Of a stretch of DNA of 64,000 bases, positions 1-64,000 are shown piece by piece (the stretch's first letter is position 1; each line of letters starts with the position of its first letter). Origin of the DNA: Nitrospira sp. (lineage in GTDB: Bacteria; Nitrospirota; Nitrospiria; Nitrospirales; Nitrospiraceae). A model generated the notes under the pieces. It saw only the letters and a list, made by a program, of their open reading frames with translations. It searched no databases and was not told the origin of the DNA. The position numbers were made by a program, and so were the translations under genes. The stretch spans positions 1 to 64,000 of the forward strand of contig JACOEM010000002.1 of NCBI GenBank assembly GCA_024998565.1. Reading direction: 5' to 3'.

Positions 1-54
1 CAGGTCGAAGAGCCGATCTATATTCGGCCGGCCGAGCGCGTGAACTGGCTGTAA
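1..54 (+). CDS. C-terminal end of an unidentified protein (partial)
   Basis: The first 17 codons of the window read open in frame 1 and end at a TAA. The peptide ends in PAERVNWL. The gene starts upstream of the window. Too little is visible for a function. A 9-bp inverted repeat (65-73 with 96-104) follows the stop, but it has a 22-base loop and no T tract, so I do not call it a terminator. Confidence 0.4.
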   Translation, partial: QVEEPIYIRPAERVNWL

Positions 55-290
55 GGCCGAGGGCCGCGCAAGGTCGTACGCGGATACAGCAATGGCCTTG
101 CGCGTGGGCCTGTGCCGCGGATCCTGCGAGAAGAAGGCCGGCGGGGAGTCTTCGTGAGGGAACGATTCTTCACGGGGACTGCCCGCGTCGGTTACGTACC
201 GATCATGCCGGGCAGAGTGGGCGAAGGCCGAGGGGGCGTCATCATGTTTCGGCCCGCTGATTGTATGAGGTCAGGAATGCGTGACAGAAC

Positions 291-950
291 GTGATGAATT
301 TCAGAGGACGATTCATAGGCGTGCTTGCCGTGGCCCTAGCGGCGTTGGCCGCGGTGTTCTTCGGCCATCTGTTTCTCTTCGAGCAATGGCGGGTTCAGCA
401 GGAGCGGCAGCTCCACCGTTCCAAAATTCTGGGCAACGTGGCGCACTTGCAACGGTTGGTCTTGGAGGTGGAAACGAACTTTCGCGGCTATGTGCTCACG
501 GAGCAGCAGTCGTTTCTCGAACCGATCCGGCTGGCGGAAAATCGGCTGAAAACAGGACTGGCTCAATTGACTGATTTGACCGCCGGCACTCCGGGTTTGC
601 AGGCCGGAGTGGGCGTGCTGTCGGCGCGTCTCGATGAATTCGTGGAGAGCAAGCAGAGATTGCTCGCGGTCATCGGAGCGGAACAGCAGGACCTCGTGCG
701 CTCATATGTGCGGGGAGGGAGTGGGCGGGCGCTGTTCCTGACCATCGAAAAAGCCATCGGAGATTTTGAGGTACGCATTGAGCGCGAACTGCCGAGTGAA
801 CCCATGACCTATGACTCGTGGCTGCAAGGTGCGCGCTGGCAGTTGTTGTTGGTGGAAAGTCTGGGCGTCATGGTGTGTGTCTTCCTGACGAGAGCGGTGC
901 TTCTTCCGAATAGGACAGTCTTGGCGCCGAACCCTCGACCTCTTCTGTGA
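291..950 (+). CDS. CHASE3-like membrane sensor protein without output domain
   Basis: A 219-residue protein with a hydrophobic helix at about residues 8-30, a long helical region, and a second hydrophobic segment near 183-205. The outer part, with VETNFRGYVLTEQ and later helices rich in Leu, Glu and Arg, resembles CHASE3 sensory domains, which sit in the periplasm of many histidine kinases. No kinase, GGDEF or HAMP domain follows; the protein stops soon after the second membrane segment. It could pass a signal to a separate partner or be a shortened receptor. The start is either GTG at 291 or ATG at 294, which differ by one residue. Family assignment is by resemblance only. Confidence 0.6.
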   Translation: MMNFRGRFIGVLAVALAALAAVFFGHLFLFEQWRVQQERQLHRSKILGNVAHLQRLVLEVETNFRGYVLTEQQSFLEPIRLAENRLKTGLAQLTDLTAGTPGLQAGVGVLSARLDEFVESKQRLLAVIGAEQQDLVRSYVRGGSGRALFLTIEKAIGDFEVRIERELPSEPMTYDSWLQGARWQLLLVESLGVMVCVFLTRAVLLPNRTVLAPNPRPLL

Positions 951-1032
951 GTCTATCCGGGCCGGTGAGCGGTCCATTCCATCGATTCAGGCGCCTGTCG
1001 CGATCTACGCCCCATATGCTCTCCATGTGTCG

Positions 1033-1058
1033 ATTCGCACTGTGCGTAGCGTGCGAAT
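1033..1058. promoter_or_regulatory. Palindrome ATTCGCAC-N10-GTGCGAAT, putative enhancer-binding site
   Basis: A perfect 8-bp inverted repeat with a 10-base spacer. It lies about 97 bases upstream of the transcription start predicted from the sigma-54 element at 1116-1131. The palindrome at 2292-2319 has the same GCAC-N10-GTGC core. The placement fits an activator site for a sigma-54 enhancer-binding protein (inference). Confidence 0.6.
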
Positions 1059-1115
1059 TCGCTCGATTTGAGGCCGTGGAACACTGAAAACCATTGGAAT
1101 TCCGTTCATGAGCAA

Positions 1116-1131
1116 TGGCATGTGCCTTGCT
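1116..1131 (+). promoter_or_regulatory. Sigma-54 (RpoN) -24/-12 promoter
   Basis: The 16 bases TGGCATGTGCCTTGCT match the consensus TGGCACG-N4-TTGCW at every position except one, with GG and GC separated by exactly 10 bases. Transcription would start near 1142, leaving a leader of about 38 bases before the small gene at 1180. Confidence 0.8.
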
Positions 1132-1179
1132 TTGAATACGTTCATCACAGTGAACGGGTACGAAACAAGGAGTCAGCCC

Positions 1180-1281
1180 ATGGTACGGATGATCAAGAAA
1201 GTCGGAGATCGGGAGTTGGCCTGGGTGATGTTGGCGATTGCCGCGGTCGCTCTCTGGAGCACCTGGGGGTTGGCGAGCTAA
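1180..1281 (+). CDS. 33-residue single-pass membrane protein under sigma-54 control
   Basis: A short open frame of 33 codons starts at ATG 1180 behind an AAGGAG site at 1167-1172. A basic N-terminus (MVRMIKKVGDRE) is followed by one hydrophobic stretch from about residue 13 to the end (LAWVMLAIAAVALWSTWGLA). This fits a single membrane helix with the N-terminus inside. The sigma-54 promoter, the ribosome site and the membrane segment together make it a credible gene although it is tiny. Its last four bases overlap the end of the convergent DUF488 gene. Function unknown; it could be a small regulator of a membrane complex. Confidence 0.7.
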   Translation: MVRMIKKVGDRELAWVMLAIAAVALWSTWGLAS

Positions 1282-1640
1282 ACGCGATTCTTCGCACTGT
1301 CGATGCATTCCTTCAGGACCACGGCCTGATTATGTTCCTTGTCTGATGCCCCATAGAGCAGTGTGACGGTCTGCGCTTGGGCGAGCCGGGCGAGATCTTC
1401 GATCGCGCGGTTCTGTTCCGGTCGGCTCAGTTCCTTGCGGTAACGTGCCCGAAATTCCATCCACTTTGCCGGGTCATGACGGAACCATGTGCGGAGTGCC
1501 GTGCTGGGAGCCAGTTCCTTTCGCCAGGCATCGAGACGCGCCTGTTCTTTCGTACATCCCCGCGGCCATATCCGGTCGACCAGAATCCGAATCCCATCGT
1601 GCGCGCTTGGTGTGTCGTAGACCCGTTTGATTCGAATCAT
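1278..1640 (-). CDS. DUF488 family protein (YeaO-like)
   Basis: A 120-residue protein with the DUF488 signatures VYDTPSAHDGIRILVDRIWPRG near the start, WFRHDPAKWMEF in the middle and VTLLYGASDKEHNQA near the end. The length is typical of the YeaO-like branch. The biochemical role of the family is not settled. It lies 27 bases after the CBS-domain gene on the same strand, so the two are probably co-transcribed from the sigma-54 element at 2209-2224. Confidence 0.85.
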   Translation of the reverse strand: MIRIKRVYDTPSAHDGIRILVDRIWPRGCTKEQARLDAWRKELAPSTALRTWFRHDPAKWMEFRARYRKELSRPEQNRAIEDLARLAQAQTVTLLYGASDKEHNQAVVLKECIDSAKNRV

Positions 1641-1667
1641 GATTGCATCGCAACAAGCCGCGCGCAG

Positions 1668-2093
1668 CTACTCTTCGATGCCTACGGCAAGACCGATTGA
1701 TGCACGGAGCAGGTCGTGCCTGGTCACCGAATAGGTCACCTCTCCGTTCTCCTCGACAGGGAGGTTCAGCAAGTGGTTGTCTGCCATGAGCTTGATCGCG
1801 TCCGGTATCGGTGTCGATTTACGGACGGCAATGGGATGTCCGGCCATCAGTTCTGTCGCCGTCAGACTATTCAAGTCCTTTCCTGCCTCAAGGGCCTTGA
1901 GGATATCAAATTCGCTGATGAATCCCACATAGCGGCCCTGTTCATCCAACACCGGTCCGCCGGACACATGCGCGGAAAGCATCTCGATGGTGATCGCCAT
2001 GCCGTCCTGTGCGGTATGGAATTGTATCGTATTGGTTCCAACGATTTGTCCGACGGTTTTGAAACCTTCAGCTGGAATTCCTGCGCGACTCAT
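1668..2093 (-). CDS. Two-CBS-domain protein
   Basis: A 141-residue protein made of a CBS pair. The first repeat includes MLSAHVSGGPVLDEQGRYVGFISEFDIL and the second MADNHLLNLPVEENGEVTYSVTRHDLL. CBS pairs bind adenine nucleotides and act as energy or redox sensors; no enzyme domain is attached here. I chose ATG 2093 because it has GGAAGGAG five bases upstream; an in-frame start at 2123 lacks this. It is the first gene of a likely two-gene operon with DUF488, read from a sigma-54 promoter about 105 bases upstream, which suggests induction by stress or nutrient change (inference). Confidence 0.85.
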   Translation of the reverse strand: MSRAGIPAEGFKTVGQIVGTNTIQFHTAQDGMAITIEMLSAHVSGGPVLDEQGRYVGFISEFDILKALEAGKDLNSLTATELMAGHPIAVRKSTPIPDAIKLMADNHLLNLPVEENGEVTYSVTRHDLLRASIGLAVGIEE

Positions 2094-2208
2094 GATGTCT
2101 CCTTCCGATGCGGCAACAGCCATCGAGGGGGCGAAACGTGTCGCAGGCCGATGACCTGTGGTCCGCGCTGTTCCTACGAACTGCTGATCGTCCCTTGTGC
2201 ATCAACTC

Positions 2209-2224
2209 AGCAAGCGAAGTGCCT
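2209..2224 (-). promoter_or_regulatory. Sigma-54 -24/-12 promoter for the CBS/DUF488 operon
   Basis: On the minus strand the bases read AGGCACTTCGCTTGCT: GGCAC, then TTGCT, with 10 bases between GG and GC. Predicted start of transcription is near 2198. Confidence 0.7.
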
Positions 2225-2291
2225 GTCTGGATGGGTTGCGATTCCCTGAATTCCTGCGCCGTTACAAGCGATGATCCTGCGGGTGCGAGCG

Positions 2292-2319
2292 ATTCCGCAC
2301 GGGGCGGACAGTGCGGAAT
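2292..2319. promoter_or_regulatory. Palindrome ATTCCGCAC-N10-GTGCGGAAT between two divergent sigma-54 promoters
   Basis: A perfect 9-bp inverted repeat with a 10-base spacer. It is centred about 107 bases upstream of the leftward and about 129 bases upstream of the rightward predicted transcription start. One activator dimer or hexamer bound here could serve both promoters. The core matches the palindrome at 1033-1058. Confidence 0.6.
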
Positions 2320-2407
2320 GTCCCGATAAAGAACAACTGGTTGCGGAGTCAGCATGCCGTAACAGTACTGAATGAGGGATTTCGTTCGCTGCATGGGTGC
2401 TTCCAAC

Positions 2408-2423
2408 AGGATCGCATATTGCA
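2408..2423 (+). promoter_or_regulatory. Probable sigma-54 promoter for the rightward small-gene cluster
   Basis: AGGATCGCATATTGCA keeps the GG and TTGC elements with the correct 10-base spacing, but departs from the consensus at two positions of the -24 box. Transcription would start near 2434, and the first gene begins at 2493. Confidence 0.5.
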
Positions 2424-2492
2424 TGGTCTCATGTGATGGGCTGGAGCACGGGTAAATCGAGTCGTCCGCTTTGTTCACAGTGGAGGTGCGTA

Positions 2493-2756
2493 ATGGACCC
2501 TCAGGTTGTTTCTCGGGGCGATGGCGCCATCGACGAGCAGATTCTTGGTTTGCTGCAGCACCACCGGCGGCTGACCTTTCTCACCCTGGCCGAATCTTTT
2601 CCATTGTACACCTGGCAGGCATTGTTTGCGGCGTTGAGCAGGCTCCGCGGGCAACGACATGTGGACTTGTTACCGCTCGCTGCAGATTACGAAGTGGTCT
2701 GGCAGCAGGGGAGAGAATGCCCGTCCCTGATGTCCGACGGGCCTGCCAGGGCGTGA
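2493..2756 (+). CDS. Small helix-turn-helix-like protein
   Basis: An 87-residue protein starting at ATG 2493 behind a GGAGGT site. The middle (DEQILGLLQHHRRLTFLTLAE, then TWQALFAALSRLRGQRHVDLLPL) has the helix spacing of a small winged helix-turn-helix domain followed by a short beta wing. No second domain is present. It could be a DNA-binding regulator, but no specific family is recognised. It opens a run of four small rightward genes that ends at the MITE-like element. Confidence 0.6.
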   Translation: MDPQVVSRGDGAIDEQILGLLQHHRRLTFLTLAESFPLYTWQALFAALSRLRGQRHVDLLPLAADYEVVWQQGRECPSLMSDGPARA

Positions 2757-2816
2757 TGGCGATGGTGCGATGGATAGGACCGCGCGGCGGGCGCAAGTGA
2801 TCGAAGGAGGCACAGG

Positions 2817-3050
2817 ATGTCCTGCAGTCGATGTCAGGGCCTGATGGTAGCCGAAAATCCATTCAATCCCAGCGAAGGAGTGTCGCATACGTGGGTGTCG
2901 GTGACGCGCTGCCTCAATTGCGGCAACTTGGAGGACTCGTTGATCCGACTGGCGCGACGCCTTCCCGAGCAACTTCATCGAAGCGTTCGTCCTGGTCCGC
3001 GACGAAGAGGTGTATGGATTCACACGTTATGGAGGCCGGAACGAGACTAA
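2817..3050 (+). CDS. Small zinc-ribbon protein
   Basis: A 77-residue protein starting behind AGGAGG at ATG 2817. The pairs CSRCQG at residues 3-8 and CLNCGN at about 32-37 form a four-cysteine zinc ribbon. The tail is Arg/Pro-rich and looks less well conserved; a frame slip in that part of the gene cannot be excluded, because the +2 frame also stays open there. It lies 60 bases after the helix-turn-helix-like gene and is probably in the same transcript. Function unknown. Confidence 0.6.
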   Translation: MSCSRCQGLMVAENPFNPSEGVSHTWVSVTRCLNCGNLEDSLIRLARRLPEQLHRSVRPGPRRRGVWIHTLWRPERD

Positions 3051-3141
3051 CTGCATGAGCTGTGTCGAGGAGATTGTCCTCGGCCGTTCCTGACGGATTG
3101 GGAGTAGTCCAGCGCGGCCATCGCCGGAAGAAGGAGGTGCC

Positions 3142-3582
3142 ATGGAGGGGTACGGAAAACGTGTGCTGGTTGCGGAGGACGAAGAGAGTGTGCGGCATCT
3201 GCTGACCCTGGTGCTCGAAGCAGCCGGCTATACCGTACATGGAGCGGAAGATGGCATGGAAGCTCTGGCCGAAATGAAGAAGCGGCGTTTCGATGCGGTG
3301 GTCGCGGATTACCGCATGCCCCGCCTGGATGGGGAGCAGTTCCTGCTGCTGAGTCGCCTGATGTGGCCTCAGACTCCGACCGTGCTCCTGTCCGCCGAGC
3401 ATACGGATTTGCCCGTGATCCTGAAAATGCAAGGCGCCTGTGCTCTCGTGCCGAAACCCTTCGATTCGCAGGGGCTACTACAGACGCTACAGGCTGCCGT
3501 CGAGGCGGCCTGTAGTTGCTGCTCCCCGAGTTCGACCCTGCGTGAGGGGACGAATACCCCCCTCTCAGTATCGCCCTCCTAG
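3142..3582 (+). CDS. Single-domain response regulator (REC)
   Basis: A 146-residue CheY-like receiver domain starting behind GGAGGT. The acidic pair is at E12/D13, the phospho-acceptor is D56 in VVADYRMP, the switch Ser is in VLLSAEH near residue 84, and the conserved Lys is in VPKPFD near 108. A short Ser/Cys-rich tail follows and there is no DNA-binding domain. No histidine kinase is encoded nearby. It would act by protein contact with a partner. Position in the sigma-54 cluster suggests a role in stress signalling (inference). Confidence 0.9.
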   Translation: MEGYGKRVLVAEDEESVRHLLTLVLEAAGYTVHGAEDGMEALAEMKKRRFDAVVADYRMPRLDGEQFLLLSRLMWPQTPTVLLSAEHTDLPVILKMQGACALVPKPFDSQGLLQTLQAAVEAACSCCSPSSTLREGTNTPLSVSPS

Positions 3583-3714
3583 CGGCGGGCATTGAGGGGA
3601 ACCTTCTGCCGTCTGATCAGAACCGACTGAATATGGTATCGTACCAACGGCTCTCGCCAGAAGTTGGGTGAGCGATGGGTGTGATGGCTGGATACAAGTG
3701 TAGATGGAGAATGC

Positions 3715-3960
3715 ATGAAGAAAAAGACGGCGCCGAAGAAGGCCGCCTCGCGTCCGGCGAAACGGACGACGTCAGTGGCGAAAGAAACCAATGTTCCCGG
3801 GACGGTCCAGGATATCCAGGTACGGATTGCGGCACGGGCGCATGAACTGTATGAACAACGGGGTTGTTTGGATGGTTACCACCTGCATGACTGGCTGGAA
3901 GCAGAGCGGGAAATCCTGGGACACCCGGTGGTGATGGATAAGTCCTCAGAGCGGATCTGA
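3715..3960 (+). CDS. DUF2934 protein with basic N-terminal tail
   Basis: An 81-residue protein. The second half (IAARAHELYEQRGCLDGYHLHDWLEAEREI) is a clear DUF2934 domain, a short helical module common in Nitrospira and in soil proteobacteria. The first 25 residues are Lys/Arg/Ala-rich (MKKKTAPKKAASRPAKR), like a histone tail, and could bind nucleic acid. The stop codon directly abuts the MITE-like element that follows, so the element may have inserted just behind the gene. Function unknown. Confidence 0.8.
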   Translation: MKKKTAPKKAASRPAKRTTSVAKETNVPGTVQDIQVRIAARAHELYEQRGCLDGYHLHDWLEAEREILGHPVVMDKSSERI

Positions 3961-4158
3961 CTAGCCCGCATTATTCATGAGCGCTTCTGCTGCAATCGCG
4001 GATTCGCAGCTGCGACCAGCCTGTCGGCGGGCGGGCTCGCCGCTCGGTCGATCGACATCCTGTTCAAGGATGCCTTCCTGCATCCCCGGCTCCGCGTGCC
4101 CGTCTCGCTGTGCGACTCCGCACTTTCGCGACGAACCGTCATGAATAAGGCAGGCTAG
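3961..4158. mobile_element. MITE-like non-coding element with terminal inverted repeats
   Basis: The left end reads CTAGCCCGCATTATTCATGA and the right end is its inverse with 18 of 20 matches. CTAG at both outer edges could be a 4-bp target duplication, leaving inverted ends of about 16 bases and an element near 190 bp. No open frame is inside. The ends look like those of a transposon family whose transposase would act in trans; the family is not certain. The remaining bases 4159-4230 hold no gene. Confidence 0.55.
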
Positions 4159-4230
4159 ATGCGCGAATAATCAGCCGACAAAGCTTGGATCGTTTGCGCC
4201 GCCCCTGAAATCAAGGGCGGCGCCGTCCGC

Positions 4231-6048
4231 TTAGTTCATCGTCTGTTCCAACTGATCGACCATTCCTGAAATCGCATCGAATCCGGATTGCCAGAAGGCA
4301 GGGGAGTTCATATCGACTCCCACTTCCGCAAGGATGGCTTGCGGCGCCTTCGACCCGCCTGCCGCGAGCAACTCCAGATATTTCGGGACGAACCCGCTGC
4401 CTTGTTCCTGATACATGCGATAGAGGGCCAGCACGAGCAGGTTCCCGAAACTATACGCATAACAATAAAACGGGCTGGCGTAGAGGTGCGGGATTGTGAG
4501 CCATTCCCATTGGAATTCCTGCGGCACCCGCAGGGACTTTCCGAACTGCTGCCGCAACAACGTCATGTAGGTCTGTGCCAGATCGGTTGTCGTTGCGCCC
4601 TGGGCCACCATGTCGTGGGCGGTTCGCTCGAAGGCGACAAAATAGGCTTGTCGCATGACCGTCGCATAGATGTCGTCCAGTTGGTTGACGAGTAGGCTCT
4701 GTTTGACGGATCGATTGGTTTCGGTGGCCATCAGGGCATCGGAGAGAATCCGCTCGCCGAAGACCGAGGCCGTTTCCGCCAGCGGTAACGTGGAGTGGAA
4801 GGTGAAGACATTGTGCTGCTCGGCCATCATGGCGTGGACGGCATGGCCTAACTCATGCGCCATGGTGGCGATGTCCCGCGCTTCACCGGTGAAATTCAAC
4901 ATGACGTAGGGTGTCAGGTTGGGGGTCACACTGTAACAATAGGCGCCGCCCATTTTCCCCGGCTTCGTGCGGGCATCGATGTGGCGATCGGCGAAGACGC
5001 GTTGCGCCAATTCGGCGAGGCGCGGCGAAAAGCCGTAGTAGGCGTCCAGCACCATCCGGACCGCATCCGCGTAGCGGTAGGTCTTTTGTTCGGCCCGGTG
5101 TGGCGCATAGATGTGGTAGCGGTTCATGGTTTTGATCTTGCAAAGTCGCGCCTTCAATTTGAAATACCGTTGGAAGATCGGCGCATTCTTCATGCAGACG
5201 GAGAGGAGCGCATCCACGGCGCGATCCGGAATGTCGTTGCTGAGATTGCGCGACTCCAGCGGCGTCTTGAAGTGCCGCAGCTGAAGATTTTCCGCTTTCC
5301 AGTCGTTCACCAGGGTTTTATAGATTTCCCCCAGGAGATCCTGCTGAGACTCATAGACGCGATACATCTCCCGATAGGCGGCTTCTCGGACGGCGGCTTT
5401 CGGGCTACGGAGGTAGGCCGTCAGGGCTTCGCGATTCATCGTTTTCTTTTTCCCGCCGATGCGCATCGTGAAGGTGAAGCCGTTCGTGACGACATCGTAG
5501 AGCTGGTGGACGGCGCTTTGCCCGGTGATGTTCTTGATGTTGATGATCTTCTCTTCCGGTTCCGAGAGCGTATGCGGCTTGAAGCGGCGGATGGTCTCCA
5601 GGTGGTACCGGAAGTCGCCGCTGTTCGCCATGAGGCGCTCCGCATTCCGCTGATCCACACTCTGCCACCACAAATCGAAGAACAGCAGATGGTTCTGAAG
5701 GGCGGTGAGCTGCTCTTCCACTTTAGTCTTGAACGACCGGGCCTGGAGCTGTTTCGTGTCTTCGGAAAACCACAAGTAGGCGTAGGCTCCAAGCCGACCC
5801 GAATCCCTCGCGATCTGTTCCGAGAGGGTGAGGAGATTCAGGAAGGCCTGTTCAGGCATGGTGGCAGACAGTTCTGCGCGCGCCGATTCGAAACGGGAGA
5901 CTTTCGCGCTCAGGTCTTTCAGATAACGGTCGAACTGTTTCACCGGATCGGTGACGAGGTCGGAGAGTTCCCAATGATCGGCAAACTCACGGGAGGCGGA
6001 TGAACGGCGTGACGACGTAGCAGGGGCAGTCTTGCGCGAAACGGCCAT
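4231..6048 (-). CDS. pepF: Oligoendopeptidase F, M3 metallopeptidase
   Basis: A 605-residue cytosolic zinc peptidase that trims short peptides. The M3 signature AHELGHAVHAMMAEQ has the HExxH zinc site at residues 398-402. The length and the N-terminal helical M3 region (DLVTDPVKQFDRYLKDL) fit the oligoendopeptidase F group. I chose ATG 6048 because TAGGAG stands upstream; an in-frame ATG at 6105 gives a hydrophobic extension with no ribosome site. It is transcribed alone, facing away from the gene at 6201. Confidence 0.92.
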   Translation of the reverse strand: MAVSRKTAPATSSRRSSASREFADHWELSDLVTDPVKQFDRYLKDLSAKVSRFESARAELSATMPEQAFLNLLTLSEQIARDSGRLGAYAYLWFSEDTKQLQARSFKTKVEEQLTALQNHLLFFDLWWQSVDQRNAERLMANSGDFRYHLETIRRFKPHTLSEPEEKIINIKNITGQSAVHQLYDVVTNGFTFTMRIGGKKKTMNREALTAYLRSPKAAVREAAYREMYRVYESQQDLLGEIYKTLVNDWKAENLQLRHFKTPLESRNLSNDIPDRAVDALLSVCMKNAPIFQRYFKLKARLCKIKTMNRYHIYAPHRAEQKTYRYADAVRMVLDAYYGFSPRLAELAQRVFADRHIDARTKPGKMGGAYCYSVTPNLTPYVMLNFTGEARDIATMAHELGHAVHAMMAEQHNVFTFHSTLPLAETASVFGERILSDALMATETNRSVKQSLLVNQLDDIYATVMRQAYFVAFERTAHDMVAQGATTTDLAQTYMTLLRQQFGKSLRVPQEFQWEWLTIPHLYASPFYCYAYSFGNLLVLALYRMYQEQGSGFVPKYLELLAAGGSKAPQAILAEVGVDMNSPAFWQSGFDAISGMVDQLEQTMN

Positions 6049-6154
6049 AGTCGAGGCTCCTAGAAAGTAAATGATAGAAGGAATCATACCATCGTCGGAG
6101 GCCAACGGCGTGGAGATTCTTCGAAGGCACGCGTCTCCGGAGACAGAGGCCCCG

Positions 6155-6182
6155 TTGACAGGTCCGGCTCGAATGTTACAAT
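6155..6182 (+). promoter_or_regulatory. Sigma-70 promoter TTGACA-N16-TACAAT
   Basis: A perfect -35 box at 6155-6160 and a good -10 box at 6177-6182 with a 16-base spacer. Transcription would start near 6189, twelve bases before the gene at 6201, so the leader is very short. Confidence 0.7.
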
Positions 6183-6200
6183 CCGCCGCAAGGTGAAGAT

Positions 6201-6530
6201 ATGACCGAACAAGAAATCAACCGCGCGATTCAATATGTGACAGCCGCCACATCGTACGGACGGGACACGGTGGCGGAGATTCTCCGGACCGGCCTGTCTG
6301 AACTAGCGCAGCTATCCACGCAGTCAACTTGCCGTTTTGAGCGAGAGGACCTGATGGGCTATCTCTGTCTCTGGACGATGAAACGCACCGGTCATCCGGA
6401 GCCGCTGGTGCGCGAAGTGCTCGATGGCGCCGGCCGGTGGCTGGATGAAGTGGCGACGACGGTGGCCCGGCGGCGCGAGGCGCAGGAGAATGCCGGGGAT
6501 GACGATGAGCCCGGCGCGGCAACGGCGTAG
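6201..6530 (+). CDS. Conserved-looking hypothetical protein, 109 residues
   Basis: Starts at ATG 6201 behind AAGGTGA and a strong promoter. The protein is mostly helical and soluble, with an acidic, Ala-rich tail (NAGDDDEPGAATA). No recognisable motif, membrane segment or cysteine pair. Codon use matches the neighbours. It is not clearly linked to the gene that follows, which is on the other strand. Function unknown. Confidence 0.6.
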   Translation: MTEQEINRAIQYVTAATSYGRDTVAEILRTGLSELAQLSTQSTCRFEREDLMGYLCLWTMKRTGHPEPLVREVLDGAGRWLDEVATTVARRREAQENAGDDDEPGAATA

Positions 6531-6606
6531 AGGTCCACGTGTCAGGAGCCACGCGCCACCGACTCCGCACACTCCGGTCAATTGAATGGGGCTGGGGAGC
6601 GGTCGG

Positions 6607-6924
6607 TCAGGCGGGGAGTGTGCTCTTCAGCGCTTCCAGATTTTTGGTCACCATCGCATCGCCGTTCTTGGTAGACACGTCGATACCCTGATCCGACACC
6701 TGCCGGCATTCTTCGACCCGATTCAGTTTCTGGAGCGATTGCGCCAGCGCATAGTATGCGGCGGAGTAAGTGGGCTTGACCGTGATGCACTGCCTCAAGG
6801 CCTTGGCAGCCTCTTCAAAATTGGCATCTTCCATATAGGCTTTACCGAGTCCGAACCAGGCGACGTCATCGTCGGGTTCGAGGGCCAGCACTCGTTTCAG
6901 CGGTTCGATTCTCGGATTCGGCAT
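6607..6924 (-). CDS. Small TPR-repeat protein
   Basis: A 105-residue protein with about two and a half tetratricopeptide repeats: PDDDVAWFGLGKAYMEDANFEEAAKAL, then YSAAYYALAQSLQKLNRVEEC, followed by a short capping helix. It has no signal peptide and would be a cytosolic scaffold. Start at ATG 6924 has GGAG six bases upstream; the longer frame to 6984 has no such site. Similar single small TPR proteins are common, and the partner cannot be guessed. Confidence 0.75.
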   Translation of the reverse strand: MPNPRIEPLKRVLALEPDDDVAWFGLGKAYMEDANFEEAAKALRQCITVKPTYSAAYYALAQSLQKLNRVEECRQVSDQGIDVSTKNGDAMVTKNLEALKSTLPA

Positions 6925-7084
6925 GGGCTTCTCCAGGGTCAATCGGCACGGTGAAGCGAAACCGTAGCACGCGTTTCCGCTCATTGTCTACGCTCTTTCC
7001 TGCATGATAGGGTGAGGAAACTGCTCGTGTCGAAATACGAGATACGAACGACGCTTCACGTGTTACGTTTCACGGACGTTTCTC

Positions 7085-8029
7085 ATGGGAACAACCGGGC
7101 TCATTTACGATCCACGTTACCTGGAACACGACATGGGCGCCGGACATCCGGAGTCGCCCAACCGGCTGCGTGCGATTATGCAGCGGCTCGAACAGAGCGG
7201 TACGCTCGCCACACTCACCAGGATCGACCCGCGCACAGCCGAAGACGAGTGGGTCACGCTGGTGCATCGGCCGGAGTATGTCGCGATGCTCAATCGGCAG
7301 GCGCCGACGCATGGCCGGGTCTCGCTCGACGCCGATACCTCCATGTCACCCGGATCGCTCGGCGCCACCTATCTCGCGGCCGGTGGAGCCCTGGCCGGGG
7401 TGGATGCGATTATGGCCGGCCGGGTCCAGCATGCTTTCTGTGCGGTCCGTCCGCCGGGGCATCATGCGGAAGCCGATCGGGCGATGGGTTTCTGCCTGTT
7501 CAACAATGTGGCGATCGCGGCGCGGTATGCGCAGAAACGGTATGGCGTGCAACGGGTCCTGATCGTCGATTGGGACGTTCACCACGGGAACGGGACGCAG
7601 CACAGTTTCGAATCGGATCCGTCGGTGTTGTTTTTCAGTACGCACCAGTATCCGCACTACCCTGGCACTGGGCGCGCCAGCGAGTGCGGCCGCGGAGCCG
7701 GGGAAGGGCTCACGATCAATGTGCCGATGGAGGCGGGGGAAGGCGACGACGAATACCGGGCGGTGTTTCAGAAGGTTCTGGTGCCGGCTGCCGATGCCTT
7801 CAAGCCGGAGTTTGTCATCATCTCCGCCGGTTTTGACGCCCACCGGGACGATCCGCTCGCGAGTATGGGGTTGACTGAAGAAGGGTATGCCGATCTGACG
7901 ACGATTGTAGCCGGGATCGCCAGGCAACATTGCCAAGGACGCCTGCTGTCGTCGCTCGAAGGCGGGTACAACCTCACGGCGTTGGCCGCATCGGTCGAGC
8001 GACATATTCAGGCGCTGGTGGCGGCATGA
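7085..8029 (+). CDS. HDAC-fold deacetylase (AcuC/APAH-like)
   Basis: A 314-residue zinc hydrolase of the arginase-deacetylase fold. The signatures are all present: RPPGHHAE, FCLFNNVAIAA, VDWDVHHGNGTQ (zinc Asp and His), STHQYPHYPGTG, SAGFDAHRDDPL (zinc Asp), and LEGGYN. Bacterial members remove acetyl groups from polyamines, acetyl-lysine or small acetylated compounds; the substrate cannot be told from sequence. The stop overlaps the ATG of the multihaem cytochrome gene by four bases, so the two are translationally coupled, an unusual partnership. Confidence 0.88.
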   Translation: MGTTGLIYDPRYLEHDMGAGHPESPNRLRAIMQRLEQSGTLATLTRIDPRTAEDEWVTLVHRPEYVAMLNRQAPTHGRVSLDADTSMSPGSLGATYLAAGGALAGVDAIMAGRVQHAFCAVRPPGHHAEADRAMGFCLFNNVAIAARYAQKRYGVQRVLIVDWDVHHGNGTQHSFESDPSVLFFSTHQYPHYPGTGRASECGRGAGEGLTINVPMEAGEGDDEYRAVFQKVLVPAADAFKPEFVIISAGFDAHRDDPLASMGLTEEGYADLTTIVAGIARQHCQGRLLSSLEGGYNLTALAASVERHIQALVAA

Positions 8030-9300
8030 ACCGGTGGGTGAAAATTCTGCTGGGCGTCGCCGGTCTCGCCGGGGCCATCTACCTCTATTACACCGAGGTG
8101 AAACCGGTCGTCATTTTCGGGCTCCGGCCTGAATATGCCCATGCCATTCCGTTTCAGAAGGTCCCGGAAGGTCTGACCAGCTTGAAGGCCGAGTCCTGTG
8201 GTCAATGCCACCGGGAAATTTATGACGAGTGGAAAACCAGCATCCACGCCCACGCCTACGAAGACCCCTTCTTTCAAGCGTACTGGAAGAAGGACAAGAA
8301 CATCTGGGTCTGTTTGAATTGCCATACGCCGTTAGAGAATCAGCAGCCGACGCTGGTGAAGGACATCCCGCGGGGACGGGTCGAGAAGGCTGCGCAGGAA
8401 CCGAATCCCCATTTTGACGCCGACCTGCGGAACGAATCGATTACCTGTGCCGCCTGCCATGTACGCGACGGAGTGATCCTCGGACCCTTCGACGATTCCG
8501 CTGCGCCGCATCCCACGAAGTTCGACCCCAGTTTCCGTAACGCCCAGTTCTGTTCGCGTTGCCACAACGTAGTCTCCGGTCCGGCGCAGTTTTACAATGT
8601 GGGCCCCTGCGGGACCTACGCCGAGTATGAAGGTAAGTATTTCATGCAGGAGCGGGGCTTTATCTGCCAAAGTTGCCATATGCCGGAGGTCGACCGGCCG
8701 GTCGCCGAAAACGGGCCGATCAGGCGCGGGCGGCGGCATCTCTGGCGCGGAGGGCATGATCCCGACATGGTGAAGCGGGCCGTGGCCATTCAGGTGAAGG
8801 CCGATCCTCCGGCTCCCAAACCGGGTGAGCAGGTCACTGTGACCCTCTCCCTGATGAATGCCGGGGCGGGGCACAAAATTCCGACCGGCGATCCAGACCG
8901 GCACTTTACGGTGGAATTCACGGTTCAAGACCCAAACCGGCAGGTGCTGGCCGAGAAATCCCACACGATGGGCCGCTGGATTATGTGGCAACCGGCCATC
9001 GTAGAGTTGTACGATAACCGCTTGCTCCCCTTGGCCAGCCGGGACTATCAATTTGCCTACCGGATGCCGGAGGCGTCCAAGGGGTTGACGTTGAAGACCC
9101 GGGTTCGGTACCACATCCTGACCGACGGGCAGCATGAGATGTTGAAGACCAAGTACGGCCTGATGGCGGACGATCCCTACGCCTTCACGGTCTATGAGCG
9201 GGAAGTGCCGCTGAATGAAACGCTGGCGGCCGCGTTGGTCGATCCCTTGCCGGAGCCGCCGCCGATGGCCTGTGCGAGTCCGACCGTATCCAAAGGGTAA
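8026..9300 (+). CDS. Membrane-anchored pentahaem cytochrome c
   Basis: A 424-residue protein with an uncleaved N-terminal helix (residues 5-22) and five CxxCH haem sites at residues 58-62, 96-100, 141-145, 176-180 and 214-218. The haem half resembles the cytochrome c-552/c-554 group. From about residue 255 a beta-rich domain follows (VTVTLSLMNAGAGHKIPTGDPDRHFTVEF) that may add a sixth ligand or bind a partner. It should face the periplasm and carry electrons between a quinol or respiratory complex and soluble carriers. The start ATG overlaps the deacetylase stop (ATGA). Confidence 0.85.
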   Translation: MNRWVKILLGVAGLAGAIYLYYTEVKPVVIFGLRPEYAHAIPFQKVPEGLTSLKAESCGQCHREIYDEWKTSIHAHAYEDPFFQAYWKKDKNIWVCLNCHTPLENQQPTLVKDIPRGRVEKAAQEPNPHFDADLRNESITCAACHVRDGVILGPFDDSAAPHPTKFDPSFRNAQFCSRCHNVVSGPAQFYNVGPCGTYAEYEGKYFMQERGFICQSCHMPEVDRPVAENGPIRRGRRHLWRGGHDPDMVKRAVAIQVKADPPAPKPGEQVTVTLSLMNAGAGHKIPTGDPDRHFTVEFTVQDPNRQVLAEKSHTMGRWIMWQPAIVELYDNRLLPLASRDYQFAYRMPEASKGLTLKTRVRYHILTDGQHEMLKTKYGLMADDPYAFTVYEREVPLNETLAAALVDPLPEPPPMACASPTVSKG

Positions 9301-9330
9301 GTCATCACCCACCGAGATCGAGGATAACCC

Positions 9331-10224
9331 ATGCAACATCCATTACTCATCGACTGTGAAACGCTTCAGAAACGCTTAGGGCAACCGGGCCTCGTCATTC
9401 TCGACGTGCGAGGCCGGGCCGCCTATGAGTTCGGAGGTCATATCCCCGGTGCCGTGCATTCCACCTGGCATGAATACAGCGACCCCGATGCCGTCGCCAA
9501 GGGGTTACTGGATCCCGATCTGAAACGCATCGAGAAACGCGTGCAGGCGCTCGGCATCAATCAGGACAGTGAAGTGGTGATCTATTCGAACCCCTTCGAC
9601 AACTGGGGCGACGAAGGACGCATGTTCTGGATGCTGGAATACTTAGGCCACAAAAACCTCAAGGTGCTGGACGGCGGGTGGGTGAAATGGATTCATGAAC
9701 GCCGGCCGTTCGAGCATGGCGCGGTCCGCTGCGCGCCGGGCAACTTCGTCGTCTCGCCGGTCGAGTCGGCGATCATTATGAAGAATGAGTTAAAGGGGAT
9801 CGCGCGGAAGCCGAACCCGACGACCACGATCGTGGATGCGCGGAGCCTGGAAGAGTATCTCGGAAAGGAAATCTCCGGCATTCCGAGGCCCGGCCATATT
9901 CCCGGCGCTGTCCATGTGGCGTGGAGCGGCTTTTTGAATGCCGATGCGACGGTCAAGGATCTGGCCGCCATCAACGCGCAGTTGGATCTCAAGGGGCTGA
10001 ACCCGGCGCACGAAACGATTTGCTACTGCACCGGCGGCGTGCGCTCGGCGTGGCTCTATTTCATCTTGCGACTGGCCGGTTATCAGCGGTTGCGTAATTA
10101 TCCGGGCTCCTGGTGGGAGTGGAGCCGGGATTTTGCCTGCCCGGTGGAAAAGGATCTGGTCGCGTTGCAGAAACTGCTCGGCCTGTCGGAGTCGCAGGTG
10201 CCGACCGGCATGCGTCCGTCTTGA
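9331..10224 (+). CDS. Rhodanese-type sulfurtransferase, two domains
   Basis: A 297-residue protein with two rhodanese domains. The first (ILDVRGRAAYEFGGHIPGA) has an inactive loop; the second carries the active-site Cys in ICYCTGGVRSAW. This is the layout of thiosulfate or 3-mercaptopyruvate sulfurtransferases. There is no signal peptide, so it is cytosolic. The start has GAGG upstream. It follows the cytochrome by 30 bases and may share its transcript. The smbP promoter begins inside its stop codon. Confidence 0.88.
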   Translation: MQHPLLIDCETLQKRLGQPGLVILDVRGRAAYEFGGHIPGAVHSTWHEYSDPDAVAKGLLDPDLKRIEKRVQALGINQDSEVVIYSNPFDNWGDEGRMFWMLEYLGHKNLKVLDGGWVKWIHERRPFEHGAVRCAPGNFVVSPVESAIIMKNELKGIARKPNPTTTIVDARSLEEYLGKEISGIPRPGHIPGAVHVAWSGFLNADATVKDLAAINAQLDLKGLNPAHETICYCTGGVRSAWLYFILRLAGYQRLRNYPGSWWEWSRDFACPVEKDLVALQKLLGLSESQVPTGMRPS

Positions 10225-10249
10225 CAGGATGCAGGCCCCTCTTTATGCT
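10221..10249 (+). promoter_or_regulatory. Strong sigma-70 promoter TTGACA-N17-TATGCT for smbP
   Basis: A perfect -35 hexamer at 10221-10226 overlaps the sulfurtransferase stop, and TATGCT at 10244-10249 follows after 17 bases. The predicted start near 10256 gives a leader of about 50 bases before smbP. Confidence 0.8.
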
Positions 10250-10304
10250 GAAATACAGTAACATTGGAATCATGCGGTGCACATACTTACAGAGGAGGCT
10301 GTTC

Positions 10305-10661
10305 ATGCAGACTGCGAAATGGCGGGGAGTCGTGGTAGCCGGTGTGATGATGGCGCTCGTCGGGGCGCCGATGGTTGCCGGTGTAGCTTTCGCGGCAGGA
10401 AATAAGCATCAGGCCGAAGCGGTGGAGCATGCCAAAGAAGCCGTGGCGCATGGGAAGCAGGGCCATGCGGACGCCTTGGTGAAGCATGCCGAAGCGGCGC
10501 TCAAGCATGCCGAGGGTGCGGTGGCCGAAACCAAAAACCCGCATGTCACTGAAGCCATCAAGGGGCTCAAGGACGGGATCGAGCACGGCAAGGCCGGCCA
10601 CGCCGATGTGGCGACCAAAGCCGTTGAGAACGCCCTTCCACATTTGTCGGAAGGTATGTAA
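10305..10661 (+). CDS. smbP: SmbP-like periplasmic small metal-binding protein
   Basis: A 118-residue protein with a cleavable signal peptide (cut expected after AFA, near residue 31). The mature part is a helical, His-rich repeat: EHAKEAVAHGKQGHADALVKHAEAALKHAE and so on, with ten histidines spaced 7 to 10 residues apart. This matches SmbP of Nitrosomonas europaea, which binds copper and other divalent metals. It would buffer metals in the periplasm of an organism with many metalloenzymes. GAGGAGG lies upstream of ATG 10305. Own promoter and own terminator make it a separate, probably highly expressed unit. Confidence 0.88.
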   Translation: MQTAKWRGVVVAGVMMALVGAPMVAGVAFAAGNKHQAEAVEHAKEAVAHGKQGHADALVKHAEAALKHAEGAVAETKNPHVTEAIKGLKDGIEHGKAGHADVATKAVENALPHLSEGM

Positions 10662-10693
10662 TCGGTTCTTGCGCGTCGACGGCGTGTAAGATG

Positions 10694-10726
10694 AAACGGG
10701 CAGGGCCGTCCCTGCCCGTTTTTCTT
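10694..10726 (+). terminator. Rho-independent terminator after smbP
   Basis: A 12-bp perfect stem (AAACGGGCAGGG with its inverse), a CCGT loop and a T-rich run TTTTTCTTT. Confidence 0.9.
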
Positions 10727-10745
10727 TGAGTAGAAAGGCGACATC

Positions 10746-11537
10746 ATGCGGGTCGGGTATCTCCAATTTGATCCGGTCTTCGGCGAGGTCGCGCACAATC
10801 TCGACCTCATCACGGCTCGACTCGAGCGGGTGGAGGCCGACCTTCTGGTGTTGCCTGAATTGTGTGCGTCAGGCTATCAGTTCGTGTCGCAGGAAGAAGT
10901 CTTCCGGCTGGCGGAGCCGCTGCCGGACGGGGCGACGACGAAACGGCTCGCTGACATTGCCGCGCGTCGGGGGATGACTATCGTCGCCGGGCTACCGGAG
11001 AGGGACGGCGGGCGCTGTTTCAATTCGGCGGTCATGGTCGGACCTCAGGGGTTCATTGGCTGCTATCGGAAAACCCATCTCTTTTTTGAGGAAACGCTCT
11101 GGTTCACCCCGGGTGACAGCGGGTTTCACGTGTGGGACATCGGCCTTGCTAACGTCGGCGTCATGATCTGCTTCGACTGGTATTATCCGGAATCTGCTCG
11201 CACGTTGGCATTGCAGGGCGCGGATATCATCGCGCATCCGTCGAACCTGGTGTTGCCGAATTGTCCGGACTCCATGGTGACCCGCTGCTTGGAGAATCGA
11301 GTCTTCAGCGTGACGGCGAATCGGATCGGCAGTGAGGCCCGCGGGGGAAAAGACCGGTTGACGTTCATCGGACTGAGCGAAGTGGTGAGTCCCCGTGGCC
11401 GGATTCTGCATCGTGCGCCGCGCGACAGCGAGGACCTGACTCTCGTTGAGATCGACCCCGCCGAGGCCAGGATCAAGGCGCTCAACGATTACAACGATCT
11501 CCTGCGCGATCGGCGCCCAGCCTTCTATGCCGACTAA
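10746..11537 (+). CDS. Carbon-nitrogen hydrolase (nitrilase superfamily)
   Basis: A 263-residue hydrolase with the full catalytic triad: E38 in VLPELCASGY, K109 in CYRKTHLF and C142 in VMICFDWYYPES. The family cleaves amides or nitriles; the FDWYYPES motif and length place it near the bacterial amidase / omega-amidase and N-carbamoyl-putrescine-type branches, but the substrate is open. It is cytosolic. It lies just after the smbP terminator and 64 bases before yqgE. Confidence 0.87.
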   Translation: MRVGYLQFDPVFGEVAHNLDLITARLERVEADLLVLPELCASGYQFVSQEEVFRLAEPLPDGATTKRLADIAARRGMTIVAGLPERDGGRCFNSAVMVGPQGFIGCYRKTHLFFEETLWFTPGDSGFHVWDIGLANVGVMICFDWYYPESARTLALQGADIIAHPSNLVLPNCPDSMVTRCLENRVFSVTANRIGSEARGGKDRLTFIGLSEVVSPRGRILHRAPRDSEDLTLVEIDPAEARIKALNDYNDLLRDRRPAFYAD

Positions 11538-11601
11538 TCCCGCGTCGTATCCTTTTGATGACTCAACTTGCGTCACTTACGAACGCACGGTAGGATGAAC
11601 C

Positions 11602-12162
11602 ATGTCAATTCCACTCGGTAAAGGCATTCTCCTCGTGGCCGCGCCGGCATTGAACGATCCCAACTTCCGACAGACGGTGGTACTCCTGTGTGAGCATGGG
11701 CCGGAAGGGGCGCTGGGTGTGATCGTCAACCGTCCGACCGCCATGTCCATCTCTGAGGCGCTTCCGCAGGTGCCGATCCTGGAAGGCCAACCGCATGTGT
11801 TGTATTCCGGTGGCCCCGTGCAAACCAATCAGGTGATGATGCTCTACCGCATCAATCAGACTCCCGAGAATTCGCACCAGGTATTCGATGGTGTCTGTCT
11901 CGGCGGCGACCTGGAGATCATGGAGCGGATTCTGATGGAGCAGCCGGGGAAGGAATCGTTTCGAGCGTACCTGGGGTATTCGGGCTGGGGGCCCGGACAG
12001 CTGGAGTCGGAAATGCAGGTTGGTTCCTGGATTACGCTTCCCGCCGATCCCTCGATTGTGTTTGAAAAAGAGCCGACCCGCATCTGGTCGGATATCTTCC
12101 TGTCGCTGGACGACACCTCCCGCCATTACGCGGACATGCCGTTCGATCCCACCAGCAACTAG
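11602..12162 (+). CDS. YqgE/AlgH family protein (UPF0301)
   Basis: A 186-residue protein with the family hallmarks GKGILLVAAPALNDPNFRQTVVLLCEH, GALGVIVNRPT, and YSGWGPGQLESEM. Length is normal. The role of the family is not well defined (linked to alginate regulation in Pseudomonas and often near a Holliday-junction resolvase gene, which is absent here). Cytosolic. Confidence 0.92.
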   Translation: MSIPLGKGILLVAAPALNDPNFRQTVVLLCEHGPEGALGVIVNRPTAMSISEALPQVPILEGQPHVLYSGGPVQTNQVMMLYRINQTPENSHQVFDGVCLGGDLEIMERILMEQPGKESFRAYLGYSGWGPGQLESEMQVGSWITLPADPSIVFEKEPTRIWSDIFLSLDDTSRHYADMPFDPTSN

Positions 12163-12251
12163 AAAACGAGCGCATGGCGAATCGCATCTAGCCTATGGTT
12201 CGGAGGCGGACTCTCCGGTCGATCCTTCCATACGCTATCAGCTATAAGCCA

Positions 12252-15104
12252 TTACCACCGCAGTATTTTCGCCAGGAACCGTCCCGTGTGCGACTGCGCG
12301 ACTTTCGCGACCTGTTCGGGGCGTCCTTCGGCCACGATCTGTCCCCCGGCCTCGCCGCCTTCCGGTCCGAGATCGATCACCCAGTCGGCCGTCTTGATGA
12401 CATCGAGGTTGTGTTCGACGATGATGAGGGTATTCCCGGCATCCACGAGTTTGTGCAGGACCGTCAGCAGTTTCTTGATGTCGTCCAGGTGCAGGCCGGT
12501 GGTCGGCTCATCGAGGATATAGAGCAGGTTGTGCGCCGAGGGATCTTTCAATTCGGCGGCGATCTTCAGCCGTTGTGCTTCTCCACCTGAAAGCGTGGTG
12601 GCCGCTTGGCCCAGCCGCAGATAGCCCAATCCGATCGACGACAGCAGGTAAAGTTTTTCGGTCAACTTCGGTGAGCCCGAGAAGAAGGCCTGCGCTTCTG
12701 TCACGGTGAGGTTCAGCACATCGTGGATTGTCTTGCCCCGGTACCGGATGCTCAGCACCTCCGGCTTGAAGCGCTTGCCGTCGCACTGTTCGCAGGTGGC
12801 GTAGATGTCTTCGAAGAAATACATCTCCAGCTTTTCGTACCCGTTCCCTTCGCAGCGTTCGCAGCGTCCGTCGGCGGAATTGAAGGAGAAGTGCCCGGGT
12901 GTCAGGCCCCGGCGCAGGGCCTCCCGCTCGGAGGCGAACAGGGTGCGAATCTCATCGAATGCCTTCAGGTAGGTAATGGGGTTGGAGCGCGGCGTCCGGC
13001 CGATCGGTTGTTGGTCGATGAGCCGCACGCCTTTCACATGTTCGAGTCCCTTGATGGCCTGGAACTTTCCCATCGGGAGCGAATCGATGCGAAAGGCGCG
13101 GGCGGCGGCGCGGTACAGTGTTTTTTCTATGAGGGTGCTTTTGCCCGATCCCGAGACGCCGGTGACGCAGACCAGCATGTGGAGCGGAATGCGGACCACG
13201 AGATTCTTGAGATTGTGTTCGGCCGCACCGGCGATGCTCAGGAACTTGCCGTTGCCCGAGCGCCGCATCTTCGGCAGGGGAATGCGGTTCTCCCCGCGCA
13301 GGTACCGGGCGGTGAGCGAGGCCGGATCGGCGAGGAATTGGTCGCGCGGCGCCGAACAGACGATGTGTCCGCCCTGCTCGCCTGAACCGGGTCCCATTTC
13401 GACAATGTGATCGGCGGCCTGAATCATCGACGGATCGTGCTCGACCACGACCACGGTGTTGCCATGATTGGCGAGATCGCGAAGGATCCCGGCCAGGGTA
13501 TCCGTGTCACGGGCATGCAGGCCGATCGTCGGCTCATCCAATACGTAGAGTGTGCCCACAAGGCGGGAGCCGAGCTGGTTGGCCAACGCGATCCGTTGCG
13601 CTTCTCCGCCGGAGAGGGTTTTGGTCTGCCGCGACAGCGTGAGGTAGCTCAATCCTACGCGGAGTAGAAAGTTCAGCTTCGCATGCAGTTGGCGAAGGAT
13701 ATCCTTGGCGATTTCCGCGTCGAAGGCGGGCAGGGCCAGGCGCTCGAACCAGGCGGCGGCGGCTTCAATGGTGAGTTCACCGATCTCCACGATGTCCTGC
13801 CCTGCCAATTTGACGAAACGGGCGGACGGTTTGAGTCGGCTGCCGTGGCAGGTCGGGCAGCTGGCCGGACTGCGGTAGCGGCTGAGCAGGACCCGCACAT
13901 GGAGTTTGTAGCGTTTGGTTTCCAGATAGTCGAAGTACTGCCGGACTCCTTCCACCTGATCGCTCCCTTCCCAGATCAGCTGTTGCACCTCTTCGGGAAG
14001 CTCTTGAAACGGGGCCGTCAAATCCACGCCCTGTTTTTTCATCGCCAGCAATATTTGCTTCTGCCACCAGTCCGAGCCCGGCTTGCTCCAGGGCTCGATG
14101 ACGCCGTTGGCGAGCGATTTGCTGCGGTCGGGGATGACCAGATCCTTGTCGTATTGCAGGATATTGCCGAACCCTTTGCACTCCGGGCAGGCTCCGAGCG
14201 GGTGGTTGAAGGAGAACAGCAGCGGGCGTAGTGGTTCGAAGGTCCGCCCGCACCCCTGGCAGCGAAAGTGGGTGCTGTAGGTCCTGAGCCCCTGCCCGAT
14301 GACCAATACCTGACAGGTGCCTTCTGCTTCCTGGAACGCCACTTCGATGGCCTCGATCAACCGGTGCCGGTTGTCCGGTCTGAGGACGAGTCGATCCAGC
14401 ACGACCTGGATGCCCGATTCGCGGGTCACCGGGAGCACGGCCTGCTCGTGAAGATCCAGAATTTCCTCACCGCATCGCAGCCGGGTGAATCCTCGCTTCA
14501 GGAGTGAGTCGAGCAGAGAGCGGTCGTGGCCCGGGCCGAGATCCTTGAGGGGAAAGAGCACCATGGCGCGCGCGTCGGGGAATCGTGCCAGCAGTTCCTC
14601 GGCGACCGAGCCCGGATGGTAACCCCGCGCCTCCTGCTTGCAATCCGGGCAGACGGGCTTGCCGATTTTGGCGAAGAGGAGCCGCAGCAGGTCGGCGAGT
14701 TCGGTGGCGGTACCGACGGTCGAACGGGCGGTGCGGATCGGATTTTTCTGTTCGATCGCGATCGCGGGGCGGATGTTGGTGATCCGATCGACGTCGGGCC
14801 GGTTCACCTTGTCGAGAAACATCCGCGCGTAGGTCGAGAGCGATTCCACGTAGCGCCACTGTCCCTCGGCGAAGAGTGTGTCGAAGGCCAGGGACGATTT
14901 GCCGGATCCGGACAGCCCGGTGATGGCTGTGACCCGGTTGTGAGGGATCCGCAGCGAGATGTTCTTGAGATTGTTCTGGCGCGCGCCTTCGACGATCAAG
15001 TCGTTGGTCGTGCGATCTGGCGGACTACGGTGTGCCACGGCAACGGTTCCTTCCGGAGAAAGACCGATCATCGTAGCAAGCGCCGCAGTCGTCTGCAATG
15101 TCAC
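12252..15104 (-). CDS. uvrA: Excinuclease ABC subunit A, divergent branch
   Basis: A 950-residue DNA damage sensor of nucleotide excision repair. It has two ABC ATPase halves: Walker A GLSGSGKS at 63-70 with signature TLSGGEAQRIALA, and GVSGSGKST with TLSGGEAQRLKIA near the end. Zinc modules CPDC, CQGC..CPEC and CERC..CEQC are present. The sequence differs from the common UvrA in otherwise stable places (EQKNPIRTARSTVGT, SNPITYLKAFDEIRTLFA), so it may be a second type besides a canonical copy elsewhere. The start is uncertain: GTG 15104 gives a 35-residue lead, ATG 15071 is an alternative. Confidence 0.93.
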   Translation of the reverse strand: MTLQTTAALATMIGLSPEGTVAVAHRSPPDRTTNDLIVEGARQNNLKNISLRIPHNRVTAITGLSGSGKSSLAFDTLFAEGQWRYVESLSTYARMFLDKVNRPDVDRITNIRPAIAIEQKNPIRTARSTVGTATELADLLRLLFAKIGKPVCPDCKQEARGYHPGSVAEELLARFPDARAMVLFPLKDLGPGHDRSLLDSLLKRGFTRLRCGEEILDLHEQAVLPVTRESGIQVVLDRLVLRPDNRHRLIEAIEVAFQEAEGTCQVLVIGQGLRTYSTHFRCQGCGRTFEPLRPLLFSFNHPLGACPECKGFGNILQYDKDLVIPDRSKSLANGVIEPWSKPGSDWWQKQILLAMKKQGVDLTAPFQELPEEVQQLIWEGSDQVEGVRQYFDYLETKRYKLHVRVLLSRYRSPASCPTCHGSRLKPSARFVKLAGQDIVEIGELTIEAAAAWFERLALPAFDAEIAKDILRQLHAKLNFLLRVGLSYLTLSRQTKTLSGGEAQRIALANQLGSRLVGTLYVLDEPTIGLHARDTDTLAGILRDLANHGNTVVVVEHDPSMIQAADHIVEMGPGSGEQGGHIVCSAPRDQFLADPASLTARYLRGENRIPLPKMRRSGNGKFLSIAGAAEHNLKNLVVRIPLHMLVCVTGVSGSGKSTLIEKTLYRAAARAFRIDSLPMGKFQAIKGLEHVKGVRLIDQQPIGRTPRSNPITYLKAFDEIRTLFASEREALRRGLTPGHFSFNSADGRCERCEGNGYEKLEMYFFEDIYATCEQCDGKRFKPEVLSIRYRGKTIHDVLNLTVTEAQAFFSGSPKLTEKLYLLSSIGLGYLRLGQAATTLSGGEAQRLKIAAELKDPSAHNLLYILDEPTTGLHLDDIKKLLTVLHKLVDAGNTLIIVEHNLDVIKTADWVIDLGPEGGEAGGQIVAEGRPEQVAKVAQSHTGRFLAKILRW

Positions 15105-15180
15105 CTGCCGGCGTCGGCGCTGAGACCTGTGTGATCAGCCCGGGCAGATTCGTATAATGGCCCTCTCGTTGGAGGACTCT

Positions 15181-15972
15181 ATGGTTGATCGATCGGCCTA
15201 TCTCGCGCGTATCGGATATCAAGGCTCGTTGGTTCCGTCGATGGAAACGTTGCGTGGCTTACATCTCTCCCATGTCCTGACCGTGCCGTTCGAAAATCTG
15301 GACATCCACCTCGGTCGCCCGATTTCGTTGGATCCCTCCGATCTGTTTCAAAAGATCGTGCTCGGCCGCCGGGGTGGGTATTGCTTCGAGTTGAACGGAT
15401 TGTTTGCGCTCCTATTGGAGGAGCTTGGTTTTGTCGTCACGCGACTGGCTGCCCGGGTGTTGTATGGGACGGAGGGGGTGAGGCCGCGGAGTCATCAGTC
15501 GTTGCTCGTTCATTTGGATGGGGAGCGATGGATTGTGGATGTGGGATTTGGAGGGCAGGGATTGCGCGAGCCGTTGCCCTTTGTGATTGGCCTGGAACAT
15601 CGACAAGGGCCGGATCAATTTCGGCTCACGACCGACGAGCGGGGAGAGCATGTGCTGCAATGTCACATCGAGGAGGCCTGGACGAATCTCTATTCCTTCG
15701 CACTCGACCCCTGGCTGCCGGTGGACTACCAGTTTGCCAACTATTACCACTCGCACGCACCTGATTCGCCCTTCGTTCAGCGCTGGATGTGCACGATGCC
15801 TACCCAAGAGGGGCGGAAGATATTCACTGGTAAACTGCTCAAAGTTCGGGGGTATGGCGGCACGCAGGAACTTCATGTGGCGAGTGAGGGAGAATGCAAA
15901 AAGCTGCTCCAGGAGCACTTCGGAGTGACCATTAACGATCACTTGAGGTTCTTTGGGTTGGGCGGCGACTAG
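15181..15972 (+). CDS. nat: Arylamine N-acetyltransferase
   Basis: A 263-residue acetyl-CoA-dependent transferase. The catalytic triad is C68 in RRGGYCFELN, H105 in SHQSLLVHL and D120 in IVDVGFGG. I chose ATG 15181, preceded by TTGGAGGA. The earlier in-frame ATG at 15157 lies inside a TATAAT -10 box (15153-15158), so it cannot be translated from that promoter. Members acetylate arylamines and hydrazines and may serve in detoxification or in making secondary products. Confidence 0.9.
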   Translation: MVDRSAYLARIGYQGSLVPSMETLRGLHLSHVLTVPFENLDIHLGRPISLDPSDLFQKIVLGRRGGYCFELNGLFALLLEELGFVVTRLAARVLYGTEGVRPRSHQSLLVHLDGERWIVDVGFGGQGLREPLPFVIGLEHRQGPDQFRLTTDERGEHVLQCHIEEAWTNLYSFALDPWLPVDYQFANYYHSHAPDSPFVQRWMCTMPTQEGRKIFTGKLLKVRGYGGTQELHVASEGECKKLLQEHFGVTINDHLRFFGLGGD

Positions 15973-16011
15973 CCGTTCGCTGAGGTAGTGAGAGGCGAAG
16001 AAAGGGGGAAG

Positions 16012-17007
16012 ATGGCAGCACAAAGAGGGCGACGTGCCAAAGCCTATAGTCAGGCCGACCGGATTGCTCGCATGCTGCGCGCACTGGCCAGCCGATCAAT
16101 GACGGTGAAGGATCTGACCGAAGCCTTCGATGTGACGAAGCGGCAGGTCTATCGCGATCTGGGGCAAATCCAAGAACAAGGGCATCCGCTGGAGCAATCG
16201 GACGGGGAGGGCGAAAAGACCTGGTGTCTGCCGCCTGGCTATAAGGGGCTCCCGCCGATTACGGTATCTCCCTATGAACTCATGGCGCTGCATTTTGCCA
16301 AGCGCCATCTCGACTATTTGACGGGCACACCGTTTGTCGAGGATCTGGACAGTCTCATCAAGAAAGTCGAGGGCGGGTTGCCTCACAAGGTATTCAATCA
16401 CCTGGCGCGCATCAATCAGGTGTTTCTGCCTCGTTCCGGACCGGTGCGCGACTATGCGGGACAGAAGGTTCTGCTCAAGCAACTCCAGAAAGCGTTACTC
16501 CTGCAGTGCACCGTCGTCCTCCAGCATCGCAGGCCGGAATACGAGGAGCCGGCGGAACATCGTGTCGATCCCTATCTGCTGTTGCTGTACCAGTTTGGCT
16601 TGTATCTGGTCGGCTATTCGCACCGGGCTGAGGCCTTGCGCATATTCGCGGTGGAGCGGATAGTCTCGGCTGAAGTTCTTGAAGAGCGGTTCAGTCTACC
16701 CGAAGAATTTCAAGTGGAACAGGTCTATGACAACCTCTTTGGCTTGGTCGAGGAGCCGGTTCAAACCGTCCGCATCCAGTTCGCTCCGGATGTCGCCTAT
16801 CTGGTGAAGGAGCGCCGCTGGCACCCGAGTCAGCAGAACGAGATTCAGGAAGACGGCTCCGTGATCGCCACCCTTACTGTGGGCGGAATGGATGAACTTA
16901 CCTCTTGGGTTCTCTCGTGGGGGCCGGCGGCGAGAGTCCTGGAACCTCAAGCTCTTGTTGAAGCTGTCACGTCTCACCTGGCTCGTGCCTTAGAGCGCTA
17001 TCGCTAA
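16012..17007 (+). CDS. WYL-domain transcriptional regulator
   Basis: A 331-residue protein with an N-terminal winged helix-turn-helix (RIARMLRALASRSMTVKDLTEAFDVTKRQVYRDLGQIQEQG, about residues 14-60) and a WYL domain (VDPYLLLLYQFGLYLVGYSHRAEALRIFAVERIVSAEV), then a WCX-type C-terminus. Such regulators bind ligands such as nucleic acids and often sit at the edge of phage-defence islands as repressors. ATG 16012 has an AAAGGGGGA site; GTG 15988 is an alternative. It stands directly upstream of the island with the repeated promoter elements, so it is the obvious candidate regulator for them (inference). Confidence 0.88.
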   Translation: MAAQRGRRAKAYSQADRIARMLRALASRSMTVKDLTEAFDVTKRQVYRDLGQIQEQGHPLEQSDGEGEKTWCLPPGYKGLPPITVSPYELMALHFAKRHLDYLTGTPFVEDLDSLIKKVEGGLPHKVFNHLARINQVFLPRSGPVRDYAGQKVLLKQLQKALLLQCTVVLQHRRPEYEEPAEHRVDPYLLLLYQFGLYLVGYSHRAEALRIFAVERIVSAEVLEERFSLPEEFQVEQVYDNLFGLVEEPVQTVRIQFAPDVAYLVKERRWHPSQQNEIQEDGSVIATLTVGGMDELTSWVLSWGPAARVLEPQALVEAVTSHLARALERYR

Positions 17008-17155
17008 GACCATCTAAGAAAAGAAGGCGGACGGGGCGCAGTCAGGCCGTCCTTCTTGCTCGCAGAACGCGCACGATGAAACTGTGCTCGTCCGATGCGC
17101 GCAGTGAAGGACGGCCCGACCACGCCCTTGCATTGGAAAGTATAAGCAATGGGAG

Positions 17156-17196
17156 TGTGACATTCTCTGTCACGCGTGCATGGTAGCGTCCTCTCG
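17156..17196 (+). promoter_or_regulatory. Shared promoter/operator element, copy A
   Basis: TGTGAC-N6-TGTCAC followed exactly 9 bases later by GTAGCGT, a -10-like box. The element starts 63 bases before the first DnaG-like gene. Three other copies at 19964, 20671 and 21122 keep the same geometry downstream of TGTCAC. Confidence 0.65.
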
Positions 17197-17218
17197 TCAA
17201 TTTTCTGAGAGGACTGTT

Positions 17219-18490
17219 ATGCTGACGAGACGGAATCTCTTCAAGTTCGCCGCGACATTTGGGCTGGGCGCGTTCGTGCCACGGTTTGACCGGTCCACCC
17301 ATCGTGTAGCAATGGAGTCGCGGCAGGGCGGAAACCCGTCCTCGGATCGTTTCGTCTCACGGTGCCAAAGTTCGCTCCTGGAGAGGGAATGGTTTGAGAA
17401 CCTCAAGGATGACTTGGACTGTGTGGAGGTCGTTGCGTACGTGGCTTCGGCGGCCAACATGCCCGGTTCAGCCGAGGTCAATCTGATCCGGGGCAGCTCC
17501 CACTGCCCATTCTGCGGCGAGGCAGGTTTTCGCGTCGGGCCGGAGTCTTTTCGCTGTATGTGGTGCGAGGCCGAGGGGTCTGCGATTGAGTGCTATGCGA
17601 GGGCTGAAGGAATGCCGCATGAGGTGGCGGCGGTACGTCTTGATGCACTGTTGAAAGCGGGGGTGCTTAAGGGGCGTCGCCTTGAGAGTGAACACGCGCA
17701 CAGGATGTTGGAGGAAGCGGCGCGCTTCTACCATGAACTGCTCTGTGCAAGACCGGAAGGGGCGATGGCCAGACAATGTTTGGCTGAACAGGGGCTGACG
17801 CAGTCCACGATTAAGCGGTTTCGGCTCGGCTATGCGCCGCCCGAGCCGGACGATCTCTTGAGCCGTCATTTAGTCGGTGTCGGGTATGTCATCCCCAAAC
17901 TCCTGCAAACGGTTCATGTGAACGAAGAGGGCGAGCAGAAGTTGATCGATCGATATGGTGGCGGCAACCTGCTCATCCCGATCTGCGACTCGGCTGGGCG
18001 CAGCTGGGGATTCATGAAGAAGAAGCTTCTGCCGCAACACAACTCTCTGCAGGCGGGATGGGCGCAGGACACATTATCCGTTTCGGAGCGGCGGCTACGC
18101 AGGCTGATCTTTCCCCATCCCGCCTGGCCGGAGGATTTCAACCGCCACCAGAGGTTGTTGATTGCGGAGACGCCATGGGAGGTCGTCGCGTTGCACAATG
18201 CCGGCATCGAAAATGTTGTGTACCTGTTCGACAGCGCGACAGATCCCGTTCGGCTACGGACGCTGCTGTCGTTCGGCCAAGGCTTCCTGTGTTCCCATGA
18301 TCCCAAAGGCTACAGATCGGTGACAGCGTTTCGCTTCGTTGAAAGACTGGAACGTGAGGCGCGGCAACTCAGCGTCATGTCCCTGCCGTCCAAGGGCGGG
18401 CTCATGAAACTGCTGCAGTCTGGCGGCAGCCAAGCGGTGGGCGAAGCTATGAGTCAGGCGATCCCGTTTCATCAGTGGCTGGGGGCATGA
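17219..18490 (+). CDS. DnaG/CHC2 zinc-finger primase-like protein with twin-arginine leader, copy 1
   Basis: A 423-residue protein of an unfamiliar layout. The N-terminus MLTRRNLFKFAATFGLGAF looks like a Tat signal or anchor. Residues 61-130 match the DnaG zinc-binding domain (DDLDCVEVVAYV, then C96/C99 and C113/C116 in CPFCG and CMWCEAEG). Residues 160-270 follow the N-terminal part of the primase core (GYAPPEPDDLL, IPICDSAGRSWGF). LLIAETPWEVVALHNAGIEN at 313-332 resembles a Toprim strand with the Glu kept, but the DxD pair is not clear. It may be a DNA-binding remnant rather than an active primase. GAGAGGA precedes ATG 17219. An exported primase-like protein is hard to explain; the leader might instead tether it to the membrane. 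Confidence 0.7.
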   Translation: MLTRRNLFKFAATFGLGAFVPRFDRSTHRVAMESRQGGNPSSDRFVSRCQSSLLEREWFENLKDDLDCVEVVAYVASAANMPGSAEVNLIRGSSHCPFCGEAGFRVGPESFRCMWCEAEGSAIECYARAEGMPHEVAAVRLDALLKAGVLKGRRLESEHAHRMLEEAARFYHELLCARPEGAMARQCLAEQGLTQSTIKRFRLGYAPPEPDDLLSRHLVGVGYVIPKLLQTVHVNEEGEQKLIDRYGGGNLLIPICDSAGRSWGFMKKKLLPQHNSLQAGWAQDTLSVSERRLRRLIFPHPAWPEDFNRHQRLLIAETPWEVVALHNAGIENVVYLFDSATDPVRLRTLLSFGQGFLCSHDPKGYRSVTAFRFVERLEREARQLSVMSLPSKGGLMKLLQSGGSQAVGEAMSQAIPFHQWLGA

Positions 18491-18511
18491 CGCCCGAGAA
18501 GGAGGCTCGTT

Positions 18512-18751
18512 ATGGAATGGCTGTTGCCGCTCATTTTGCAGTTCGTGATTCCCGCTGATTCACTCATGCAAGTCACCCTGAACAAGTCCCTGGCGCAAGT
18601 CATTCAGGAACAGATCAGTTGCCGCAAGGAGTTCGACGAGGCGCAGCAGGAGTTTGAGCAAGCCAACAATATCGATGATGTTCTGATGCGCTTAAACGAC
18701 GTGGACAAAATACGCAGGCAAGTGCTACTACGTTGCGGCGTGCGGCCGTGA
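18512..18751 (+). CDS. Small protein with hydrophobic N-terminus and helical tail
   Basis: A 79-residue protein behind AAGGAGG, 21 bases after the DnaG-like gene and surely co-transcribed with it. Residues 1-20 are hydrophobic (MEWLLPLILQFVIPADSLMQ) and could sit in the membrane; the rest is a charged amphipathic helix (CRKEFDEAQQEFEQANNIDD) that could form a coiled coil. No known family. It may be a partner of the DnaG-like protein. Confidence 0.6.
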   Translation: MEWLLPLILQFVIPADSLMQVTLNKSLAQVIQEQISCRKEFDEAQQEFEQANNIDDVLMRLNDVDKIRRQVLLRCGVRP

Positions 18752-18814
18752 GAGCTGTATAGTCAGCACTGAGAGAGTTCGAAGTCGTGCAATGGTTAAT
18801 TATGGAGGCACCTT

Positions 18815-19765
18815 ATGGGTAATGATTCTGGGAGGAAGGCATTTGCTTTTAGGCTTGGCCATAGGCTTATCAGTTCCTTGAAGAACGACATCTTAGGTTT
18901 GGGCTGGTGCAGGGCCGAGCATCTGGATAAGGAAAAAGATTGGCAAAAATTTAAGGAGATTGTCAGAGCTGCTTATCCTGAGGAGTACAGCGTTGGAGAA
19001 AGAGCTTTGGGGAATGCCGCGGGAAGTCTTTGGAGGTTTATTTATGGCATGAAAGTGGAAGACTACGTCATAGTGCCTTCTGACGAAGGATTTTATGTTG
19101 CTGAGGTTAAAGGAGACCCTTTCTATGATGCCGCAGGATGTGATGATGATTTTGCATGGCGGCGCAGGGTGAAATGGCTGACCAAAGTCCCAGTATCTCG
19201 CACCTTCGCAAGCAATGCACTTCAGATGCGTCTTAAAGCCAGGCAAACTTGCGTAGACGCCACTGATTTGATTTCAGATATTGAAGAAGCCTTAAAGCGA
19301 GAGAAGCCTATCAATTTTACTCAGACTGTCATCGAGAGCTCATATGAGCCAGTGGCGAAGGCGTTGCAAACGGCCATTAATAATTATGGATTGGAGGACA
19401 TAGTAAAGCGGCTTGCAATGGCAGGTGGCGCACGGGCCGATATCCAACCAAAACAGTCCAGACTGCCTGGAGATGTCGACGTTGTCGCGTCCTACAATTT
19501 GAGCATTGGGTGGAATCAAGAGTCGGTCGTTAAAGTGGCTTACCAAGCGAAACAGCATGAAGGGATATCCGATGAGTATGGTGTAAAACAGATAATCGAT
19601 CGGATGCAATCAGACCCCTCATTTGTTCGAGGCTGTTTTATTACCACAGCTCCCACTATTACTGATGAAGCCAGAAAACTAGCGGACAAACATAACATTA
19701 TCGTTATGACGCAAAAAGATTTAGTTGAGTGGGTTATGATGGTTGGGTTAGGTGCTTTACGGTAA
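18815..19765 (+). CDS. Mrr-type restriction endonuclease (COG4127-like)
   Basis: A 316-residue protein. The C-terminal Mrr catalytic domain shows the PD-(D/E)xK variant: GDVDVV with D222 and YQAKQHEG with Q244 and K246, followed by FITTAPTITDEARKLADKHNIIVMTQKDLVEWV. The N-terminal domain (IYGMKVEDYVIVPSDEGFYVAEVKGD) is like that of predicted Mrr-superfamily restriction proteins. It likely cuts modified foreign DNA. The gene is visibly richer in A and T than its neighbours, with AT-ending codons, a sign of recent transfer. GGAGG stands before ATG 18815. No methyltransferase lies nearby, which fits a type IV enzyme. Confidence 0.8.
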   Translation: MGNDSGRKAFAFRLGHRLISSLKNDILGLGWCRAEHLDKEKDWQKFKEIVRAAYPEEYSVGERALGNAAGSLWRFIYGMKVEDYVIVPSDEGFYVAEVKGDPFYDAAGCDDDFAWRRRVKWLTKVPVSRTFASNALQMRLKARQTCVDATDLISDIEEALKREKPINFTQTVIESSYEPVAKALQTAINNYGLEDIVKRLAMAGGARADIQPKQSRLPGDVDVVASYNLSIGWNQESVVKVAYQAKQHEGISDEYGVKQIIDRMQSDPSFVRGCFITTAPTITDEARKLADKHNIIVMTQKDLVEWVMMVGLGALR

Positions 19766-19963
19766 GGCCGCCAGCTGTTGTGGATGTTTGGGACAATGGT
19801 TTCTGATTCATTGAGCAATCAATCCTAAGTTGGTTTTATTTAATGCCGATCTGAAATCTCTGTCTCTGGGGTTTGAATTTGGAGTCTATCCAATATTGGG
19901 CTCTCCGAGTCGAGTGCACCGCGTGCCTGACAGTAATGGTGTCGCAGGATTGTTCTGTATAGC

Positions 19964-20003
19964 CGCGACTTCCTTGTCACGGTCCCATAGTACGCTCCCC
20001 TCG
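19964..20003 (+). promoter_or_regulatory. Shared promoter/operator element, copy B
   Basis: CGCGAC-N5-TGTCAC, weaker left arm, then GTACGCT after 9 bases and CCCTCG at the end. It precedes the decayed DnaG-like copy. The stretch 19766-19963 holds nothing else I can identify. Confidence 0.55.
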
Positions 20004-20029
20004 TTCATTTCAACCGAAGGAGGGGAGCC

Positions 20030-20545
20030 ATCCTTACCAGGCGCATGCTATTCGAAACGTTGTCGGCAATGGGGGCCGGTTCGCTATTACCCTCTGTCGG
20101 CGAAAGCGGGATTGCGCGATTAAGTGATATTGGTGTGGCTCTGTCCTTTGCCAACTCTGTACGACCGCGAGATACTCCAGCCACGCTCCCTGAACAGGCG
20201 TTCGATGTGCCGGCGATCGAATCGTGGGGAAATTTTCTGGACGATCTCGATGCTGTCGAGCTGATCGGGCACTACACTTCGATCAGGACTGCCGGTGATG
20301 AATCTCGAGATAGCCGGGGGCTTTGTCCGTTCTGCCGACAGGGAGCTGATTCGCTCCTGGTCGATGGGCGTGACGATTCTTATTTCTGCACCGACTGCCT
20401 CGCCGGCGGTCATGCCTTGGATTTTCATGCGCACATAGAGGGTTCCAGAGACCAGAAAAGGTACCGGGAGTTTTTTCTTTGGTTGTCATACAGCGGTTAC
20501 AGTCGTAACCAACTCCTTCAGCCCACAATACGTGACCGTGAATGA
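20030..20545 (+). pseudogene. Decayed DnaG/CHC2-like protein, copy 2 (start lost, truncated)
   Basis: The reading frame aligns from its first codon with copy 3: the leader LTRRMLFETLSAMGAGSLLP, then WGNFLDDLDAVELIGHY and the zinc pairs CPFCRQ and CTDCLAGGHALDF. Where copies 1 and 3 have ATG, this copy has ATC at 20030, correctly spaced behind AGGAGG. The next ATG is at 20045. Homology breaks right after the zinc domain (near 20437) and unrelated codons run to the stop at 20545. The core and Toprim-like parts are gone. It could still yield a stand-alone zinc-finger protein, but decay is more likely. Confidence 0.7.
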
Positions 20546-20836
20546 ATCCCTGAGTTTCTGAAAGGTCTGTGCCACCTGCACCACGACTCAGATCTCGGCC
20601 ATGGGATGCTGATGGATGAAGGCCTTGAAGGGGACCAAATGCAACCGTACAGTGAGAATCCTTGCTGCGCTGTGACCTTTTCTGTCACATCCCCGTGGTA
20701 GGCTTTCCTCGATCATTCTGAATCTCTATCCGCTACAACAAAACGGGGACGGTCCTCGATGCGCGTGGCCCGGGGGCTCGCCTTCCGAGACGATCGATTC
20801 TCACGAGTGCACAACACGTTGATAGGAGGCATTTCG
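20546..20836. other. Intergenic stretch with remnant sequence and element C
   Basis: No gene is supported. Bases 20546-20640 may be a scrap of another gene in reverse (PFKAFIHQHPMAEI before a stop) but I cannot place it. The second half holds promoter element C and the leader of the small gene at 20837. Confidence 0.4.
20671..20711 (+). promoter_or_regulatory. Shared promoter/operator element, copy C
   Basis: TGTGAC-N6-TGTCAC, then GTAGGCT after 9 bases and TTTCCTCG. It lies 126 bases before the small acidic gene at 20837 and has no DnaG-like gene behind it. Confidence 0.65.
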
Positions 20837-21067
20837 ATGAGCAGCTATATGTATACCAACTGGCGAGGCAAGCAATTTGTCATTGACGAGAGTTTCATCG
20901 ACGATATGAAGAAGCGGATTTCCATGGACGATGGGTCTGATCCGAACGAGTTTGTCGATCTCACGCCGGAAGAATTGATGGAAATGATTCCAGCAATGGA
21001 GCGTTTTGAACGATGCCGGCAATTGGAAGAACTGTGGGATGGCCCGGTAAGCAAGGCCGGTGAGTGA
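20837..21067 (+). CDS. Small acidic protein, 76 residues
   Basis: Starts at ATG 20837 behind a perfect AGGAGG. The protein is acidic and helical (FIDDMKKRISMDDGSDPNEFVDLTPEELMEMIPAMERFERC), has no membrane segment and shows no known domain. It is read from promoter element C and so is probably co-regulated with the DnaG-like genes on both sides. It might be a DNA mimic or a partner protein, but this is only a guess from its charge. Confidence 0.6.
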   Translation: MSSYMYTNWRGKQFVIDESFIDDMKKRISMDDGSDPNEFVDLTPEELMEMIPAMERFERCRQLEELWDGPVSKAGE

Positions 21068-21121
21068 TTCGTTCGTCGAACGGACTGCGTCAGATAAAAT
21101 ATAGAGTTCTCCCCGTCCTCC

Positions 21122-21162
21122 TGTGACCTTCTCTGTCACGCCCTCGTCGTAAGCTTTCCCTT
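21122..21162 (+). promoter_or_regulatory. Shared promoter/operator element, copy D
   Basis: TGTGAC-N6-TGTCAC, then GTAAGCT after 9 bases and TTTCCC. It lies 86 bases before ATG 21208 of DnaG-like copy 3. Confidence 0.65.
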
Positions 21163-21207
21163 ATTCGGAATCAAAGATCGTTCACTGCAATCGCAGGAGG
21201 GAAAGTT

Positions 21208-22515
21208 ATGTTCACGAGGAGGATGTTCTTCAAAATCTTGGCGACGGTTGGAGGCGGCTCTCTCTTCCCATCTCCCGGCCAGGCTGTCGCCGAACAATGG
21301 CTCCGCGTCAATGCCGCTTCCAGCACCGGCCACTGGGCAAGGCCTGGTGATACTTACTTGGAAGTTCCTGCCCAGGCGTTTGGTGTTACGACTACCGAAC
21401 AGTGGGAAAATTTGCTGGACGATCTCGATGCTGTCGAGCTGATCGGACGCTACATTCCGCTTAAGCCGACTTCTGATGACGTCAGCCGTCTTACCGGCCG
21501 CTGTCCGTTTTGCCGGCATGGTGCTGATTCGCTTCTGGTCGATGGGCGTGACGATTCTTATTTCTGCACCGAGTGCCTTGCCGGCGGCCATGTCTTGGAT
21601 TTCTATGCGCGCATGGAGGGGCTCAATTTGTCGGAGTCGGTGTGTTCCGTGGGGATGCTCATGGCTTCGGGTGAGTTGCAGGGGAAGCGACCGAGGCTGA
21701 AACGATTCCATTGCATCATCGAGGCGATCGCCCGCTTTGCTCATGAGTCGCTGATTTGCAGCCGGGAAGGAGCATCGGCTCGCAGCTGGTTGAGTCAGGA
21801 GGGCGTCGCGGCTGCAATGACAGAAAAGTTCCTCCTTGGATTGATGTCGTATGCGCTGAGCGAGCAACTCTTGGGTCGGTTGCGTGCCCTAGGGTTCACG
21901 CCTGACGAACTAGAGCAGGCCGGTATCGATGGATGGATGTCTTGCTTGGGAGATCGATTCAAGGCCGGCGAGTTCGATAGTACTCTTCTCCTGCCGGTGC
22001 GCGATCGCGACGGCAACTGTTGCGGCTTTTTTGAGCAGTCGCTTAGTCCTGAGGCAACTCTCACCTGGTCATCACATGTTTTTCCATATGGATACCAACT
22101 GCTCGCACCTCATCGATCCAATCGACTGGTCTATTCCGCGACCAATGGGCAGGCAGTTCCTTCATCGGTTGTTCTGGTTGAACGTCCTTGGGACGTGGTG
22201 CTGCTTGCTCAGGAAGGACTGCAACAGGCTGTCTATGTGAGTCCTCTTGACCTCCACGAGTATCACGACCGGTTCAACCAATTTCTGCTACATGTCCAAC
22301 GGGCCGTGTGGCCTATCTATTCATCCGATCTGAGCGTGGAGTTCGTGCGGAATCTTTGCAGATTGTCTCCTCATGCGTTGGAACGGCTGGCGTTTCTGCT
22401 TTTGCCTGAGGGACTACGGTTTCCCGAGTGGCTCGGCCATCACGGCTTGGTCGTTGGGGAGGCTCGATTCGACGATGCATTGTCGGCAACCGAGTTGCTC
22501 GGGCTCTGCGGCTGA
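21208..22515 (+). CDS. DnaG/CHC2 zinc-finger primase-like protein with twin-arginine leader, copy 3
   Basis: A 435-residue protein. The leader MFTRRMFFKILATVGGGSLF ends in an AVA cleavage-like site near residue 28, so this is a good Tat signal. The DnaG zinc domain follows (DDLDAVELIGRYIPLK; C99, C102, C120, C123). The middle matches the primase core loosely (LLLPVRDRDGNCCGFF), and VVLVERPWDVVLLAQEGL stands where Toprim would begin; the later acidic pair is lost. It is related to copy 1 over its full length but is clearly diverged, so the duplication is old. AGGAGG lies upstream of ATG 21208. Confidence 0.7.
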   Translation: MFTRRMFFKILATVGGGSLFPSPGQAVAEQWLRVNAASSTGHWARPGDTYLEVPAQAFGVTTTEQWENLLDDLDAVELIGRYIPLKPTSDDVSRLTGRCPFCRHGADSLLVDGRDDSYFCTECLAGGHVLDFYARMEGLNLSESVCSVGMLMASGELQGKRPRLKRFHCIIEAIARFAHESLICSREGASARSWLSQEGVAAAMTEKFLLGLMSYALSEQLLGRLRALGFTPDELEQAGIDGWMSCLGDRFKAGEFDSTLLLPVRDRDGNCCGFFEQSLSPEATLTWSSHVFPYGYQLLAPHRSNRLVYSATNGQAVPSSVVLVERPWDVVLLAQEGLQQAVYVSPLDLHEYHDRFNQFLLHVQRAVWPIYSSDLSVEFVRNLCRLSPHALERLAFLLLPEGLRFPEWLGHHGLVVGEARFDDALSATELLGLCG

Positions 22516-22539
22516 TGTTTAGGGAATGCCCGGCCCGGT

Positions 22540-22953
22540 CTACCGACAAGCCTTCACGATCGTCGAGGAGAAGGCACGGAAGTCATCCAGATGTTTCGTG
22601 ATGATTGTGAGGACGATGTCGAGATTGAGGCGGGTGTATTCGCGCAGGGCCACGTTGCGGAAGCCGACCATATGCTGCATGCGGGCCGCCAGCTCGGCCG
22701 GAAGGATGCCGGCTGTCTGTAACAGCGCAAATGCGCCGCGACTTTCTTGGGGAAGACCGAGTCGTCGCTGGCTGATCACATACATGGCGAGATCGATTGC
22801 GGTCTCGCAGGCTCGCTGCAGGTTGAGGACGATGGCGTCTTGTTTGGTTTGATTCGCGGCCAGGTTTTGCCGGTCTCCCGTAAATTCCTCGGTGATGCGG
22901 TGCAGGCACCGTTCGATGCTCGCGGCCTTGTTCAGCACCACGTCGTCAGCTAT
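22540..22953 (-). pseudogene. hepT: Decayed HepT-like toxin
   Basis: Related throughout to the intact HepT at 26538-26951. Two key changes show loss of function. The start codon equivalent is ATA (22953-22951) instead of ATG. The RNase motif RNVAVHEY of the intact copy reads RNVALREY here, so the catalytic His of RX4HXY is Arg. A GTG at 22941 could still start a shorter product. The remaining frame is open, so decay is recent or the product is kept as an inactive protein. Confidence 0.75.
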
Positions 22954-23038
22954 AGATCAGCCCGTGCGTTTTGATGTCTCTGAGCATCTCCCGCCGTTCG
23001 TCGTTCAGGCAGGCATAATCTGAGTAGGCGTACATTTC
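22946..23038 (-). pseudogene. mntA: C-terminal remnant of MntA antitoxin
   Basis: About 30 codons (EMYAYSDYACLNDERREMLRDIK, then ending GLIYS and a stop) match the end of the intact MntA at 26944-27339. The nucleotidyltransferase domain with its GSX10DXD motif is missing. The overlap with the hepT start region is the same as in the intact pair. Confidence 0.75.
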
Positions 23039-23066
23039 CAACCACCACCCCTTGCCGAAGAATTTG

Positions 23067-23093
23067 GTAACATGTTACGAGAACATGTGGTAA
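23067..23093 (+). promoter_or_regulatory. Palindromic operator before mazEF
   Basis: GTAACATGTTAC is a perfect 12-bp palindrome; a second ACATGT follows 13 bases later (23083-23088). It lies 36 bases before the antitoxin start and fits autorepression by the toxin-antitoxin complex. Confidence 0.55.
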
Positions 23094-23128
23094 TTTGAGA
23101 CCAGTAAACAGTGGAAAGAGAAAATCCT

Positions 23129-23350
23129 ATGTCCTCCGAGACACACCTGACCCCGAAAGAAAAGCAGAGCCGTTACCGAAGCCGGTTGCGCCGAAAGGGT
23201 TTGCGGCCGGTGCAGATATGGGTTCCGGACACCCGTGCTGCCGGGTTTGCAACTGAATGTCGTAGGCAGGCGCGCCTTGCGGCACGGTCCGCGCAGGAAA
23301 GGCCTGTTCTTGACTTCATCTCAGAGATCGCTGATTGGGACAATGGATGA
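23129..23350 (+). CDS. MazE-family antitoxin (DUF3018 type)
   Basis: A 73-residue protein with the DUF3018 signature RLRRKGLRPVQIWVPDTRAAGFATECRRQARL. This antitoxin type pairs with MazF/PemK toxins. The basic N-terminal half binds DNA and the C-terminal part (RPVLDFISEIADWDN) should wrap the toxin. ATG 23129 is preceded by GGAAAGAG; GTG 23111 is an alternative. Its stop overlaps the toxin start (ATGA). Confidence 0.88.
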   Translation: MSSETHLTPKEKQSRYRSRLRRKGLRPVQIWVPDTRAAGFATECRRQARLAARSAQERPVLDFISEIADWDNG

Positions 23351-23673
23351 AGCGCGGCGATCTTGTTGCGGTCGCTGCCAAGGGCCACTATAGCGGAAAA
23401 CCGCGGCCTGCCCTTGTCCTGCAATCCAATCTCTTCTCTGCGCTTGGGAGCGTGACGATCTGCCTCCTGACGACCGAATTTCTTGATGCGCCGCTGTTTC
23501 GCCTTGCCGTTGAGCCTTCGCCTAAAAATGGCCTGAAGCAGCCCTCGCAGATTATGATCGATAAGATCGTGACCGTTCCGCATGACGCAATTGGTGCCCG
23601 GATCGGCTCGCTCGATCATGAAGCGATGGCCCGCGTCGATCGCTCCCTGGCCGTATTTCTCGGGATCGTCTAA
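23347..23673 (+). CDS. MazF/PemK-family mRNA interferase toxin
   Basis: A 108-residue toxin: MKRGDLVAVAAKGHYSGKPRPALVLQS, then VTICLLTT and QIMIDKIVTVPHDAIGARIGSLD, the usual MazF beta-barrel pattern, ending in ARVDRSLAVFLGI. The enzyme cuts mRNA at short sequence sites. ATG 23347 overlaps the antitoxin stop by four bases. The pair sits in the accessory island beside decayed hepT/mntA and looks intact. Confidence 0.9.
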   Translation: MKRGDLVAVAAKGHYSGKPRPALVLQSNLFSALGSVTICLLTTEFLDAPLFRLAVEPSPKNGLKQPSQIMIDKIVTVPHDAIGARIGSLDHEAMARVDRSLAVFLGIV

Positions 23674-23824
23674 CCTTCGCTTCCCAACTGGTGGTTGCCG
23701 GTCTTGAAGGCCTCGCTGCTTGGTGTGCTTTCAGACAGGACGATTCCACCGCCTGCGGACTCTTCACACTGTCTGGGGTCAGCGAACTTCTTGAAGATCA
23801 AGTAGGCTGACTGACTGAATCACG

Positions 23825-23947
23825 CTACCAGGTTCGACGTTGCACCATGACATTTAGAATCGTGAGCAGTTTCCACATGCATGCCGTCAGCGCCAACTTC
23901 TTGCCTTCTCCGCCTGAAGAAATGGTGCCAGGAATGATTTTCTCACC
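23825..23947 (-). mobile_element. C-terminal remnant of an IS110-family transposase
   Basis: On the minus strand about 40 codons read into GKKLALTACMWKLLTILNVM and end soon after at a TAG. The block KLALTACM-KLLTILN is the typical C-terminus of IS110-type transposases. The rest of the element is missing. The remaining bases of the gap 23674-24011 show no gene. Confidence 0.6.
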
Positions 23948-24011
23948 CAAGCGGCGGGGTTATGCCGGGAAGGTGATCATCCTGCCCTGAGCCTGTGCGG
24001 CGACAGTTCTG

Positions 24012-24452
24012 CTAGTTCTGCCCGCCTCTTTCCAGCCGGATTGATTGCACTGACCAGTCGAGCCCTCCCACCGGCACATTGCGCCCATCGACCGCTTCGA
24101 TGCGGATCGTGATGGCCGGTTGCGCGATCAGGCGGTCGGCTAACGAGCTGAGGGGGCGAGTTACATCGATCAGCAGGGTCGGCAGGCGTCGCGGAGCCGA
24201 TCCCACCGACCGGTCCCCCACGATGCCCGCCGAGCCCAATATGACAGGCTCCGATCCTTCGATGATCGCAGCCGCTCGCAGTTTGAACGGTTGTCCCCCT
24301 GCGACCGTCATGCCCTCCAGCACCAATCTGACGTGGGAGGCCTGTTGCCACCCGGTCGGTAAGTCGACGGAGAACCGGTGCGGTCCTTCCTCCGCATGAA
24401 CCGCCAGTGCAGCCAGGATCATGACGCTCGCGAGCCAGGAGATGAGTCCCAT
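24012..24452 (-). CDS. Secreted beta-rich protein paired with tyrosinase
   Basis: A 146-residue protein with a signal peptide (MGLISWLASVMILAALAVHA, cut after HA) and an all-beta mature part. The start lies two bases after the tyrosinase stop, so the genes are one operon. The text VRLVLEGMTVAGGQPFKLRAAAI resembles the beta-sandwich (KFDV) domain that follows the copper domain in polyphenol oxidases, so it may be a copper-loading or stabilising partner. No family is certain. Start: ATG 24452, with GTG 24458 as alternative. Confidence 0.65.
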   Translation of the reverse strand: MGLISWLASVMILAALAVHAEEGPHRFSVDLPTGWQQASHVRLVLEGMTVAGGQPFKLRAAAIIEGSEPVILGSAGIVGDRSVGSAPRRLPTLLIDVTRPLSSLADRLIAQPAITIRIEAVDGRNVPVGGLDWSVQSIRLERGGQN

Positions 24453-24454
24453 GG

Positions 24455-25891
24455 TCACCGTTCCTCGCGTTCCACCTCTGCGACGGACAGCAAGACGTCC
24501 TTCGCCCGTACCGGGATCACTTTTCGGGCCTCAGGTTTAGTTCCGCGCTCGACCAGGGCCAGGCGTACCGGACCGACGCTACCGCTCAGGGCTTCGAGTT
24601 TGGCGGTGGAGAGTCTGACGACGATGTTTCGTGCGTTCTTCGACACATGCCGACGCTCTCGATCGTTCAACACCACCGGCACGGTACCGAGATAGCCCTT
24701 GCTGCCGGGTCCTTCATCGGTTTTCGCCGCTTCGGGAGTCGCATAGAGTCGATACACAGCGCTCTTTTCCGTGGGAACGGCGAGGTCGTTCAGGTGCAGT
24801 CTCGCGCGGCCTCCCTGTTCGACGACTTTCATCATCTTAGCACGCGTCTGTCCGGCAAACTTCAGGGTCTGGCTGACCCGCCAATCGGTCTTGATGGGGA
24901 ACCAATCGAGGAGGCAGGGGAGCTGCTCCAAGAACTTCGACGGCCCATAGGTATAACGCAATTGGGTGTCGTGGTTCAGGACCTGTGACGCCTTGATCGA
25001 CCGCCACACTTTGTTTTCATCGTAGAAATTCCATGTCAGGTTCAAGAAGGCCGTTGCCGTCGGGTTCGTGTGGATGGACGAGGCCTTGTTCCAGTCCGAC
25101 CACATCTTGTCCACGTTGGCATGATGCGCGTAGAAGACGGGATCTTTCCCGGCTGAATCGAAGAAGCCCATGTCGCCGCCGACGTCGACGTGGACCGCAC
25201 CGTGGGGTGTCCCCTCCGGAATGCCGCTGCCGCTCGCCGTACCGCCGAACTCCGTGAAGGTGTCCGCCGTGAGGGCAGCCTCCATGACGTCTTCCCCGAC
25301 ATCTTCTTCCGGGATTTCCTCCGTCGGGTCCATGCTCCTGGTGCCGTTCCACAGCGGATTGCTGTTGTCGTTCGGATCGGTGTAGGCGCCGGGGAGCTTG
25401 CGGTGACTCGGGGTGTCCCAGTCCCAGTAGGGGAGACGGAAATTCATGTCTCCGATCAGTTTCCCGAGCATGCGCTCGTGGAAGTAGAGATAGGCGCGGT
25501 GCCAGGCGAAGAATTGCCAGGTGAAATGGACCTGAGTGCCGACGCCGCAGTACCAGCAATGGACGTTGGCCTGCCGCAGGAAACCGCGCGGGTCGTTGGG
25601 GGCGCTGCTGTCGAGCGCGCGCATGGCCTTATAGGCATCCTTGAGTTGTGTGATCTCCGCCGCACTCAGGGTGCTGGCGGGGCGGCGCGGGAGGATCATT
25701 CGACAGTCCTTGCGCCATGGTTTCGGTGTCCCGGGATTGCCTGGAGGTTCGCACACGGCCAGCACTGATTCCGGCAACGCCAGGCCGCCGAACAGGCCCG
25801 CGCCTAGCGCCCCGACACCCAATCCCATCCGCTGAAGAAATGACCTCCGCGACGGCATGGTCGCCCACATGCGGTCGTCCAGATTCGACAT
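24455..25891 (-). CDS. Tat-exported tyrosinase / polyphenol oxidase
   Basis: A 478-residue copper oxidase of the plant polyphenol-oxidase type. The Tat leader is SRRSFLQRMGLGVGALG (residues 14-30). The CuA ligands are H111 in VHCWYCG (C115 probably forms the Cys-His thioether), H122 and H131 in FFAWHRAYLYFHER. CuB lies in HGAVHVDVGG and FYAHHANVDKMW. The PPO1_DWL and KFDV-type C-terminal domains follow. It would oxidise phenols to quinones outside the cytosol. CAAGGAGGTAGGTC precedes the ATG. Unusual for a nitrifier; island location suggests acquisition. Confidence 0.9.
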   Translation of the reverse strand: MSNLDDRMWATMPSRRSFLQRMGLGVGALGAGLFGGLALPESVLAVCEPPGNPGTPKPWRKDCRMILPRRPASTLSAAEITQLKDAYKAMRALDSSAPNDPRGFLRQANVHCWYCGVGTQVHFTWQFFAWHRAYLYFHERMLGKLIGDMNFRLPYWDWDTPSHRKLPGAYTDPNDNSNPLWNGTRSMDPTEEIPEEDVGEDVMEAALTADTFTEFGGTASGSGIPEGTPHGAVHVDVGGDMGFFDSAGKDPVFYAHHANVDKMWSDWNKASSIHTNPTATAFLNLTWNFYDENKVWRSIKASQVLNHDTQLRYTYGPSKFLEQLPCLLDWFPIKTDWRVSQTLKFAGQTRAKMMKVVEQGGRARLHLNDLAVPTEKSAVYRLYATPEAAKTDEGPGSKGYLGTVPVVLNDRERRHVSKNARNIVVRLSTAKLEALSGSVGPVRLALVERGTKPEARKVIPVRAKDVLLSVAEVEREER

Positions 25892-26537
25892 GACCTACCT
25901 CCTTGTGTGTGGCTTCGGCTAGGAAAGCTCCGCGCCGTCCCGAGCGCGACGCCATGGTTGGATGGGGCAACGAGTGATCAATATCCATGCCATGAGCAGA
26001 TGCGGCCTCCGATTGCGAGAGATGCGCGGATTCTCGGCCTGGCGTCGAAGGATTCCCTGTCAATCACGTAGGTGTTCGTATCCAATGGGATACGGTGTCG
26101 TCCGAATGGATACAGCTGCGGTGGAACTTTTCCTGACCAATGCGATTTTTGCGAACTCTCATTCTTCCAGCGATCTCAATAAAGGAAAAGCAGCGCTGCG
26201 TTCTCTCTCCTAGCCCTGGCATCTGGGGTTAATGGATCTGGTCCATTCAGAAATTATCGTTCTGGCCTCAACTGGTGGACTACCGTCTGCGCTACAACTT
26301 TTGGGCAATGGAGTGAAAGGTTCTGAAACTTCAGGTGAGACAAGTCCGACTTATGGCAGATTCGACCTCGAAGGAAAGAGGGTAGGCTGAATCTCCATGC
26401 TGGATCGCTGAATGTATTGATTGCCGGGGTTCCACCTCTGAGTAGGTGGAATACGTTGACAGAGGGATCGTGAGCTGAGATTGGGGCGTTAAATTGGTGT
26501 GGTTGGTGATGACGGCTTGTTCGGTACGGTTCCCCCT
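25892..26537. other. Long intergenic region with a GGATAC palindrome
   Basis: No gene is supported over about 640 bases. CGTATCC-N4-GGATACG (26077-26094) is a perfect inverted repeat, and a further AATGGATAC half-site lies at 26105-26113. They are about 190-220 bases upstream of the tyrosinase start and could be an operator. The rest (26220-26537) shows nothing clear. Confidence 0.45.
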
Positions 26538-26951
26538 CTATGCACAAGCTTTGACGATGGTTGAGGAGAACCGGCGGAAGTCGTCCAGATGTTTGGTGAT
26601 AATCGTGTGAACGATATCGAGGTTGAGGCGCGTGTATTCATGCACGGCGACGTTGCGGAAGCCGACCATTCGCTGGAGTCGGCCGGCTAACTCGGCAGGA
26701 AGAAGTTGAGCTTTCTCTAGCAAGGCGAACGCATCCCTGCTTTCCTGCGGCAGCCCCAACCCATTTCGTCGCACGACATACATGGCGAGATCGATCGCGG
26801 TTTCGCATGCGCGTTGAAGATTGAGGACGATGGCATCCTGTTTCGTTTGATTCTCGTAGAGGTGTTCACGCATGCCGCCATACTCTTCGCTGATGCGGGC
26901 CAGGCATCGTTCGATACGTGCCGCCTTGTTCAGTACCACGTCATCAGCCAT
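26538..26951 (-). CDS. hepT: HepT-like RNase toxin, intact
   Basis: A 137-residue HEPN protein. The active motif RX4HXY is R99, H104, Y106 in FRNVAVHEY. In known pairs this RNase is silenced when MntA attaches AMP groups to the Tyr of the motif. The start overlaps the end of mntA by eight bases. The decayed copy lies 4 kb to the left. Confidence 0.9.
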   Translation of the reverse strand: MADDVVLNKAARIERCLARISEEYGGMREHLYENQTKQDAIVLNLQRACETAIDLAMYVVRRNGLGLPQESRDAFALLEKAQLLPAELAGRLQRMVGFRNVAVHEYTRLNLDIVHTIITKHLDDFRRFSSTIVKACA

Positions 26952-27339
26952 AGATTAGCCCGCGTTCTTTGATGTCCTTCAGTAGATCCCGCCGTTCCTC
27001 GTTGAGCCTCGCATAGTCAGAGTAGGCATACATCTCGAATTCGGCGCGGGCCTGCTCGTCACGGCTTTCAAGGCAGCGGCCGGTGCTTATAATCTGTGCG
27101 CGCATGACCGTCGTCGTTCCCCGCAGATCGAGGAGGTCCACGTTTCGTCCAATCTGTATGGCGAGTTCCTGCGCCAAGTGAAAGAGCCGTTCACCGGTTA
27201 GCTGCGTGATGGCCAGCACCGCGAGGTCGATGTCGCTGTCAGGTCGCGCGGTGCCCTGGGCCTGTGAGCCAAATTGGTAGATGGCCAGGAGATCGGGGAT
27301 CTGCTCCGACAGAAATCGCGTGATCGGTTGAATGTCCAT
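26944..27339 (-). CDS. mntA: MntA-like nucleotidyltransferase antitoxin
   Basis: A 131-residue MNT-domain protein. GSX10DXD is complete: G24 S25 in YQFGSQAQG and D36/D38 in SDIDLAVL. It should AMPylate and so neutralise the HepT toxin encoded directly downstream. The C-terminus EMYAYSDYARLNEERRDLLKDI is the part that remains in the decayed copy at 22946-23038. AAGG lies 9 bases before the ATG. Confidence 0.9.
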   Translation of the reverse strand: MDIQPITRFLSEQIPDLLAIYQFGSQAQGTARPDSDIDLAVLAITQLTGERLFHLAQELAIQIGRNVDLLDLRGTTTVMRAQIISTGRCLESRDEQARAEFEMYAYSDYARLNEERRDLLKDIKERGLIYG

Positions 27340-27420
27340 TTCGGCTGCCTTGCGATAGGCTGCCGCAGTATACGGCAGGAGGGATGAAATGTCGAAAAGG
27401 CGCGCTTTACGTGTCGGAGC

Positions 27421-27759
27421 CTACCGCGCCAGCAGCTTTACCAGCCCCACGCAGCACATGTAGAGGACCATGGAGCCGGCCATGGAGAGCCAGAAGCCGA
27501 CGCGCTCCACGCCGTAGATCATGCAGCCGACATAGACGAGCCAGGGCGGCACGAACCAGAGCAGGTTCTTCGCGTAGGTCACGAGGTGTTCGCTGCCGCC
27601 GTTGAGATAGATGAGGATGAACGTCGCGCCGGTCATCGCGGGAAAGGTGCTGGCGAAGGCGGCGAGAAACGACCGGCCTTGCGAGCCGAGATAGGTCGAG
27701 ATACTGACGATCGTTCCGCCCAACAAGAAGTACAATCCGTACTTCGCCCAGTCGCCCAT
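27421..27759 (-). CDS. Four-helix inner membrane protein (GlpM/DUF3147-like)
   Basis: A 112-residue hydrophobic protein with four predicted membrane helices at about residues 7-25, 31-52, 63-83 and 87-110. Size and helix count fit the GlpM or DUF3147 families, but the assignment is tentative. CTGAAGGAGG stands before the ATG and overlaps the stop of the RNase Z gene, so both are in one operon. Role unknown. Confidence 0.65.
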   Translation of the reverse strand: MGDWAKYGLYFLLGGTIVSISTYLGSQGRSFLAAFASTFPAMTGATFILIYLNGGSEHLVTYAKNLLWFVPPWLVYVGCMIYGVERVGFWLSMAGSMVLYMCCVGLVKLLAR

Positions 27760-27771
27760 CCGTAGCCTCCT

Positions 27772-28791
27772 TCAGCTGCCTCGAAATGCCTGTTGCGCTT
27801 CCGCCTCGATCCGGTGGCCCAATCCCGTGTAGCGCGGGGAGAAGTGGAACACGACCAGCTCACGCACACCGGCTTTCTTCGCCATGACTCCGGCCTGGCG
27901 CGCGGTGAGGTGGTAGCGATCCCTCGCCTTGTCCGCATCCTGATCCAGGTAGGGGGCCTCACAGTAAAAGATGTCGGCGCCTTGCGCAAGCTCCACGATC
28001 TTGGCTTCATTTTCTTCGTCGTATCGCGCGTCCACCACGTAGGCGAGTTTCTGGCCGCGGCTGATGGTGATGAATCGCTCGCGGACCTCGCCCAGGACAA
28101 ATTCCCTCTCCTCCTTGTGGTGTTCATGGTAGAGCGTGGCCTGAAATCGAAAGTCGTCCGGCTTGTCCTGCCAGAGATACTGCTTCACTTCCTTCAGCCA
28201 ATAGCCGACTGGTAGCCCGGCTTCGTGCAGCCGCTCCTTGTTGACGTTCACATGAAACTGTTCTTGTAGCGAGTAGGCCAGGGAAGGAATGCGGTGATTG
28301 AGTGCCACCGCCTCGACGGTGAACATGGGATCGGCGAGCACGGAAAAGCGATGGCCGGCTTGCCGATTGATGGGGGCTCCCTCCGGAGCGTCGTGGCGCT
28401 GGAATCCATCGGTTGCGAGGAAGGTGGCGCGCCGGATTGTCTGCTCGTGGAATTCCTGCACGGTGATAGTGAGCGGATACCCATCCACGAGGTTCCAGGT
28501 GTAGCCATGAAGTTTTCCTTGAACATTGGCGATGAGGCCGGGCGGCCCGTAGAGCTGCAGAGTCTTGCCGCGCCCGAGGGCGACCCGAAGCAGCGCATCG
28601 AAGCCGATAAAGTGGTCCATGTGCGTGTGCGAAATGAAGATGTCGCCGGTGCGCAGGAGGCGGGTGGGCCCGAGCGCATCGTTGTGGCCGAGGTCGAAGA
28701 GGAGGGCACGTTTGGACCAACGCACTTCCACGAACAGGCCGGGATCGCCGAAGACATCGTTGACGAGATGGCCTGAGAAGGAAGGGTTCAT
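27772..28791 (-). CDS. rnz: RNase Z-like metallo-beta-lactamase-fold hydrolase
   Basis: A 339-residue protein with the zinc motif SHTHMDHFIGFDALLR near the N-terminus, a later YVVDARYDEEN, and the RNase Z signature HFSPRYTGLGHRIEAEA at the end. It would cut the 3' trailer of tRNA precursors. The insertion region between the zinc motif and the C-terminus (about 190 residues) differs from E. coli RNase Z, so some other phosphodiester substrate is possible. Confidence 0.8.
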   Translation of the reverse strand: MNPSFSGHLVNDVFGDPGLFVEVRWSKRALLFDLGHNDALGPTRLLRTGDIFISHTHMDHFIGFDALLRVALGRGKTLQLYGPPGLIANVQGKLHGYTWNLVDGYPLTITVQEFHEQTIRRATFLATDGFQRHDAPEGAPINRQAGHRFSVLADPMFTVEAVALNHRIPSLAYSLQEQFHVNVNKERLHEAGLPVGYWLKEVKQYLWQDKPDDFRFQATLYHEHHKEEREFVLGEVRERFITISRGQKLAYVVDARYDEENEAKIVELAQGADIFYCEAPYLDQDADKARDRYHLTARQAGVMAKKAGVRELVVFHFSPRYTGLGHRIEAEAQQAFRGS

Positions 28792-28881
28792 GGAGTGCCG
28801 TATTGCTATGTCAGGAGTGGTGAATACATTGTGAGTGCAACGGTTACTTTAGGTTATTCCGGCCGCCCGGTAAGGGCAGTA

Positions 28882-29565
28882 TTAGGTCAATATCGCTCGC
28901 ATGACACTATACAAGACGATGACTTCGACGGCGTGCGCCACGATCGGCGCGTAGAGGTTTTTGAGCATGACCCATAAGACACCCCAGACCAAGCCGTCCC
29001 AGACGGCAATCCAATGCAGGTGTTGAAAGGTTGCCACCAGAAAGGGATCGAAGGCAAACAGCAGGGCACTCACCGGCACGGCGATCGGAGGCGGGAGCCC
29101 CAGGGCGAGGAGCCGTCCCAGGAGAAAACCGCGAAAGTTCAGCTCGACCATCGTGGCGATGAACAGGATGAACCAGGGCACCATGATCGGCAGGGGAATG
29201 TGGGCGTGCGGGGTATCGGCGAGAAATCGGTAGTCTCCTCCAAGAATGGGAACGAGGTAGAGGATGACCAGCACATTGGTCAGGCCGAGTGTCAGGCCTG
29301 TGAGCAGGCCCCAACGGAGTCCTTGCGGGACGAGCCGGCGAACAAGCCCGACTCGACGGGTGACGGATCCATTGATCGTGCTCCAGGCGATGAAGGCGGC
29401 ATAGGCACAGGCCTGGGGGAGAAACTGAACGAGGCTGTGTTGTTGGAGTGTGGTCGGTGAGCTGTAAAACAGGATGGTGGCGGTCAGGGGGAGCAGCACG
29501 AGGGCTGCTCCCCGTTCGCCGGCCTGAGTCGCATGAGTCGAGGACGCGTCGTCAGGCTTGATCAT
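28882..29565 (-). CDS. CPBP-family membrane protease-like protein with altered motif
   Basis: A 227-residue membrane protein with about seven hydrophobic segments. It has the CPBP layout, but the usual EExxR motif 1 reads VELNFRGFLL, so the first of the two Glu residues is Val. The second motif (FxxxH) appears as ATFQHLHW and the third as APIVAHAVEVIVL. It may still be active or may act as a chaperone. ATG 29565 lies 7 bases after the TolC-family stop, so it is translationally coupled. Confidence 0.7.
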   Translation of the reverse strand: MIKPDDASSTHATQAGERGAALVLLPLTATILFYSSPTTLQQHSLVQFLPQACAYAAFIAWSTINGSVTRRVGLVRRLVPQGLRWGLLTGLTLGLTNVLVILYLVPILGGDYRFLADTPHAHIPLPIMVPWFILFIATMVELNFRGFLLGRLLALGLPPPIAVPVSALLFAFDPFLVATFQHLHWIAVWDGLVWGVLWVMLKNLYAPIVAHAVEVIVLYSVMRAILT

Positions 29566-29572
29566 GGACAGG

Positions 29573-31123
29573 TTAGTCGAGCCGCAGACTGTATCGCTCA
29601 AGGGTGGTGGCTTTGTTGCGGGCCAGGTTCGACAGGGACTTGTTGTAATCCAGGACCGCCCGAAGCTCGTTGCCTTGGGCGGTGGCCAGATCGCGCTGAA
29701 AGTCGAGTACGAAGCGTGTCGTGCTGAGGCCGACCTTCAACCGCTCCTGTTCGGCCTGTAATTGTTTTTCGGCCATGATACGGGCCGACCGGGTGGTTTC
29801 GATGCGCTTGAAATCGGTGTGGACGCGACGGACCGCTTCCCGGACGCCGACGATCACCTGCTGACGGACGCTCTGCAGCGACGACTGGGCGTTACGGGAT
29901 TCCAATTGCCGTTTGTTGTAGGTGCTGTAGGCCGACCGGTTTCCGATGGGGTAACTGAGGACAAGGCCGGCACCATAATTGTAAAAGTCACCACCCAAGT
30001 TCCGCCGCGTGGCGTCGCCGTAGTCTGCGCCGAGCCCCGACAGTCCCATCGTGCCCTGTACTGACAGGGTCGGGAGGAGCTGGTTCTTGGCGAACTTCAC
30101 ATTCAGATCGCTGCTCTCCACATTCTTTCCGGCCTGTAACACCTCGGGCCGGCGCTCCATGGCGATATCGATGGCTTCTTGCAAGCTGATGGCCTCCAGA
30201 GAGGTGACAGGCGGATCGGTCGGGATCAGGCGCAAGTCCTGCCGGAGTTCCTCCTCGGCGGGGTTCAAGAGGCGGCGCAACTGGTCCTCTTGATCGCGAA
30301 TCGATTTTTCCGCGACGAGGATTTGCTCGACCCGCGAGGCGACGGCGGCTTCGGCTTGTAGCACGTCGACGATCGACATGACCCCGGCCTTGGCCTTGGC
30401 GCGGTTGCTGGCCAGCAGTTCTTCCGCCGCCTTAAGCGCCGCTTGCGCGACTTTGAGATTCTCATTCGCGAACACCATCTCCCAAAACGTCTGTTCGACG
30501 CTGGCGATGACGGTGAGCACACGGTCGAGAAAGACATGTTGTTCGACCGTGGCATTGTTCTGCGCGATCGAGATGAACGTCTTGTTGATGTCGGTTCCGA
30601 AGTTCTTCAACAACGGCTGGGTGACCGTCAAGGCGAGTCCGCCGGTCCAGGCCGGGTTGAAGAGGAAGGTGTTGGGGCCGCTCACGTAGCTGCGTTGGGG
30701 ACTGTAGTTCAAATCGTAGTTGGCGCCGGTCGGGAGATTCTGTGTGATGTCGGCGGTGAGCGAGTGGGAGTTCTGGTCGAATTTGGTGATCTCCTGCAGG
30801 TTGGCCCCGGTGAATCCCAGGATCGGCCGGTTGAGCGGTGAGACCTGACGGTTGTATTGCCCGTTCAAACTGACGGTCGGATCGAACTTCGCCTGCTCGA
30901 TCACGATGTCGGCCAGGCGACTCTCTCTCGTTTGGCGACCGATGCTGATATCGAGATTGTTCTGCAAGGCCTTCAGGACGGCGTCGGCGAGCGACATGGC
31001 CTCCCGACGTTCCGTCGGGACCGGCTTGTTCACTTCCAGGCCGAAGGAATCGGGCGCCGTCCAGAGGAGGAGCGCCGCTGCGCTCCCGATGAAAAGGCAC
31101 CCCCGGAGGATTGCATTCGTCAT
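29573..31123 (-). CDS. TolC-family outer membrane efflux protein
   Basis: A 516-residue protein with a signal peptide (MTNAILRGCLFIGSAAALLLWTAP) and two TolC-type coiled-coil halves, marked by SLADAVLKALQNNLDISIGRQ and SLQEAIDIAMERRPEVLQAGKNVESSDLNVKFAKNQLLP. It forms an outer membrane channel for type I secretion or RND-type efflux. No pump or membrane fusion protein is encoded next to it. ATG 31123 has AAGGAG six bases upstream; the longer open frame to 31507 is not supported. Confidence 0.88.
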   Translation of the reverse strand: MTNAILRGCLFIGSAAALLLWTAPDSFGLEVNKPVPTERREAMSLADAVLKALQNNLDISIGRQTRESRLADIVIEQAKFDPTVSLNGQYNRQVSPLNRPILGFTGANLQEITKFDQNSHSLTADITQNLPTGANYDLNYSPQRSYVSGPNTFLFNPAWTGGLALTVTQPLLKNFGTDINKTFISIAQNNATVEQHVFLDRVLTVIASVEQTFWEMVFANENLKVAQAALKAAEELLASNRAKAKAGVMSIVDVLQAEAAVASRVEQILVAEKSIRDQEDQLRRLLNPAEEELRQDLRLIPTDPPVTSLEAISLQEAIDIAMERRPEVLQAGKNVESSDLNVKFAKNQLLPTLSVQGTMGLSGLGADYGDATRRNLGGDFYNYGAGLVLSYPIGNRSAYSTYNKRQLESRNAQSSLQSVRQQVIVGVREAVRRVHTDFKRIETTRSARIMAEKQLQAEQERLKVGLSTTRFVLDFQRDLATAQGNELRAVLDYNKSLSNLARNKATTLERYSLRLD

Positions 31124-31210
31124 AACAAACTCCTTGATGCGAGGTCTGCGTTGAGCCATACTGAATTCAAAATGATGCTGGCGTGGTACCATAAACAGAA
31201 GTCGGTGTCC

Positions 31211-31600
31211 ATGCTGAGGAGCGTGTCGGTGGCTGGTCTGACGATACTGCTGCTGACTTCCCCGGCAGCGGCGCAATCCGTCTCGAGCGTGCGAGGTTTG
31301 GGAGGAGGGGTCGCGCCGCTGTTCGGTCTGGTGGGGCCGGGAAACCTCTATATCGATAACCAGGGGACGCAAGGGTACATATATAACTTCGGGAATAACT
31401 TCGAATCGTATAACTTCCGCAATCCGGCGACCGGGCAGGCCTGGAGCGGCGCCCTGATGACACTCGGTCCGCAACTCTCGGTGGGGCTGATTCAGGGTGC
31501 GAATCAAGCTGGGTCGCCCGTGGTCTTTCCTCCCGTCCCGCGCGAGGCGGGGCCGCTTTCTCCCGTTCAGTCGGGTCTGCTCGACGACATCATTCCCTGA
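31211..31600 (+). CDS. Small secreted Gly/Asn-rich protein
   Basis: A 129-residue protein with a clear signal peptide (MLRSVSVAGLTILLLTSPAAA, cut after AAA-Q). The mature part is rich in Gly, Asn and aromatic residues (LVGPGNLYIDNQGTQGYIYNFGNN), as in surface or amyloid-like proteins. It is read divergently from the tolC-family gene and could be an export substrate or a surface layer protein. No known family; the start has only a weak ribosome site. Confidence 0.55.
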   Translation: MLRSVSVAGLTILLLTSPAAAQSVSSVRGLGGGVAPLFGLVGPGNLYIDNQGTQGYIYNFGNNFESYNFRNPATGQAWSGALMTLGPQLSVGLIQGANQAGSPVVFPPVPREAGPLSPVQSGLLDDIIP

Positions 31601-32380
31601 CCAAGACTAGTCATGACTACCTGCTCCGGCGTCCGATCCTGTCGCGCGGTGAGGTTATTCTCGTTCGGCCTCCTCATCAAACAGCAAGTACGCCTGCGTC
31701 GGCCTTACATGCGAGCAGCCTTGGCGGGCTTCCGTTCCGGATGCCTCGCGACGGCACTCATGAATAGTCCGGGCTGAGCAGCATGTTGGATCACCCCGGC
31801 CCGCGTCGGTGGATGGACCCTGCGAAGTATGGTCTCGCCGATACGCAATATTTCCCTGAACGAAGGTCTTCTTATTTGAAGCGCTACGAGTCTGTCGTAA
31901 TGGCTGCGTGCGCGAGGTTTCGTCGAAGGGGAGGGAACCGGACGGAGGACATTTTCTGAGCGCGAGACGGGAAATCTCTGTGGCGGTTTGGTTGGTCGAC
32001 GCAAGCCTGTCACAGCCGATTCGGGTCGGGAGCTGAATTATCAACAGAATCCACAGCCCACAAATCCATCGATGTCCAGGTGAAATGTTGCACGGGTTAT
32101 GCTAAGTTATTGATTAATAATCGTTTTGAATGTTGGTTTGCGTGAGCCTCACTCCTGGGGCACGTGGCGGTACAACGCTTGCTTTGCCCTCCGGTCATCG
32201 CGAGCATTCACTCCATCGGCATCAAGACGACAAAAACAATCAGCCCGTGTCAAAGATGTCAATTGAATCGGATAGGCAGAACAGAAAGAATGCGGCAGAT
32301 GGTGGCGGGCGTGGTGTAATATTCGACGCCGTTTCCGGCACCGGCCGCTGACCCGTTCAAGACTAAAGGAGATTGTCCTT
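31601..32380. other. Intergenic region with an isolated element end
   Basis: About 780 bases with no gene I can support; the open frames have poor codon use and no ribosome sites. At 31758-31777 the bases TCATGAATAGTCCGGGCTGA match the inner-left end of the MITE-like element at 3961 (inverted) in 16 of 20 positions. A TTATT-N4-AATAA repeat lies at 32107-32120 in the probable promoter region of the glycosyltransferase operon. Confidence 0.45.
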
Positions 32381-33454
32381 ATGAGGATTGCCCAGGTATC
32401 GCCGCTGTGGGAGAGCGTCCCTCCGAAGTTGTACGGAGGCACGGAACGCATCGTCTCCTACCTGACGGAAGAACTTGTCCGTCAGGGGCATCAGGTGACA
32501 TTGTTCGCCAGCGGTGATTCAGTGACAAAGGCAAAATTGGAGGCGCCCTGCCAGCAGGCCTTGCGTTTGAACACCGGGATCTTCAATCGCGAAGCGCCGC
32601 TCATTCAGATGATGGAGCAGGTCTTCGCGTCCGCCGATCAGTTCGACCTGATCCACTCCCATCTCGACTTTCTGGCATTTTCTCTCTCTCGCCGATGTCG
32701 TGTGCCCGTCGTCACGACGCTCCATGGCCGGCTCGATTTGCCCGAACTCGTGCCGGTCTTCCGTGACTTTGCGGAGCTGCCGCTGGTGTCCATTTCTGAT
32801 TCGCAGCGTCGGCCGCTGCCCTGGTGCAATTGGCAAAACACCGTCTATCATGGCCTGCCGCACGATCTCTATAAATTCCATCCTGAACCGGGCAAGTACT
32901 TGGCGTTTCTGGGACGGGTCTCGCCGGAAAAGTGTCCGGATCAAGCGATCGAACTGGCCAAGCGGGTCGGGATCCCCATGAAGATGGCAGCCAAAGTCGA
33001 CCCGGCCGACCGGGCCTATTTCGAGCGCGTCGTCGAGCCCCTCCTCGACCATCCCTTGATCGAGTTTGTGGGAGAGATCACCGATGCGGAGAAGAGTGAT
33101 TTTATCGGGAATGCCATCGGCCTGATCTGCCCGTACGACTGGCCGGAGCCCTTCGGCCTCGTGTTGATTGAAAGTCTTGCCTGCGGCACGCCGGTTCTCG
33201 CCTACCGGCGGGGATCCATCCCGGAAATTATCGGCCACGGTGTCACCGGCTTCATCAGCGAAAATCTCGATGAAATGGTGAGCCAGGTCGACAAGCTCAG
33301 CACGATCGATCGTAACCGATGCCGGCAGGTGTTCGATGAGCGATTCACCGCCCAGCGGATGACGAACGACTACGTGAAGATCTACCAGCAGTTAATCACT
33401 GATGCCGCTGCGCTCCCTGGGAAATCCGGGCAGCAGCACGCTTCGAACCTCTAG
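32381..33454 (+). CDS. Glycosyltransferase family 4
   Basis: A 357-residue GT-B fold enzyme. The N-terminal loop VPPKLYGGTERIVSYLTEELVRQGH and the C-terminal donor-binding block PEPFGLVLIESLACGTPVLAYRRGSIPEII (with the E-x7-E pair) are typical of retaining GT4 enzymes that use a nucleotide sugar. TAAAGGAGA precedes ATG 32381. It opens a five-gene run ending with the debranching enzyme, so it may help build a storage or surface glucan. Confidence 0.9.
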   Translation: MRIAQVSPLWESVPPKLYGGTERIVSYLTEELVRQGHQVTLFASGDSVTKAKLEAPCQQALRLNTGIFNREAPLIQMMEQVFASADQFDLIHSHLDFLAFSLSRRCRVPVVTTLHGRLDLPELVPVFRDFAELPLVSISDSQRRPLPWCNWQNTVYHGLPHDLYKFHPEPGKYLAFLGRVSPEKCPDQAIELAKRVGIPMKMAAKVDPADRAYFERVVEPLLDHPLIEFVGEITDAEKSDFIGNAIGLICPYDWPEPFGLVLIESLACGTPVLAYRRGSIPEIIGHGVTGFISENLDEMVSQVDKLSTIDRNRCRQVFDERFTAQRMTNDYVKIYQQLITDAAALPGKSGQQHASNL

Positions 33455-33487
33455 TCAGCGCGACATCAATTTCGCGGAAGGACAAGC

Positions 33488-34768
33488 ATGGCAGCTGAGT
33501 TGCAATCTACCCCTGAGTCGAATGTGAACGGGTGGCGGCTATTGGGAACCCGTGATTTCGGCTGTCTCTGGGCCGGCCAGGTCGTCTCTCAGATCGGCGA
33601 CGGTTTGAACAAGGTGGCGCTCCTCTGGTTCGTCTATGAAATGACCGGGTCGGCGCTCAAGATGACCGCCATCGGGTTGTTGCAAACGATTCCCCCCTTG
33701 GTCTTCGGTCCTCTGATCGGCGTCTACCTCGATTACCTTCCCAAGAAGACTGTGATGATCGTCGTCGATCTGTTACGCACATTGATGGTGCTCCTGATAC
33801 CGCTCTTCTATACGTTCGACATGCTGACGCTCGAGCGGTTGTATGTGTTGGTCTTCCTCATTTCCATCGTCTCAACGGTGTTCGGACCCGCGCTGTCGTC
33901 TGCGGTCCCGCTGATCGTTCAGCGGTCGCAATTGACGACCGCGAATGCGTTCCTTCAGAGCACCACCAACATCGGTGTGTTGCTGGGGCCGGCCATGAGT
34001 GGATTGGGCATCGCGTTGATCGGCGCTCAGAATGTGCTCTATGTGGATGCTGCGACCTTTCTGGTGTCCGCGCTCTTCCTCCTGCCGATTCGCGTGCGGG
34101 ATAGCCGGACGGTGAAGGGGCTCGATGTGTTGGCGACCCCCGTCATGCAGGACATGATGGTCGGATTCCGCTTCGTGTTCCTCCAGCATCGGGTGGTATT
34201 CGCGTTGATGATTACCGCCGTGCTCTACAACCTCGCGATCAGCGCCTTCGTATTCCTCCTCCCGGTAGTAGCGAAGGAGCTGTTACAAGTCGGTCCCATG
34301 GAACTGGGCTGGTTGTGGTCGGCTTTAGGTATCGGAATGCTGGCAGCCTCCATTTGGCTGGCGCGGACGCCCCAGGGGACCTTCCAGGATCGCATCGGCA
34401 AGATCGGTCGTTCGTTGGCTATCGGCGGTATTGCGGTCTGTGCCTTGGGATTGATTCAAACTCCAGTGCTGTTCAGCACGTTCTTGCTGATCGTCATCAT
34501 CGGCGGAAGTACGTCTCTTTTCTATCCGGTCGTATGGGCGATGCTCCAGGAAGTCACCCCGGAACATTTGCTGGGACGTGTGTTCACCACGTTCAGCGTC
34601 GGCGGGATGGCCTCCGCCATGGTCGGGATGGCCGGGTTCGGATGGGCCGCCGACGCGTTGGGACCGGCCGTCAGCCTTATCGGGATCGGATTGCTCCTCT
34701 TGCTCACTGCGATGGTCACGGTGCAGGTAAGCCGCCGTGGCCACGTGGTGAGTCCGGCTGTTGCGTAA
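33488..34768 (+). CDS. MFS transporter (EntS-like), copy 1
   Basis: A 426-residue protein with 12 hydrophobic segments. The opening FGCLWAGQVVSQIGDGLNKVALLWFVYEMTGSALKMTAIGLLQTIPPLVFGPLIGVYLD is typical of the EntS/DUF894 branch of drug and siderophore exporters. It is about half-identical by eye to the gene at 36061. It follows the glycosyltransferase by 33 bases. Confidence 0.9.
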   Translation: MAAELQSTPESNVNGWRLLGTRDFGCLWAGQVVSQIGDGLNKVALLWFVYEMTGSALKMTAIGLLQTIPPLVFGPLIGVYLDYLPKKTVMIVVDLLRTLMVLLIPLFYTFDMLTLERLYVLVFLISIVSTVFGPALSSAVPLIVQRSQLTTANAFLQSTTNIGVLLGPAMSGLGIALIGAQNVLYVDAATFLVSALFLLPIRVRDSRTVKGLDVLATPVMQDMMVGFRFVFLQHRVVFALMITAVLYNLAISAFVFLLPVVAKELLQVGPMELGWLWSALGIGMLAASIWLARTPQGTFQDRIGKIGRSLAIGGIAVCALGLIQTPVLFSTFLLIVIIGGSTSLFYPVVWAMLQEVTPEHLLGRVFTTFSVGGMASAMVGMAGFGWAADALGPAVSLIGIGLLLLLTAMVTVQVSRRGHVVSPAVA

Positions 34769-35006
34769 TACTCCCTTCACATCCGTTTGTTGTCGGCCTG
34801 CAAGTCATCCAACCGGTGCTTGCCGGTTTTCTCTTGCCCTTGTGTTGACTGTATAGCGGGGCATTGCCGGTGTTGCTTTCTGCTCTTCCGTCGCGTATGT
34901 CTTTGCTTCCGGGGATGTTTCGTTTTCCGAGACGATGGTGATGACGAGCTCTCGGGGATCGGCTTCGCAGTCTCGGTTTTATTCAATACATGAGGGGCAC
35001 ACGCCT

Positions 35007-36005
35007 ATGCGGGTGATTCGAACCGTCTACGTGACAGGTATCCTGGCGCTGCTAGCGGCGTCGGGGGTGGGGTATGTGAATGGGACTGCTGTGGCGGAAT
35101 CGACGCCTGAGGGAAAGTCCGAAACCCCGCCGGTGCAACGACCGAAGGATCCCGATGCCAAGCCGAAGGAGCCGGAACCGAAAGCGAAGGAGCCTGACTC
35201 GAAACCCAAGGAAACAGATACCAAGCCTCCTGAAAAGCCCAAAGAGGCGGAGGCGAAACCCAAGGAGCCGGAGCCGAAGGTAAAGGAAGCGGAGACCAAG
35301 GCCAAGGAGCCGGAGCCGAAAGTGAAGGAGCCGGCGGCGAAGGCTAAGGAATCCGAACACAAGGTCAAAGAGGCGGAGGCGAAACCCAAGGAGCCGGAGT
35401 CTAAAGCAAAAGAGCCTGACGCGGCGGCTGAACATCCCTGTCCAACGGTGCCTCATGCGACAGAGGTGAAACCGGCGGCAGAGACACAGGCACCGCCGGG
35501 GGAGCCCGGCGCAGGAGAACGCCCCAAGGCGCCGGAGCCGGAAGGTAAGAAGCCGATACGTTCGTCCATGGTGACCGCGAAGCTGGCGCTCATGGCGGAT
35601 CCGCACCTGTTTCCCTATGACATCGAGGTCGATGCCAAAGACAAGGATCTCGTCCTGCTCGGAAAGGTGTCGCAGGAATCGGATAGGCGCGTGGCGACGG
35701 ACATCGTGCGGTGTCTCGACGGCGTGCACGCCGTCGAGAATCGACTCAAAGTTGAACAGGATGCGGCCCATGGGCTCTTCGCGGAACGCGACAAAATCAT
35801 CACGCAGTTGGTGAAAGAACGGTTCGAGAAGAGCAAAACCTTGCAATCGGTCAAGTTCGATGTGAAAACTGAGGACGGCATCGTCACCCTGAACGGGGCG
35901 ACGCGGTTTCAGATCATCGTCCTCGAAGCGGCGCAAGCCGCCCGACAGGTTCCGGGCGTACGCGCCGTGAATACCGATGCCGTGCGTTTGGTGGCCGGAG
36001 AATAG
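35007..36005 (+). CDS. Periplasmic two-BON-domain protein with Lys/Glu/Pro repeat
   Basis: A 332-residue protein. Signal peptide at residues 1-28. Residues 45-140 are a low-complexity tract built from units such as KPKEPEPKAKEPD and KVKEAETKAKEPE. Two BON domains follow (MVTAKLALMADPHLFPYDIEVDAKDKDLVLLGKV and VKERFEKSKTLQSVKFDVKTEDGIVTLNG). BON domains bind membranes and occur in OsmY-like stress proteins. The tract could span the peptidoglycan like the proline-rich arm of TonB. It lies between the two MFS genes. Confidence 0.82.
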   Translation: MRVIRTVYVTGILALLAASGVGYVNGTAVAESTPEGKSETPPVQRPKDPDAKPKEPEPKAKEPDSKPKETDTKPPEKPKEAEAKPKEPEPKVKEAETKAKEPEPKVKEPAAKAKESEHKVKEAEAKPKEPESKAKEPDAAAEHPCPTVPHATEVKPAAETQAPPGEPGAGERPKAPEPEGKKPIRSSMVTAKLALMADPHLFPYDIEVDAKDKDLVLLGKVSQESDRRVATDIVRCLDGVHAVENRLKVEQDAAHGLFAERDKIITQLVKERFEKSKTLQSVKFDVKTEDGIVTLNGATRFQIIVLEAAQAARQVPGVRAVNTDAVRLVAGE

Positions 36006-36060
36006 GAACGGGTCGTGACGACAGGGGGACAGGAGGTCCGACACGCAGTCTGCTGACACT

Positions 36061-37401
36061 ATGGAACCACGGCACGTGAACGGAGGAGGAACGGGACGCC
36101 CCAACGTGAAGTGGTCGCCGCATCTGCTGACGCGCGACTTCACGCTCGTCTGGTGGGGCCAGATGGTCTCGCAAGTCGGCGATGGTGTGTCGAAGCTCGC
36201 GTTGCTCTGGTTCGTCTACTCCATTACAGGCTCTCCTCTCAAGACCACCATGATCGGGCTGTTGCAGACCCTGCCGCCCATTCTGTTCGGTCCTTTCATC
36301 GGTGTCGTCGTCGATCGTGTTCCCAAGAAACTCTTGCTGATCAGCAGCGACCTGATTCGCGCGCTGGTGCTGGGCGTGCTGCCTTGTTTGTTGCCGGTCG
36401 ACTCGTTCAGTATCGAGCGGCTGTATCTCATGGTGTTCGTCCATGCGGTCGCCTCCGCGGTGTTTGGGCCGGCATTGACCGCCGCTATTCCGTCGCTGGT
36501 CTCCCGCCACGAATTCACCGCCGCCAATGCCCTGTTGCAGACGACGACCAGCATCGGGATCATCGTCGGGCCGGCGCTGAGCGGCGTCGGGATCGCGACC
36601 ATGAGTTCTCAGGAAGTCCTCTGTGTGAATGCGGTCAGCTATGTCATTTCCGCCGCTTGTTTTGCGTTCATTCGTTTTCCCCGGGCCGAATCCCAGCCGG
36701 CCGGCGGCGGCTCCCTGGCGGGAACCTTCAGCGATGTACTCGATGGCTTCCACTATGTGCTCCATCGTCAACGGGTCATTTTGATGCTCATCGGAGCGGC
36801 CTCCATGTATACCTTCGCCACGAGCGCCTTCAGCACGCTCTTTCCGGTGTTCGGTAAGAAGTTGCTGGACCTCGGGCCTATCGAGGTCGGGTACCTCTGG
36901 TCGGCATTCGGCATCGGGTTGTTGCTGGTGTCACTGGGCCTCGTGTCGTTGTCGGCCTGGTCCCTGCCCAAACGGATTCAGTTGATGGCGCTCTCCAGCT
37001 TTATCAGCGGTCTTGCGCTGCTCGGTTTAATTGTAACGTCGAATCGCTTGATCGCGGCGGCACTCATGGTCATCATCGGAATGGGGGCCGGGACGCTCAC
37101 ACCGGTGGCCTGGGGCGTATTGCAGGAAATTGCCCCGGCCTCGCTCCTGGGACGGGTGCTGGCGATTTACAACCTGGGTGCGATGACCTCCGCGATTGCC
37201 GGCATGACGATTTTCGGCTGGGTGACGCAGGAATTCGGCGAGCGTCCCAGTGTGTTCGGGATCGGTGTGGGGCTATTCCTGTCGGCGCTGGTCTCGATGC
37301 GGGTGGCGCGCTGGGTACAGACCCATTGGGCTGAGGCGACCGTTCCATCTGCGGAGGAGCCGCAGTCTGTGGTCATGGTCACGCAGCCTACGAGTCATTA
37401 A
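36061..37401 (+). CDS. MFS transporter (EntS-like), copy 2
   Basis: A 446-residue paralogue of the gene at 33488, with the same opening (FTLVWWGQMVSQVGDGVSKLALLWFVYSITGSPLKTTMIGLLQTLPPILFGP) and 12 hydrophobic segments. The two copies lie on either side of the BON gene. They are diverged, so the duplication is not recent, and they may export different compounds. Confidence 0.9.
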   Translation: MEPRHVNGGGTGRPNVKWSPHLLTRDFTLVWWGQMVSQVGDGVSKLALLWFVYSITGSPLKTTMIGLLQTLPPILFGPFIGVVVDRVPKKLLLISSDLIRALVLGVLPCLLPVDSFSIERLYLMVFVHAVASAVFGPALTAAIPSLVSRHEFTAANALLQTTTSIGIIVGPALSGVGIATMSSQEVLCVNAVSYVISAACFAFIRFPRAESQPAGGGSLAGTFSDVLDGFHYVLHRQRVILMLIGAASMYTFATSAFSTLFPVFGKKLLDLGPIEVGYLWSAFGIGLLLVSLGLVSLSAWSLPKRIQLMALSSFISGLALLGLIVTSNRLIAAALMVIIGMGAGTLTPVAWGVLQEIAPASLLGRVLAIYNLGAMTSAIAGMTIFGWVTQEFGERPSVFGIGVGLFLSALVSMRVARWVQTHWAEATVPSAEEPQSVVMVTQPTSH

Positions 37402-37552
37402 TAGCATTCAACGGATGGTCGAGCGGACCGGCCCTCTCCGGAAGGGGAGTCGGACGACGAGCAGCGTGAGTCGGCGAAAAAACGGGACGAGCGCGTCGTG
37501 AGGTCGCTCCGGACTCGTCGCGTCGGTGATTCCGGGAGCAGGGGAGGAAGAC

Positions 37553-39718
37553 GTGGAAGAAATTATCAGTGTCAATGATCAGTTCTATATCCTGGCCAGT
37601 TCATCGATGGCGGACGATCGCACGCGCGTGCTCAAGCACGGAGAAACGTTCGGCGTCTACGATCGGTATGGGGACATCCAGCCGGTGGGCCGTGGAACTC
37701 AGGGCGTCTTTCACCAGGGGACTCGGTTTTTGTCGCGCCAGGAAGTGTTTCTCAATAATGACCGGCCGATGCTGCTCAGCTCAACGGTCAAGGAGGACAA
37801 TGCCTTGCTGGCCGTGGATCTGACGAATCCGGACTTGTATCGGGACGGCCGCATCGCAATTCCGCGCGGGAGTGTACACGTCTTCCGGTCGCGCTTCCTC
37901 TGGAACGGGGTGAGTTACGAACGCTTCCGACTGTCCAACTACAGTCTGTCCCCCGTGAAGATGACGTTGTCGATCCGGTTTGAGGCCGACTTTGCGGATA
38001 TCTTCGAGGTACGTGGGAAAAAGCGTGAGCGGAAGGGGCGGATGCTGCCGAACGTGTTGCGGAAGGATCTGCTGGTGTTGAGGTACGAAGGCCTCGATGA
38101 GGTAACCCGGGAGGCGCGGATTCAGTTTGCTCCGGAGCCGCTGGAGATCACGGCCTCACAAGCCACCTTCGATATCGAGCTCGACCCGAAGGGGGAAACG
38201 GCAGTGGCGGTGATGGTGGCCTGCGATGTGGGGGACAGCCATCGGCCGCTGTTGGCGTACGATGCCGCAATGGCCGAAGCGGGGCTGGCCTTCGGTGCGG
38301 AGCAGACCGAAGATTGCACCATTCAGACCTCCAACGCCCAATTCAATGAATGGTGGAATCGCTCGGTGTTGGATGTTCGCATGATGGTTACCGACACGAA
38401 TGAGGGTCCCTACCCCTATGCCGGGGTGCCTTGGTTCAGCACGCCATTCGGACGGGACGGGGTTATCACGGCGCTCGAATGTCTGTGGATCAGGCCGGAA
38501 TTGGCCCGCGGCGTCCTGGCCTATCTGGCATCGACGCAGGCCAAAGAGGTGAACCCCGCTCAGGATGCCGAGCCGGGGAAGATCCTCCACGAGACCCGCA
38601 AAGGTGAGATGGCGGCGCTGAACGAGATTCCCTTCGGTCTCTACTACGGCAGTGTCGATTCCACGCCGCTGTTTGTGATGCTGGCCGGCGCCTATTACGA
38701 ACGGACGGCCGATCTGGCGTTTATCCAGTCGATCTGGGCCAACCTCGAAGCGGCGTTGACCTGGATGGATACCTTCGGTGATCCCGACCGCGACGGGTTT
38801 GTGGAGTATGTACGGAAATCACCCACCGGTCTGGACAATCAGGGCTGGAAAGATTCCCATGATTCGATTTCGCATGAGGACGGTTCGCTGGCTGAAGGAC
38901 CGATCGCCCTGTGTGAAGTGCAAGGGTATGTGTACGACGCCAAAGTGCAGGCGTCGAAGCTGGCAGATGCGCTGGGCTATATCGATCGTGCCAGTCAGCT
39001 TCGTCGGCAGGCGCGGTCGCTCAAGGAACGTTTCGAAGAGGCATTCTGGTGCGAGGAATCGTCAACCTATGCGCTTGCCCTGGATGGCCACAAACGGCCC
39101 TGTCAGGTGAAGACATCCAACGCCGGCCACTGTCTCTATACGGGGATTGCAAGCGATGAGCATGCCAGGCGTGTGGCGGAGACGCTCATGTCGGATGAGC
39201 TGTTCAGCGGATGGGGTGTGCGGACTCTTGCCGATTCGGAGCGCCGGTATAATCCGATGTCCTACCATAACGGATCGATCTGGCCGCACGACAACGCCAT
39301 GATTGCGGTCGGTCTTGCCCGGTACGGCCTCAAGTCCGGTGTGGAAAAAATCATGACCGGCATGTTCGAGGTCAGTCTCGTGCTCGACTTTCACCGCTTG
39401 CCGGAACTTTTCTGCGGATTCGTACGCAGACCGGGCCAGGGCCTGACGCGGTATCCGGTCGCCTGCAACCCTCAAGCATGGGCTGCGGGGTCGGCCTTCA
39501 TGGTGCTCCAGGCCTGTTTGGGCTTATCGATTATCGCGTCGGAGCAGAAGGTGGTATTCAACCATCCGATCCTCCCGGAGTTCATCGACAAGATGCAGAT
39601 CAAGAATCTGAAGGTGGGCACCGCCTCGGTAGATCTTCTCTTGCGGCGCCATGATCTGGATGTGGGCATTACGGTGATCCGTCGTGCCGGCAAGGTCGAA
39701 GTGGTCTCGGTGAAGTAG
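37553..39718 (+). CDS. Amylo-alpha-1,6-glucosidase / glycogen debranching-type enzyme
   Basis: A 721-residue protein. The N-terminal beta-domain (VLKHGETFGVYDRYGDIQP, GTQGVFHQGTRFLSRQEV) is the GDE_N_bis type; the C-terminal (alpha/alpha)6 barrel carries PWFSTPFGRDGVITALECL, DGFVEYVRKSPTGLDNQGWKDSHDS and SYHNGSIWPHDNAMIA. It removes alpha-1,6 branches from glucans or acts on a related sugar polymer. I chose GTG 37553 because GGGGAGGA stands five bases upstream. Last gene of the GT4 run. Confidence 0.87.
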   Translation: MEEIISVNDQFYILASSSMADDRTRVLKHGETFGVYDRYGDIQPVGRGTQGVFHQGTRFLSRQEVFLNNDRPMLLSSTVKEDNALLAVDLTNPDLYRDGRIAIPRGSVHVFRSRFLWNGVSYERFRLSNYSLSPVKMTLSIRFEADFADIFEVRGKKRERKGRMLPNVLRKDLLVLRYEGLDEVTREARIQFAPEPLEITASQATFDIELDPKGETAVAVMVACDVGDSHRPLLAYDAAMAEAGLAFGAEQTEDCTIQTSNAQFNEWWNRSVLDVRMMVTDTNEGPYPYAGVPWFSTPFGRDGVITALECLWIRPELARGVLAYLASTQAKEVNPAQDAEPGKILHETRKGEMAALNEIPFGLYYGSVDSTPLFVMLAGAYYERTADLAFIQSIWANLEAALTWMDTFGDPDRDGFVEYVRKSPTGLDNQGWKDSHDSISHEDGSLAEGPIALCEVQGYVYDAKVQASKLADALGYIDRASQLRRQARSLKERFEEAFWCEESSTYALALDGHKRPCQVKTSNAGHCLYTGIASDEHARRVAETLMSDELFSGWGVRTLADSERRYNPMSYHNGSIWPHDNAMIAVGLARYGLKSGVEKIMTGMFEVSLVLDFHRLPELFCGFVRRPGQGLTRYPVACNPQAWAAGSAFMVLQACLGLSIIASEQKVVFNHPILPEFIDKMQIKNLKVGTASVDLLLRRHDLDVGITVIRRAGKVEVVSVK

Positions 39719-39803
39719 CGGCGCCTGCTTAAACGGTCAGCCGCGGTGTGAGCGCCGGCTCGACAACATCCGGTTGGGTGCAGCACGACCGGCCGACACA
39801 GTG

Positions 39804-41396
39804 TTAGGGCGCGTCGGCAAGTTGCCAGGCTATGGCGAGTACGTAGCGCGCGGCCGCTGAGAGAATATCCGCATTGGCGGTATCCGCCGTGTCGGTCGAC
39901 TGATGGAAGTGCGGATGAATTCCGCCGCTCACCACGGTTACGGTGGGAACGCCCGCTTCCTTAAACGGCACATGGTCTCCCCCCGGGAAAAAACCGAACA
40001 GATCGAGACGGTCCGCAAGTCCGGCTCGTTCCCCAACCTGCTGCGCCGCAGGTTTTTCTAAACCGGTCACCCCGATCGTCAGCCGTCCGTTTCCGACTGC
40101 CGCATGATCCACATTGATCATGGCCGCGGTAGCGGTCAGCGGCATCATGGGTTGACTCACGTACAGTTTCGATCCCAGCAAACCCTGCTCTTCTCCGCTG
40201 AACGATACGAATAGAACCGAGCGCTTCGGACCGACGGGCATTGAGGTCAGCACCCGGGCGACTTCCAGGATCACGGCGGTGCCCGATGCGTTGTCATCGG
40301 CTCCGGCGAAGAGTAACCCGCTTTGTTTTCCAAAATGATCGCGGTGGGCTCCGATCAGGATGGCGTCGTGCTGATGCGCGGCATCCTGTCCGGGAAGGAG
40401 CGCAATGACGTTCTGAAGCGTGCCGTTTTCTTGCGTACTGTGCCACCGCATTCGAATCGAGATGTCGATGGTCATGGATTGCGGGGTCATGGTGTCATTG
40501 AGTTGCTGCTGCAAGCCCCGCAACCGGTTGTCCTCGCCGGGCTGCTCTGCACCAAGGATGGCTGAGGCGAGGGCGGTGCTGATCCATGCGCCGGGAATCG
40601 TCCGTTGAGGGTCCGTAAGCCCGTAGAAGGCACTCGGACGGCCTGTGACGCCACGACGGGTTTCGTACGCGTTGAGGATCGGCCCTGTGGCAGTCAGGTA
40701 GCCGATGGCGCCGTGCGCGTGGGCCATGTGCGCTTTGTCGGTGTGGGACACCTGCTTGGCATACCGTTCAGGTTTTCCCCGGAGAAACAGCACCACTTTG
40801 TTCCGGACATCGATCCCGGCATAGTCATCGAGTCCGCCGGCCGGATCGGAGATCCCGTATCCGACGAACACAATCGAGGCCTCCAACTCTACTGAAGGGG
40901 AATCGAGGATCGGGAGATAGTCGGTGCCGACCACGGCAGGTTGACGCTCAGCAATCCCTCCGATCTGGAGCAGTGAATCATCGTCGATCTTCGTTGTGTG
41001 GACGGAAGCGGACTGAATCTGGGTGTGTATGGGACTTCGAGCGGGCGCGCCGGGAGATTCGGCCCCCGGTGAGCGATGCTGTTGTAGCTCCAGGAATCGC
41101 TGTTGCACAAACTCCGCGGAAGCGAGGTCGTCAGGTGTTCCGGTCTGGCGTCCGTTGAATGCCGGTCCGCTCAACGTGCGAATATCCGCCAGCATGCGCT
41201 CACTGGAAATCAGGCTCAATGCCCGTGTGAGCGCTGTGGACGAGGAGTCCGTCTCTGCGGCGAGACCCCGGCCGGCAGCCAGGGTCATGCACAGGATGAA
41301 CAGCAGGTGAAACGGAAGTCGAGCAATGTATGACGATTCAGTGGCCCTGGTCTCCCGCCGGCAAGGCGCCAATGGTATGGAGCGATCGCAGAACAT
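39804..41396 (-). CDS. M28-family zinc aminopeptidase, exported
   Basis: A 530-residue protein. A hydrophobic signal stretch (ARLPFHLLFILCMTLAAGRGLA) follows a longer basic lead. The PA domain insert (VGYGISDPAGGLDDYAGIDVRNKVVLFLRG) precedes the M28 catalytic part: GAHRDHFG (zinc His/Asp), FAGADDNASGTAVILEVAR, FSGEEQGLLGS and INVDHAAV. It would trim peptides in the periplasm. The start ATG 41396 overlaps the stop of the DUF5069 gene (TGATG). Confidence 0.87.
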   Translation of the reverse strand: MFCDRSIPLAPCRRETRATESSYIARLPFHLLFILCMTLAAGRGLAAETDSSSTALTRALSLISSERMLADIRTLSGPAFNGRQTGTPDDLASAEFVQQRFLELQQHRSPGAESPGAPARSPIHTQIQSASVHTTKIDDDSLLQIGGIAERQPAVVGTDYLPILDSPSVELEASIVFVGYGISDPAGGLDDYAGIDVRNKVVLFLRGKPERYAKQVSHTDKAHMAHAHGAIGYLTATGPILNAYETRRGVTGRPSAFYGLTDPQRTIPGAWISTALASAILGAEQPGEDNRLRGLQQQLNDTMTPQSMTIDISIRMRWHSTQENGTLQNVIALLPGQDAAHQHDAILIGAHRDHFGKQSGLLFAGADDNASGTAVILEVARVLTSMPVGPKRSVLFVSFSGEEQGLLGSKLYVSQPMMPLTATAAMINVDHAAVGNGRLTIGVTGLEKPAAQQVGERAGLADRLDLFGFFPGGDHVPFKEAGVPTVTVVSGGIHPHFHQSTDTADTANADILSAAARYVLAIAWQLADAP

Positions 41397-41833
41397 CAGA
41401 TAGACGCGGCAGAGGCCTTTTGTGCCGACCAGCGTTGATACCATCGCCAGAGCGGTGGCTGCAGAAAACGCGGAATCGGATACCCCAGGCCGCGGACATA
41501 GCCATCGTCTCGATCCAGAACTGCGAATGCCCACCAATATTTTTCTTGAAATGCTGCGCAGCGTGTCCGGATTTCCTCATCGCTGAGCGGAATGTGCTGA
41601 CGAATGCCTGCGGCAATCGCCTCATCAGAGGTCATCTCACGAACCAGCGGCTCGATATGGGCGGGCGTGAACCGGAGGTGTCGCATGAAGGATTGGTCCA
41701 GTGCGGAAGGATAAGCATAGGTTCCAAGCGTGTCGGCCTGAAACGCGCGCACCTTGTCGATCAACCGGGGCAGCCAGATCATGCCTGCCAGGGTATCGCT
41801 CCATCGTCGCGGCGGCTGATGGGATAGGTCCAT
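41396..41833 (-). CDS. DUF5069 family protein
   Basis: A 145-residue protein with the DUF5069 pattern MDLSHQPPRRWSDTLAGMIWLPRLIDKVRA at its start and YPSALDQSFMRHLRFTPA in the middle. I chose ATG 41833 because GATGAGG lies six bases upstream, and because TATGCTATAGT, a good -10 region, lies within the longer open frame that starts at 41944. Function of the family unknown. Coupled to the M28 peptidase gene. Confidence 0.8.
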   Translation of the reverse strand: MDLSHQPPRRWSDTLAGMIWLPRLIDKVRAFQADTLGTYAYPSALDQSFMRHLRFTPAHIEPLVREMTSDEAIAAGIRQHIPLSDEEIRTRCAAFQEKYWWAFAVLDRDDGYVRGLGYPIPRFLQPPLWRWYQRWSAQKASAASI

Positions 41834-42033
41834 CCGGTGCCTCATCACCTGGGGTACGAGCGGTGTCTTGCGAACGGGCAGCACTATAGCATACCCGGTC
41901 GATCCCATTGCAGAGAGCCGAGGGCTCAATGTACTATCGGCCATCAGGTGAGCGTCGGACCCCTTTCTTTCAGGAGCTGATACGCTGCAGGGCGCCGGGC
42001 ACAGATCGACGAGCGAGGCGAAGGGTAGGACCT

Positions 42034-42279
42034 ATGGCAGAGCAGGGCAAAGGTCTGTACGACCATCAGTACGGACGGTTTCGCGAGAATCAAGGCACAC
42101 ATCAAGGCTATGAATTTCAGCACGGGCCTGTCGGGAGCGTGCCTCCCCCCGTGGTGACCTTCATGGATAAGATAAAGTGGTGGACGTTGCGCGGCTGGCG
42201 ACGAAAAAAGATCCTGGCTGAACGCGATCGATTTCAGCAGGACATCATCCGGATCAAGCAGACCCAGTCGAAATCATAA
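42034..42279 (+). CDS. Small basic hypothetical protein, 81 residues
   Basis: Starts at ATG 42034. The first half is His/Gly/Tyr-rich (LYDHQYGRFRENQGTHQGYEFQHG), the second a basic helix (WWTLRGWRRKKILAERDRFQQDIIRIKQTQ). No membrane segment, no known domain. Codon use is like that of the neighbours. It precedes the exported protein gene at 42306 by 26 bases and may share a transcript with it. Confidence 0.5.
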   Translation: MAEQGKGLYDHQYGRFRENQGTHQGYEFQHGPVGSVPPPVVTFMDKIKWWTLRGWRRKKILAERDRFQQDIIRIKQTQSKS

Positions 42280-42305
42280 GATCCGCTCGAAGGAGGAGTG
42301 CTCCC

Positions 42306-43136
42306 GTGCAATATGGAAACGAGCTGATAAGGCAGATACAGACCCCACGTGATAGTGAGTCGCTTCCTGTGGCGCATTTCAGGACTATCAGGAGATATGT
42401 CGGTGTCATGGTGCTGACCATGATGTCGGTGAGCGGGGTGGAATCGGTGTTGGCGGTGCCGAAGGAAACGTCTACGGAAAAGGCGGAGCATTTGCGGCAA
42501 CAGGCGAGTCCCCAGCTCTTCAACAACTGGACGTTCGATACGGATCAGGCGGGAGGGGTTCCAAAGGGATTTCTCGCCGTGGCTTCGGGCGATCAACCAG
42601 GCGGGGAGTGGAAAGTGGAGCCGCAATCGGCGGCGCCTTCCTCGCCCAATGTGGTGCTGGGGGCGTCTTCTTGTCCCGCCTGTGTCGAGTTGTTGGTCGC
42701 GCAAGGATTTCAGTATGAATATCCTGAGCTGGTCGTCCGGATTCGCCAGGGAGCCGAGGCCGCGTCCGGGCAGATCGGAGTGGTATTCGGCCTGAAAGAC
42801 CCGAAGAATTATTATGCGACGGTCGTGGATATCTCCCAGAAGTCTATAGAGGTGGTGCGGGTGATCGAAGGCAAAGAGTCGATTTTGGGCCGGGCGGCGA
42901 TTAAGTCGAAGCCGGTTGAGTGGCATACGCTTCGGGTTCAACGGAACACCATCATCAGCAAAGATTTCGTGGAAACCTTCTTCGACGGGAGCCTGGCGCT
43001 TTCTGTTGAGGATCAAACACTTGGCGTCGGACAGGTGGGGATTTTGGTGAGAGGGCAGGCGTCTGCGCGATTCGATAATTTCAATGCCTCGCCACTGTAT
43101 TCCAGCCGTCCCTTGTCGGCTCCGGCTGCCTACTAG
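42306..43136 (+). CDS. Exported laminin-G/concanavalin-like fold protein
   Basis: A 276-residue protein with an N-terminal hydrophobic segment at about 31-50 (YVGVMVLTMMSVSGVESVLA) after a long lead. The mature part looks like a beta-jelly-roll of the LamG / DUF1080 type: FNNWTFDTDQAGGVPKGFLA, GQIGVVFGLKDPKNYYATVVDI, WHTLRVQRN, FFDGSLALSVEDQTLGVGQVGI, ARFDNF. These domains bind sugars or act as 3-keto-disaccharide hydrolases; no catalytic residue can be assigned. GTG 42306 has AAGGAGGA upstream. Confidence 0.6.
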   Translation: MQYGNELIRQIQTPRDSESLPVAHFRTIRRYVGVMVLTMMSVSGVESVLAVPKETSTEKAEHLRQQASPQLFNNWTFDTDQAGGVPKGFLAVASGDQPGGEWKVEPQSAAPSSPNVVLGASSCPACVELLVAQGFQYEYPELVVRIRQGAEAASGQIGVVFGLKDPKNYYATVVDISQKSIEVVRVIEGKESILGRAAIKSKPVEWHTLRVQRNTIISKDFVETFFDGSLALSVEDQTLGVGQVGILVRGQASARFDNFNASPLYSSRPLSAPAAY

Positions 43137-43411
43137 GCCTGGTGCCGGTGGTCCGGTTCGACCGGAGACGATTTCACGCTTGCCTTTCCTATTTCGGTAG
43201 GATACAGTGAAGGTGCTTCATTGCGAAGGGCCTTGGCGGTGAAGTAGAAGTAGAATTACAGGGCTCGCATTCGATGTTGTTTTGGGTTCTTCCCGGGAAT
43301 TTCGGAAGCCAGAGCTAAGATTGCCGCTGTGTTTGCATCTTCGCCCCATTCCTTCCTCGTTTCTTTCTCGAGTCCCAGACAACACCATTTTATTCTCAAA
43401 GGAGGAACCCA
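43137..43411 (+). promoter_or_regulatory. Long leader of the RNA-binding protein gene
   Basis: 275 bases without a gene, rich in T and C runs in the second half, ending in AAAGGAGGA seven bases before the start. A weak TTGCCT and GATACA pair lies near 43180-43205. Long leaders are common for cold-induced RNA-binding proteins; no riboswitch fold is recognised. Confidence 0.35.
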
Positions 43412-43711
43412 ATGGGTTCGAAGATCTACGTTGGCGGCTTGCCATATTCAACCACCGAGCAACAGCTGAGTGACCTGTTTGCGGTGCACGGGGCGGTGAC
43501 GTCGGCGCGCATCATTACGGACAAGTTCACCGGCCAGTCACGGGGTTTCGGCTTCGTCGAAATGTCGGGAGATTCCGAGGCGCAGGCGGCGATCAACGCG
43601 TTGAACGGGACACAGTTCGGGGGCCGCACGTTGACTGTGAATGAAGCCCGCCCGCAGGAGCCCCGCTCCGGTGGTGGCGGAGGACGTGGAATGGGCGGGG
43701 GCCGGCACTAA
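43412..43711 (+). CDS. RRM-type RNA-binding protein
   Basis: A 99-residue protein with one RNA recognition motif: RNP2 IYVGGLPYS at residues 5-13 and RNP1 RGFGFVEM at about 44-51, followed by a Gly-rich tail (GGGGGRGMGGGRH). It binds single-stranded RNA, probably as an RNA chaperone in cold or stress, like the Rbp proteins of cyanobacteria. It has its own terminator and lies just before a DEAD-box helicase gene. Confidence 0.95.
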   Translation: MGSKIYVGGLPYSTTEQQLSDLFAVHGAVTSARIITDKFTGQSRGFGFVEMSGDSEAQAAINALNGTQFGGRTLTVNEARPQEPRSGGGGGRGMGGGRH

Positions 43712-43737
43712 GCTGCGCTCGTTTCGCTATACCTATT

Positions 43738-43774
43738 CAGGGGCTGCCGACAGGGTAGCCCCTGCGTTTTTCTT
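43738..43774 (+). terminator. Rho-independent terminator after the RRM gene
   Basis: The 8-bp stem CAGGGGCT with its inverse, an 11-base loop and a CGTTTTTCTT tail. Confidence 0.85.
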
Positions 43775-43859
43775 ACCGTGTTGTCCTCTCTCTGGTCTGC
43801 AGGGCCATCAGCTTATCTGCCCCTGTTTTCCCAAGATAGAGATTTAGGAGTGTCGTTGC

Positions 43860-45212
43860 ATGGTGTCGTTTGCCGAATTGTCTCTTACATCGTTTCTCGC
43901 TGACCGTTTACAACAGGCTGGGTTTACCGCGCCGACTCCCATTCAGAGCGCGGCGATTCCGCTCGCGCTAGAGGGGCGCGATCTACTGGCCCAGGCCAAG
44001 ACCGGCAGCGGGAAAACGCTGGCCTTTCTCATTCCCTTGATCGAACGGGCCGTCAAGGAAGGCTGGAAGCCTGCCGGTCATGCCCCCGCGTCGCATGCCG
44101 GATCCGCCAGATCGCCGCGGGCACTCGTGCTCGCGCCGACCCGTGAGCTGGCCCTTCAAATTGAAATGGAATTGCGCAAGTATGCGCCGCCGTCAGTCAC
44201 GTCGCTGGCTGTGTACGGCGGTGTCCCCATCGAACGGCACTACCGTGCATTGCGCCAACCGCCGATGATCGTGATTGGAACGCCGGGGCGTTTGTTGGAC
44301 GTGGCGGGGACCCGCCATCTGGACTTGCGCGGCATCGAATATGTGGTCATGGATGAAGCGGATCAAATGCTGGACCGCGGATTCCTGCGCGACATTCAGC
44401 GTATTCTGCAATTGCTTCCCAGCCAACGGCAGACCATGCTGTTTTCTGCGACCTTTTCGCCGGAGATTTTGACTCTAGCGGAATCGATGTTGAAGAATCC
44501 CGCTCGGACTGCGGTGGATCCCGGGGTGAATACGCCCACCACGATCACGCACGCGTACTACGTGGTGCCGAGTGAATCTTCCCGAGTGCAGTTGATTCAC
44601 ACGCTGCTCCAATCTCCGGAGTCCGGCGATCAGTCGATGGTGTTTTGCGATCAGAAGTACAAGGTGAAGCGATTAGCTGCCCGTCTGGGCGGCGAGCCGG
44701 CCTCGGTCGGGGCCATCACCGGAAATCATTCGCAGGCCCAGCGGGAACGAACCCTCACGGCGTTCCGGTCGGGTCGGTTGCGCACACTGGTTGCGACCGA
44801 TGTCGCCGCTCGCGGCTTGGATGTGCCGTCCGTCTCGCAGGTCATTCACTACGAGCTGCCCGGGAACCCGACGTCGTATGTGCATCGCACCGGCCGAACG
44901 GGTCGGGCGGAACGATCCGGCGCGACGCTCTTGATTCTTTCTCCGCAAGAAGAGCATGAATACCTGGCGATGGTGCGCCGTTTGCGAATCCAAACGAAGC
45001 GCCTGACGCTGCCTGCACTGGCGGTATTGCCGCCTCCTGCGCATGAGCCTGAGTCGAACGGCCAGGCCAGGCATGATGGGCGGGGGCGTGATGCCCGACC
45101 GCGCCGTGCCGGAGATCGCCAAAACTCCATGCCTCAGGATGCGAGAGGCGGGCAGGGCCGTCGAGGTTGGCGTGCGGATCGTCCCGCCGCGCCGCGCCGG
45201 GGCAACAGTTGA
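43860..45212 (+). CDS. DEAD-box RNA helicase (RhlE/DeaD-like)
   Basis: A 450-residue helicase: Q motif PTPIQSAAI, motif I AKTGSGKT at 46-53, PTRELALQ, motif II DEAD at 165-168, motif III SAT at 196-198, ARGLDVP and HRTGRTGR. The tail from about residue 385 is basic and Arg/Gly-rich (GQARHDGRGRDARPRRAGDR) and would bind RNA. It unwinds RNA in ribosome assembly or mRNA decay and probably works with the RRM protein encoded upstream. Confidence 0.93.
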   Translation: MVSFAELSLTSFLADRLQQAGFTAPTPIQSAAIPLALEGRDLLAQAKTGSGKTLAFLIPLIERAVKEGWKPAGHAPASHAGSARSPRALVLAPTRELALQIEMELRKYAPPSVTSLAVYGGVPIERHYRALRQPPMIVIGTPGRLLDVAGTRHLDLRGIEYVVMDEADQMLDRGFLRDIQRILQLLPSQRQTMLFSATFSPEILTLAESMLKNPARTAVDPGVNTPTTITHAYYVVPSESSRVQLIHTLLQSPESGDQSMVFCDQKYKVKRLAARLGGEPASVGAITGNHSQAQRERTLTAFRSGRLRTLVATDVAARGLDVPSVSQVIHYELPGNPTSYVHRTGRTGRAERSGATLLILSPQEEHEYLAMVRRLRIQTKRLTLPALAVLPPPAHEPESNGQARHDGRGRDARPRRAGDRQNSMPQDARGGQGRRGWRADRPAAPRRGNS

Positions 45213-45268
45213 AGAACCGCATGGCTCGGCAGGGATTGCCGGACCGGCATGATTAGGAGGATGTGTCG

Positions 45269-45802
45269 ATGAAAGTTGGACGGAGTCTGTTGCTGGGCAT
45301 GCTCCTGGCCGTCGGTGGTCAATTCCTTGGCGAAGTAGCCCATGCCCAAAGCGATCTTGCCATTGCCGACGGGGTGAAAGTGTCGTTGGAGTACATTCTG
45401 ACGCTTCCAGACAAGTCCGTCGCCGATTCGAATGTCGGGCAGGAGCCGATTGTCTTTGTGCAGGGGGCGCATGAAATCGTCCCAGGCCTGGAAAAGGCTC
45501 TCGATGGCATGAAGGCCGGACAGAAACGGCGCATCGAGGTGGCGGCGCAGGACGCCTACGGTCCCTACAACAACAAGCTACGCCAGAGCGTGGACAAAGA
45601 GAAGCTTCCCAAGGACGTCAAGGTCGGAGACATTTTGCAGGCGTCGGATAACCGGCTGGTGAAGGTCCTCGAAGTGAATGACAAGAAGGTGTTGATCGAT
45701 CTCAACCATCCATTGGCTGGAAAGACGCTCACCTTCGATGTGAATGTCCTCAAGGTCGAAAAGGGCGATGCCGCGGACGCCCCTGCAAGTAAGACCCCCT
45801 AA
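45269..45802 (+). CDS. FKBP-type peptidyl-prolyl isomerase, SlyD-like, exported
   Basis: A 177-residue protein with a signal peptide (MKVGRSLLLGMLLAVGGQFLGEVAHA). The mature part has the SlyD order: VSLEYILTLPDKSVADSN, FVQGAHEIVPGLEKALDGMKAGQKRRIEVAAQDAYGPYNNKL with the insert-in-flap domain, then VLIDLNHPLAGKTLTFDVNVLKV. It folds proline-containing proteins in the periplasm. ATG 45269 lies eight bases after AGGAGG. The metal-binding His tail of SlyD is missing. Confidence 0.88.
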   Translation: MKVGRSLLLGMLLAVGGQFLGEVAHAQSDLAIADGVKVSLEYILTLPDKSVADSNVGQEPIVFVQGAHEIVPGLEKALDGMKAGQKRRIEVAAQDAYGPYNNKLRQSVDKEKLPKDVKVGDILQASDNRLVKVLEVNDKKVLIDLNHPLAGKTLTFDVNVLKVEKGDAADAPASKTP

Positions 45803-45817
45803 ACGTTCTCTCTTCAC

Positions 45818-45867
45818 CAGAGCGGCGGGGCAGCCGGCTTGAAGCCGGCTGTGCTCCCGCCGCTCTG
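45818..45867 (+). terminator. Large GC-rich hairpin after the FKBP gene
   Basis: CAGAGCGGCGGG pairs with CCCGCCGCTCTG, and inside it AGCCGGCT pairs with AGCCGGCT around TGAA. There is no clear T run, so it may be a Rho-assisted terminator or an mRNA-protecting hairpin. Confidence 0.6.
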
Positions 45868-46062
45868 TGCTTGAATCCTCGTCGCCGGCTCTCAAACCCC
45901 ATCGATTGTTCTGTCGCTCAGTCGGGGCGTGTCCCGGTTCTTGACGCGTTCTCCGTCTCCGTGTAGGGTCCTGGCACGAGACGTTTCAGAATGGTGTGAG
46001 CTGACGAGCGATTGAGTAGGGGCAAGGCAACCCTTCCACGGCTTAGAGGAGATCCAGCGCAG

Positions 46063-47328
46063 ATGGGAACCATTAAGCAACGACCGGTGGTGGCGATTCT
46101 GGTGGGTGGTGGTCCGGCACCCGGCATTAATAGTGTCATCGGGGCCGCGACGATTCGAAGCATCCTTGGCGGGTGCGACGTGATCGGCATTCAAGACGGC
46201 TTCAAATGGATCATGGATGGCCAGACCAGCAAGGTGAAGCGCCTGTCGATCGAAGATATCAGCCGGATTCACTTCAGCGGCGGCTCCTGCCTCGGCACGG
46301 CGCGCGCGAACCCCACTCAGAAAATCGAGCATCTTGATGCCTGCCTGACGAGTCTGAACGCACTCGGCGTGACTCGATTGATCACGATCGGAGGTGACGA
46401 TACCGCGTTCTCCGCGCTGAAGTTGGAACAGCGGGCCGCCGGTCGCCTCCAGGTCGTGCATGTGCCGAAGACCATCGATAACGATCTGGACCTGCCGCAC
46501 GGCATTCCGACGTTCGGATTCCAGACGGCGCGTCACATCGGCGTTGAACTCGTGAAGAGTTTGATGGTGGATGCGGAGACGACTTCACGCTGGTATTTCG
46601 TGGTGACGATGGGGCGCAAGGCCGGGCATCTGGCACTCGGGATCGGGAAGGCGGCCGGTGCCACGTTGACGGTGATTCCTGAGGAGTTTCGACAGAAACC
46701 TCTTCGTCTGAAAACGCTGGTCGATGTCCTGGTCGGCGCGTTTATTAAGCGGCTCAATGCCGGACGATCAGACGGCGTGGCGGTCCTGGCTGAAGGCCTC
46801 GTGGAAAGCCTCGCTCAACAAGATCTCGAGGGGCTGCAGGATGTGGAGCGGGACCAGCACGGACATGTGCGGCTGGCGGAGATCAACTTCGGCTTCGTGC
46901 TCAAGCGGGCGGTGGAGAAGGAACTGCGTTCTTTCGGCATTAAGACCACCATCGTCGAGAAGAACATCGGGTATGAGCTTCGCTGCGCCGATCCCATTTC
47001 GTTCGATATGGAATATACCCGCGATCTCGGTTATTGCGCGGCCCAGTTTCTCCTGGATGGCGGGAATGCCGCCATGGTGTCGATTCAAAACGGCCGCTTC
47101 ATTCCCATTCCGTTCGGCGACATTCTGGACCCGGCGACCGGCCGTACCAGGGTGCGTATGGTGGATGTGGAATCTGAGTCGTACGTCATTGCAAGGCGGT
47201 ACATGATTCGATTGGCTCCGGATGATTTCAATCAGCCTCAGGGGCTCGTCCGTTTGGCCACCACGGCCGGTCTGGCCGTAGATGACTTCCGGAAGCGGTT
47301 TGAATATCTGATGGGCAAGGATCTGTGA
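46063..47328 (+). CDS. 6-phosphofructokinase, PPi-dependent type
   Basis: A 421-residue glycolytic enzyme that phosphorylates fructose 6-phosphate. The nucleotide/PPi loop reads GGDDTAFSA (residues 110-118); Asp at the second D favours pyrophosphate over ATP. The catalytic PKTIDND lies at 135-141 and the substrate block MGRKAGHLALGIG follows. Start at ATG 46063 behind AGAGGAGA; the frame to 46012 is not needed. It precedes the aldose 1-epimerase gene by 51 bases and probably shares its mRNA. Confidence 0.88.
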   Translation: MGTIKQRPVVAILVGGGPAPGINSVIGAATIRSILGGCDVIGIQDGFKWIMDGQTSKVKRLSIEDISRIHFSGGSCLGTARANPTQKIEHLDACLTSLNALGVTRLITIGGDDTAFSALKLEQRAAGRLQVVHVPKTIDNDLDLPHGIPTFGFQTARHIGVELVKSLMVDAETTSRWYFVVTMGRKAGHLALGIGKAAGATLTVIPEEFRQKPLRLKTLVDVLVGAFIKRLNAGRSDGVAVLAEGLVESLAQQDLEGLQDVERDQHGHVRLAEINFGFVLKRAVEKELRSFGIKTTIVEKNIGYELRCADPISFDMEYTRDLGYCAAQFLLDGGNAAMVSIQNGRFIPIPFGDILDPATGRTRVRMVDVESESYVIARRYMIRLAPDDFNQPQGLVRLATTAGLAVDDFRKRFEYLMGKDL

Positions 47329-47379
47329 GAAAGGGGCGAGGGATTCGATCTCGCCCCATCGGCTGTGACGTAGGGCATC

Positions 47380-48333
47380 ATGACGAATGAAACGACACCG
47401 GATACAGAAATTGCGCTCGCCTGCGGGAATCAGCGTGCGCTGGTCTCACCCTGGGGGGCGGCGTTACGCCGGTACTACCTGCGTGAAAGCGACGGCAGCG
47501 AAACCGACATTGTCTGGGGCTATGCAGGCGGCGCGCACAAAAAAGGCGGACAGGGAGATGTCCTCATTCCCTTTCCCGGGCGCGTGGCGGAGGGGCGCTA
47601 CTCCTTTGATGGGCAGCCGTTGCAGCTTGAACGGAACGACAAAGAAGGTCCGAACGCGATCCATGGATTTGTCCGGACCCTGCCGTGGAGCACGCAGCAG
47701 GCCGATTCGGAGAGCGTCGCGTTTGAGGTCCAGCTGGAAGCTGCCAACTATGCCTCCAGAGGCTATCCGTTCTCGCTCGCCGTTCGTGTTGTGTATCGGT
47801 TAGACAGGCAGGGATTGGCCTGCTCGTTCGTCGTACACAATGTAGGGCGTGAAGCTGCGCCGGTTGGCGTGGGTTTTCATCCCTATTTCACGGTCGGGAC
47901 TGCGCTGGTGGATGAAGCGGACGTCCGGATCCCTGCTTCCGGGTACCTTGAGTTCAATGACCGGCTCGCGCCGACCGGCAAGGTTCTGGATGTGAAGGGT
48001 ACCAAGTGGGATTTTCGCGAGGGTCGCCGGGTCGGCAAGCTCCGCTTCAATCACTGCTATGTCGGGTTGGAGCGTGATACGGATGGGATGGCGACGGCCA
48101 CACTGCAGCACCAGGGGAGTGGCCGCAGGATCGAGGTAGTGATGGATCGTTCGTTTTCCGCGATCGTAGCCTACACCGGCGATGCGATCGTTGATGCGCC
48201 GCGCCACGCGCTGGCGATTGAGCCGATGACCTGCGCAACCGATGCCTTCAATCATCCCGAGTGGGGGTTGAAGCGACTGCAGCCCGATGAAACCTTCACC
48301 GGACGGTACCTCGTCACACATTGCCTTCTGTAA
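47380..48333 (+). CDS. Aldose 1-epimerase family protein
   Basis: A 317-residue beta-sandwich protein. The pattern NAIHGFVRTLPW, then VGFHPYFTVG with the catalytic His, and the late DRSFSAIVAYTGDAIVDAPRHALAIEPMTCATDAFNHP with the catalytic Glu region, is that of galactose mutarotases. It interconverts the alpha and beta forms of aldoses. No signal peptide. Next to the phosphofructokinase gene, which fits a role in sugar use or storage turnover. Confidence 0.87.
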   Translation: MTNETTPDTEIALACGNQRALVSPWGAALRRYYLRESDGSETDIVWGYAGGAHKKGGQGDVLIPFPGRVAEGRYSFDGQPLQLERNDKEGPNAIHGFVRTLPWSTQQADSESVAFEVQLEAANYASRGYPFSLAVRVVYRLDRQGLACSFVVHNVGREAAPVGVGFHPYFTVGTALVDEADVRIPASGYLEFNDRLAPTGKVLDVKGTKWDFREGRRVGKLRFNHCYVGLERDTDGMATATLQHQGSGRRIEVVMDRSFSAIVAYTGDAIVDAPRHALAIEPMTCATDAFNHPEWGLKRLQPDETFTGRYLVTHCLL

Positions 48334-48415
48334 GGCTTCTTGTTCGGTGTGGGTTGTGCGTTCCCGTTACCCGTCATACGCGATCGGCGATGTGCTCTAG
48401 CCCGCGCAGACTCCG

Positions 48416-50164
48416 TTACGACGGCTTCGTCGATTCAACGATACGGAATCGCACTTCATCTACCTGGGTGTAAGCCGAGGTTTGCTCCCCTGCGAATAAC
48501 CCGCATCGGTAAAGTCCCGTCGTCCAGCCGGTGGAGGGACGGGACAGGACGAAGTAGCCGGATTGGTCGTTGGTGGACATGATGAGCTGATCCTGTGCCA
48601 CCGCGGGCTGCGCGCCGGTCAGTTCCGCGCGCTCTTTGAAACAGCGCGCTGCGAGTGGAATTTCATCGTACGACGCCGTCACCAATCCGAACACCAGGTA
48701 AATGTCCGGCTGAGTAGCGGGAAAGCTGATCCCGGGGTCCAGGGGAATGAAGTCGTGGGCGCCGGTAGGCGAATCGTCCCGCATAACTTTCTTGGCGGGG
48801 ATGACGAATCGAAACCAGGCAAAATCGGCATCCCGCCCGACCAGGGAGGCCGCCGTATCCAGAGTGTTCTGCGGCTTCAGGTTCTCCATGGCCTTCGCGG
48901 CGAGTTCTGCTTCCGGGGGCACGACCGGTGCCGCCGGTGTGCCCGGGGCGGCGTCCTCCGTTTCGATTTCCTTGGCCAGTTCGGGGACATGCGGACGGAT
49001 CTTGTCCAACCATCGCAGCAGCTTATTTTTATCCAGCAGTCTGGTTCCGATCGGAAGTTCGACCTCCCTCGTCGACTGTTCAAATGCCACGGTCGTGTCG
49101 TAGAGGATCTTGAATTGAATGTACGCGTCTTCCCATTTTCCCAGATCCACCAGGCATTGACCCAGGCGATAGACGGTCGCCGCATAGTCTTCATCGAGGG
49201 GATCGAGGCCCTCCATTTTCGGGATGATGCTGATCGCCTCTTTGCACCGGCCCAGGTTCATGAAGATCAGTCCGAGGTGCTGCTTGGCGAGGGGGTCCAT
49301 CGGATTGAGAAGCAGGAGTTGCCGATACATGGGTTCGGCTTCCTGATAGCGCCCGGCCTCGAAGAGCGCGTAGGCGTCGTGACGAATCATCGACCAGTCT
49401 TTGAGTTGTTTCGGGTTTGCGTCCGGGCTCATCATGGGTGTAAAGCGGCGGCCTCGCTCCGTCGATCCGTAAAACACGGTCAGTAGATTCTTGGCGGACA
49501 GCTCCAGCGGGGAACCGGGAGAGACCTGTTGCAACACAGATTGCACCTCGCGATCCGCGCCTTCGTAATCCAAAACATCAAAGCGCGCGCGTGCCATGGC
49601 CAATCGCCAGTTGAGCATGTCGGGTCCCAGCGCCACCGCCTGCTGATAGGACTTCAGGGACTCCTCCAGCCGGTCGAGTTTCCGGAGCTCACGCGCCAGT
49701 CGCAAATGGATCAAGGGGTTTTGAGGATCGATGGCGGCAATGCGCTGCAATTCAGTGACCGCTTCTTCCACCTGCCCGGACCGCACCAGCACACTCCACT
49801 TCGCCCAACGCACGTCCAAAGCTTTGGGAATACTCGCCAGGACGGTTTCATAGGACTGAAGGGCCGCTTCGGTGTGACGTGAGGTGGCCAGCATGTCGCC
49901 ACGGAGTTGGTGCAGCGCGAACGCTTGCGGGTTCTCATGAATGCCTTGGTCCAGAATGCCGAGAGCCAGGTCTGTCGTCCCCTGCTCCCACGCGGCTTTC
50001 GCGCGTTGGGCGACCTGGCTTTCCGAGTGGGGCCCCTGGTCGTTCGCCATGGCCCCGGAGGCGTGTGTCAGCGTGACGGGCAGGAGGAGAAATCCAATGA
50101 GACAATAGGTCAGTGGGATGAACGGCTGCGGCGTGCGAACGGGCGAACATGTATGGATCATCAT
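48416..50164 (-). CDS. Exported TPR protein
   Basis: A 582-residue protein with an N-terminal hydrophobic segment (FIPLTYCLIGFLLLPVTLTHA) and at least seven tetratricopeptide repeats, such as AFALHQLRGDMLATSRHTEAALQSYE, NPLIHLRLARELRKLDRLEESLKSYQQAVAL and DPLAKQHLGLIFMNLGRCKEAISII. The last 120 residues form a beta-rich domain (YFVLSRPSTGWTTGLYRCGLF). It probably scaffolds proteins in the periplasm. The start ATG 50164 has only a weak ribosome site; 50230 is an alternative. Confidence 0.75.
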   Translation of the reverse strand: MMIHTCSPVRTPQPFIPLTYCLIGFLLLPVTLTHASGAMANDQGPHSESQVAQRAKAAWEQGTTDLALGILDQGIHENPQAFALHQLRGDMLATSRHTEAALQSYETVLASIPKALDVRWAKWSVLVRSGQVEEAVTELQRIAAIDPQNPLIHLRLARELRKLDRLEESLKSYQQAVALGPDMLNWRLAMARARFDVLDYEGADREVQSVLQQVSPGSPLELSAKNLLTVFYGSTERGRRFTPMMSPDANPKQLKDWSMIRHDAYALFEAGRYQEAEPMYRQLLLLNPMDPLAKQHLGLIFMNLGRCKEAISIIPKMEGLDPLDEDYAATVYRLGQCLVDLGKWEDAYIQFKILYDTTVAFEQSTREVELPIGTRLLDKNKLLRWLDKIRPHVPELAKEIETEDAAPGTPAAPVVPPEAELAAKAMENLKPQNTLDTAASLVGRDADFAWFRFVIPAKKVMRDDSPTGAHDFIPLDPGISFPATQPDIYLVFGLVTASYDEIPLAARCFKERAELTGAQPAVAQDQLIMSTNDQSGYFVLSRPSTGWTTGLYRCGLFAGEQTSAYTQVDEVRFRIVESTKPS

Positions 50165-50466
50165 GAGGTAAGTCTCTGGTTGAGGTACACAAGTCCCTTC
50201 CCTGGTCAGGCGCAACACGGGGCGCAGCAAGATACCCCCCAGGCCTGCTGTATTCGATTAGAGGCATCCTGAGGGAGAAGGATTCGTCGCCCTCAGCGGT
50301 TCCAGGCGTCACGGATCATCTTACTGTACGATGGCCCGGCTCTGCGAGGTGCTCGACCGATCCGGCTGAGGGCGTGGAGTGAGGCCCATCCGGTCGGGGG
50401 AGTCCCGGTCAGCCGGTGAATGGGGTCCCCGAAGCGGTTGGCTCGATGGAGCGGAATCGAATCCGC

Positions 50467-52029
50467 TTACCGCACGTTGACGAAGCGGCCGTGAGCCATG
50501 GTGCGAAGCTTGTCGATGTCTTCGTGGCGAGTGACCGAGAGCGGCACGGTGCCGGATAATTCTTGAATCAAGAGCTCGGTCGTCAGCGGGGTTTTGTAAT
50601 GTAAGGCCCGGTAGAGTGCGGCGACCACCGCCTGCTCGATTTCCGAGCCGCTGAACCCGTCACTGGCACTGACGACTTTCTCGAGGTCGAATCCCGCGCT
50701 GTCCTGTTTGCGGAGCGCAAGGTGGATCTTCCAGATGGCGGTCCGTTCGTGGTCGTCCGGCAAGTCCACGAAGAAGATTTCGTCGAACCGTCCTTTGCGT
50801 AGCAGTTCCGGCGGGAGGGACGCAAGGTTGTTTGCCGTGGCGACGACGAACACCTCCTGCTTCTTTTCCTGCAGCCAGGTGAGAAAGGCGCCGAAGAGCC
50901 GGCGGCTCAATCCGGCGTCGGCATCTCCGCTCCCGCCGCCGGCCACCATGGCCTTCTCTATTTCATCGATCCAGAGCACAATCGGCGAGAGGGATTCGGC
51001 CAACTCGATCGCCTTCCTGAAATTCTTCTCCGATTCGCCGACGAATTTGTCGAAAAGCCGCCCCGCATCGAGTTTGAGCAATGGGAGCTGCCACTCGCGC
51101 GCAATGGCTTTTGCCGCGAGTGACTTGCCGCAGCCCGGCACCCCCACCAGCATGATGCCGCGCGGCGGCGTCAGGTTGAGCGCCTTGGCTTCTGCCGTGA
51201 ATCCTACCTTCGCCCGTTCCAGCCAGGATTTCAGATTCACGAATCCGCCCAATTCGAACCGGTTGTCTTCGAGGGGATAATATTCCAACAACCCGCCGTC
51301 CTTGATCGCCTGGACCTTGCGTTTCAGGATGGTCTGTACGTCGGCAGCAGACAGTCTGCCGTCTTCGACGAGGCATTGCGTAATGACCTGCCGGGCTTGA
51401 TGCAACGTCAATCCCTGCAGGGCACGGAGGATGGCGTCGGATTCCTGTGTCGAGGGGGTTGCCTGCGTCGGTTTGGAGTCGGCGAGCGAGTGAAGCATGC
51501 TCTGCACCACGGTGGTGGAGCCGGGGCGGCGTGGCGACGTTCTCGTACCGAGTGACTGCAGCACACTGTGGAGCATGGACTGCAGTTCAGCGCGATCCGG
51601 CAGCTGCAGGTCGAGCCGGACCGCAATCTGTTCAATGTCGGACGGAAGGACGATGGGATGGCCGGTGAGCACACAGGTCGTACGAGATCGGCCGAAGTGA
51701 TGACTCACTTCCCGCAGCTGGCGGGCCACGGCGGCATCCTGCAGGTGTGGCGCAAGATCTTTGAGCCAGAACAGGGCTTCTACGGTCAGTCCGTTGAGGT
51801 GTTGAAGGACCGCCAGAGGGGTGGCCGTCATCTTATTGATGCTCTGCCCCTCGTCCTGCCTGGTGAGGCCCCTGGTAATCGACCATTCGAACAGCGGCAT
51901 GCGTTCCTGCGCCGCCACGGATTGAAGCAACGCCAGCACCCGCTCTTCTTCCACCGTCTCGATGACGATCAGGGGGTGGCAGGAGCGAATCAGTGTGCGG
52001 AGATCGTGCACGCTCGTCGAGAGTGACAT
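50467..52029 (-). CDS. AAA+ ATPase, Ycf46-like
   Basis: A 520-residue protein. The N-terminal 250 residues resemble the Ycf46 family of cyanobacteria and plastids (LRTLIRSCHPLIVIETVEEERVLALL; KDLAPHLQDAAVARQLREVSHHF). The AAA+ domain has Walker A GVPGCGKS at 296-303, Walker B IVLWIDEIEK near 344-353, and the arginine finger region RKGRFDEIFFVDLPDDHER. It is likely an unfoldase or remodeller; Ycf46 in cyanobacteria is linked to CO2 use. No partner is evident here. Confidence 0.87.
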   Translation of the reverse strand: MSLSTSVHDLRTLIRSCHPLIVIETVEEERVLALLQSVAAQERMPLFEWSITRGLTRQDEGQSINKMTATPLAVLQHLNGLTVEALFWLKDLAPHLQDAAVARQLREVSHHFGRSRTTCVLTGHPIVLPSDIEQIAVRLDLQLPDRAELQSMLHSVLQSLGTRTSPRRPGSTTVVQSMLHSLADSKPTQATPSTQESDAILRALQGLTLHQARQVITQCLVEDGRLSAADVQTILKRKVQAIKDGGLLEYYPLEDNRFELGGFVNLKSWLERAKVGFTAEAKALNLTPPRGIMLVGVPGCGKSLAAKAIAREWQLPLLKLDAGRLFDKFVGESEKNFRKAIELAESLSPIVLWIDEIEKAMVAGGGSGDADAGLSRRLFGAFLTWLQEKKQEVFVVATANNLASLPPELLRKGRFDEIFFVDLPDDHERTAIWKIHLALRKQDSAGFDLEKVVSASDGFSGSEIEQAVVAALYRALHYKTPLTTELLIQELSGTVPLSVTRHEDIDKLRTMAHGRFVNVR

Positions 52030-52255
52030 AGGAGTGAAATGCTAGCACGAGGGTTTCACCCCACCAAGCAAAGGGGCGATTGTGACGGGGACGGGAGCAC
52101 GAGAGCAGGGACAGGAGCTGATGGCCGATAGCTGATGATAAGTAGTGGGAAAGAAACTGGTGAGTGTGTATTCGTAATGTGCGGATCAAATTGACAGGTG
52201 ATTCCAGTGAGGCAACAATCGCCTGACAAAAAAAATTCTTTAGAAGAGAATTGGC

Positions 52256-53266
52256 ATGACATCAGCTCTGGCAAATCCCTGCGACAACGAAGAAGTGCTG
52301 GCACCTCAGATCGCTACATTCTGGCGGCGGATTGGAGCCTCTGTAGCGGACGCACTCCTGCTTGGAGCGATTGGAGCTTGTCTTGGTTTCCTGTGGTTCG
52401 ATCAGTTGGCGGCACTCGGACGAACGGGTCGATTCATTGGAGGTGCCATTGCATTGGTGTATTTCGGCACGTTGAACAGCCAAATTGGACAGGGGCAGAC
52501 TCTCGGCAAACGTCTCCTGAAGATCCAAGTCACAGATGCTAAGGGCGCGCTGATTAGCCTACCGCGGTCAGCTTTCCGTGCGACGATCTTATTGTTGCCA
52601 GTAGCGCTCAATGGAATGCCCGTGCCTGCGGGGGAACATGAGCAACTTTGGGGCATTGCGCTCAGTATCTTGATTTTTGGTGTCAGTGTGGCAGGCGTGT
52701 ATCTCTACTGCTGTAATCGACGAACAAGACAATCCATTCACGACTTAGCGGTCGGAACATTTGTGAGGAATGCGGAGAATACTTCAGAGATTCATGAAGA
52801 GATTTGGAATCCCCATTTTGCAATTGCTGGAGGGCTTTGTCTTGCAGTGCTTGGAGTAGTGTTGATGCCTTACACTTCTGAGCAGCCTGAGTTCATGAAA
52901 CAGTTGGTTGAGGTACGACGGGTGGTTCAGTCTGCAGTGCCGGATGCCGATGTTTCCGTGCAGGGGGGCACAACCAAGGCCAGCGCATCAACGATTGGGC
53001 AGACCGCTACTTCAAGGATTGTTATCGGCGTGTCCATGTGGGTAAAACCAGAAAATTTCGAGATAGTTGCGGATCAAATTGCCATGGCGATGTTCAAGTC
53101 TTTGTCCGGCGTTCGTGATGTTGGGCAGGTGTCGATAGTGATTTCCTATGGCTACGACATCATGATCTCACATGTACGAACAACAAAGGCGTTCGTGCAT
53201 TCTCCTGGGGAATGGTTGAAGCGACTTAGGATCGACGAGCCAACGAGTGCCGCGCCGCAAGTATAA
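52256..53266 (+). CDS. RDD-family membrane protein with C-terminal cation-efflux-like domain
   Basis: A 336-residue protein. Residues 18-165 are an RDD domain with three membrane helices (FWRRIGASVADALLLGAIG, the GQTLGKRLLKIQVTDAKG motif, and RQSIHDLAVGTFV). A further helix (AIAGGLCLAVLGVVLM) leads to a soluble alpha/beta domain (VRRVVQSAVPDADVSVQGG... VSMWVKPENFEIVADQIAMAMFKSL) like the dimer domain of cation efflux proteins. Base composition is lower in GC than the neighbours. Role unknown, perhaps ion homeostasis. Confidence 0.65.
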   Translation: MTSALANPCDNEEVLAPQIATFWRRIGASVADALLLGAIGACLGFLWFDQLAALGRTGRFIGGAIALVYFGTLNSQIGQGQTLGKRLLKIQVTDAKGALISLPRSAFRATILLLPVALNGMPVPAGEHEQLWGIALSILIFGVSVAGVYLYCCNRRTRQSIHDLAVGTFVRNAENTSEIHEEIWNPHFAIAGGLCLAVLGVVLMPYTSEQPEFMKQLVEVRRVVQSAVPDADVSVQGGTTKASASTIGQTATSRIVIGVSMWVKPENFEIVADQIAMAMFKSLSGVRDVGQVSIVISYGYDIMISHVRTTKAFVHSPGEWLKRLRIDEPTSAAPQV

Positions 53267-53379
53267 TCGTCGATGGCTAATGACGATGGTGTCGAGTGGG
53301 ATAGGAACTTCGAGGATCGGCGCTTCTTCCGAGCAACAAGCTATATTCCATCGGTTCTTCACTCCGGCTACCAGTCCAA

Positions 53380-53796
53380 TCAGGATCTCCGTTTAAGTTG
53401 TTGAAGGCAGGCAGTGACGGAGAGGATGTCGACCGATTCGACGTGATGAAGGTTGAGGAGATCGTCGTCGCCGCTCACGAGCCATCGGACGCCGACCGCC
53501 ACCGCGCAGGCAATGAACTTGGCATCGTCCGGGTCGCGTAAGTCGGGAATGTTCGTTGGGACCGCAGTCACCGTTTCAATGAAGGGGATCAGCTCTTCTT
53601 CCAGTAGCCCTCGTATTTCGGTATTCGTCAGCATGAATTTTGGATAGGCGAGGACGCGGATATATTCGTCGAGGATAGGAGCGGATACGACAGGGCGAAG
53701 CCGGCCGGATTGCCAGGCAGAAATAAGTCGTGATGGGGGCCCAGAGAATAACAATGCCGAGACGACGACATTCGTGTCGAGAACGGCTCGGATCAC
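53380..53796 (-). CDS. PIN-domain toxin (COG1569 type)
   Basis: A 138-residue PIN nuclease. The acidic residues are D7 in VLDTNVVVSALLFSG, E44 in ILDEYIRVL, D88/D90 in RDPDDAKFI and D109-111 in SGDDDLL. It likely cuts RNA as the toxin of the pair with the AbrB-type protein encoded just upstream on the same strand, whose stop overlaps this start by four bases. Confidence 0.88.
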   Translation of the reverse strand: MIRAVLDTNVVVSALLFSGPPSRLISAWQSGRLRPVVSAPILDEYIRVLAYPKFMLTNTEIRGLLEEELIPFIETVTAVPTNIPDLRDPDDAKFIACAVAVGVRWLVSGDDDLLNLHHVESVDILSVTACLQQLKRRS

Positions 53797-54035
53797 CGGC
53801 GGCGACGTCCTCTCGCCCAGGCAATGGCGCGATCCACGTCTTTCATCTCAATCCCGAGCTCTTTGATTTTCTGGCGAACCGCTGTGAGGCGCGAGCCCGG
53901 TTCTGCCATGGTTACCGGCTTCAGTATCAGGACTCCGCCCTTGGCCGTGACATCAAAATAGTCGGTTTCAGGAATCTCCTGCAACGCCTTCTTGGGCAAT
54001 GTCACCTGATTCTTCGATGTTTTCTTTGTCAACAT
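53793..54035 (-). CDS. AbrB/MazE-type antitoxin
   Basis: An 80-residue protein with a SpoVT-AbrB DNA-binding fold (SKNQVTLPKKALQEIPETDYFDVTAKGGVLILKPV) and a basic helical tail (VDRAIAWARGRRRR) that should hold the PIN toxin. It probably represses its own operon through the inverted repeat at 54055-54069. Confidence 0.87.
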   Translation of the reverse strand: MLTKKTSKNQVTLPKKALQEIPETDYFDVTAKGGVLILKPVTMAEPGSRLTAVRQKIKELGIEMKDVDRAIAWARGRRRR

Positions 54036-54054
54036 GGGGGACCCTCACTACAAA

Positions 54055-54069
54055 GTAAGGATATCTTAC
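54055..54069 (-). promoter_or_regulatory. Inverted repeat GTAAG-N5-CTTAC, likely antitoxin operator
   Basis: A perfect 5-bp inverted repeat with a 5-base spacer, 20 bases upstream of the antitoxin start. AbrB-type antitoxins bind such repeats. Confidence 0.5.
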
Positions 54070-54104
54070 ATCCTGGTATCCTGGCAAGGAGGCTCTTCTT
54101 CCTC

Positions 54105-54965
54105 CTAGACGTCATTCTCCGTGAGGCAGCGACCGAGTCCCTGCTGTTCGGCGAGGTGATAGGCATAGTGCAGGGCCGCCAGGTTCGCAACCCGTTCTTC
54201 AGCTTCGTCGCGACTCTCTGAATAGATGATCTGCAGTCCGAATCTGGCCGTCAGGGAATCCAGAAAGTCCACGAGGCCGTTTCGGTGATACTGGCCGAGC
54301 CGCCCTCCGCCGCGGTTGTACTGGATGGTCCCTTCGATCAGCAGAAAGCGATGGGGAAAAGCGCGGAGAGGTTCGAGCTCACGGAGAAAGCGCGGGCGAT
54401 TGTCGGACGGGTTGGAGAAGATGGTGTCGAACTCCTCTACGCGACGGCGTTCTACGCAGAAAATAGCCGGGGCTTCCGCAATCGCATAGTCACCGGCCGG
54501 CAGCGTCTGTGTGATCGTTCCGGCGATGCGCACGAGTCCCTTGAATTCGTAGGGCTGCTGTTCGCGGCTGTCGACCAGCATATGGATGGCCGGCACCATG
54601 ATTTTGGGATGACTGAACCGGGTGACGTTCAGCATCGTTTGCGGCCCGCGCAGTTCCTGGCGCGGTCGCGGAGCGGCTTGCGGGCGGGGTGCCGGTGAGG
54701 GGCGTGGAGGTGGTGTTGGCGATGAGGGATGTTGTCTGCCGGCGTCGTACCGGGCACGGGCTGCCGGGTCGCTGAGGGTCTGATAGGCCTGGTTGATCAG
54801 CTGCGTGCGGGCCTCGGCTTTCCGATGCAGGGTCGGCGAATGCACGAAGCGATCGGGATGCCAGACCTGCATATGTTCATGCCAGGCTCGCTTGATCTCC
54901 GCGTCTGATGCGCCGGGAGAGAGTTCCAGGATGGCGTAGTAATTCGTGGTCCGTTCGTCCCGCAT
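54105..54965 (-). CDS. DnaJ J-domain fused to an ERCC4-type nuclease domain
   Basis: A 286-residue protein. Residues 7-75 form a J domain with HPD at 36-38 (YYAILELSPGASDAEIKRAWHEHMQVWHPDRF). A Pro/Ser linker follows (78-108). From residue 128 an ERCC4 nuclease fold appears: VDSREQQPYEF with D132, R134 and E135, then GDY at 159 and VERRR at 171-175, where XPF-type nucleases have ERKxxxD. The Lys of that motif is Arg here. A J domain could recruit DnaK to a nuclease; the combination is unusual. No ribosome site is decisive for the start. Confidence 0.82.
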   Translation of the reverse strand: MRDERTTNYYAILELSPGASDAEIKRAWHEHMQVWHPDRFVHSPTLHRKAEARTQLINQAYQTLSDPAARARYDAGRQHPSSPTPPPRPSPAPRPQAAPRPRQELRGPQTMLNVTRFSHPKIMVPAIHMLVDSREQQPYEFKGLVRIAGTITQTLPAGDYAIAEAPAIFCVERRRVEEFDTIFSNPSDNRPRFLRELEPLRAFPHRFLLIEGTIQYNRGGGRLGQYHRNGLVDFLDSLTARFGLQIIYSESRDEAEERVANLAALHYAYHLAEQQGLGRCLTENDV

Positions 54966-55163
54966 ATGGTGTCCTAATCAATGTGATGAAGTGTAGCGGA
55001 GTGCGACAGGGGAGTGCTAGCCCGGATGATCGAGGCCGGCATGAGTCGGTGAATGAATTCAGCGCGCGCAATGCGGGTTCGTCATTGTGGGAAACTTGTC
55101 CGCGGTGTATCGTAGGTCAGGGCCAGGTTATTCCTGCTGTACATTCCATCGGAGGCGATGCTC

Positions 55164-56183
55164 ATGATTCTGGTTACCGGCGGTGCCGGCTATATCGGTT
55201 CACACACCTGTGTGGAACTGCTCAACGCCGGCTGTGCGGTCACGGTTTTTGACAATTTTTCCAACAGCCATCCTGAAGCGTTGGCTCGTGTGGAGCGGAT
55301 TACCGGAAAATCTCTTCGCGTGATACGCGGCGATTGCCGGGATCGCGCGGCCCTGGTAGCGGCCTTGCGTGAAACCGGGGCGACGGCAGTCATTCATTTT
55401 GCCGGTCTGAAGGCGGTGGGGGAGTCGGTGCAGCAGCCCATGGCCTACTATGACAACAATGTCGTCGGGTCATTGCGACTCTTGGAAGCCATGCGGGAGT
55501 GCGGTGTGCAGCGGCTGGTGTTCAGCTCCTCTGCCACAGTCTACGGCGATCCGCAACGGCTCCCGCTTACGGAGGACCATCCGTTGTCGGCTACGAATCC
55601 CTACGGCAGAACGAAGCTCATGGTTGAGGAGATCCTGCGCGATCTCCAGCAGAGTGATGCCTCCTGGCGAATCTGCATTCTCCGCTATTTTAATCCTGTC
55701 GGGGCGCATGCCAGCGGACTGATCGGAGAGGATCCTCAGGGGACGCCGAACAATCTCCTGCCGTTCGTGGCGCAGGTGGCGGTGGGCCGGCGGGAATGTT
55801 TGAACGTGTGGGGTAACGATTATTCGACGCCGGACGGCACCGGAGTGCGAGATTATATTCATGTGGTGGACCTGGCACTGGGCCACCTCAAGGCGCTGGA
55901 AACGCTCGATCGGCTGGAACGCCCGGGAGAATGTTTGACGGTGAATCTCGGGACGGGGAACGGATACAGCGTGTTGGAGATCGTGCGGGCGTTTGAAGCC
56001 GCAAGTGGAAAGCCGGTTCCTTACAAAGTCGCTCCCCGTAGGCCCGGCGACGTGGCGTCCTGTTATGCCGATCCCAAGTACGCCTTGCACTCCTTAGGGT
56101 GGCGGGCCGCTCGCGGATTGAATGAGATGTGTGCCGATGCCTGGCGTTGGCAACGCACGAATCCAAAAGGGTATGCGGGCTGA
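55164..56183 (+). CDS. galE: UDP-glucose 4-epimerase
   Basis: A 339-residue SDR enzyme that interconverts UDP-glucose and UDP-galactose. The NAD loop is VTGGAGYIGSH at residues 4-14, the catalytic block SSSATVYG with NPYGRTKLMVE (Y-x3-K) and the typical GTPNNLLPFVAQVAVGRRECLNVWGNDY follow. ATG 55164 lies eight bases after GGAGG; ATG 55158 is too close to it. It supplies sugar nucleotides for surface glycans. Confidence 0.95.
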   Translation: MILVTGGAGYIGSHTCVELLNAGCAVTVFDNFSNSHPEALARVERITGKSLRVIRGDCRDRAALVAALRETGATAVIHFAGLKAVGESVQQPMAYYDNNVVGSLRLLEAMRECGVQRLVFSSSATVYGDPQRLPLTEDHPLSATNPYGRTKLMVEEILRDLQQSDASWRICILRYFNPVGAHASGLIGEDPQGTPNNLLPFVAQVAVGRRECLNVWGNDYSTPDGTGVRDYIHVVDLALGHLKALETLDRLERPGECLTVNLGTGNGYSVLEIVRAFEAASGKPVPYKVAPRRPGDVASCYADPKYALHSLGWRAARGLNEMCADAWRWQRTNPKGYAG

Positions 56184-56224
56184 GTGCCCAACGGTCTCTG
56201 CCCGGTGAAGTGGATGATCTTCGG

Positions 56225-57496
56225 ATGAAAGCGATCGACCCACAGAGCGAAACAGCGTCCTCTGTTCGGGGCGTGAGAATACTGCGTCAGATGGCCCGTT
56301 TCATCGGATCGGGCCACCTCATCATCCTGTCCCGGTTTGCGTCATGGGCAATCGGTGTGGGGACTCTCGCTGGCGCGCTGTTCTTCGTGCCGGTGACGCA
56401 GGCAAATCATCAAGGACATAGCAGTCACACCGATGGCGATAGTCCTGTCACGGCGGGAGCGGGGTACTCGATTCCGGGCGCCTCCTTTCAGATTTTCTTG
56501 GCACAAGGAAGCGATTCTGAAGAAGGGATCGGGTTGACTCAGGCAGACAGGAGCGCCGCGGTAGAAACGGTGAGAGAGGCGTTGGCCGTCCTCTTGCAGC
56601 ATCGGGCCGATTATCCGCGTGTGGATGAAAGCTTGAAGAAAGAGGCGCTGGCCAGGGTCGTAATTGAGACGACCGTGGTGAACGACGAAGGCAAAGCCTT
56701 TCCGTTCCTGGTCACCCGAACCAAAGAGCCAGGGCGAGTCATCCTGCTGGTCAGCGCCTCCATGCTGAAGGAGCAGGGCTATCTGCATCACCCGAATAGG
56801 CTGGCTCCGGTGCTCGCGAGAGAATTTCAATGGGTGGCCAGCAAGGCGGACACCGCGCCGAAACCTAAAACGGTATCAGGTGAACGAATGTTGAAGGCGG
56901 CGCCGATCCGCCCGGACCAGGACATTGCCGCCTTGCCGGGGGAGGAGCGGGTACGTATCCTCCAGCAACTGTTCGACACCTACTTGCGAACGCTGGATGA
57001 TCAGAGAAGCCTCGCCGGCCAGTCTTACTATGAAGTCGGCAGCACTGCACTGGTCGCGCCGACTCATCCGGATTCGACGACCAAGCTCTACGAGATTCGT
57101 ATTCGTGAGGCCTTGCTGCACATCGTCCGGGAACCGTTTTTCTGGGAACGTACGCCGAAGGCAGTCAGAAGCCTGCTGAATGGGAAGGTGTGGAATGTCG
57201 CGTTCGTAAAAATCGATCAACGGGATTGGGCCACTCGGACCAGGGTACTCCCCGAGGAGAAGGCGGTCATAGTAGGAGCGCACGAGCAACGCGTTCAACC
57301 GGCCGCAATTTTGGTGAATACCTACCGAACGGCCGCGACAGACGACCCGTTTTACCCGTATACGCAGGGGTTGCCTATGGGCTCACTCTCGGCAGACCAG
57401 CTGGCGCGCGTGATCGCCTTGGAGATTCAGCACAATATTCAGGAGAAGTCGATGACGGGCCACGTGGCGCAGGATGAATTGACGGCCCCCAAATAG
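56225..57496 (+). CDS. Exported hypothetical protein
   Basis: About 423 residues. A hydrophobic segment (WAIGVGTLAGALFFVPVTQA) lies near residues 42-61 and is followed by a His-rich stretch (NHQGHSSHTDGD). The mature part is soluble with mixed helices and strands; no motif is recognised. The start is uncertain: ATG 56225 or ATG 56291, and neither has a good ribosome site. It follows galE by 41 bases. Confidence 0.55.
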   Translation: MKAIDPQSETASSVRGVRILRQMARFIGSGHLIILSRFASWAIGVGTLAGALFFVPVTQANHQGHSSHTDGDSPVTAGAGYSIPGASFQIFLAQGSDSEEGIGLTQADRSAAVETVREALAVLLQHRADYPRVDESLKKEALARVVIETTVVNDEGKAFPFLVTRTKEPGRVILLVSASMLKEQGYLHHPNRLAPVLAREFQWVASKADTAPKPKTVSGERMLKAAPIRPDQDIAALPGEERVRILQQLFDTYLRTLDDQRSLAGQSYYEVGSTALVAPTHPDSTTKLYEIRIREALLHIVREPFFWERTPKAVRSLLNGKVWNVAFVKIDQRDWATRTRVLPEEKAVIVGAHEQRVQPAAILVNTYRTAATDDPFYPYTQGLPMGSLSADQLARVIALEIQHNIQEKSMTGHVAQDELTAPK

Positions 57497-58127
57497 GGAT
57501 GGAGTGAAACGAGTGATTGAGTATCGTACCGTAATCGACTGGCCCAGCGTCTCATTGCTTCCGCTTGACCCATCGCTCCCGCTTGTCGCACCACGCCCGC
57601 TCTGTCCATCCCAAGCGTCCCATCCTACTGCAACGAATCTTCCTGTCTGACCGGTTTGGGGCGGCCTGGTCGGCGCGAATCGATCAATAAGTAGGATGTA
57701 CTGGCATGCATACGTAGTGCAAAATTGCATATGCGTAGTGGTTTGTTCTACGTATGGGGCAGCCGCAGTATTTTTGCGCATATTCCAGAGAGCTTTTCTT
57801 GACCTCCGTGAAGTCTGCGTGTAGGTTTCCCCCCTGATTTTTGTGAGAGTGCGTTGCGGGATCGTCATGTACCGGCCACGCGCGGTGTGGACGAAGCCCT
57901 GTCGCCCCTGCCTGGCTCAACGTATTATCCGGACGGCATCGCGCGACGTTGACCGGTCTGTGTCTTGCGGGATCAGGTCCGCATGGCACCGCTCCTACGC
58001 AACATGCATTGCGGCTGTGTCACCATGGGCAGGTCCGGACCCTCAACCTCGAAGTGAAACTTCGACGTATGACGGGGCGCCGCCCGGGCTGGCCAAGACG
58101 GATCTGCTGCTCAATTGAGGAGGAAAA
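57497..58127. other. Intergenic region with an inverted repeat
   Basis: About 630 bases with no gene I can support. CATACGTAG (57709-57717) and CTACGTATG (57748-57756) form a perfect 9-bp inverted repeat, with GCATATGCGTAGTG between. This may be an operator for the gene at 58128. The rest is unremarkable. Confidence 0.4.
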
Positions 58128-59201
58128 ATGTCCCGTTTTGTGTCTGCGCTGTGCGGGGCAGTGCTTGCGCTTCTGGCCGTTCTGCCGGGGAATGCGGCGA
58201 CAGCACCGTCATCGGGCTCAAGTCGGGAGCCGATGCGGATCATGCACTTCGTCCTGACCGGGACAGTCCCGCTCGAGCGTGCGCGCGAGTATGTGAAGCA
58301 GGCTCAGGCGGCCGGTTTCACAGCGATGCAGGTGGTGCTCACCGATGGCGTGCGGCTCGATCATGCCCCGTGGAAACCCGTGAAGGGCGCGTGGACCAAA
58401 GCCGAGTTTCTCTCCTGGGCCGCCTATGCGCGTGCGCATGGATTGGACGTGATTCCCGAGGTCAAACTCCTGACACATCAGGAGCAGTTCTTTCAGAAGC
58501 ATTATCCCGGTTTGATGTTCAATGCCGTGTCCTACGATCCGCGCAAGGAAGGGGTCTATCAGGCTGTGTTTCAGCTGCTCGACGAACTCATCGACGCCCT
58601 GCATCCCCGGGCGATCCATATCGGCCACGACGAAGCATTCGGATGGACGGTGGGCCAGGTGGCGAAATGGCTGAAGTTCGGTGAGGTCATGGTCCCGGCG
58701 GATCTCTTTGCCCGGGATGTCGAACGCATTCACGGTTACCTGACTCAAAAGGGAGTGGAGACCTGGATGTGGGCCGACATGCTGCTCGATCCGGGGGAGT
58801 TCCCCGGCGCCTCGTCCAAGCATCTGCATGGGATGGCGGCCGGGTATGGGAAAGTTCTTCGCAATCGGCTTCCACGGGATATCGTAATGTGTGACTGGCA
58901 CTACGGCGACGAGCAGGGGAGTTTTCCCTCGATGGCCGTGATGCAGAGCGAAGGGTTTCGCGTCATCGGCGCCACCTGGAAACGGGAGGAGACCATGCGC
59001 AATTTCAGCCGCTATGCATTGTCCCGGCACGCCTATGGTTTGATGGCGACGACTTGGTTCCACGTGCAACGGAACGACCGGGACTTGGTCGACTGGATCA
59101 TTCACTCGTCCGGTTTGTTGTTCCGCAATCCCGATGCGGCGGTGCCGCCGAGACCTGCTTCGGCTGCCTCGCCGGAGGGACATGGCTGGATGTCCCCATA
59201 A
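58128..59201 (+). CDS. Glycoside hydrolase family 20-like exported protein
   Basis: A 357-residue protein with a signal peptide (MSRFVSALCGAVLALLAVLPGNAATA). The TIM-barrel core shows the GH20 catalytic pair in IHIGHDEAFGW, preceded by LDVIPEVKLLTH and followed by ETWMWADMLLDPGEFP. GH20 enzymes remove N-acetylhexosamines. The N-terminal GH20b domain is missing, so it is shorter than common hexosaminidases. It might turn over peptidoglycan or a surface glycan. Confidence 0.8.
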   Translation: MSRFVSALCGAVLALLAVLPGNAATAPSSGSSREPMRIMHFVLTGTVPLERAREYVKQAQAAGFTAMQVVLTDGVRLDHAPWKPVKGAWTKAEFLSWAAYARAHGLDVIPEVKLLTHQEQFFQKHYPGLMFNAVSYDPRKEGVYQAVFQLLDELIDALHPRAIHIGHDEAFGWTVGQVAKWLKFGEVMVPADLFARDVERIHGYLTQKGVETWMWADMLLDPGEFPGASSKHLHGMAAGYGKVLRNRLPRDIVMCDWHYGDEQGSFPSMAVMQSEGFRVIGATWKREETMRNFSRYALSRHAYGLMATTWFHVQRNDRDLVDWIIHSSGLLFRNPDAAVPPRPASAASPEGHGWMSP

Positions 59202-59274
59202 CGGCGGAAGCGCTTGCGCTTGAATGGGATCGTCAGGGCCCGGCGAGAGGAGAACGCCTTCCGGTTCCGCTGTG

Positions 59275-59982
59275 TCATGGCAAGTCAGACTGGAGGCTGA
59301 TCTGTTTCGGCTGCCCTGCCTTGGCCAACTGCACATTCACGGTTACGACTCCCTCATTGAGATTACGATAGGGGTAGGCTGGAGTGATGAGAGGGAGGGC
59401 GTCGGCTTGTTCTTGCGTGGTCACGAGGGTGAGCGCCGGGACATACCGGCCTGACGCGACTTTGACCCCGATCAGCTTCGCACCCGGTTCGACCACCACG
59501 CGGTCGCCGAGTTCGGTGCGAAACACCAGGGCCTGCATACCCACAAACGTATCGTCTCCGATCCTGGCCGGCCCGTGTATTTGCGACTGATGCGCCAAAG
59601 AGACGCGTTTCCCGATATAAACCGAGTAGCTTTTCCCCCCGACCTGCACTTCATTCTCCGGCAACTCATGGTCTCCTTCGAACGTCTCCAACCCATGGAT
59701 GACGACCCCGTCCTGCACGTTACTGTGATCCCCCAGATAAATGTTCTGTCCTTCATCGGCCCGGACCGAGGCGCCCGGCGCGATGAAGATCAGTTCGCCG
59801 ACGGTGACGGATCCGATCACTGCTGCCAGGGGATGAATGCGTGCTGATGCGGCAATCGTCGGCACAGTCACGTGAGGATTGAAGGCGGTGGGAACGTTGG
59901 GGGCCACCCAGCCGACCAGCGCGATGCCGAGGAGGAGCAGGTTCAGGCTCAGGCTGGCGGAGAGGGCGATGGAGCGAGTCAT
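59275..59982 (-). CDS. Exported gamma-class carbonic anhydrase (Cam type)
   Basis: A 235-residue left-handed beta-helix enzyme. The zinc ligands are H96 in VVIHGLE, H131 in LAHQS and H136 in IHGP. R74, D76, E77, Q90 and E99 line up with the catalytic residues of the Methanosarcina Cam enzyme, including the acidic loop Glu (ETFEGDHELPENE). The N-terminus (SLSLNLLLLGIALVGWVA) is a signal or anchor. It would speed CO2/bicarbonate exchange in the periplasm, feeding carbon fixation. ATG 59982 has GGAG upstream. Confidence 0.92.
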   Translation of the reverse strand: MTRSIALSASLSLNLLLLGIALVGWVAPNVPTAFNPHVTVPTIAASARIHPLAAVIGSVTVGELIFIAPGASVRADEGQNIYLGDHSNVQDGVVIHGLETFEGDHELPENEVQVGGKSYSVYIGKRVSLAHQSQIHGPARIGDDTFVGMQALVFRTELGDRVVVEPGAKLIGVKVASGRYVPALTLVTTQEQADALPLITPAYPYRNLNEGVVTVNVQLAKAGQPKQISLQSDLP

Positions 59983-60238
59983 GAAGCATTCTCCGAGTGA
60001 ATGGGGAGCGCCCACCGTTCGATCCGGGCGCGGGTTTGCCTCGGTTACCTTTCGGCGGTTGGGGACTCAAACTTAAGGTCGAGGCCTAGGCCGGCCTCGC
60101 CGGAATGAGAAGCGGGAGTGGACCGGACCGGCCTGGAACACGTAGAATGCGCCTCCGCGGTGCTCACCCCCTCCGGTCGTGAGGGCGTTGGAACCGGCGG
60201 GGCCGAACTAACAGTGTGATGACTAGGAAGGGATCGTC

Positions 60239-61330
60239 ATGAGCGTGAAATGTGGAATCGTCGGGTTGCCGAACGTGGGCAAATCCACCCTGTTCAATGC
60301 GCTGACCAAGTCGGGGATCGCAGCGGAGAACTATCCGTTCTGCACCATCGAACCGAATATCGGCATCGTGGAAGTGCCGGATGCACGGATGCAGGCGCTG
60401 GCCGATATCGTCAAGCCGCAGCGGATGCAGTATGCGACGACCGAATTCGTGGATATCGCGGGTCTGGTGGCCGGCGCGTCGAAAGGTGAAGGCCTGGGGA
60501 ACCAGTTTTTGGCCAATATTCGCGAGACCGACGGAATTGTGAACGTCGTGCGCTGTTTTGAAGATGACAACGTTGTCCACGTGGCAGGGAAGGTCGATCC
60601 GATTTCCGACATTGCGACCATCGTGACGGAACTCGCGCTCGCCGACCTCACGACGGTGGAGAAGGCGCAGGAGCGGAACGTGAAGCTCGTTCGTTCCGGC
60701 GACAAAGACGCCGCGAAACTGGGGGAATTGCTGGTGCAGGTGGCCGCCTGTTTGAACGAAGGCAAGCCGGCCCGCACCCTGAAACTCGACCCGGCGCAGC
60801 GCGCCTTGTTGAAGCCCTTGTGCCTGCTGACGATGAAACCTGTGATGTATGTGGCCAACGTGGCTGAAAAGGGATTTGCCGATAATCCGCTGCTGACGCG
60901 GGTGGAAGAATATGCTGCGCAGGAAGGGGCGCCGGTGGTGGCGATTTGCGCGGCCCTGGAATCTGAAATTGCGGTGCTCTCCGATGAGGAAAAACAGGAA
61001 TTCCTCGTCGATATCGGGATGAAGGAGCCGGGCCTGAATCGTCTGATTCGCGCGGCCTATCAGCTGCTGGGATTGCAAACCTACTTTACCGCCGGCGTGA
61101 AAGAAGTTCGCGCCTGGACGATTCACATCGGCGATACCGCACCCCAGGCCGCCGGCGTGATTCACGGCGACTTCGAGAAAGGCTTCATTCGCGCCGAGGT
61201 GATCGGCTACAACGACTTCATCGCCTGCAAAGGCGAAGCGGGGGCGAAGGAAAAAGGGAAGATGCGACTGGAAGGGAAGGAGTACGTGGTGCAGGACGGC
61301 GACGTGATGCACTTCCGTTTCAACGTCTAG
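60239..61330 (+). CDS. ychF: Ribosome-associated ATPase YchF (OBG family)
   Basis: A 363-residue P-loop protein: G1 GLPNVGKST at 9-17, G3 DIAGLV, and the family TGS domain at the C-terminus ([39 protein letters not shown]). YchF prefers ATP to GTP and acts in translation and stress response. Length and all motifs are normal. Confidence 0.97.
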
Positions 61331-61388
61331 CGGCCACTCAGGTACCCTGTTACAGGGCGGCGGTTTGTCGCCTGATCGGAGATCTCTG

Positions 61389-61844
61389 ATGAACGAACAA
61401 GACACACAGCGAGCCGTAGCGATTCTCAACAGAATTATGGAACATGAGTTGGCCGGCGTAGTTCGGTACACGCACTACGCGCTGATGGTCTACGGGTACA
61501 ACCGTATCCCGATTGTGTCCTGGCTGAAGGGCAATGCGGATGAGAGTCTGGCCCATGCCCACAAAGCCGGTGAGCTGGTGACTCTATTGGGCGGCCATCC
61601 TTCGTTGAAGATCGGTACCCTGCTCGAAACGGAGAAGCATGATGTGGGGGATATTCTGCGGGAGAGTCTGGAGCACGAGAAAGCCGCCGTTGCCTCATAT
61701 TACGAATTGCTGAAACTGAGTGAGGGCAAGTCCGTGTTGTTGGAAGAGTATGCCCGTGAGATGATCGTCGGGGAAGAACTGCATCTGGACGAAGTGAATA
61801 AGATGCTCCGCAAGTCGGGCGATGTGCAGGCCTTCAAGTCCTAA
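61389..61844 (+). CDS. Bacterioferritin-like protein
   Basis: A 151-residue four-helix bundle. The diiron ligands are in MEHELAGVVRYTHY, ADESLAHAHKAGE, LEHEKAAVASYYE and GEELHLDEVNKML. No haem-ligand Met at the expected place near residue 52 is evident, so it may be a ferritin-like ferroxidase without haem. It stores or oxidises iron in the cytosol. GGAG lies before ATG 61389, and a terminator follows. Confidence 0.88.
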   Translation: MNEQDTQRAVAILNRIMEHELAGVVRYTHYALMVYGYNRIPIVSWLKGNADESLAHAHKAGELVTLLGGHPSLKIGTLLETEKHDVGDILRESLEHEKAAVASYYELLKLSEGKSVLLEEYAREMIVGEELHLDEVNKMLRKSGDVQAFKS

Positions 61845-61870
61845 CTATTCACGCTGCCTGACGGCACAGG

Positions 61871-61899
61871 CCTGGTCCGGAGTTCCGGACCAGGTTTTC
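61871..61899 (+). terminator. Rho-independent terminator after the bacterioferritin gene
   Basis: A perfect 10-bp stem (CCTGGTCCGG with its inverse), AGTT loop and a short TTTT tail. Confidence 0.85.
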
Positions 61900-61972
61900 G
61901 TCATGATCCACTACGCCGATTGCTGCTGCGCATTGAAGCCGGCCACTCACCGTCACCCATGACCCTGCCTTC

Positions 61973-62437
61973 ATGTTTAACGTGATTCTGTACCAGCCGG
62001 AAATTCCTCCGAACACGGGGAACATCATCCGTCTCTGCGCCAACACCGGTGCCTCGTTGCATCTGGTCAAGCCGTTGGGCTTTACGCTGGAAGACAAACA
62101 GTTGCTGCGAGCCGGACTGGATTATCACGAATTCGCCTCGATCACGGTGCACGAGGGGTGGGCCGAGTGCCTAGCACGCATGGAAGGGCGCCGAATTTTC
62201 GCCGTATCCACGAAGGGCAGACAGCGGTACGATCTGGTTCGTTACATCGAAGGCGATGCGTTTGTCTTTGGCCCGGAAAGCCGTGGATTGCCGGCGGAGA
62301 TTCTTGGCAGCGTCCCTGAACAGCAGTGCCTGCGCGTACCGATGGTGCCGGGAAGCCGCAGCCTCAACCTCTCCAACTCGGTCGCGGTGGTGCTCTATGA
62401 AGCCTGGCGGCAGGTCGAATTTGGAAAGTGCCTGTAA
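61973..62437 (+). CDS. trmL: tRNA (cytidine(34)-2'-O)-methyltransferase
   Basis: A 154-residue SPOUT methyltransferase that modifies the wobble base of tRNA-Leu. The knot motifs are LYQPEIPPNTGNIIRLCANTG at the N-terminus, FGPESRGLP in the middle and RSLNLSNSVAVVLYEAWRQ at the end. Length is typical. Confidence 0.94.
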   Translation: MFNVILYQPEIPPNTGNIIRLCANTGASLHLVKPLGFTLEDKQLLRAGLDYHEFASITVHEGWAECLARMEGRRIFAVSTKGRQRYDLVRYIEGDAFVFGPESRGLPAEILGSVPEQQCLRVPMVPGSRSLNLSNSVAVVLYEAWRQVEFGKCL

Positions 62438-62506
62438 CGAAGCGAAGAGCACATAGCCTACGGCTTGTGGCTCATGGCCGATACTTGGCCAGAGAGGATT
62501 TCAAGA

Positions 62507-63646
62507 TCACACAAATCGCGCGAAGTGTTCGAGTGTCACGCTCTTGGCGATTGCTTGCCCCACCTGCTGTAACTCGCTGATGTGCTGCACGGAATCAAGC
62601 TGCTGCACGTGTTCCGGCTTGATCCCCGAAAGGCCTAACTTCTTCAATCCTTCGAGAGTCAGCTCTGCGTTGTACCTCACGTAGGTGAACAATTTGTCGG
62701 GCCCCACTGGACCCTTCGCATTCTTCAAGTCTCCCACTTCGCGATCCAGCTCCTCGCCTGCGAGGCAACGACCAAATACCCGGCAGAGTAAGTCTTGCTC
62801 GTTCAGCGCCGCACTCATCAAGGCAGAGGGGATGGAGGTCGCGTTGTACATCACGTTCATCTCGCCCGGTTCCAGGTCAGCATTGGCCTGCGGGCTAGTA
62901 CCGGTACCGATCGACACAACGAGCAGCCGGTCTTCGCCTACCGGCCACTCCATCTTATACGGGGCAATCGTCGCCATCAGAAACGCCTGGAAGGCCGGAT
63001 TGTTGTACATGGTAATGCCGCCATCGACAAAGACGAATTCCTGGCTACCGACTTTCACCACCTCCGGTGGAAAATAGACCGGGGCAGCCGTGCTCGCTCG
63101 GATCAGTTGCCACAGAGGAACATCGAGATTGCAGTTATCGCGCAGGCTGCCGTCGTCGCGTCGCCGTTGGTTGTACTTCGCAAAGGGGTTATTCGAAATC
63201 GGCCAGGGTGAGTCGGTCGTGGCATTCCGCATGACCATCATCAGTACTGTTCTTAGGTTGTCGCTTCCCAGCGTGGTGTCTTTCCTAAAGACCCCTTGCA
63301 ACTTCTCGGTAAGTTTCTCATCCCCATACTTGTGGCGAAAGCGTTTGATGAGGGATGCTTTCTCAAACATCTCCTTGCCGTTGTCGAGGTAGAACGTGCG
63401 GATCTCAGATACCGACATGCCGACGGAGATACAGGCCGCGATGATGGCGCCCGTACTGGTGCCGGCGACAAAATCAAAGTAGTCAGCCAGCCGAAAGTCG
63501 TCACCGCGGCCAAGCTTCCGGCGTAGCAGGTCCTCAATTGCAGCCAGCACCTCGACAGTGATCATGCCGCGAATCCCACCGCCGTCGAGAGCAAGGATTT
63601 TCTTGGGGCCGGAGGATGTCAGCTTTGCTTCCAATTTTGAGGTCAT
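62507..63646 (-). CDS. Patatin-like phospholipase
   Basis: A 379-residue lipid acyl hydrolase. The oxyanion loop is DGGGIRG at 21-27, the nucleophile S64 sits in GTSTG, and the catalytic Asp is D208 in VDGG. The layout matches the CapV / plant-patatin type that is used as an effector in CBASS defence, but no cyclase or other CBASS gene is near. It may simply turn over membrane lipids. No signal peptide. Confidence 0.9.
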   Translation of the reverse strand: MTSKLEAKLTSSGPKKILALDGGGIRGMITVEVLAAIEDLLRRKLGRGDDFRLADYFDFVAGTSTGAIIAACISVGMSVSEIRTFYLDNGKEMFEKASLIKRFRHKYGDEKLTEKLQGVFRKDTTLGSDNLRTVLMMVMRNATTDSPWPISNNPFAKYNQRRRDDGSLRDNCNLDVPLWQLIRASTAAPVYFPPEVVKVGSQEFVFVDGGITMYNNPAFQAFLMATIAPYKMEWPVGEDRLLVVSIGTGTSPQANADLEPGEMNVMYNATSIPSALMSAALNEQDLLCRVFGRCLAGEELDREVGDLKNAKGPVGPDKLFTYVRYNAELTLEGLKKLGLSGIKPEHVQQLDSVQHISELQQVGQAIAKSVTLEHFARFV

Positions 63647-63762
63647 GTCGCCTCCGGGGAAGTCTCAGCGCTTCTTATAGAGTGGTTGGTGAATGCCGGT
63701 CATTGGTTTTTTTCATTCACTTAGGGTCATCCACACCCCTCATCGGCAAACAGGGTGGCTCT

Positions 63763-64000
63763 TCACCGAATTTCGAGTTTCGCAAGGTCTTCAATGCCCT
63801 TCAGCGCGGTCTCATCACGAGGGGAACGACGAACTGCTTCTTTATAGGCCTTCAATGCGAGGCGATACTCCACCAAGGCCTTTTCGTTCAAACTGTCAGC
63901 TTCGAATTCATCGGCGAGGTATTTTCGATACATGCCCAATTCGTTCAGATACTGAGGGTGTTTCTTATCGACATCGGCGGCCTTCTCCATGTAGGCAATG
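63763..64000 (-). CDS. TPR-like protein, partial at the right end
   Basis: The C-terminal 79 codons of a protein that runs off the window. The visible part (LNEKALVEYRLALKAYKEAVRRSPRDETALKGIEDL) is a tetratricopeptide-type repeat. Codons are open up to the last base (IAYMEKAADVDKKHPQY), so the ATG at 63990 is probably internal. Confidence 0.6.
   Translation of the reverse strand, partial: IAYMEKAADVDKKHPQYLNELGMYRKYLADEFEADSLNEKALVEYRLALKAYKEAVRRSPRDETALKGIEDLAKLEIR

Follow-up and report, generated by a model that had tools for sequence, protein, structure and literature searches.

A predicted, oriented sigma-54 activator element beside nxrB in the nitrite oxidoreductase island of Nitrospira and its candidate reader

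The window analysed here is a stretch of 64,000 nucleotides that starts with the last codons of nxrB, and its source is a Nitrospira close to Ca. N. defluvii. A preliminary description had picked out two palindromes and three -24/-12 strings near this end, arranged like the sites and promoters of an enhancer-binding protein (EBP). The question raised by the locus is whether the palindromes are genuine sigma-54 activator sites and, if they are, which protein would read them. In sigma-54 regulons of the NtrC, ZraR and AtoC kind, -24/-12 promoters are served from an upstream site about 80-150 bp away, with helical phasing, by a receiver-AAA-Fis HTH activator that has a partner kinase. The NifA site is TGT-N10-ACA.

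Sigma-54-dependent and NifA-like regulators were noted beside nxrAB of Nitrospira in the available parts of two papers (Mundinger 2019, PMC6606698; PMC7522533), both of which point to Lucker 2010 and Koch 2015. These parts give no binding site, target promoter or regulon for the nxr-linked sigma-54 regulators. The element that we describe below does not appear in them, nor in the available parts of PMC12542776, PMC5596200, PMC12516955, PMC12342949, PMC7291052 and PMC3162934.

The palindromes, the promoter strings and the longer element

Both palindromes were found where the preliminary description had placed them, ATTCGCAC-N10-GTGCGAAT at 1033-1058 and ATTCCGCAC-N10-GTGCGGAAT within 2292-2319, as were the three -24/-12 strings (Table 1). 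The distances in the table run from the palindrome centre to the C of the -12 GC; with about 12 bp added to reach the predicted start, they reproduce the 97, 107 and 129 bases given before. As evidence alone, the -24/-12 strings were rejected because their count in the window is at chance level (10 found with up to 2 mismatches against 10.46 expected, the third string, with 3 mismatches, falling outside this count). The core GCAC-N10-GTGC occurs 3 times in the window against 1.2 expected, and the third site, at 1702, is unrelated to the system.

In the whole genome (4.13 Mb), CGCAC-N10-GTGCG was found in 6 places and its reversed control in 1. TYCGCAC-N10-GTGCGRA matched without mismatch in 2 places, both of them the window sites, and with up to 2 mismatches in 68 places against 49 for the control, indicating that the loose matches are mostly chance; the palindrome alone was therefore rejected as a genome-wide mark for this genome. 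The combined pattern GCACN{9,10}GTGCN{58,88}GGYAYN5TTGC occurs exactly twice, both times in the window, with 0 in the control. These are the two palindrome-promoter pairs of the genome, to which one N9 variant is added at the place where nirC begins in relatives. Across 175 family genomes, 124 pairs were found in 71 genomes against 20 in reversed controls, and in the genus alone 57 against 3, although counts across related genomes are not independent. The claim that the palindrome stands 80-150 bases upstream of sigma-54 promoters thus holds as an enrichment in the family, but the palindrome is no general regulon mark in the genome of the window itself.

The alignment of these pairs revealed more than the palindrome. 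CGCTC, which was absent from the search pattern that yielded the 124 pairs, recurs with no more than 1 mismatch at a constant position outside the palindrome in 105 of them, where chance would give about 2.2% each, and the 19 pairs without it are about equal in number to the controls. In a base table of 89 distinct N10 elements, for which CGCTC was required at up to 1 mismatch and the inner GTGCG was left free, both were nearly as invariant as the searched bases. Because CGCTC and the inner GTGCG are conserved beyond the searched palindrome, the predicted site is an oriented 29-bp element of four half-sites, CGCAC-N-GTGCG-N4-GTGCG-NANTCGCTC, read towards the promoter. The palindrome of the preliminary description is real, but it is only a fragment of this longer, asymmetric element.

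With up to 3 mismatches, the full element occurs exactly 2 times in the genome of the window, both in the window (control 0), and 117 times in 29 genus genomes against 0 controls, a few places that match on both strands being counted twice; a first genus scan allowing mismatches had already revealed additional sites. The distance to the promoter is also restricted. Among the 89 distinct elements it is 82.5-87.5 bp in 45 and 93.5-99.5 bp in 42, with none at 88-93 bp and 2 beyond, so that the clusters near 85 and 95 bp are one helical turn apart, whereas the 19 matches without CGCTC have no distance phase. Beyond the searched spacing range, pairs were seen at 116-118, 128-130 and 138-152 bp, and these are weaker evidence because their promoters were accepted at up to 3 mismatches.

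Genes and predicted promoters around the elements

Table 1. Features at the start of the window
Feature	Position	Strand	Remarks
nxrB 3' end (nitrite oxidoreductase beta subunit, ...QVEEPIYIRPAERVNWL*)	1..54	+	Contig start; C-terminus same as that of N. defluvii (G001) nxrB
CHASE3-domain protein, no kinase part	291..950	+	Pfam CHASE3 2.3e-19
Element 1, CGCACTGTGCGTAGCGTGCGAATTCGCTC	1036..1064	+	0 mismatches to family element; points to tiny gene; shares most of palindrome 1033-1058
Predicted -24/-12 sigma-54 promoter of tiny gene, TGGCATGTGCCTTGCT	1116..1131	+	84.5 bp from palindrome centre; conserved
33-aa single-helix membrane protein (tiny gene)	1180..1281	+	Shine-Dalgarno AAGGAG
DUF488 protein (DUF488-N3i subclade)	1278..1640	-	Pfam 1.9e-38; second gene after promoter 2
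CBS-domain protein	1668..2093	-	Pfam CBS 7e-17; Shine-Dalgarno AAGGAG
Predicted -24/-12 sigma-54 promoter of CBS/DUF488 (promoter 2), AGGCACTTCGCTTGCT	2209..2224	-	95.5 bp from palindrome centre
Element 2, CGCACTGTCCGCCCCGTGCGGAATCGCTC	2287..2315	-	1 mismatch to family element; points to CBS/DUF488; overlaps palindrome 2292-2319
Weaker predicted -24/-12 promoter, AGGATCGCATATTGCA	2408..2423	+	116.5 bp from palindrome centre; divergent from CBS promoter; precedes 2493 ORF
87-aa ORF	2493..2756	+	Orthologues in relatives; weak helix-turn-helix resemblance, below Pfam cut-off
77-aa ORF with CxxC pairs	2817..3050	+	No accepted family
Stand-alone response-regulator receiver protein	3142..3582	+	Pfam Response_reg 1.5e-19
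DUF2934 protein	3715..3960	+	Pfam 2.7e-12

The setting of the locus can be read from the closest named relative, Ca. Nitrospira defluvii (FP929003.1; G001). Its gene order is CBS/DUF488, tiny gene, CHASE3 protein, nxrB, nxrA and EBP2 (NifA-like), then a membrane fusion protein, an outer-membrane efflux protein, an MFS transporter and nirC, and then a divergent CHASE3-HAMP-PAS kinase with EBP3, further genes, EBP1 and a second nxrA. Three enhancer-binding proteins are thus encoded in the nxr island, and the genome of the window encodes RpoN (PF04552, E 1.6e-56, G000:C4). On this sequence evidence, we regard the locus as belonging to a predicted EBP/sigma-54 regulon that has the nitrite oxidoreductase island at its centre. 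Draft contigs of several relatives break near the locus, as the contig of the window does at position 1, probably because nearly identical nxrAB copies break the assemblies.

The nxrA copies have upstream regions of their own. Copy 2, beside EBP2, is preceded by a -24/-12 string of its own, TGGCATGTGAGGTGCA in N. defluvii, and by inverted repeats resembling CCACGA-N4-TCGTGG (L147:7086 (-), L150, L153), which are probably a second, separate activator site. The roughly 485 bp between EBP1 and nxrA copy 1 (L130 and other EBP1 loci) contain a conserved segment that includes CGGCACGTGAATTGTA, which is -24/-12-like with GT for GC, and GAGCGAATGTCCGCTC. Directly before nxrA copy 1, neither a sigma-54 promoter nor an element was found at the thresholds used among the 23 of 26 EBP1 loci in which the EBP1 end and an nxrA start could both be located (no EBP1 end in L136, no recognised nxrA start in L127 and L140), the one exception being a 3-mismatch string in L143.

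Of the 29 genus genomes, 25 carry the gene of the 33-aa protein, and in the family as a whole 36 of 175 do. All 25 copies in the genus have the palindrome and the promoter upstream, 84.5 bp apart in 24 of them and 83.5 bp apart in G009; these distances come from the window and 20 relatives and, for G002, G023, G024 and G026, from a pattern search. Outside the genus, 10 of 11 copies keep the pair at 83.5-85.5 bp; G034 has the tiny gene and EBP3, yet no recognisable element upstream of the tiny gene. The protein has no Pfam match and no convincing PDB match (best E 0.033), and nine residues are invariant among its 15 variants (G9, R11, E12, A14, W15, L18, A19, W26 and G30).

Element 2 is kept in relatives, and so is the CBS/DUF488 promoter, at 94-100 bp from the palindrome; relatives also served to assign the start of the CBS-domain protein (MSRAGIPAEGF...). 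In G028, which has neither nxrAB copy 2 nor EBP2 at the locus, the CBS promoter is deleted and both elements and the tiny gene are retained. The 2408 promoter has 3 mismatches to the search consensus, and RGGAYCRYATWTTGCA is found there in the window and in 8 of 8 aligned relatives, a conservation that supports a third predicted pair, weaker than the first two. To judge from its position, the DUF2934 gene would lie on the 2408 transcript.

EBP3 as candidate reader and the alternatives

We consider it likely that a sigma-54 enhancer-binding protein has its upstream activator sites here, with the palindromes as their cores and the three -24/-12 strings as its target promoters, and that the protein reading these sites is, before any other candidate, EBP3. 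EBP3 consists of a receiver (PF00072, 8.9e-27), an AAA+ domain (PF00158, 5.2e-68) and a Fis-type HTH (PF02954, HTH_8, 1.3e-08), and its sequence carries GETGTGK (Walker A) and GAFTGA. The adjoining kinase gene encodes CHASE3, HAMP, PAS, HisKA and HATPase_c domains, and in relatives the pair is divergent from nirC within the nxr island. In many family genomes (e.g. G106, G115, G158) a second, shorter EBP3 homologue lies beside the two, about 54-63% identical over about 390-410 aa, with the match ending before the HTH of EBP3.

The distribution of EBP3 follows that of the tiny gene and of the element. EBP3 was found in all 25 tiny-positive genus genomes (23 whole; fragments in G002 and G009) against 1 of 4 tiny-negative ones (p 0.001). 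Outside the genus, the 11 tiny-positive genomes all have it, against 53 of 135 others (p 7e-5), so that it accompanies the tiny protein in 36 of 36 family genomes. It was present in 56 of 59 full-element genomes against 34 of 116 others (p 4e-18), and outside the genus in 31 of 34 against 33 of 112 (p 1.5e-10), all these p values being inflated by the relatedness of the genomes. When a full element shares its contig with EBP3, it lies within 20 kb of EBP3 in 42 of 52 cases. Three full-element genomes (G049, G109, G154) have no EBP3 match at the cut-off used, and 34 of 90 EBP3-bearing genomes lack a full-element pair within the range of spacings searched. Eight EBP3 genomes without a full pair were inspected; looser elements, at 2-3 mismatches, occur close to the same operon in G034, G052, G056 and G127, and none was found near it in G045, G050, G115 and G147.

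Elements also accompany nirC and the operon of EBP3 itself. The interval separating nirC from the kinase in relatives contains an element whose spacer is 9 bases long, at a distance of 141-146 bp from the promoter of nirC, and the corresponding place of the genome of the window, located where nirC begins in relatives, has an element at G000:C17:19426-19448 and a promoter starting at 19564. The same interval holds an N10 element at 94.5 bp in G074 and G102 and an N9 element at 129 bp in G039. In G131 and G035, the genes of the kinase and EBP3 are preceded by an element and a promoter at 94.5 bp; in G035 a 158-aa ORF intervenes. G042 has them at 94.5 bp before EBP3, the kinase presumably lying in the gap, masked by an opposite-strand ORF, and G046 has a similar arrangement at 103.5 bp with the kinase likewise masked in the ORF list. 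An element before EBP3's own operon in three or four genomes suggests apparent autoregulation. Other element targets in relatives are a universal stress protein, a small secreted protein that matches no Pfam family, and a solute-binding protein whose gene is divergent from that of an AcrB-type efflux pump. The operon upstream of EBP1 is another, as is a protein that by eye is like the MFS transporter encoded in the nirC operon and whose fragment had no Pfam hit. Their common theme is membrane, transport and stress.

Each of the other two activators of the island could read the element by the same sigma-54 mechanism. EBP1, a receiver-AAA-HTH protein whose gene lies about 485 bp before the other nxrA copy, was the first candidate, because some genus genomes have a palindrome ahead of its operon, and was demoted to a rival by the family profile. 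It belongs to the same island and occurs in 25 of 29 genus genomes, 10 of its 26 loci have the palindrome (up to 2 mismatches) 0.8-1.2 kb upstream, and inside the genus linkage alone leaves EBP3 and EBP1 unseparated. However, EBP1 is present in 23 of the 25 tiny-positive genus genomes (missing in G009 and G024, which are fragmented assemblies) and in two tiny-negative ones; outside the genus it was found in 3 of the 11 tiny-positive genomes and in 9 of the 34 with the full element. When it shares a contig with the element there, the two are 0.5-1.0 Mb apart in G047, G054, G091 and G131 and near each other only in G046. EBP1 is therefore an unlikely reader. We regard EBP2, a NifA-like GAF-AAA-HTH protein directly upstream of nxrA copy 2, or another activator elsewhere, as quite improbable in this role. 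EBP2 does neighbour the locus in N. defluvii, G020 and G004, and the element has the N10 spacer of the NifA site, but the promoter beside EBP2 has a different inverted repeat, CCACGA-N4-TCGTGG or near, and no element (by eye, three genomes), and the G028 island retains its elements without EBP2 and nxrAB at the locus.

Two further readings dispense with an activator. Palindromes are common operators, and the element might bind a repressor or other factor, its place before the -24/-12 strings being incidental; this is very hard to reconcile with the fixed spacing of 84.5 bp shared by 24 of the 25 copies in the genus, the helical phasing, the gene-ward orientation and the joint enrichment with the promoter, and we give it very little credence. 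That the strings were simply matched by eye in GC-rich intergenic DNA agrees with their unremarkable number in the window, but the full element (117 against 0 in the genus) and the pair (124 against 20 in the family) leave this reading with practically no probability. For the first two pairs it is refuted by their conservation in relatives, which places these predicted pairs far beyond chance. The geometry of enhancer-binding-protein sites, as first described, is thus borne out by the excess over reversed controls, the helical clustering and the strict conservation at the tiny-protein promoter, and EBP3 remains the likeliest reader.

Proposed regulation of the nitrite oxidoreductase island

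In the mechanism that we propose with EBP3 as the reader, the kinase would sense a signal outside the membrane, which may be nitrite, another reactive nitrogen species or envelope stress, and would phosphorylate EBP3. EBP3 would then assemble on the element, and DNA looping over 84, 95 or 116 bp would bring it to the sigma-54 polymerase, which would be opened. The predicted targets beside nxrB are the genes of the tiny membrane protein, CBS/DUF488 and the divergent small regulators, and a further one would be the operon of the nitrite channel NirC. The CHASE3 protein at 291-950 resembles the sensor half of the EBP3-partner kinase (32% over 106 aa, E 5e-16) and could compete for, or share, the signal of that kinase.

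Compared with regulons of the NtrC, ZraR and AtoC kind, the system is alike in its -24/-12 promoters with GG/GC at the standard spacing, in the site at about 80-150 bp, in the phasing, in the kinase-paired activator and in the apparent autoregulation in some genomes; it is unlike them in the new four-half-site sequence, the fixed orientation, the nitrite oxidoreductase island and the CHASE3-PAS kinase. NifA and NtrC sites share with the element the inverted half-sites, and NifA sites its N10 spacer, whereas the half-sites of the element are CGCAC/GTGCG with an inner GTGCG and an outer CGCTC, and its base table does not fit the NifA consensus. The nxr-linked regulators in the available parts of PMC6606698 and PMC7522533 lie in the same island; compared with these, the present analysis adds the element, the targets next to nxrB and, as the best candidate reader, the kinase-paired EBP3 by nirC.

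A bolder proposal, which we hold tentatively and consider rather doubtful, is that one CHASE3-PAS kinase/EBP3 pair ties nitrite entry through NirC to the nxr island and, at the same time, that the controlled 33-aa protein is an unrecognised small partner of the nitrite-oxidising or respiratory complex.

Nitrospira are major nitrite oxidisers that are genetically hard to handle. For the regulation of nxr in these bacteria, the analysis supplies a precise predicted site with the promoters and genes that it would control, proposes an activator and the kinase paired with it, and brings out a 33-aa membrane protein that is conserved across 36 of the 175 family genomes.

Follow-up and report, generated by a model that had tools for sequence, protein, structure and literature searches.

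Exported-looking DnaG-derived pseudo-primases in a candidate defence locus of Nitrospirales

Genes and features of the locus

In this study, we characterised by computational means three linked genes related to the bacterial primase DnaG, which lie on the forward (+) strand of a 64,000-nucleotide stretch of a Nitrospira sp. genome (contig JACOEM010000002.1; the whole stretch is called the window here). A previous, sequence-only reading had reported three linked copies and was right as to their coordinates and features, copies 1 and 3 being intact and copy 2 decayed. Copy 1 (17219..18490, +; 423 aa), an A-type pseudo-primase, carries a Tat leader at about residues 1-30, followed by a linker, a zinc ribbon (C96/C99/C113/C116), a DnaG-like core and a degenerate Toprim region. 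Copy 3 (21208..22515, +; 435 aa), a B-type pseudo-primase, likewise has a Tat leader, with its zinc ribbon formed by C99/C102/C120/C123. Copy 2 (20033..20545, +), also of B-type, consists of the leader ILTRRMLFE and a zinc domain (Zn_ribbon, 3e-8 in Pfam) and is then truncated. Since position 20033 holds ATC in place of the start ATG seen in the other copies, and the reading frame stops past the zinc domain, we classify it as a pseudogene; its earlier description as decayed stands, but the leader credited to it has lost its start codon. An orthologous truncated copy sharing the downstream DNA of copy 2 is found at L036:8903-9727. An inserted repeat element was considered for the copy-2 tail and ruled out, as the tail is single-copy in the genome and common to the L036 remnant.

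Two small proteins and a variable gene accompany the pseudo-primases. S1 (18512..18751, +; 79 aa), hydrophobic at its N terminus and with two conserved cysteines, starts 21 nt behind copy 1, and 63 nt behind S1 follows a restriction-endonuclease-like protein in what we term the cargo slot (18815..19765, +; Pfam Mrr_cat, 9e-9; PADLOC PDC-S02, 6e-23). Copy 1, S1 and the swappable cargo form an apparent operon headed by the first of the operators described below. By tblastn, the identity of S1 is 72-86% among Nitrospira loci and 43-58% outside the genus, and it occurs in L103 without a pseudo-primase. The second small protein, S2 (20837..21067, +; 76 aa), has no match in Pfam and has tblastn matches in L035, L036, L037, L042, L074, L098 and L103. 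In other genomes the cargo is a different Mrr_cat gene (G278), PDC-M15A+B (G013, G018, G015) or a GmrSD-like gene (G007), the remaining cargo genes belonging to no recognised family. When we looked for a complete known anti-phage system with PADLOC, whose PDC families are predicted phage-defence candidates, the cargo matched just the candidates PDC-S02 and PDC-M15A/B, plus the GmrSD-like gene; the pseudo-primase itself matched only weakly (RT_UG29, 0.0017). Within the genus, the module occupies a hotspot between a NAT gene and o112/MBL. This site is empty in G004 (L110), where about 100 bp separate NAT from o112, and in other genomes it holds only other genes, for example toxin-antitoxin or tyrosinase genes. 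No RNA features were detected at gathering threshold.

The pseudo-primase family was present at E <= 1e-50 in 18 of 236 Nitrospirales genomes, two of them with remnants, and spans five genera and two families; its carriers include the cultured Nitrospira moscoviensis NSP M-1 (L080 = NZ_CP011801.1; gene at L080:7806-9050). A further 15 genomes of the order show the same combination of leader and DnaG body, which excludes chance as the source of this layout. A scan of 84,980 species by peptide pattern, which divergent members may escape, gave hits in Nitrospira species and in a single Nitrospirae MAG. Not every genome has both types: L038 and L040 have lost the A-type, G025 is left with a B-type remnant and G019 is apparently without a B-type, so that neither type is strictly required. 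The copies in G012 and G025 are decayed. A phage or plasmid origin was ruled out, since our search of viral contigs yielded no relative and only distant primases (about 25% identity) were found.

DnaG ancestry, catalytic residues and the Tat leader

Judged by profile searches and predicted fold, copies 1 and 3 are genuine relatives of DnaG. Copy 1 matched DNAG_N (5e-9, Pfam) and dnaG TIGR01391 (1e-20, NCBIfam), and copy 3 matched Zn_ribbon_DnaG (2e-10), TIGR01391 (1e-18) and, under the Pfam cut-off, DNAG_N (1e-3); for TIGR01391, the pseudo-primases reach 67-74 bits, where the cut-off is 284. A profile built from the family itself recovered the E. coli DnaG core (1dd9, 3.5e-28), the A. aeolicus primase (2au3, 1.6e-20) and the primase zinc domain (1d0q, 7e-11), in agreement with the sequence-only reading, which had recognised a DnaG zinc domain and a primase-core-like middle. 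The structure predictions point the same way. AlphaFold models of the two intact types have a mean pLDDT of 77 and 76, with low confidence at the leader and linker, and for both the best Foldseek matches were DnaG structures, with TM scores by target over the catalytic core of up to 0.70 (A-type) and 0.62 (B-type). Compared with DnaG primase, the zinc ribbon, core order and fold are the same, while the pseudo-primases add a Tat leader and a variable linker and are devoid of the DxD metal-binding motifs, most basic catalytic residues and the helicase-binding domain. Their zinc ligands are four cysteines (CxxC..CxxC) where true DnaG has C-x2-H, that is, one histidine is exchanged for cysteine. 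A true dnaG is encoded separately in the genome (C13).

The extent of this loss became apparent on aligning 19 pseudo-primases with 32 true DnaGs (residue numbers are those of the L015 DnaG). Few or none of the 19 pseudo-primases retain the DnaG-invariant residues R231, R233, K260, K272, R283, D342 and D375. Among the Toprim acids, E296 is retained in 13/19, D340 in 7/19 and D373 in 1/19, and the second aspartate of either DxD motif (D342, D375) is lost. For the Toprim-like strand noticed earlier, weak understates its condition, the metal ligands being mostly gone. In addition, all 19 proteins end before the helicase-binding C-terminal domain. Because most of the catalytic residues and this domain are gone, the pseudo-primases are very probably catalytically dead and unable to make primers. 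Some of the basic residues with which DnaG holds DNA are lost as well, so that DNA binding is less well supported.

The twin-arginine leader, already proposed from the first reading, is real. All 19 aligned relatives, which span down to about 25% identity, share the N-terminal consensus M-x-(T/S/N)-R-R-x-(L/F)-(F/I/L)-(K/Q) and a hydrophobic stretch behind it, with M1, R4, R5 and G15 invariant and K9 nearly so; no leaderless homologue with a downstream true start was found among them. In a simple Tat screen, the twin-arginine motif was present in 19/19 pseudo-primases and 0/32 true DnaGs of the phylum, the B-type copies of L039 and L040 falling narrowly short of the screen's length rule for the uncharged stretch. 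Applied to the 274 ORFs of >=200 aa in the loci, the same screen otherwise picked out just two, namely the tyrosinase, which is plausible as a Tat substrate, and a transposase-like ORF. Pairwise pN/pS was low for the leader (0.09-0.49) and the zinc region (0.11-0.40), higher for the linker (0.61-1.09) and about 0.2-0.7 over the remainder; by this measure, purifying selection acts on the leader, and the adjoining linker drifts. A GGAGG-type, Shine-Dalgarno-like site generally lies upstream of the leader's own ATG in the loci examined. A start-codon artefact is ruled out by the 19/19 conservation, the ribosome sites and the pN/pS values. The genome has two TatC genes, both over cut-off. From these features, the pseudo-primases are predicted, and very likely, to be exported. 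A simple search for AxA-type cleavage sites gave plausible sites in many members, poor ones in several and none in the L036 A-type and L100, and since a clear site is missing in some members, these may stay tethered to the membrane.

A DriD-like regulator and its operators

Upstream of copy 1 lies a gene for a DriD-like WYL/WCX helix-turn-helix regulator (15988..17007, +; 339 aa), whose start may be an internal ATG at 16012. It contains WYL (2e-13), WCX (6e-20) and HTH_11 domains (Pfam), and its nearest solved relatives are DriD (8tp8/9pfq, 3e-16) and next PafC. A regulator of this kind is present in 16/16 loci with a leader-bearing gene, upstream of every A-type copy and no more than about 1.3 kb away; in L038 and L040, where the A-type is lost, a few kb separate it from the B-type. 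In G012, regulator and pseudo-primase are both decayed, and the remnant site of G025 has no regulator.

Upstream of the pseudo-primase genes we found a shared operator, GTGAC-N7-GTCAC, with TANNNT 10 bp further on. In the window it precedes copy 1 (17156..17189, +; TGTGACATTCTCTGTCAC-N10-TAGCGT, kept across loci), S2 (20671..20704, +; TGTGACCTTTTCTGTCAC-N10-TAGGCT) and copy 3 (21122..21155, +; TGTGACCTTCTCTGTCAC-N10-TAAGCT), the -10 and -35 elements of these predicted promoters being assigned from sequence alone. Compared with the intact copies, the operator of copy 2 is decayed (19965..19996, +; GCGAC, 6-bp spacer, GTCAC, N10, TACGCT). With at most one mismatch and only with the 7-bp spacer, the operator precedes 19/21 family genes against 1/184 control genes. 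The lone control gene encodes an AAA ATPase and adjoins a further copy of this regulator (L103). The full promoter pattern with <=3 mismatches has 3 matches in the 4.13-Mb genome, all at the locus, and 0 in the control.

This arrangement resembles the Caulobacter DriD regulon. DriD is activated by ssDNA, its consensus ATACGAC-N7-GTCGTAT overlaps the -35 region, and on DNA damage it activates dnaG, recJ, bapE and didA (PMC12340889). Both systems share the HTH-WYL-WCX type, a GAC-N7-GTC core over the -35 region and a fixed distance to the -10 (PMC12340889). Here, in contrast, the regulon is local and confined to one locus, the outer operator bases are GTGAC/GTCAC rather than ATACGAC/GTCGTAT, and the predicted targets are pseudo-primases with an export leader, S1, S2 and defence-like cargo. 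PafBC of mycobacteria also comprises ssDNA-activated WYL/WCX proteins, which work with the housekeeping sigma factor (PMC11804915), but PafBC is a heterodimer, whereas the locus has a single regulator closer to DriD. A PafBC-like reading of the promoter motif is related to the DriD reading; ECF-sigma and mycobacterial RecA-NDp promoters were also considered and fit worse than the DriD geometry with its nearby regulator. Given its relatives and operators, we consider it very likely that the DriD-like regulator controls the locus in an ssDNA-responsive manner.

A third point of comparison is provided by the WYL-regulated defence islands of BrxR/BREX and CapW/CBASS, in which a regulator likewise sits by restriction or defence genes with changing cargo (PMC9122601, PMC9122588, PMC9122589). 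No BREX or CBASS genes were recognised at the locus. Moreover, the operator geometry and closest relative suggest a DriD-like activator here, and the pseudo-primases with S1/S2 belong to no described system that we found.

Proposed function and rival explanations

Taking together the homology, predicted fold, selected leader, loss of catalytic residues, WYL linkage, operators and changing cargo observed in the sequence, the explanation we favour, still tentatively, is that the exported DnaG-derived pseudo-primases form one arm of a DNA-damage- or infection-inducible defence locus of the Nitrospirales. In such a scheme, cytosolic ssDNA arising from damage or phage would activate the nearby DriD-like WYL regulator, which would bind GTGAC-N7-GTCAC over the -35 region and turn on the operon of A-type pseudo-primase, S1 and cargo nuclease, together with S2 and the B-type pseudo-primase. 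Exported in folded form via Tat, the pseudo-primases would reach the periplasm or settle on the outer face of the inner membrane. There they would bind nucleic acid at the envelope, such as DNA that enters or is released, and would make no primers, while the cargo would work on cytosolic DNA. That the locus serves in defence is likely. The sequence-only reading had suggested a setting of defence or conflict, which accords with the phage-defence-candidate cargo, the WYL regulator and the toxin-antitoxin neighbours, and the survey of homologues it proposed returned the DriD-like regulator, operators, S1/S2 and interchangeable cargo as neighbours. Binding of nucleic acid at the envelope is a more speculative element; the retained zinc ribbon and core make nucleic acid the likeliest guess for a ligand outside. 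A more specific form of envelope defence, triggered by infection, in which the dead primases block further DNA entry and the swappable nuclease attacks DNA inside, strikes us as possible but doubtful.

A DriD-type regulator and operator would also indicate DNA damage in general, and a DnaG fold bearing an export leader could suit damage-induced DNA uptake or envelope handling, with periplasmic DNA-binding pseudo-primases importing or salvaging DNA for repair rather than defence and restriction-type cargo sorting or trimming what is imported. We regard this combined reading as unlikely: no competence genes were recognised adjoining the module in the loci examined, and the turnover of cargo between genomes, with its phage-defence-candidate matches, resembles that of defence genes. 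The retained zinc ribbon and fold, lost catalysis and defence-type locus would also fit cytosolic decoys, that is, dominant-negative primases that, prior to export or in its absence, bind the replication DNA or proteins of phage or host, with the leader doing no more than taking them to the membrane's inner face. Such decoys are rather improbable, as the leader ranks with the best conserved parts, evolves under purifying selection and is followed by a neutral linker typical of exported proteins, and the helicase-binding domain needed to compete in the primosome is absent. If instead the proteins were envelope effectors of the induced response and not nucleic-acid binders, causing envelope damage or suicide or binding a nucleotide or another ligand, the membrane-facing location, the apparent co-transcription with S1 and its hydrophobic N terminus and the partial loss of basic residues from the DnaG core would be accounted for; we give this little credence, since no known effector fold is present and purifying selection holds the zinc ribbon and DnaG core in place. 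Finally, functionless decay of dnaG paralogues or prophage relics, to which copy 2, the truly decayed copies of G012 and G025 and the distance to the nearest phage primases (about 25% identical) might point, is highly improbable, being contradicted by a pN/pS of 0.1-0.4 over most domains, the conserved leader, operators kept in 19/21 genes, the lack of a viral-contig relative and retention in five genera of two families.

The favoured reading, of pseudo-primases exported as part of a defence locus, has no counterpart that we could find. As the sequence-only reading had surmised, the layout appears undescribed: in open-access full text we found no precedent for exported or Tat-dependent primases or for WYL-linked defence in Nitrospira, nor any description of a Tat leader on a dead DnaG under a DriD-like operator. 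The likely dead catalysis, the DriD-like regulator, the operators, S1/S2 and the cargo slot had not figured in that reading. Each part has known relatives, and what surrounds the pseudo-primases comes closest to the WYL-regulated defence islands, of which it is a variant, while the exported-looking pseudo-primase is new; a replication enzyme converted to an exported pseudo-enzyme would, as far as we know, be a first. It would run counter to the expectation that DnaG-type zinc-ribbon/Toprim proteins are confined to the cytosol, and the locus couples a regulator of DNA-damage type with an apparent defence hotspot in a clean, locally confined regulon. Nitrospira are nitrite oxidisers, and to our knowledge little is known of their phage biology. 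As the cultured Nitrospira moscoviensis carries the locus, the claim is open to direct testing.

The regulator and its small companions at a second site

Across loci, the WYL regulator of the module is accompanied by two small conserved proteins, S1 (window 18512-18751), which has two invariant cysteines, and S2 (window 20837-21067). Both are present even though the Tat-leader DnaG-like pseudo-primase is missing at locus L103 of genome G025 (5395-10688), where a second-site copy of the same regulator is found together with two operators, S1 and S2. Here, a GmrSD-like gene lies upstream and an AAA ATPase gene lies 3′ of the second operator, and judged by this gene content the WYL regulon can carry other cargo.

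Other WYL-linked genes within and outside the genus

G000 (C5:256507-257469) and 27 of the 28 other genomes of the genus also encode another WYL/WCX paralogue, which shares about 31% identity and is possibly a core DNA-damage regulator. Outside the genus, DUF2779 (Pfam) or related proteins are encoded close to the WYL regulator in three genomes (L043 1928-3439; L100 4722-6683; L102 4253-5767), possibly representing a further cargo type.

Neighbouring genes in the window

Adjoining the module are toxin-antitoxin genes: a lone HepT (22540-22941, minus strand), a HepT/nucleotidyltransferase pair (26538-27339, minus strand) and a PemK/MazF-like toxin (23335-23673, plus strand). A tyrosinase with a textbook Tat leader is encoded at 24455-25891 (minus strand), and one is also found at the equivalent region in G016, G025, G019 and G023. 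Further along, between 52000 and 54000, G+C falls to 0.53, compared to 0.58-0.60; within this dip are genes for an RDD-like membrane protein (52256-53266) and a PIN-domain-like protein (53380-53796), both named by eye.
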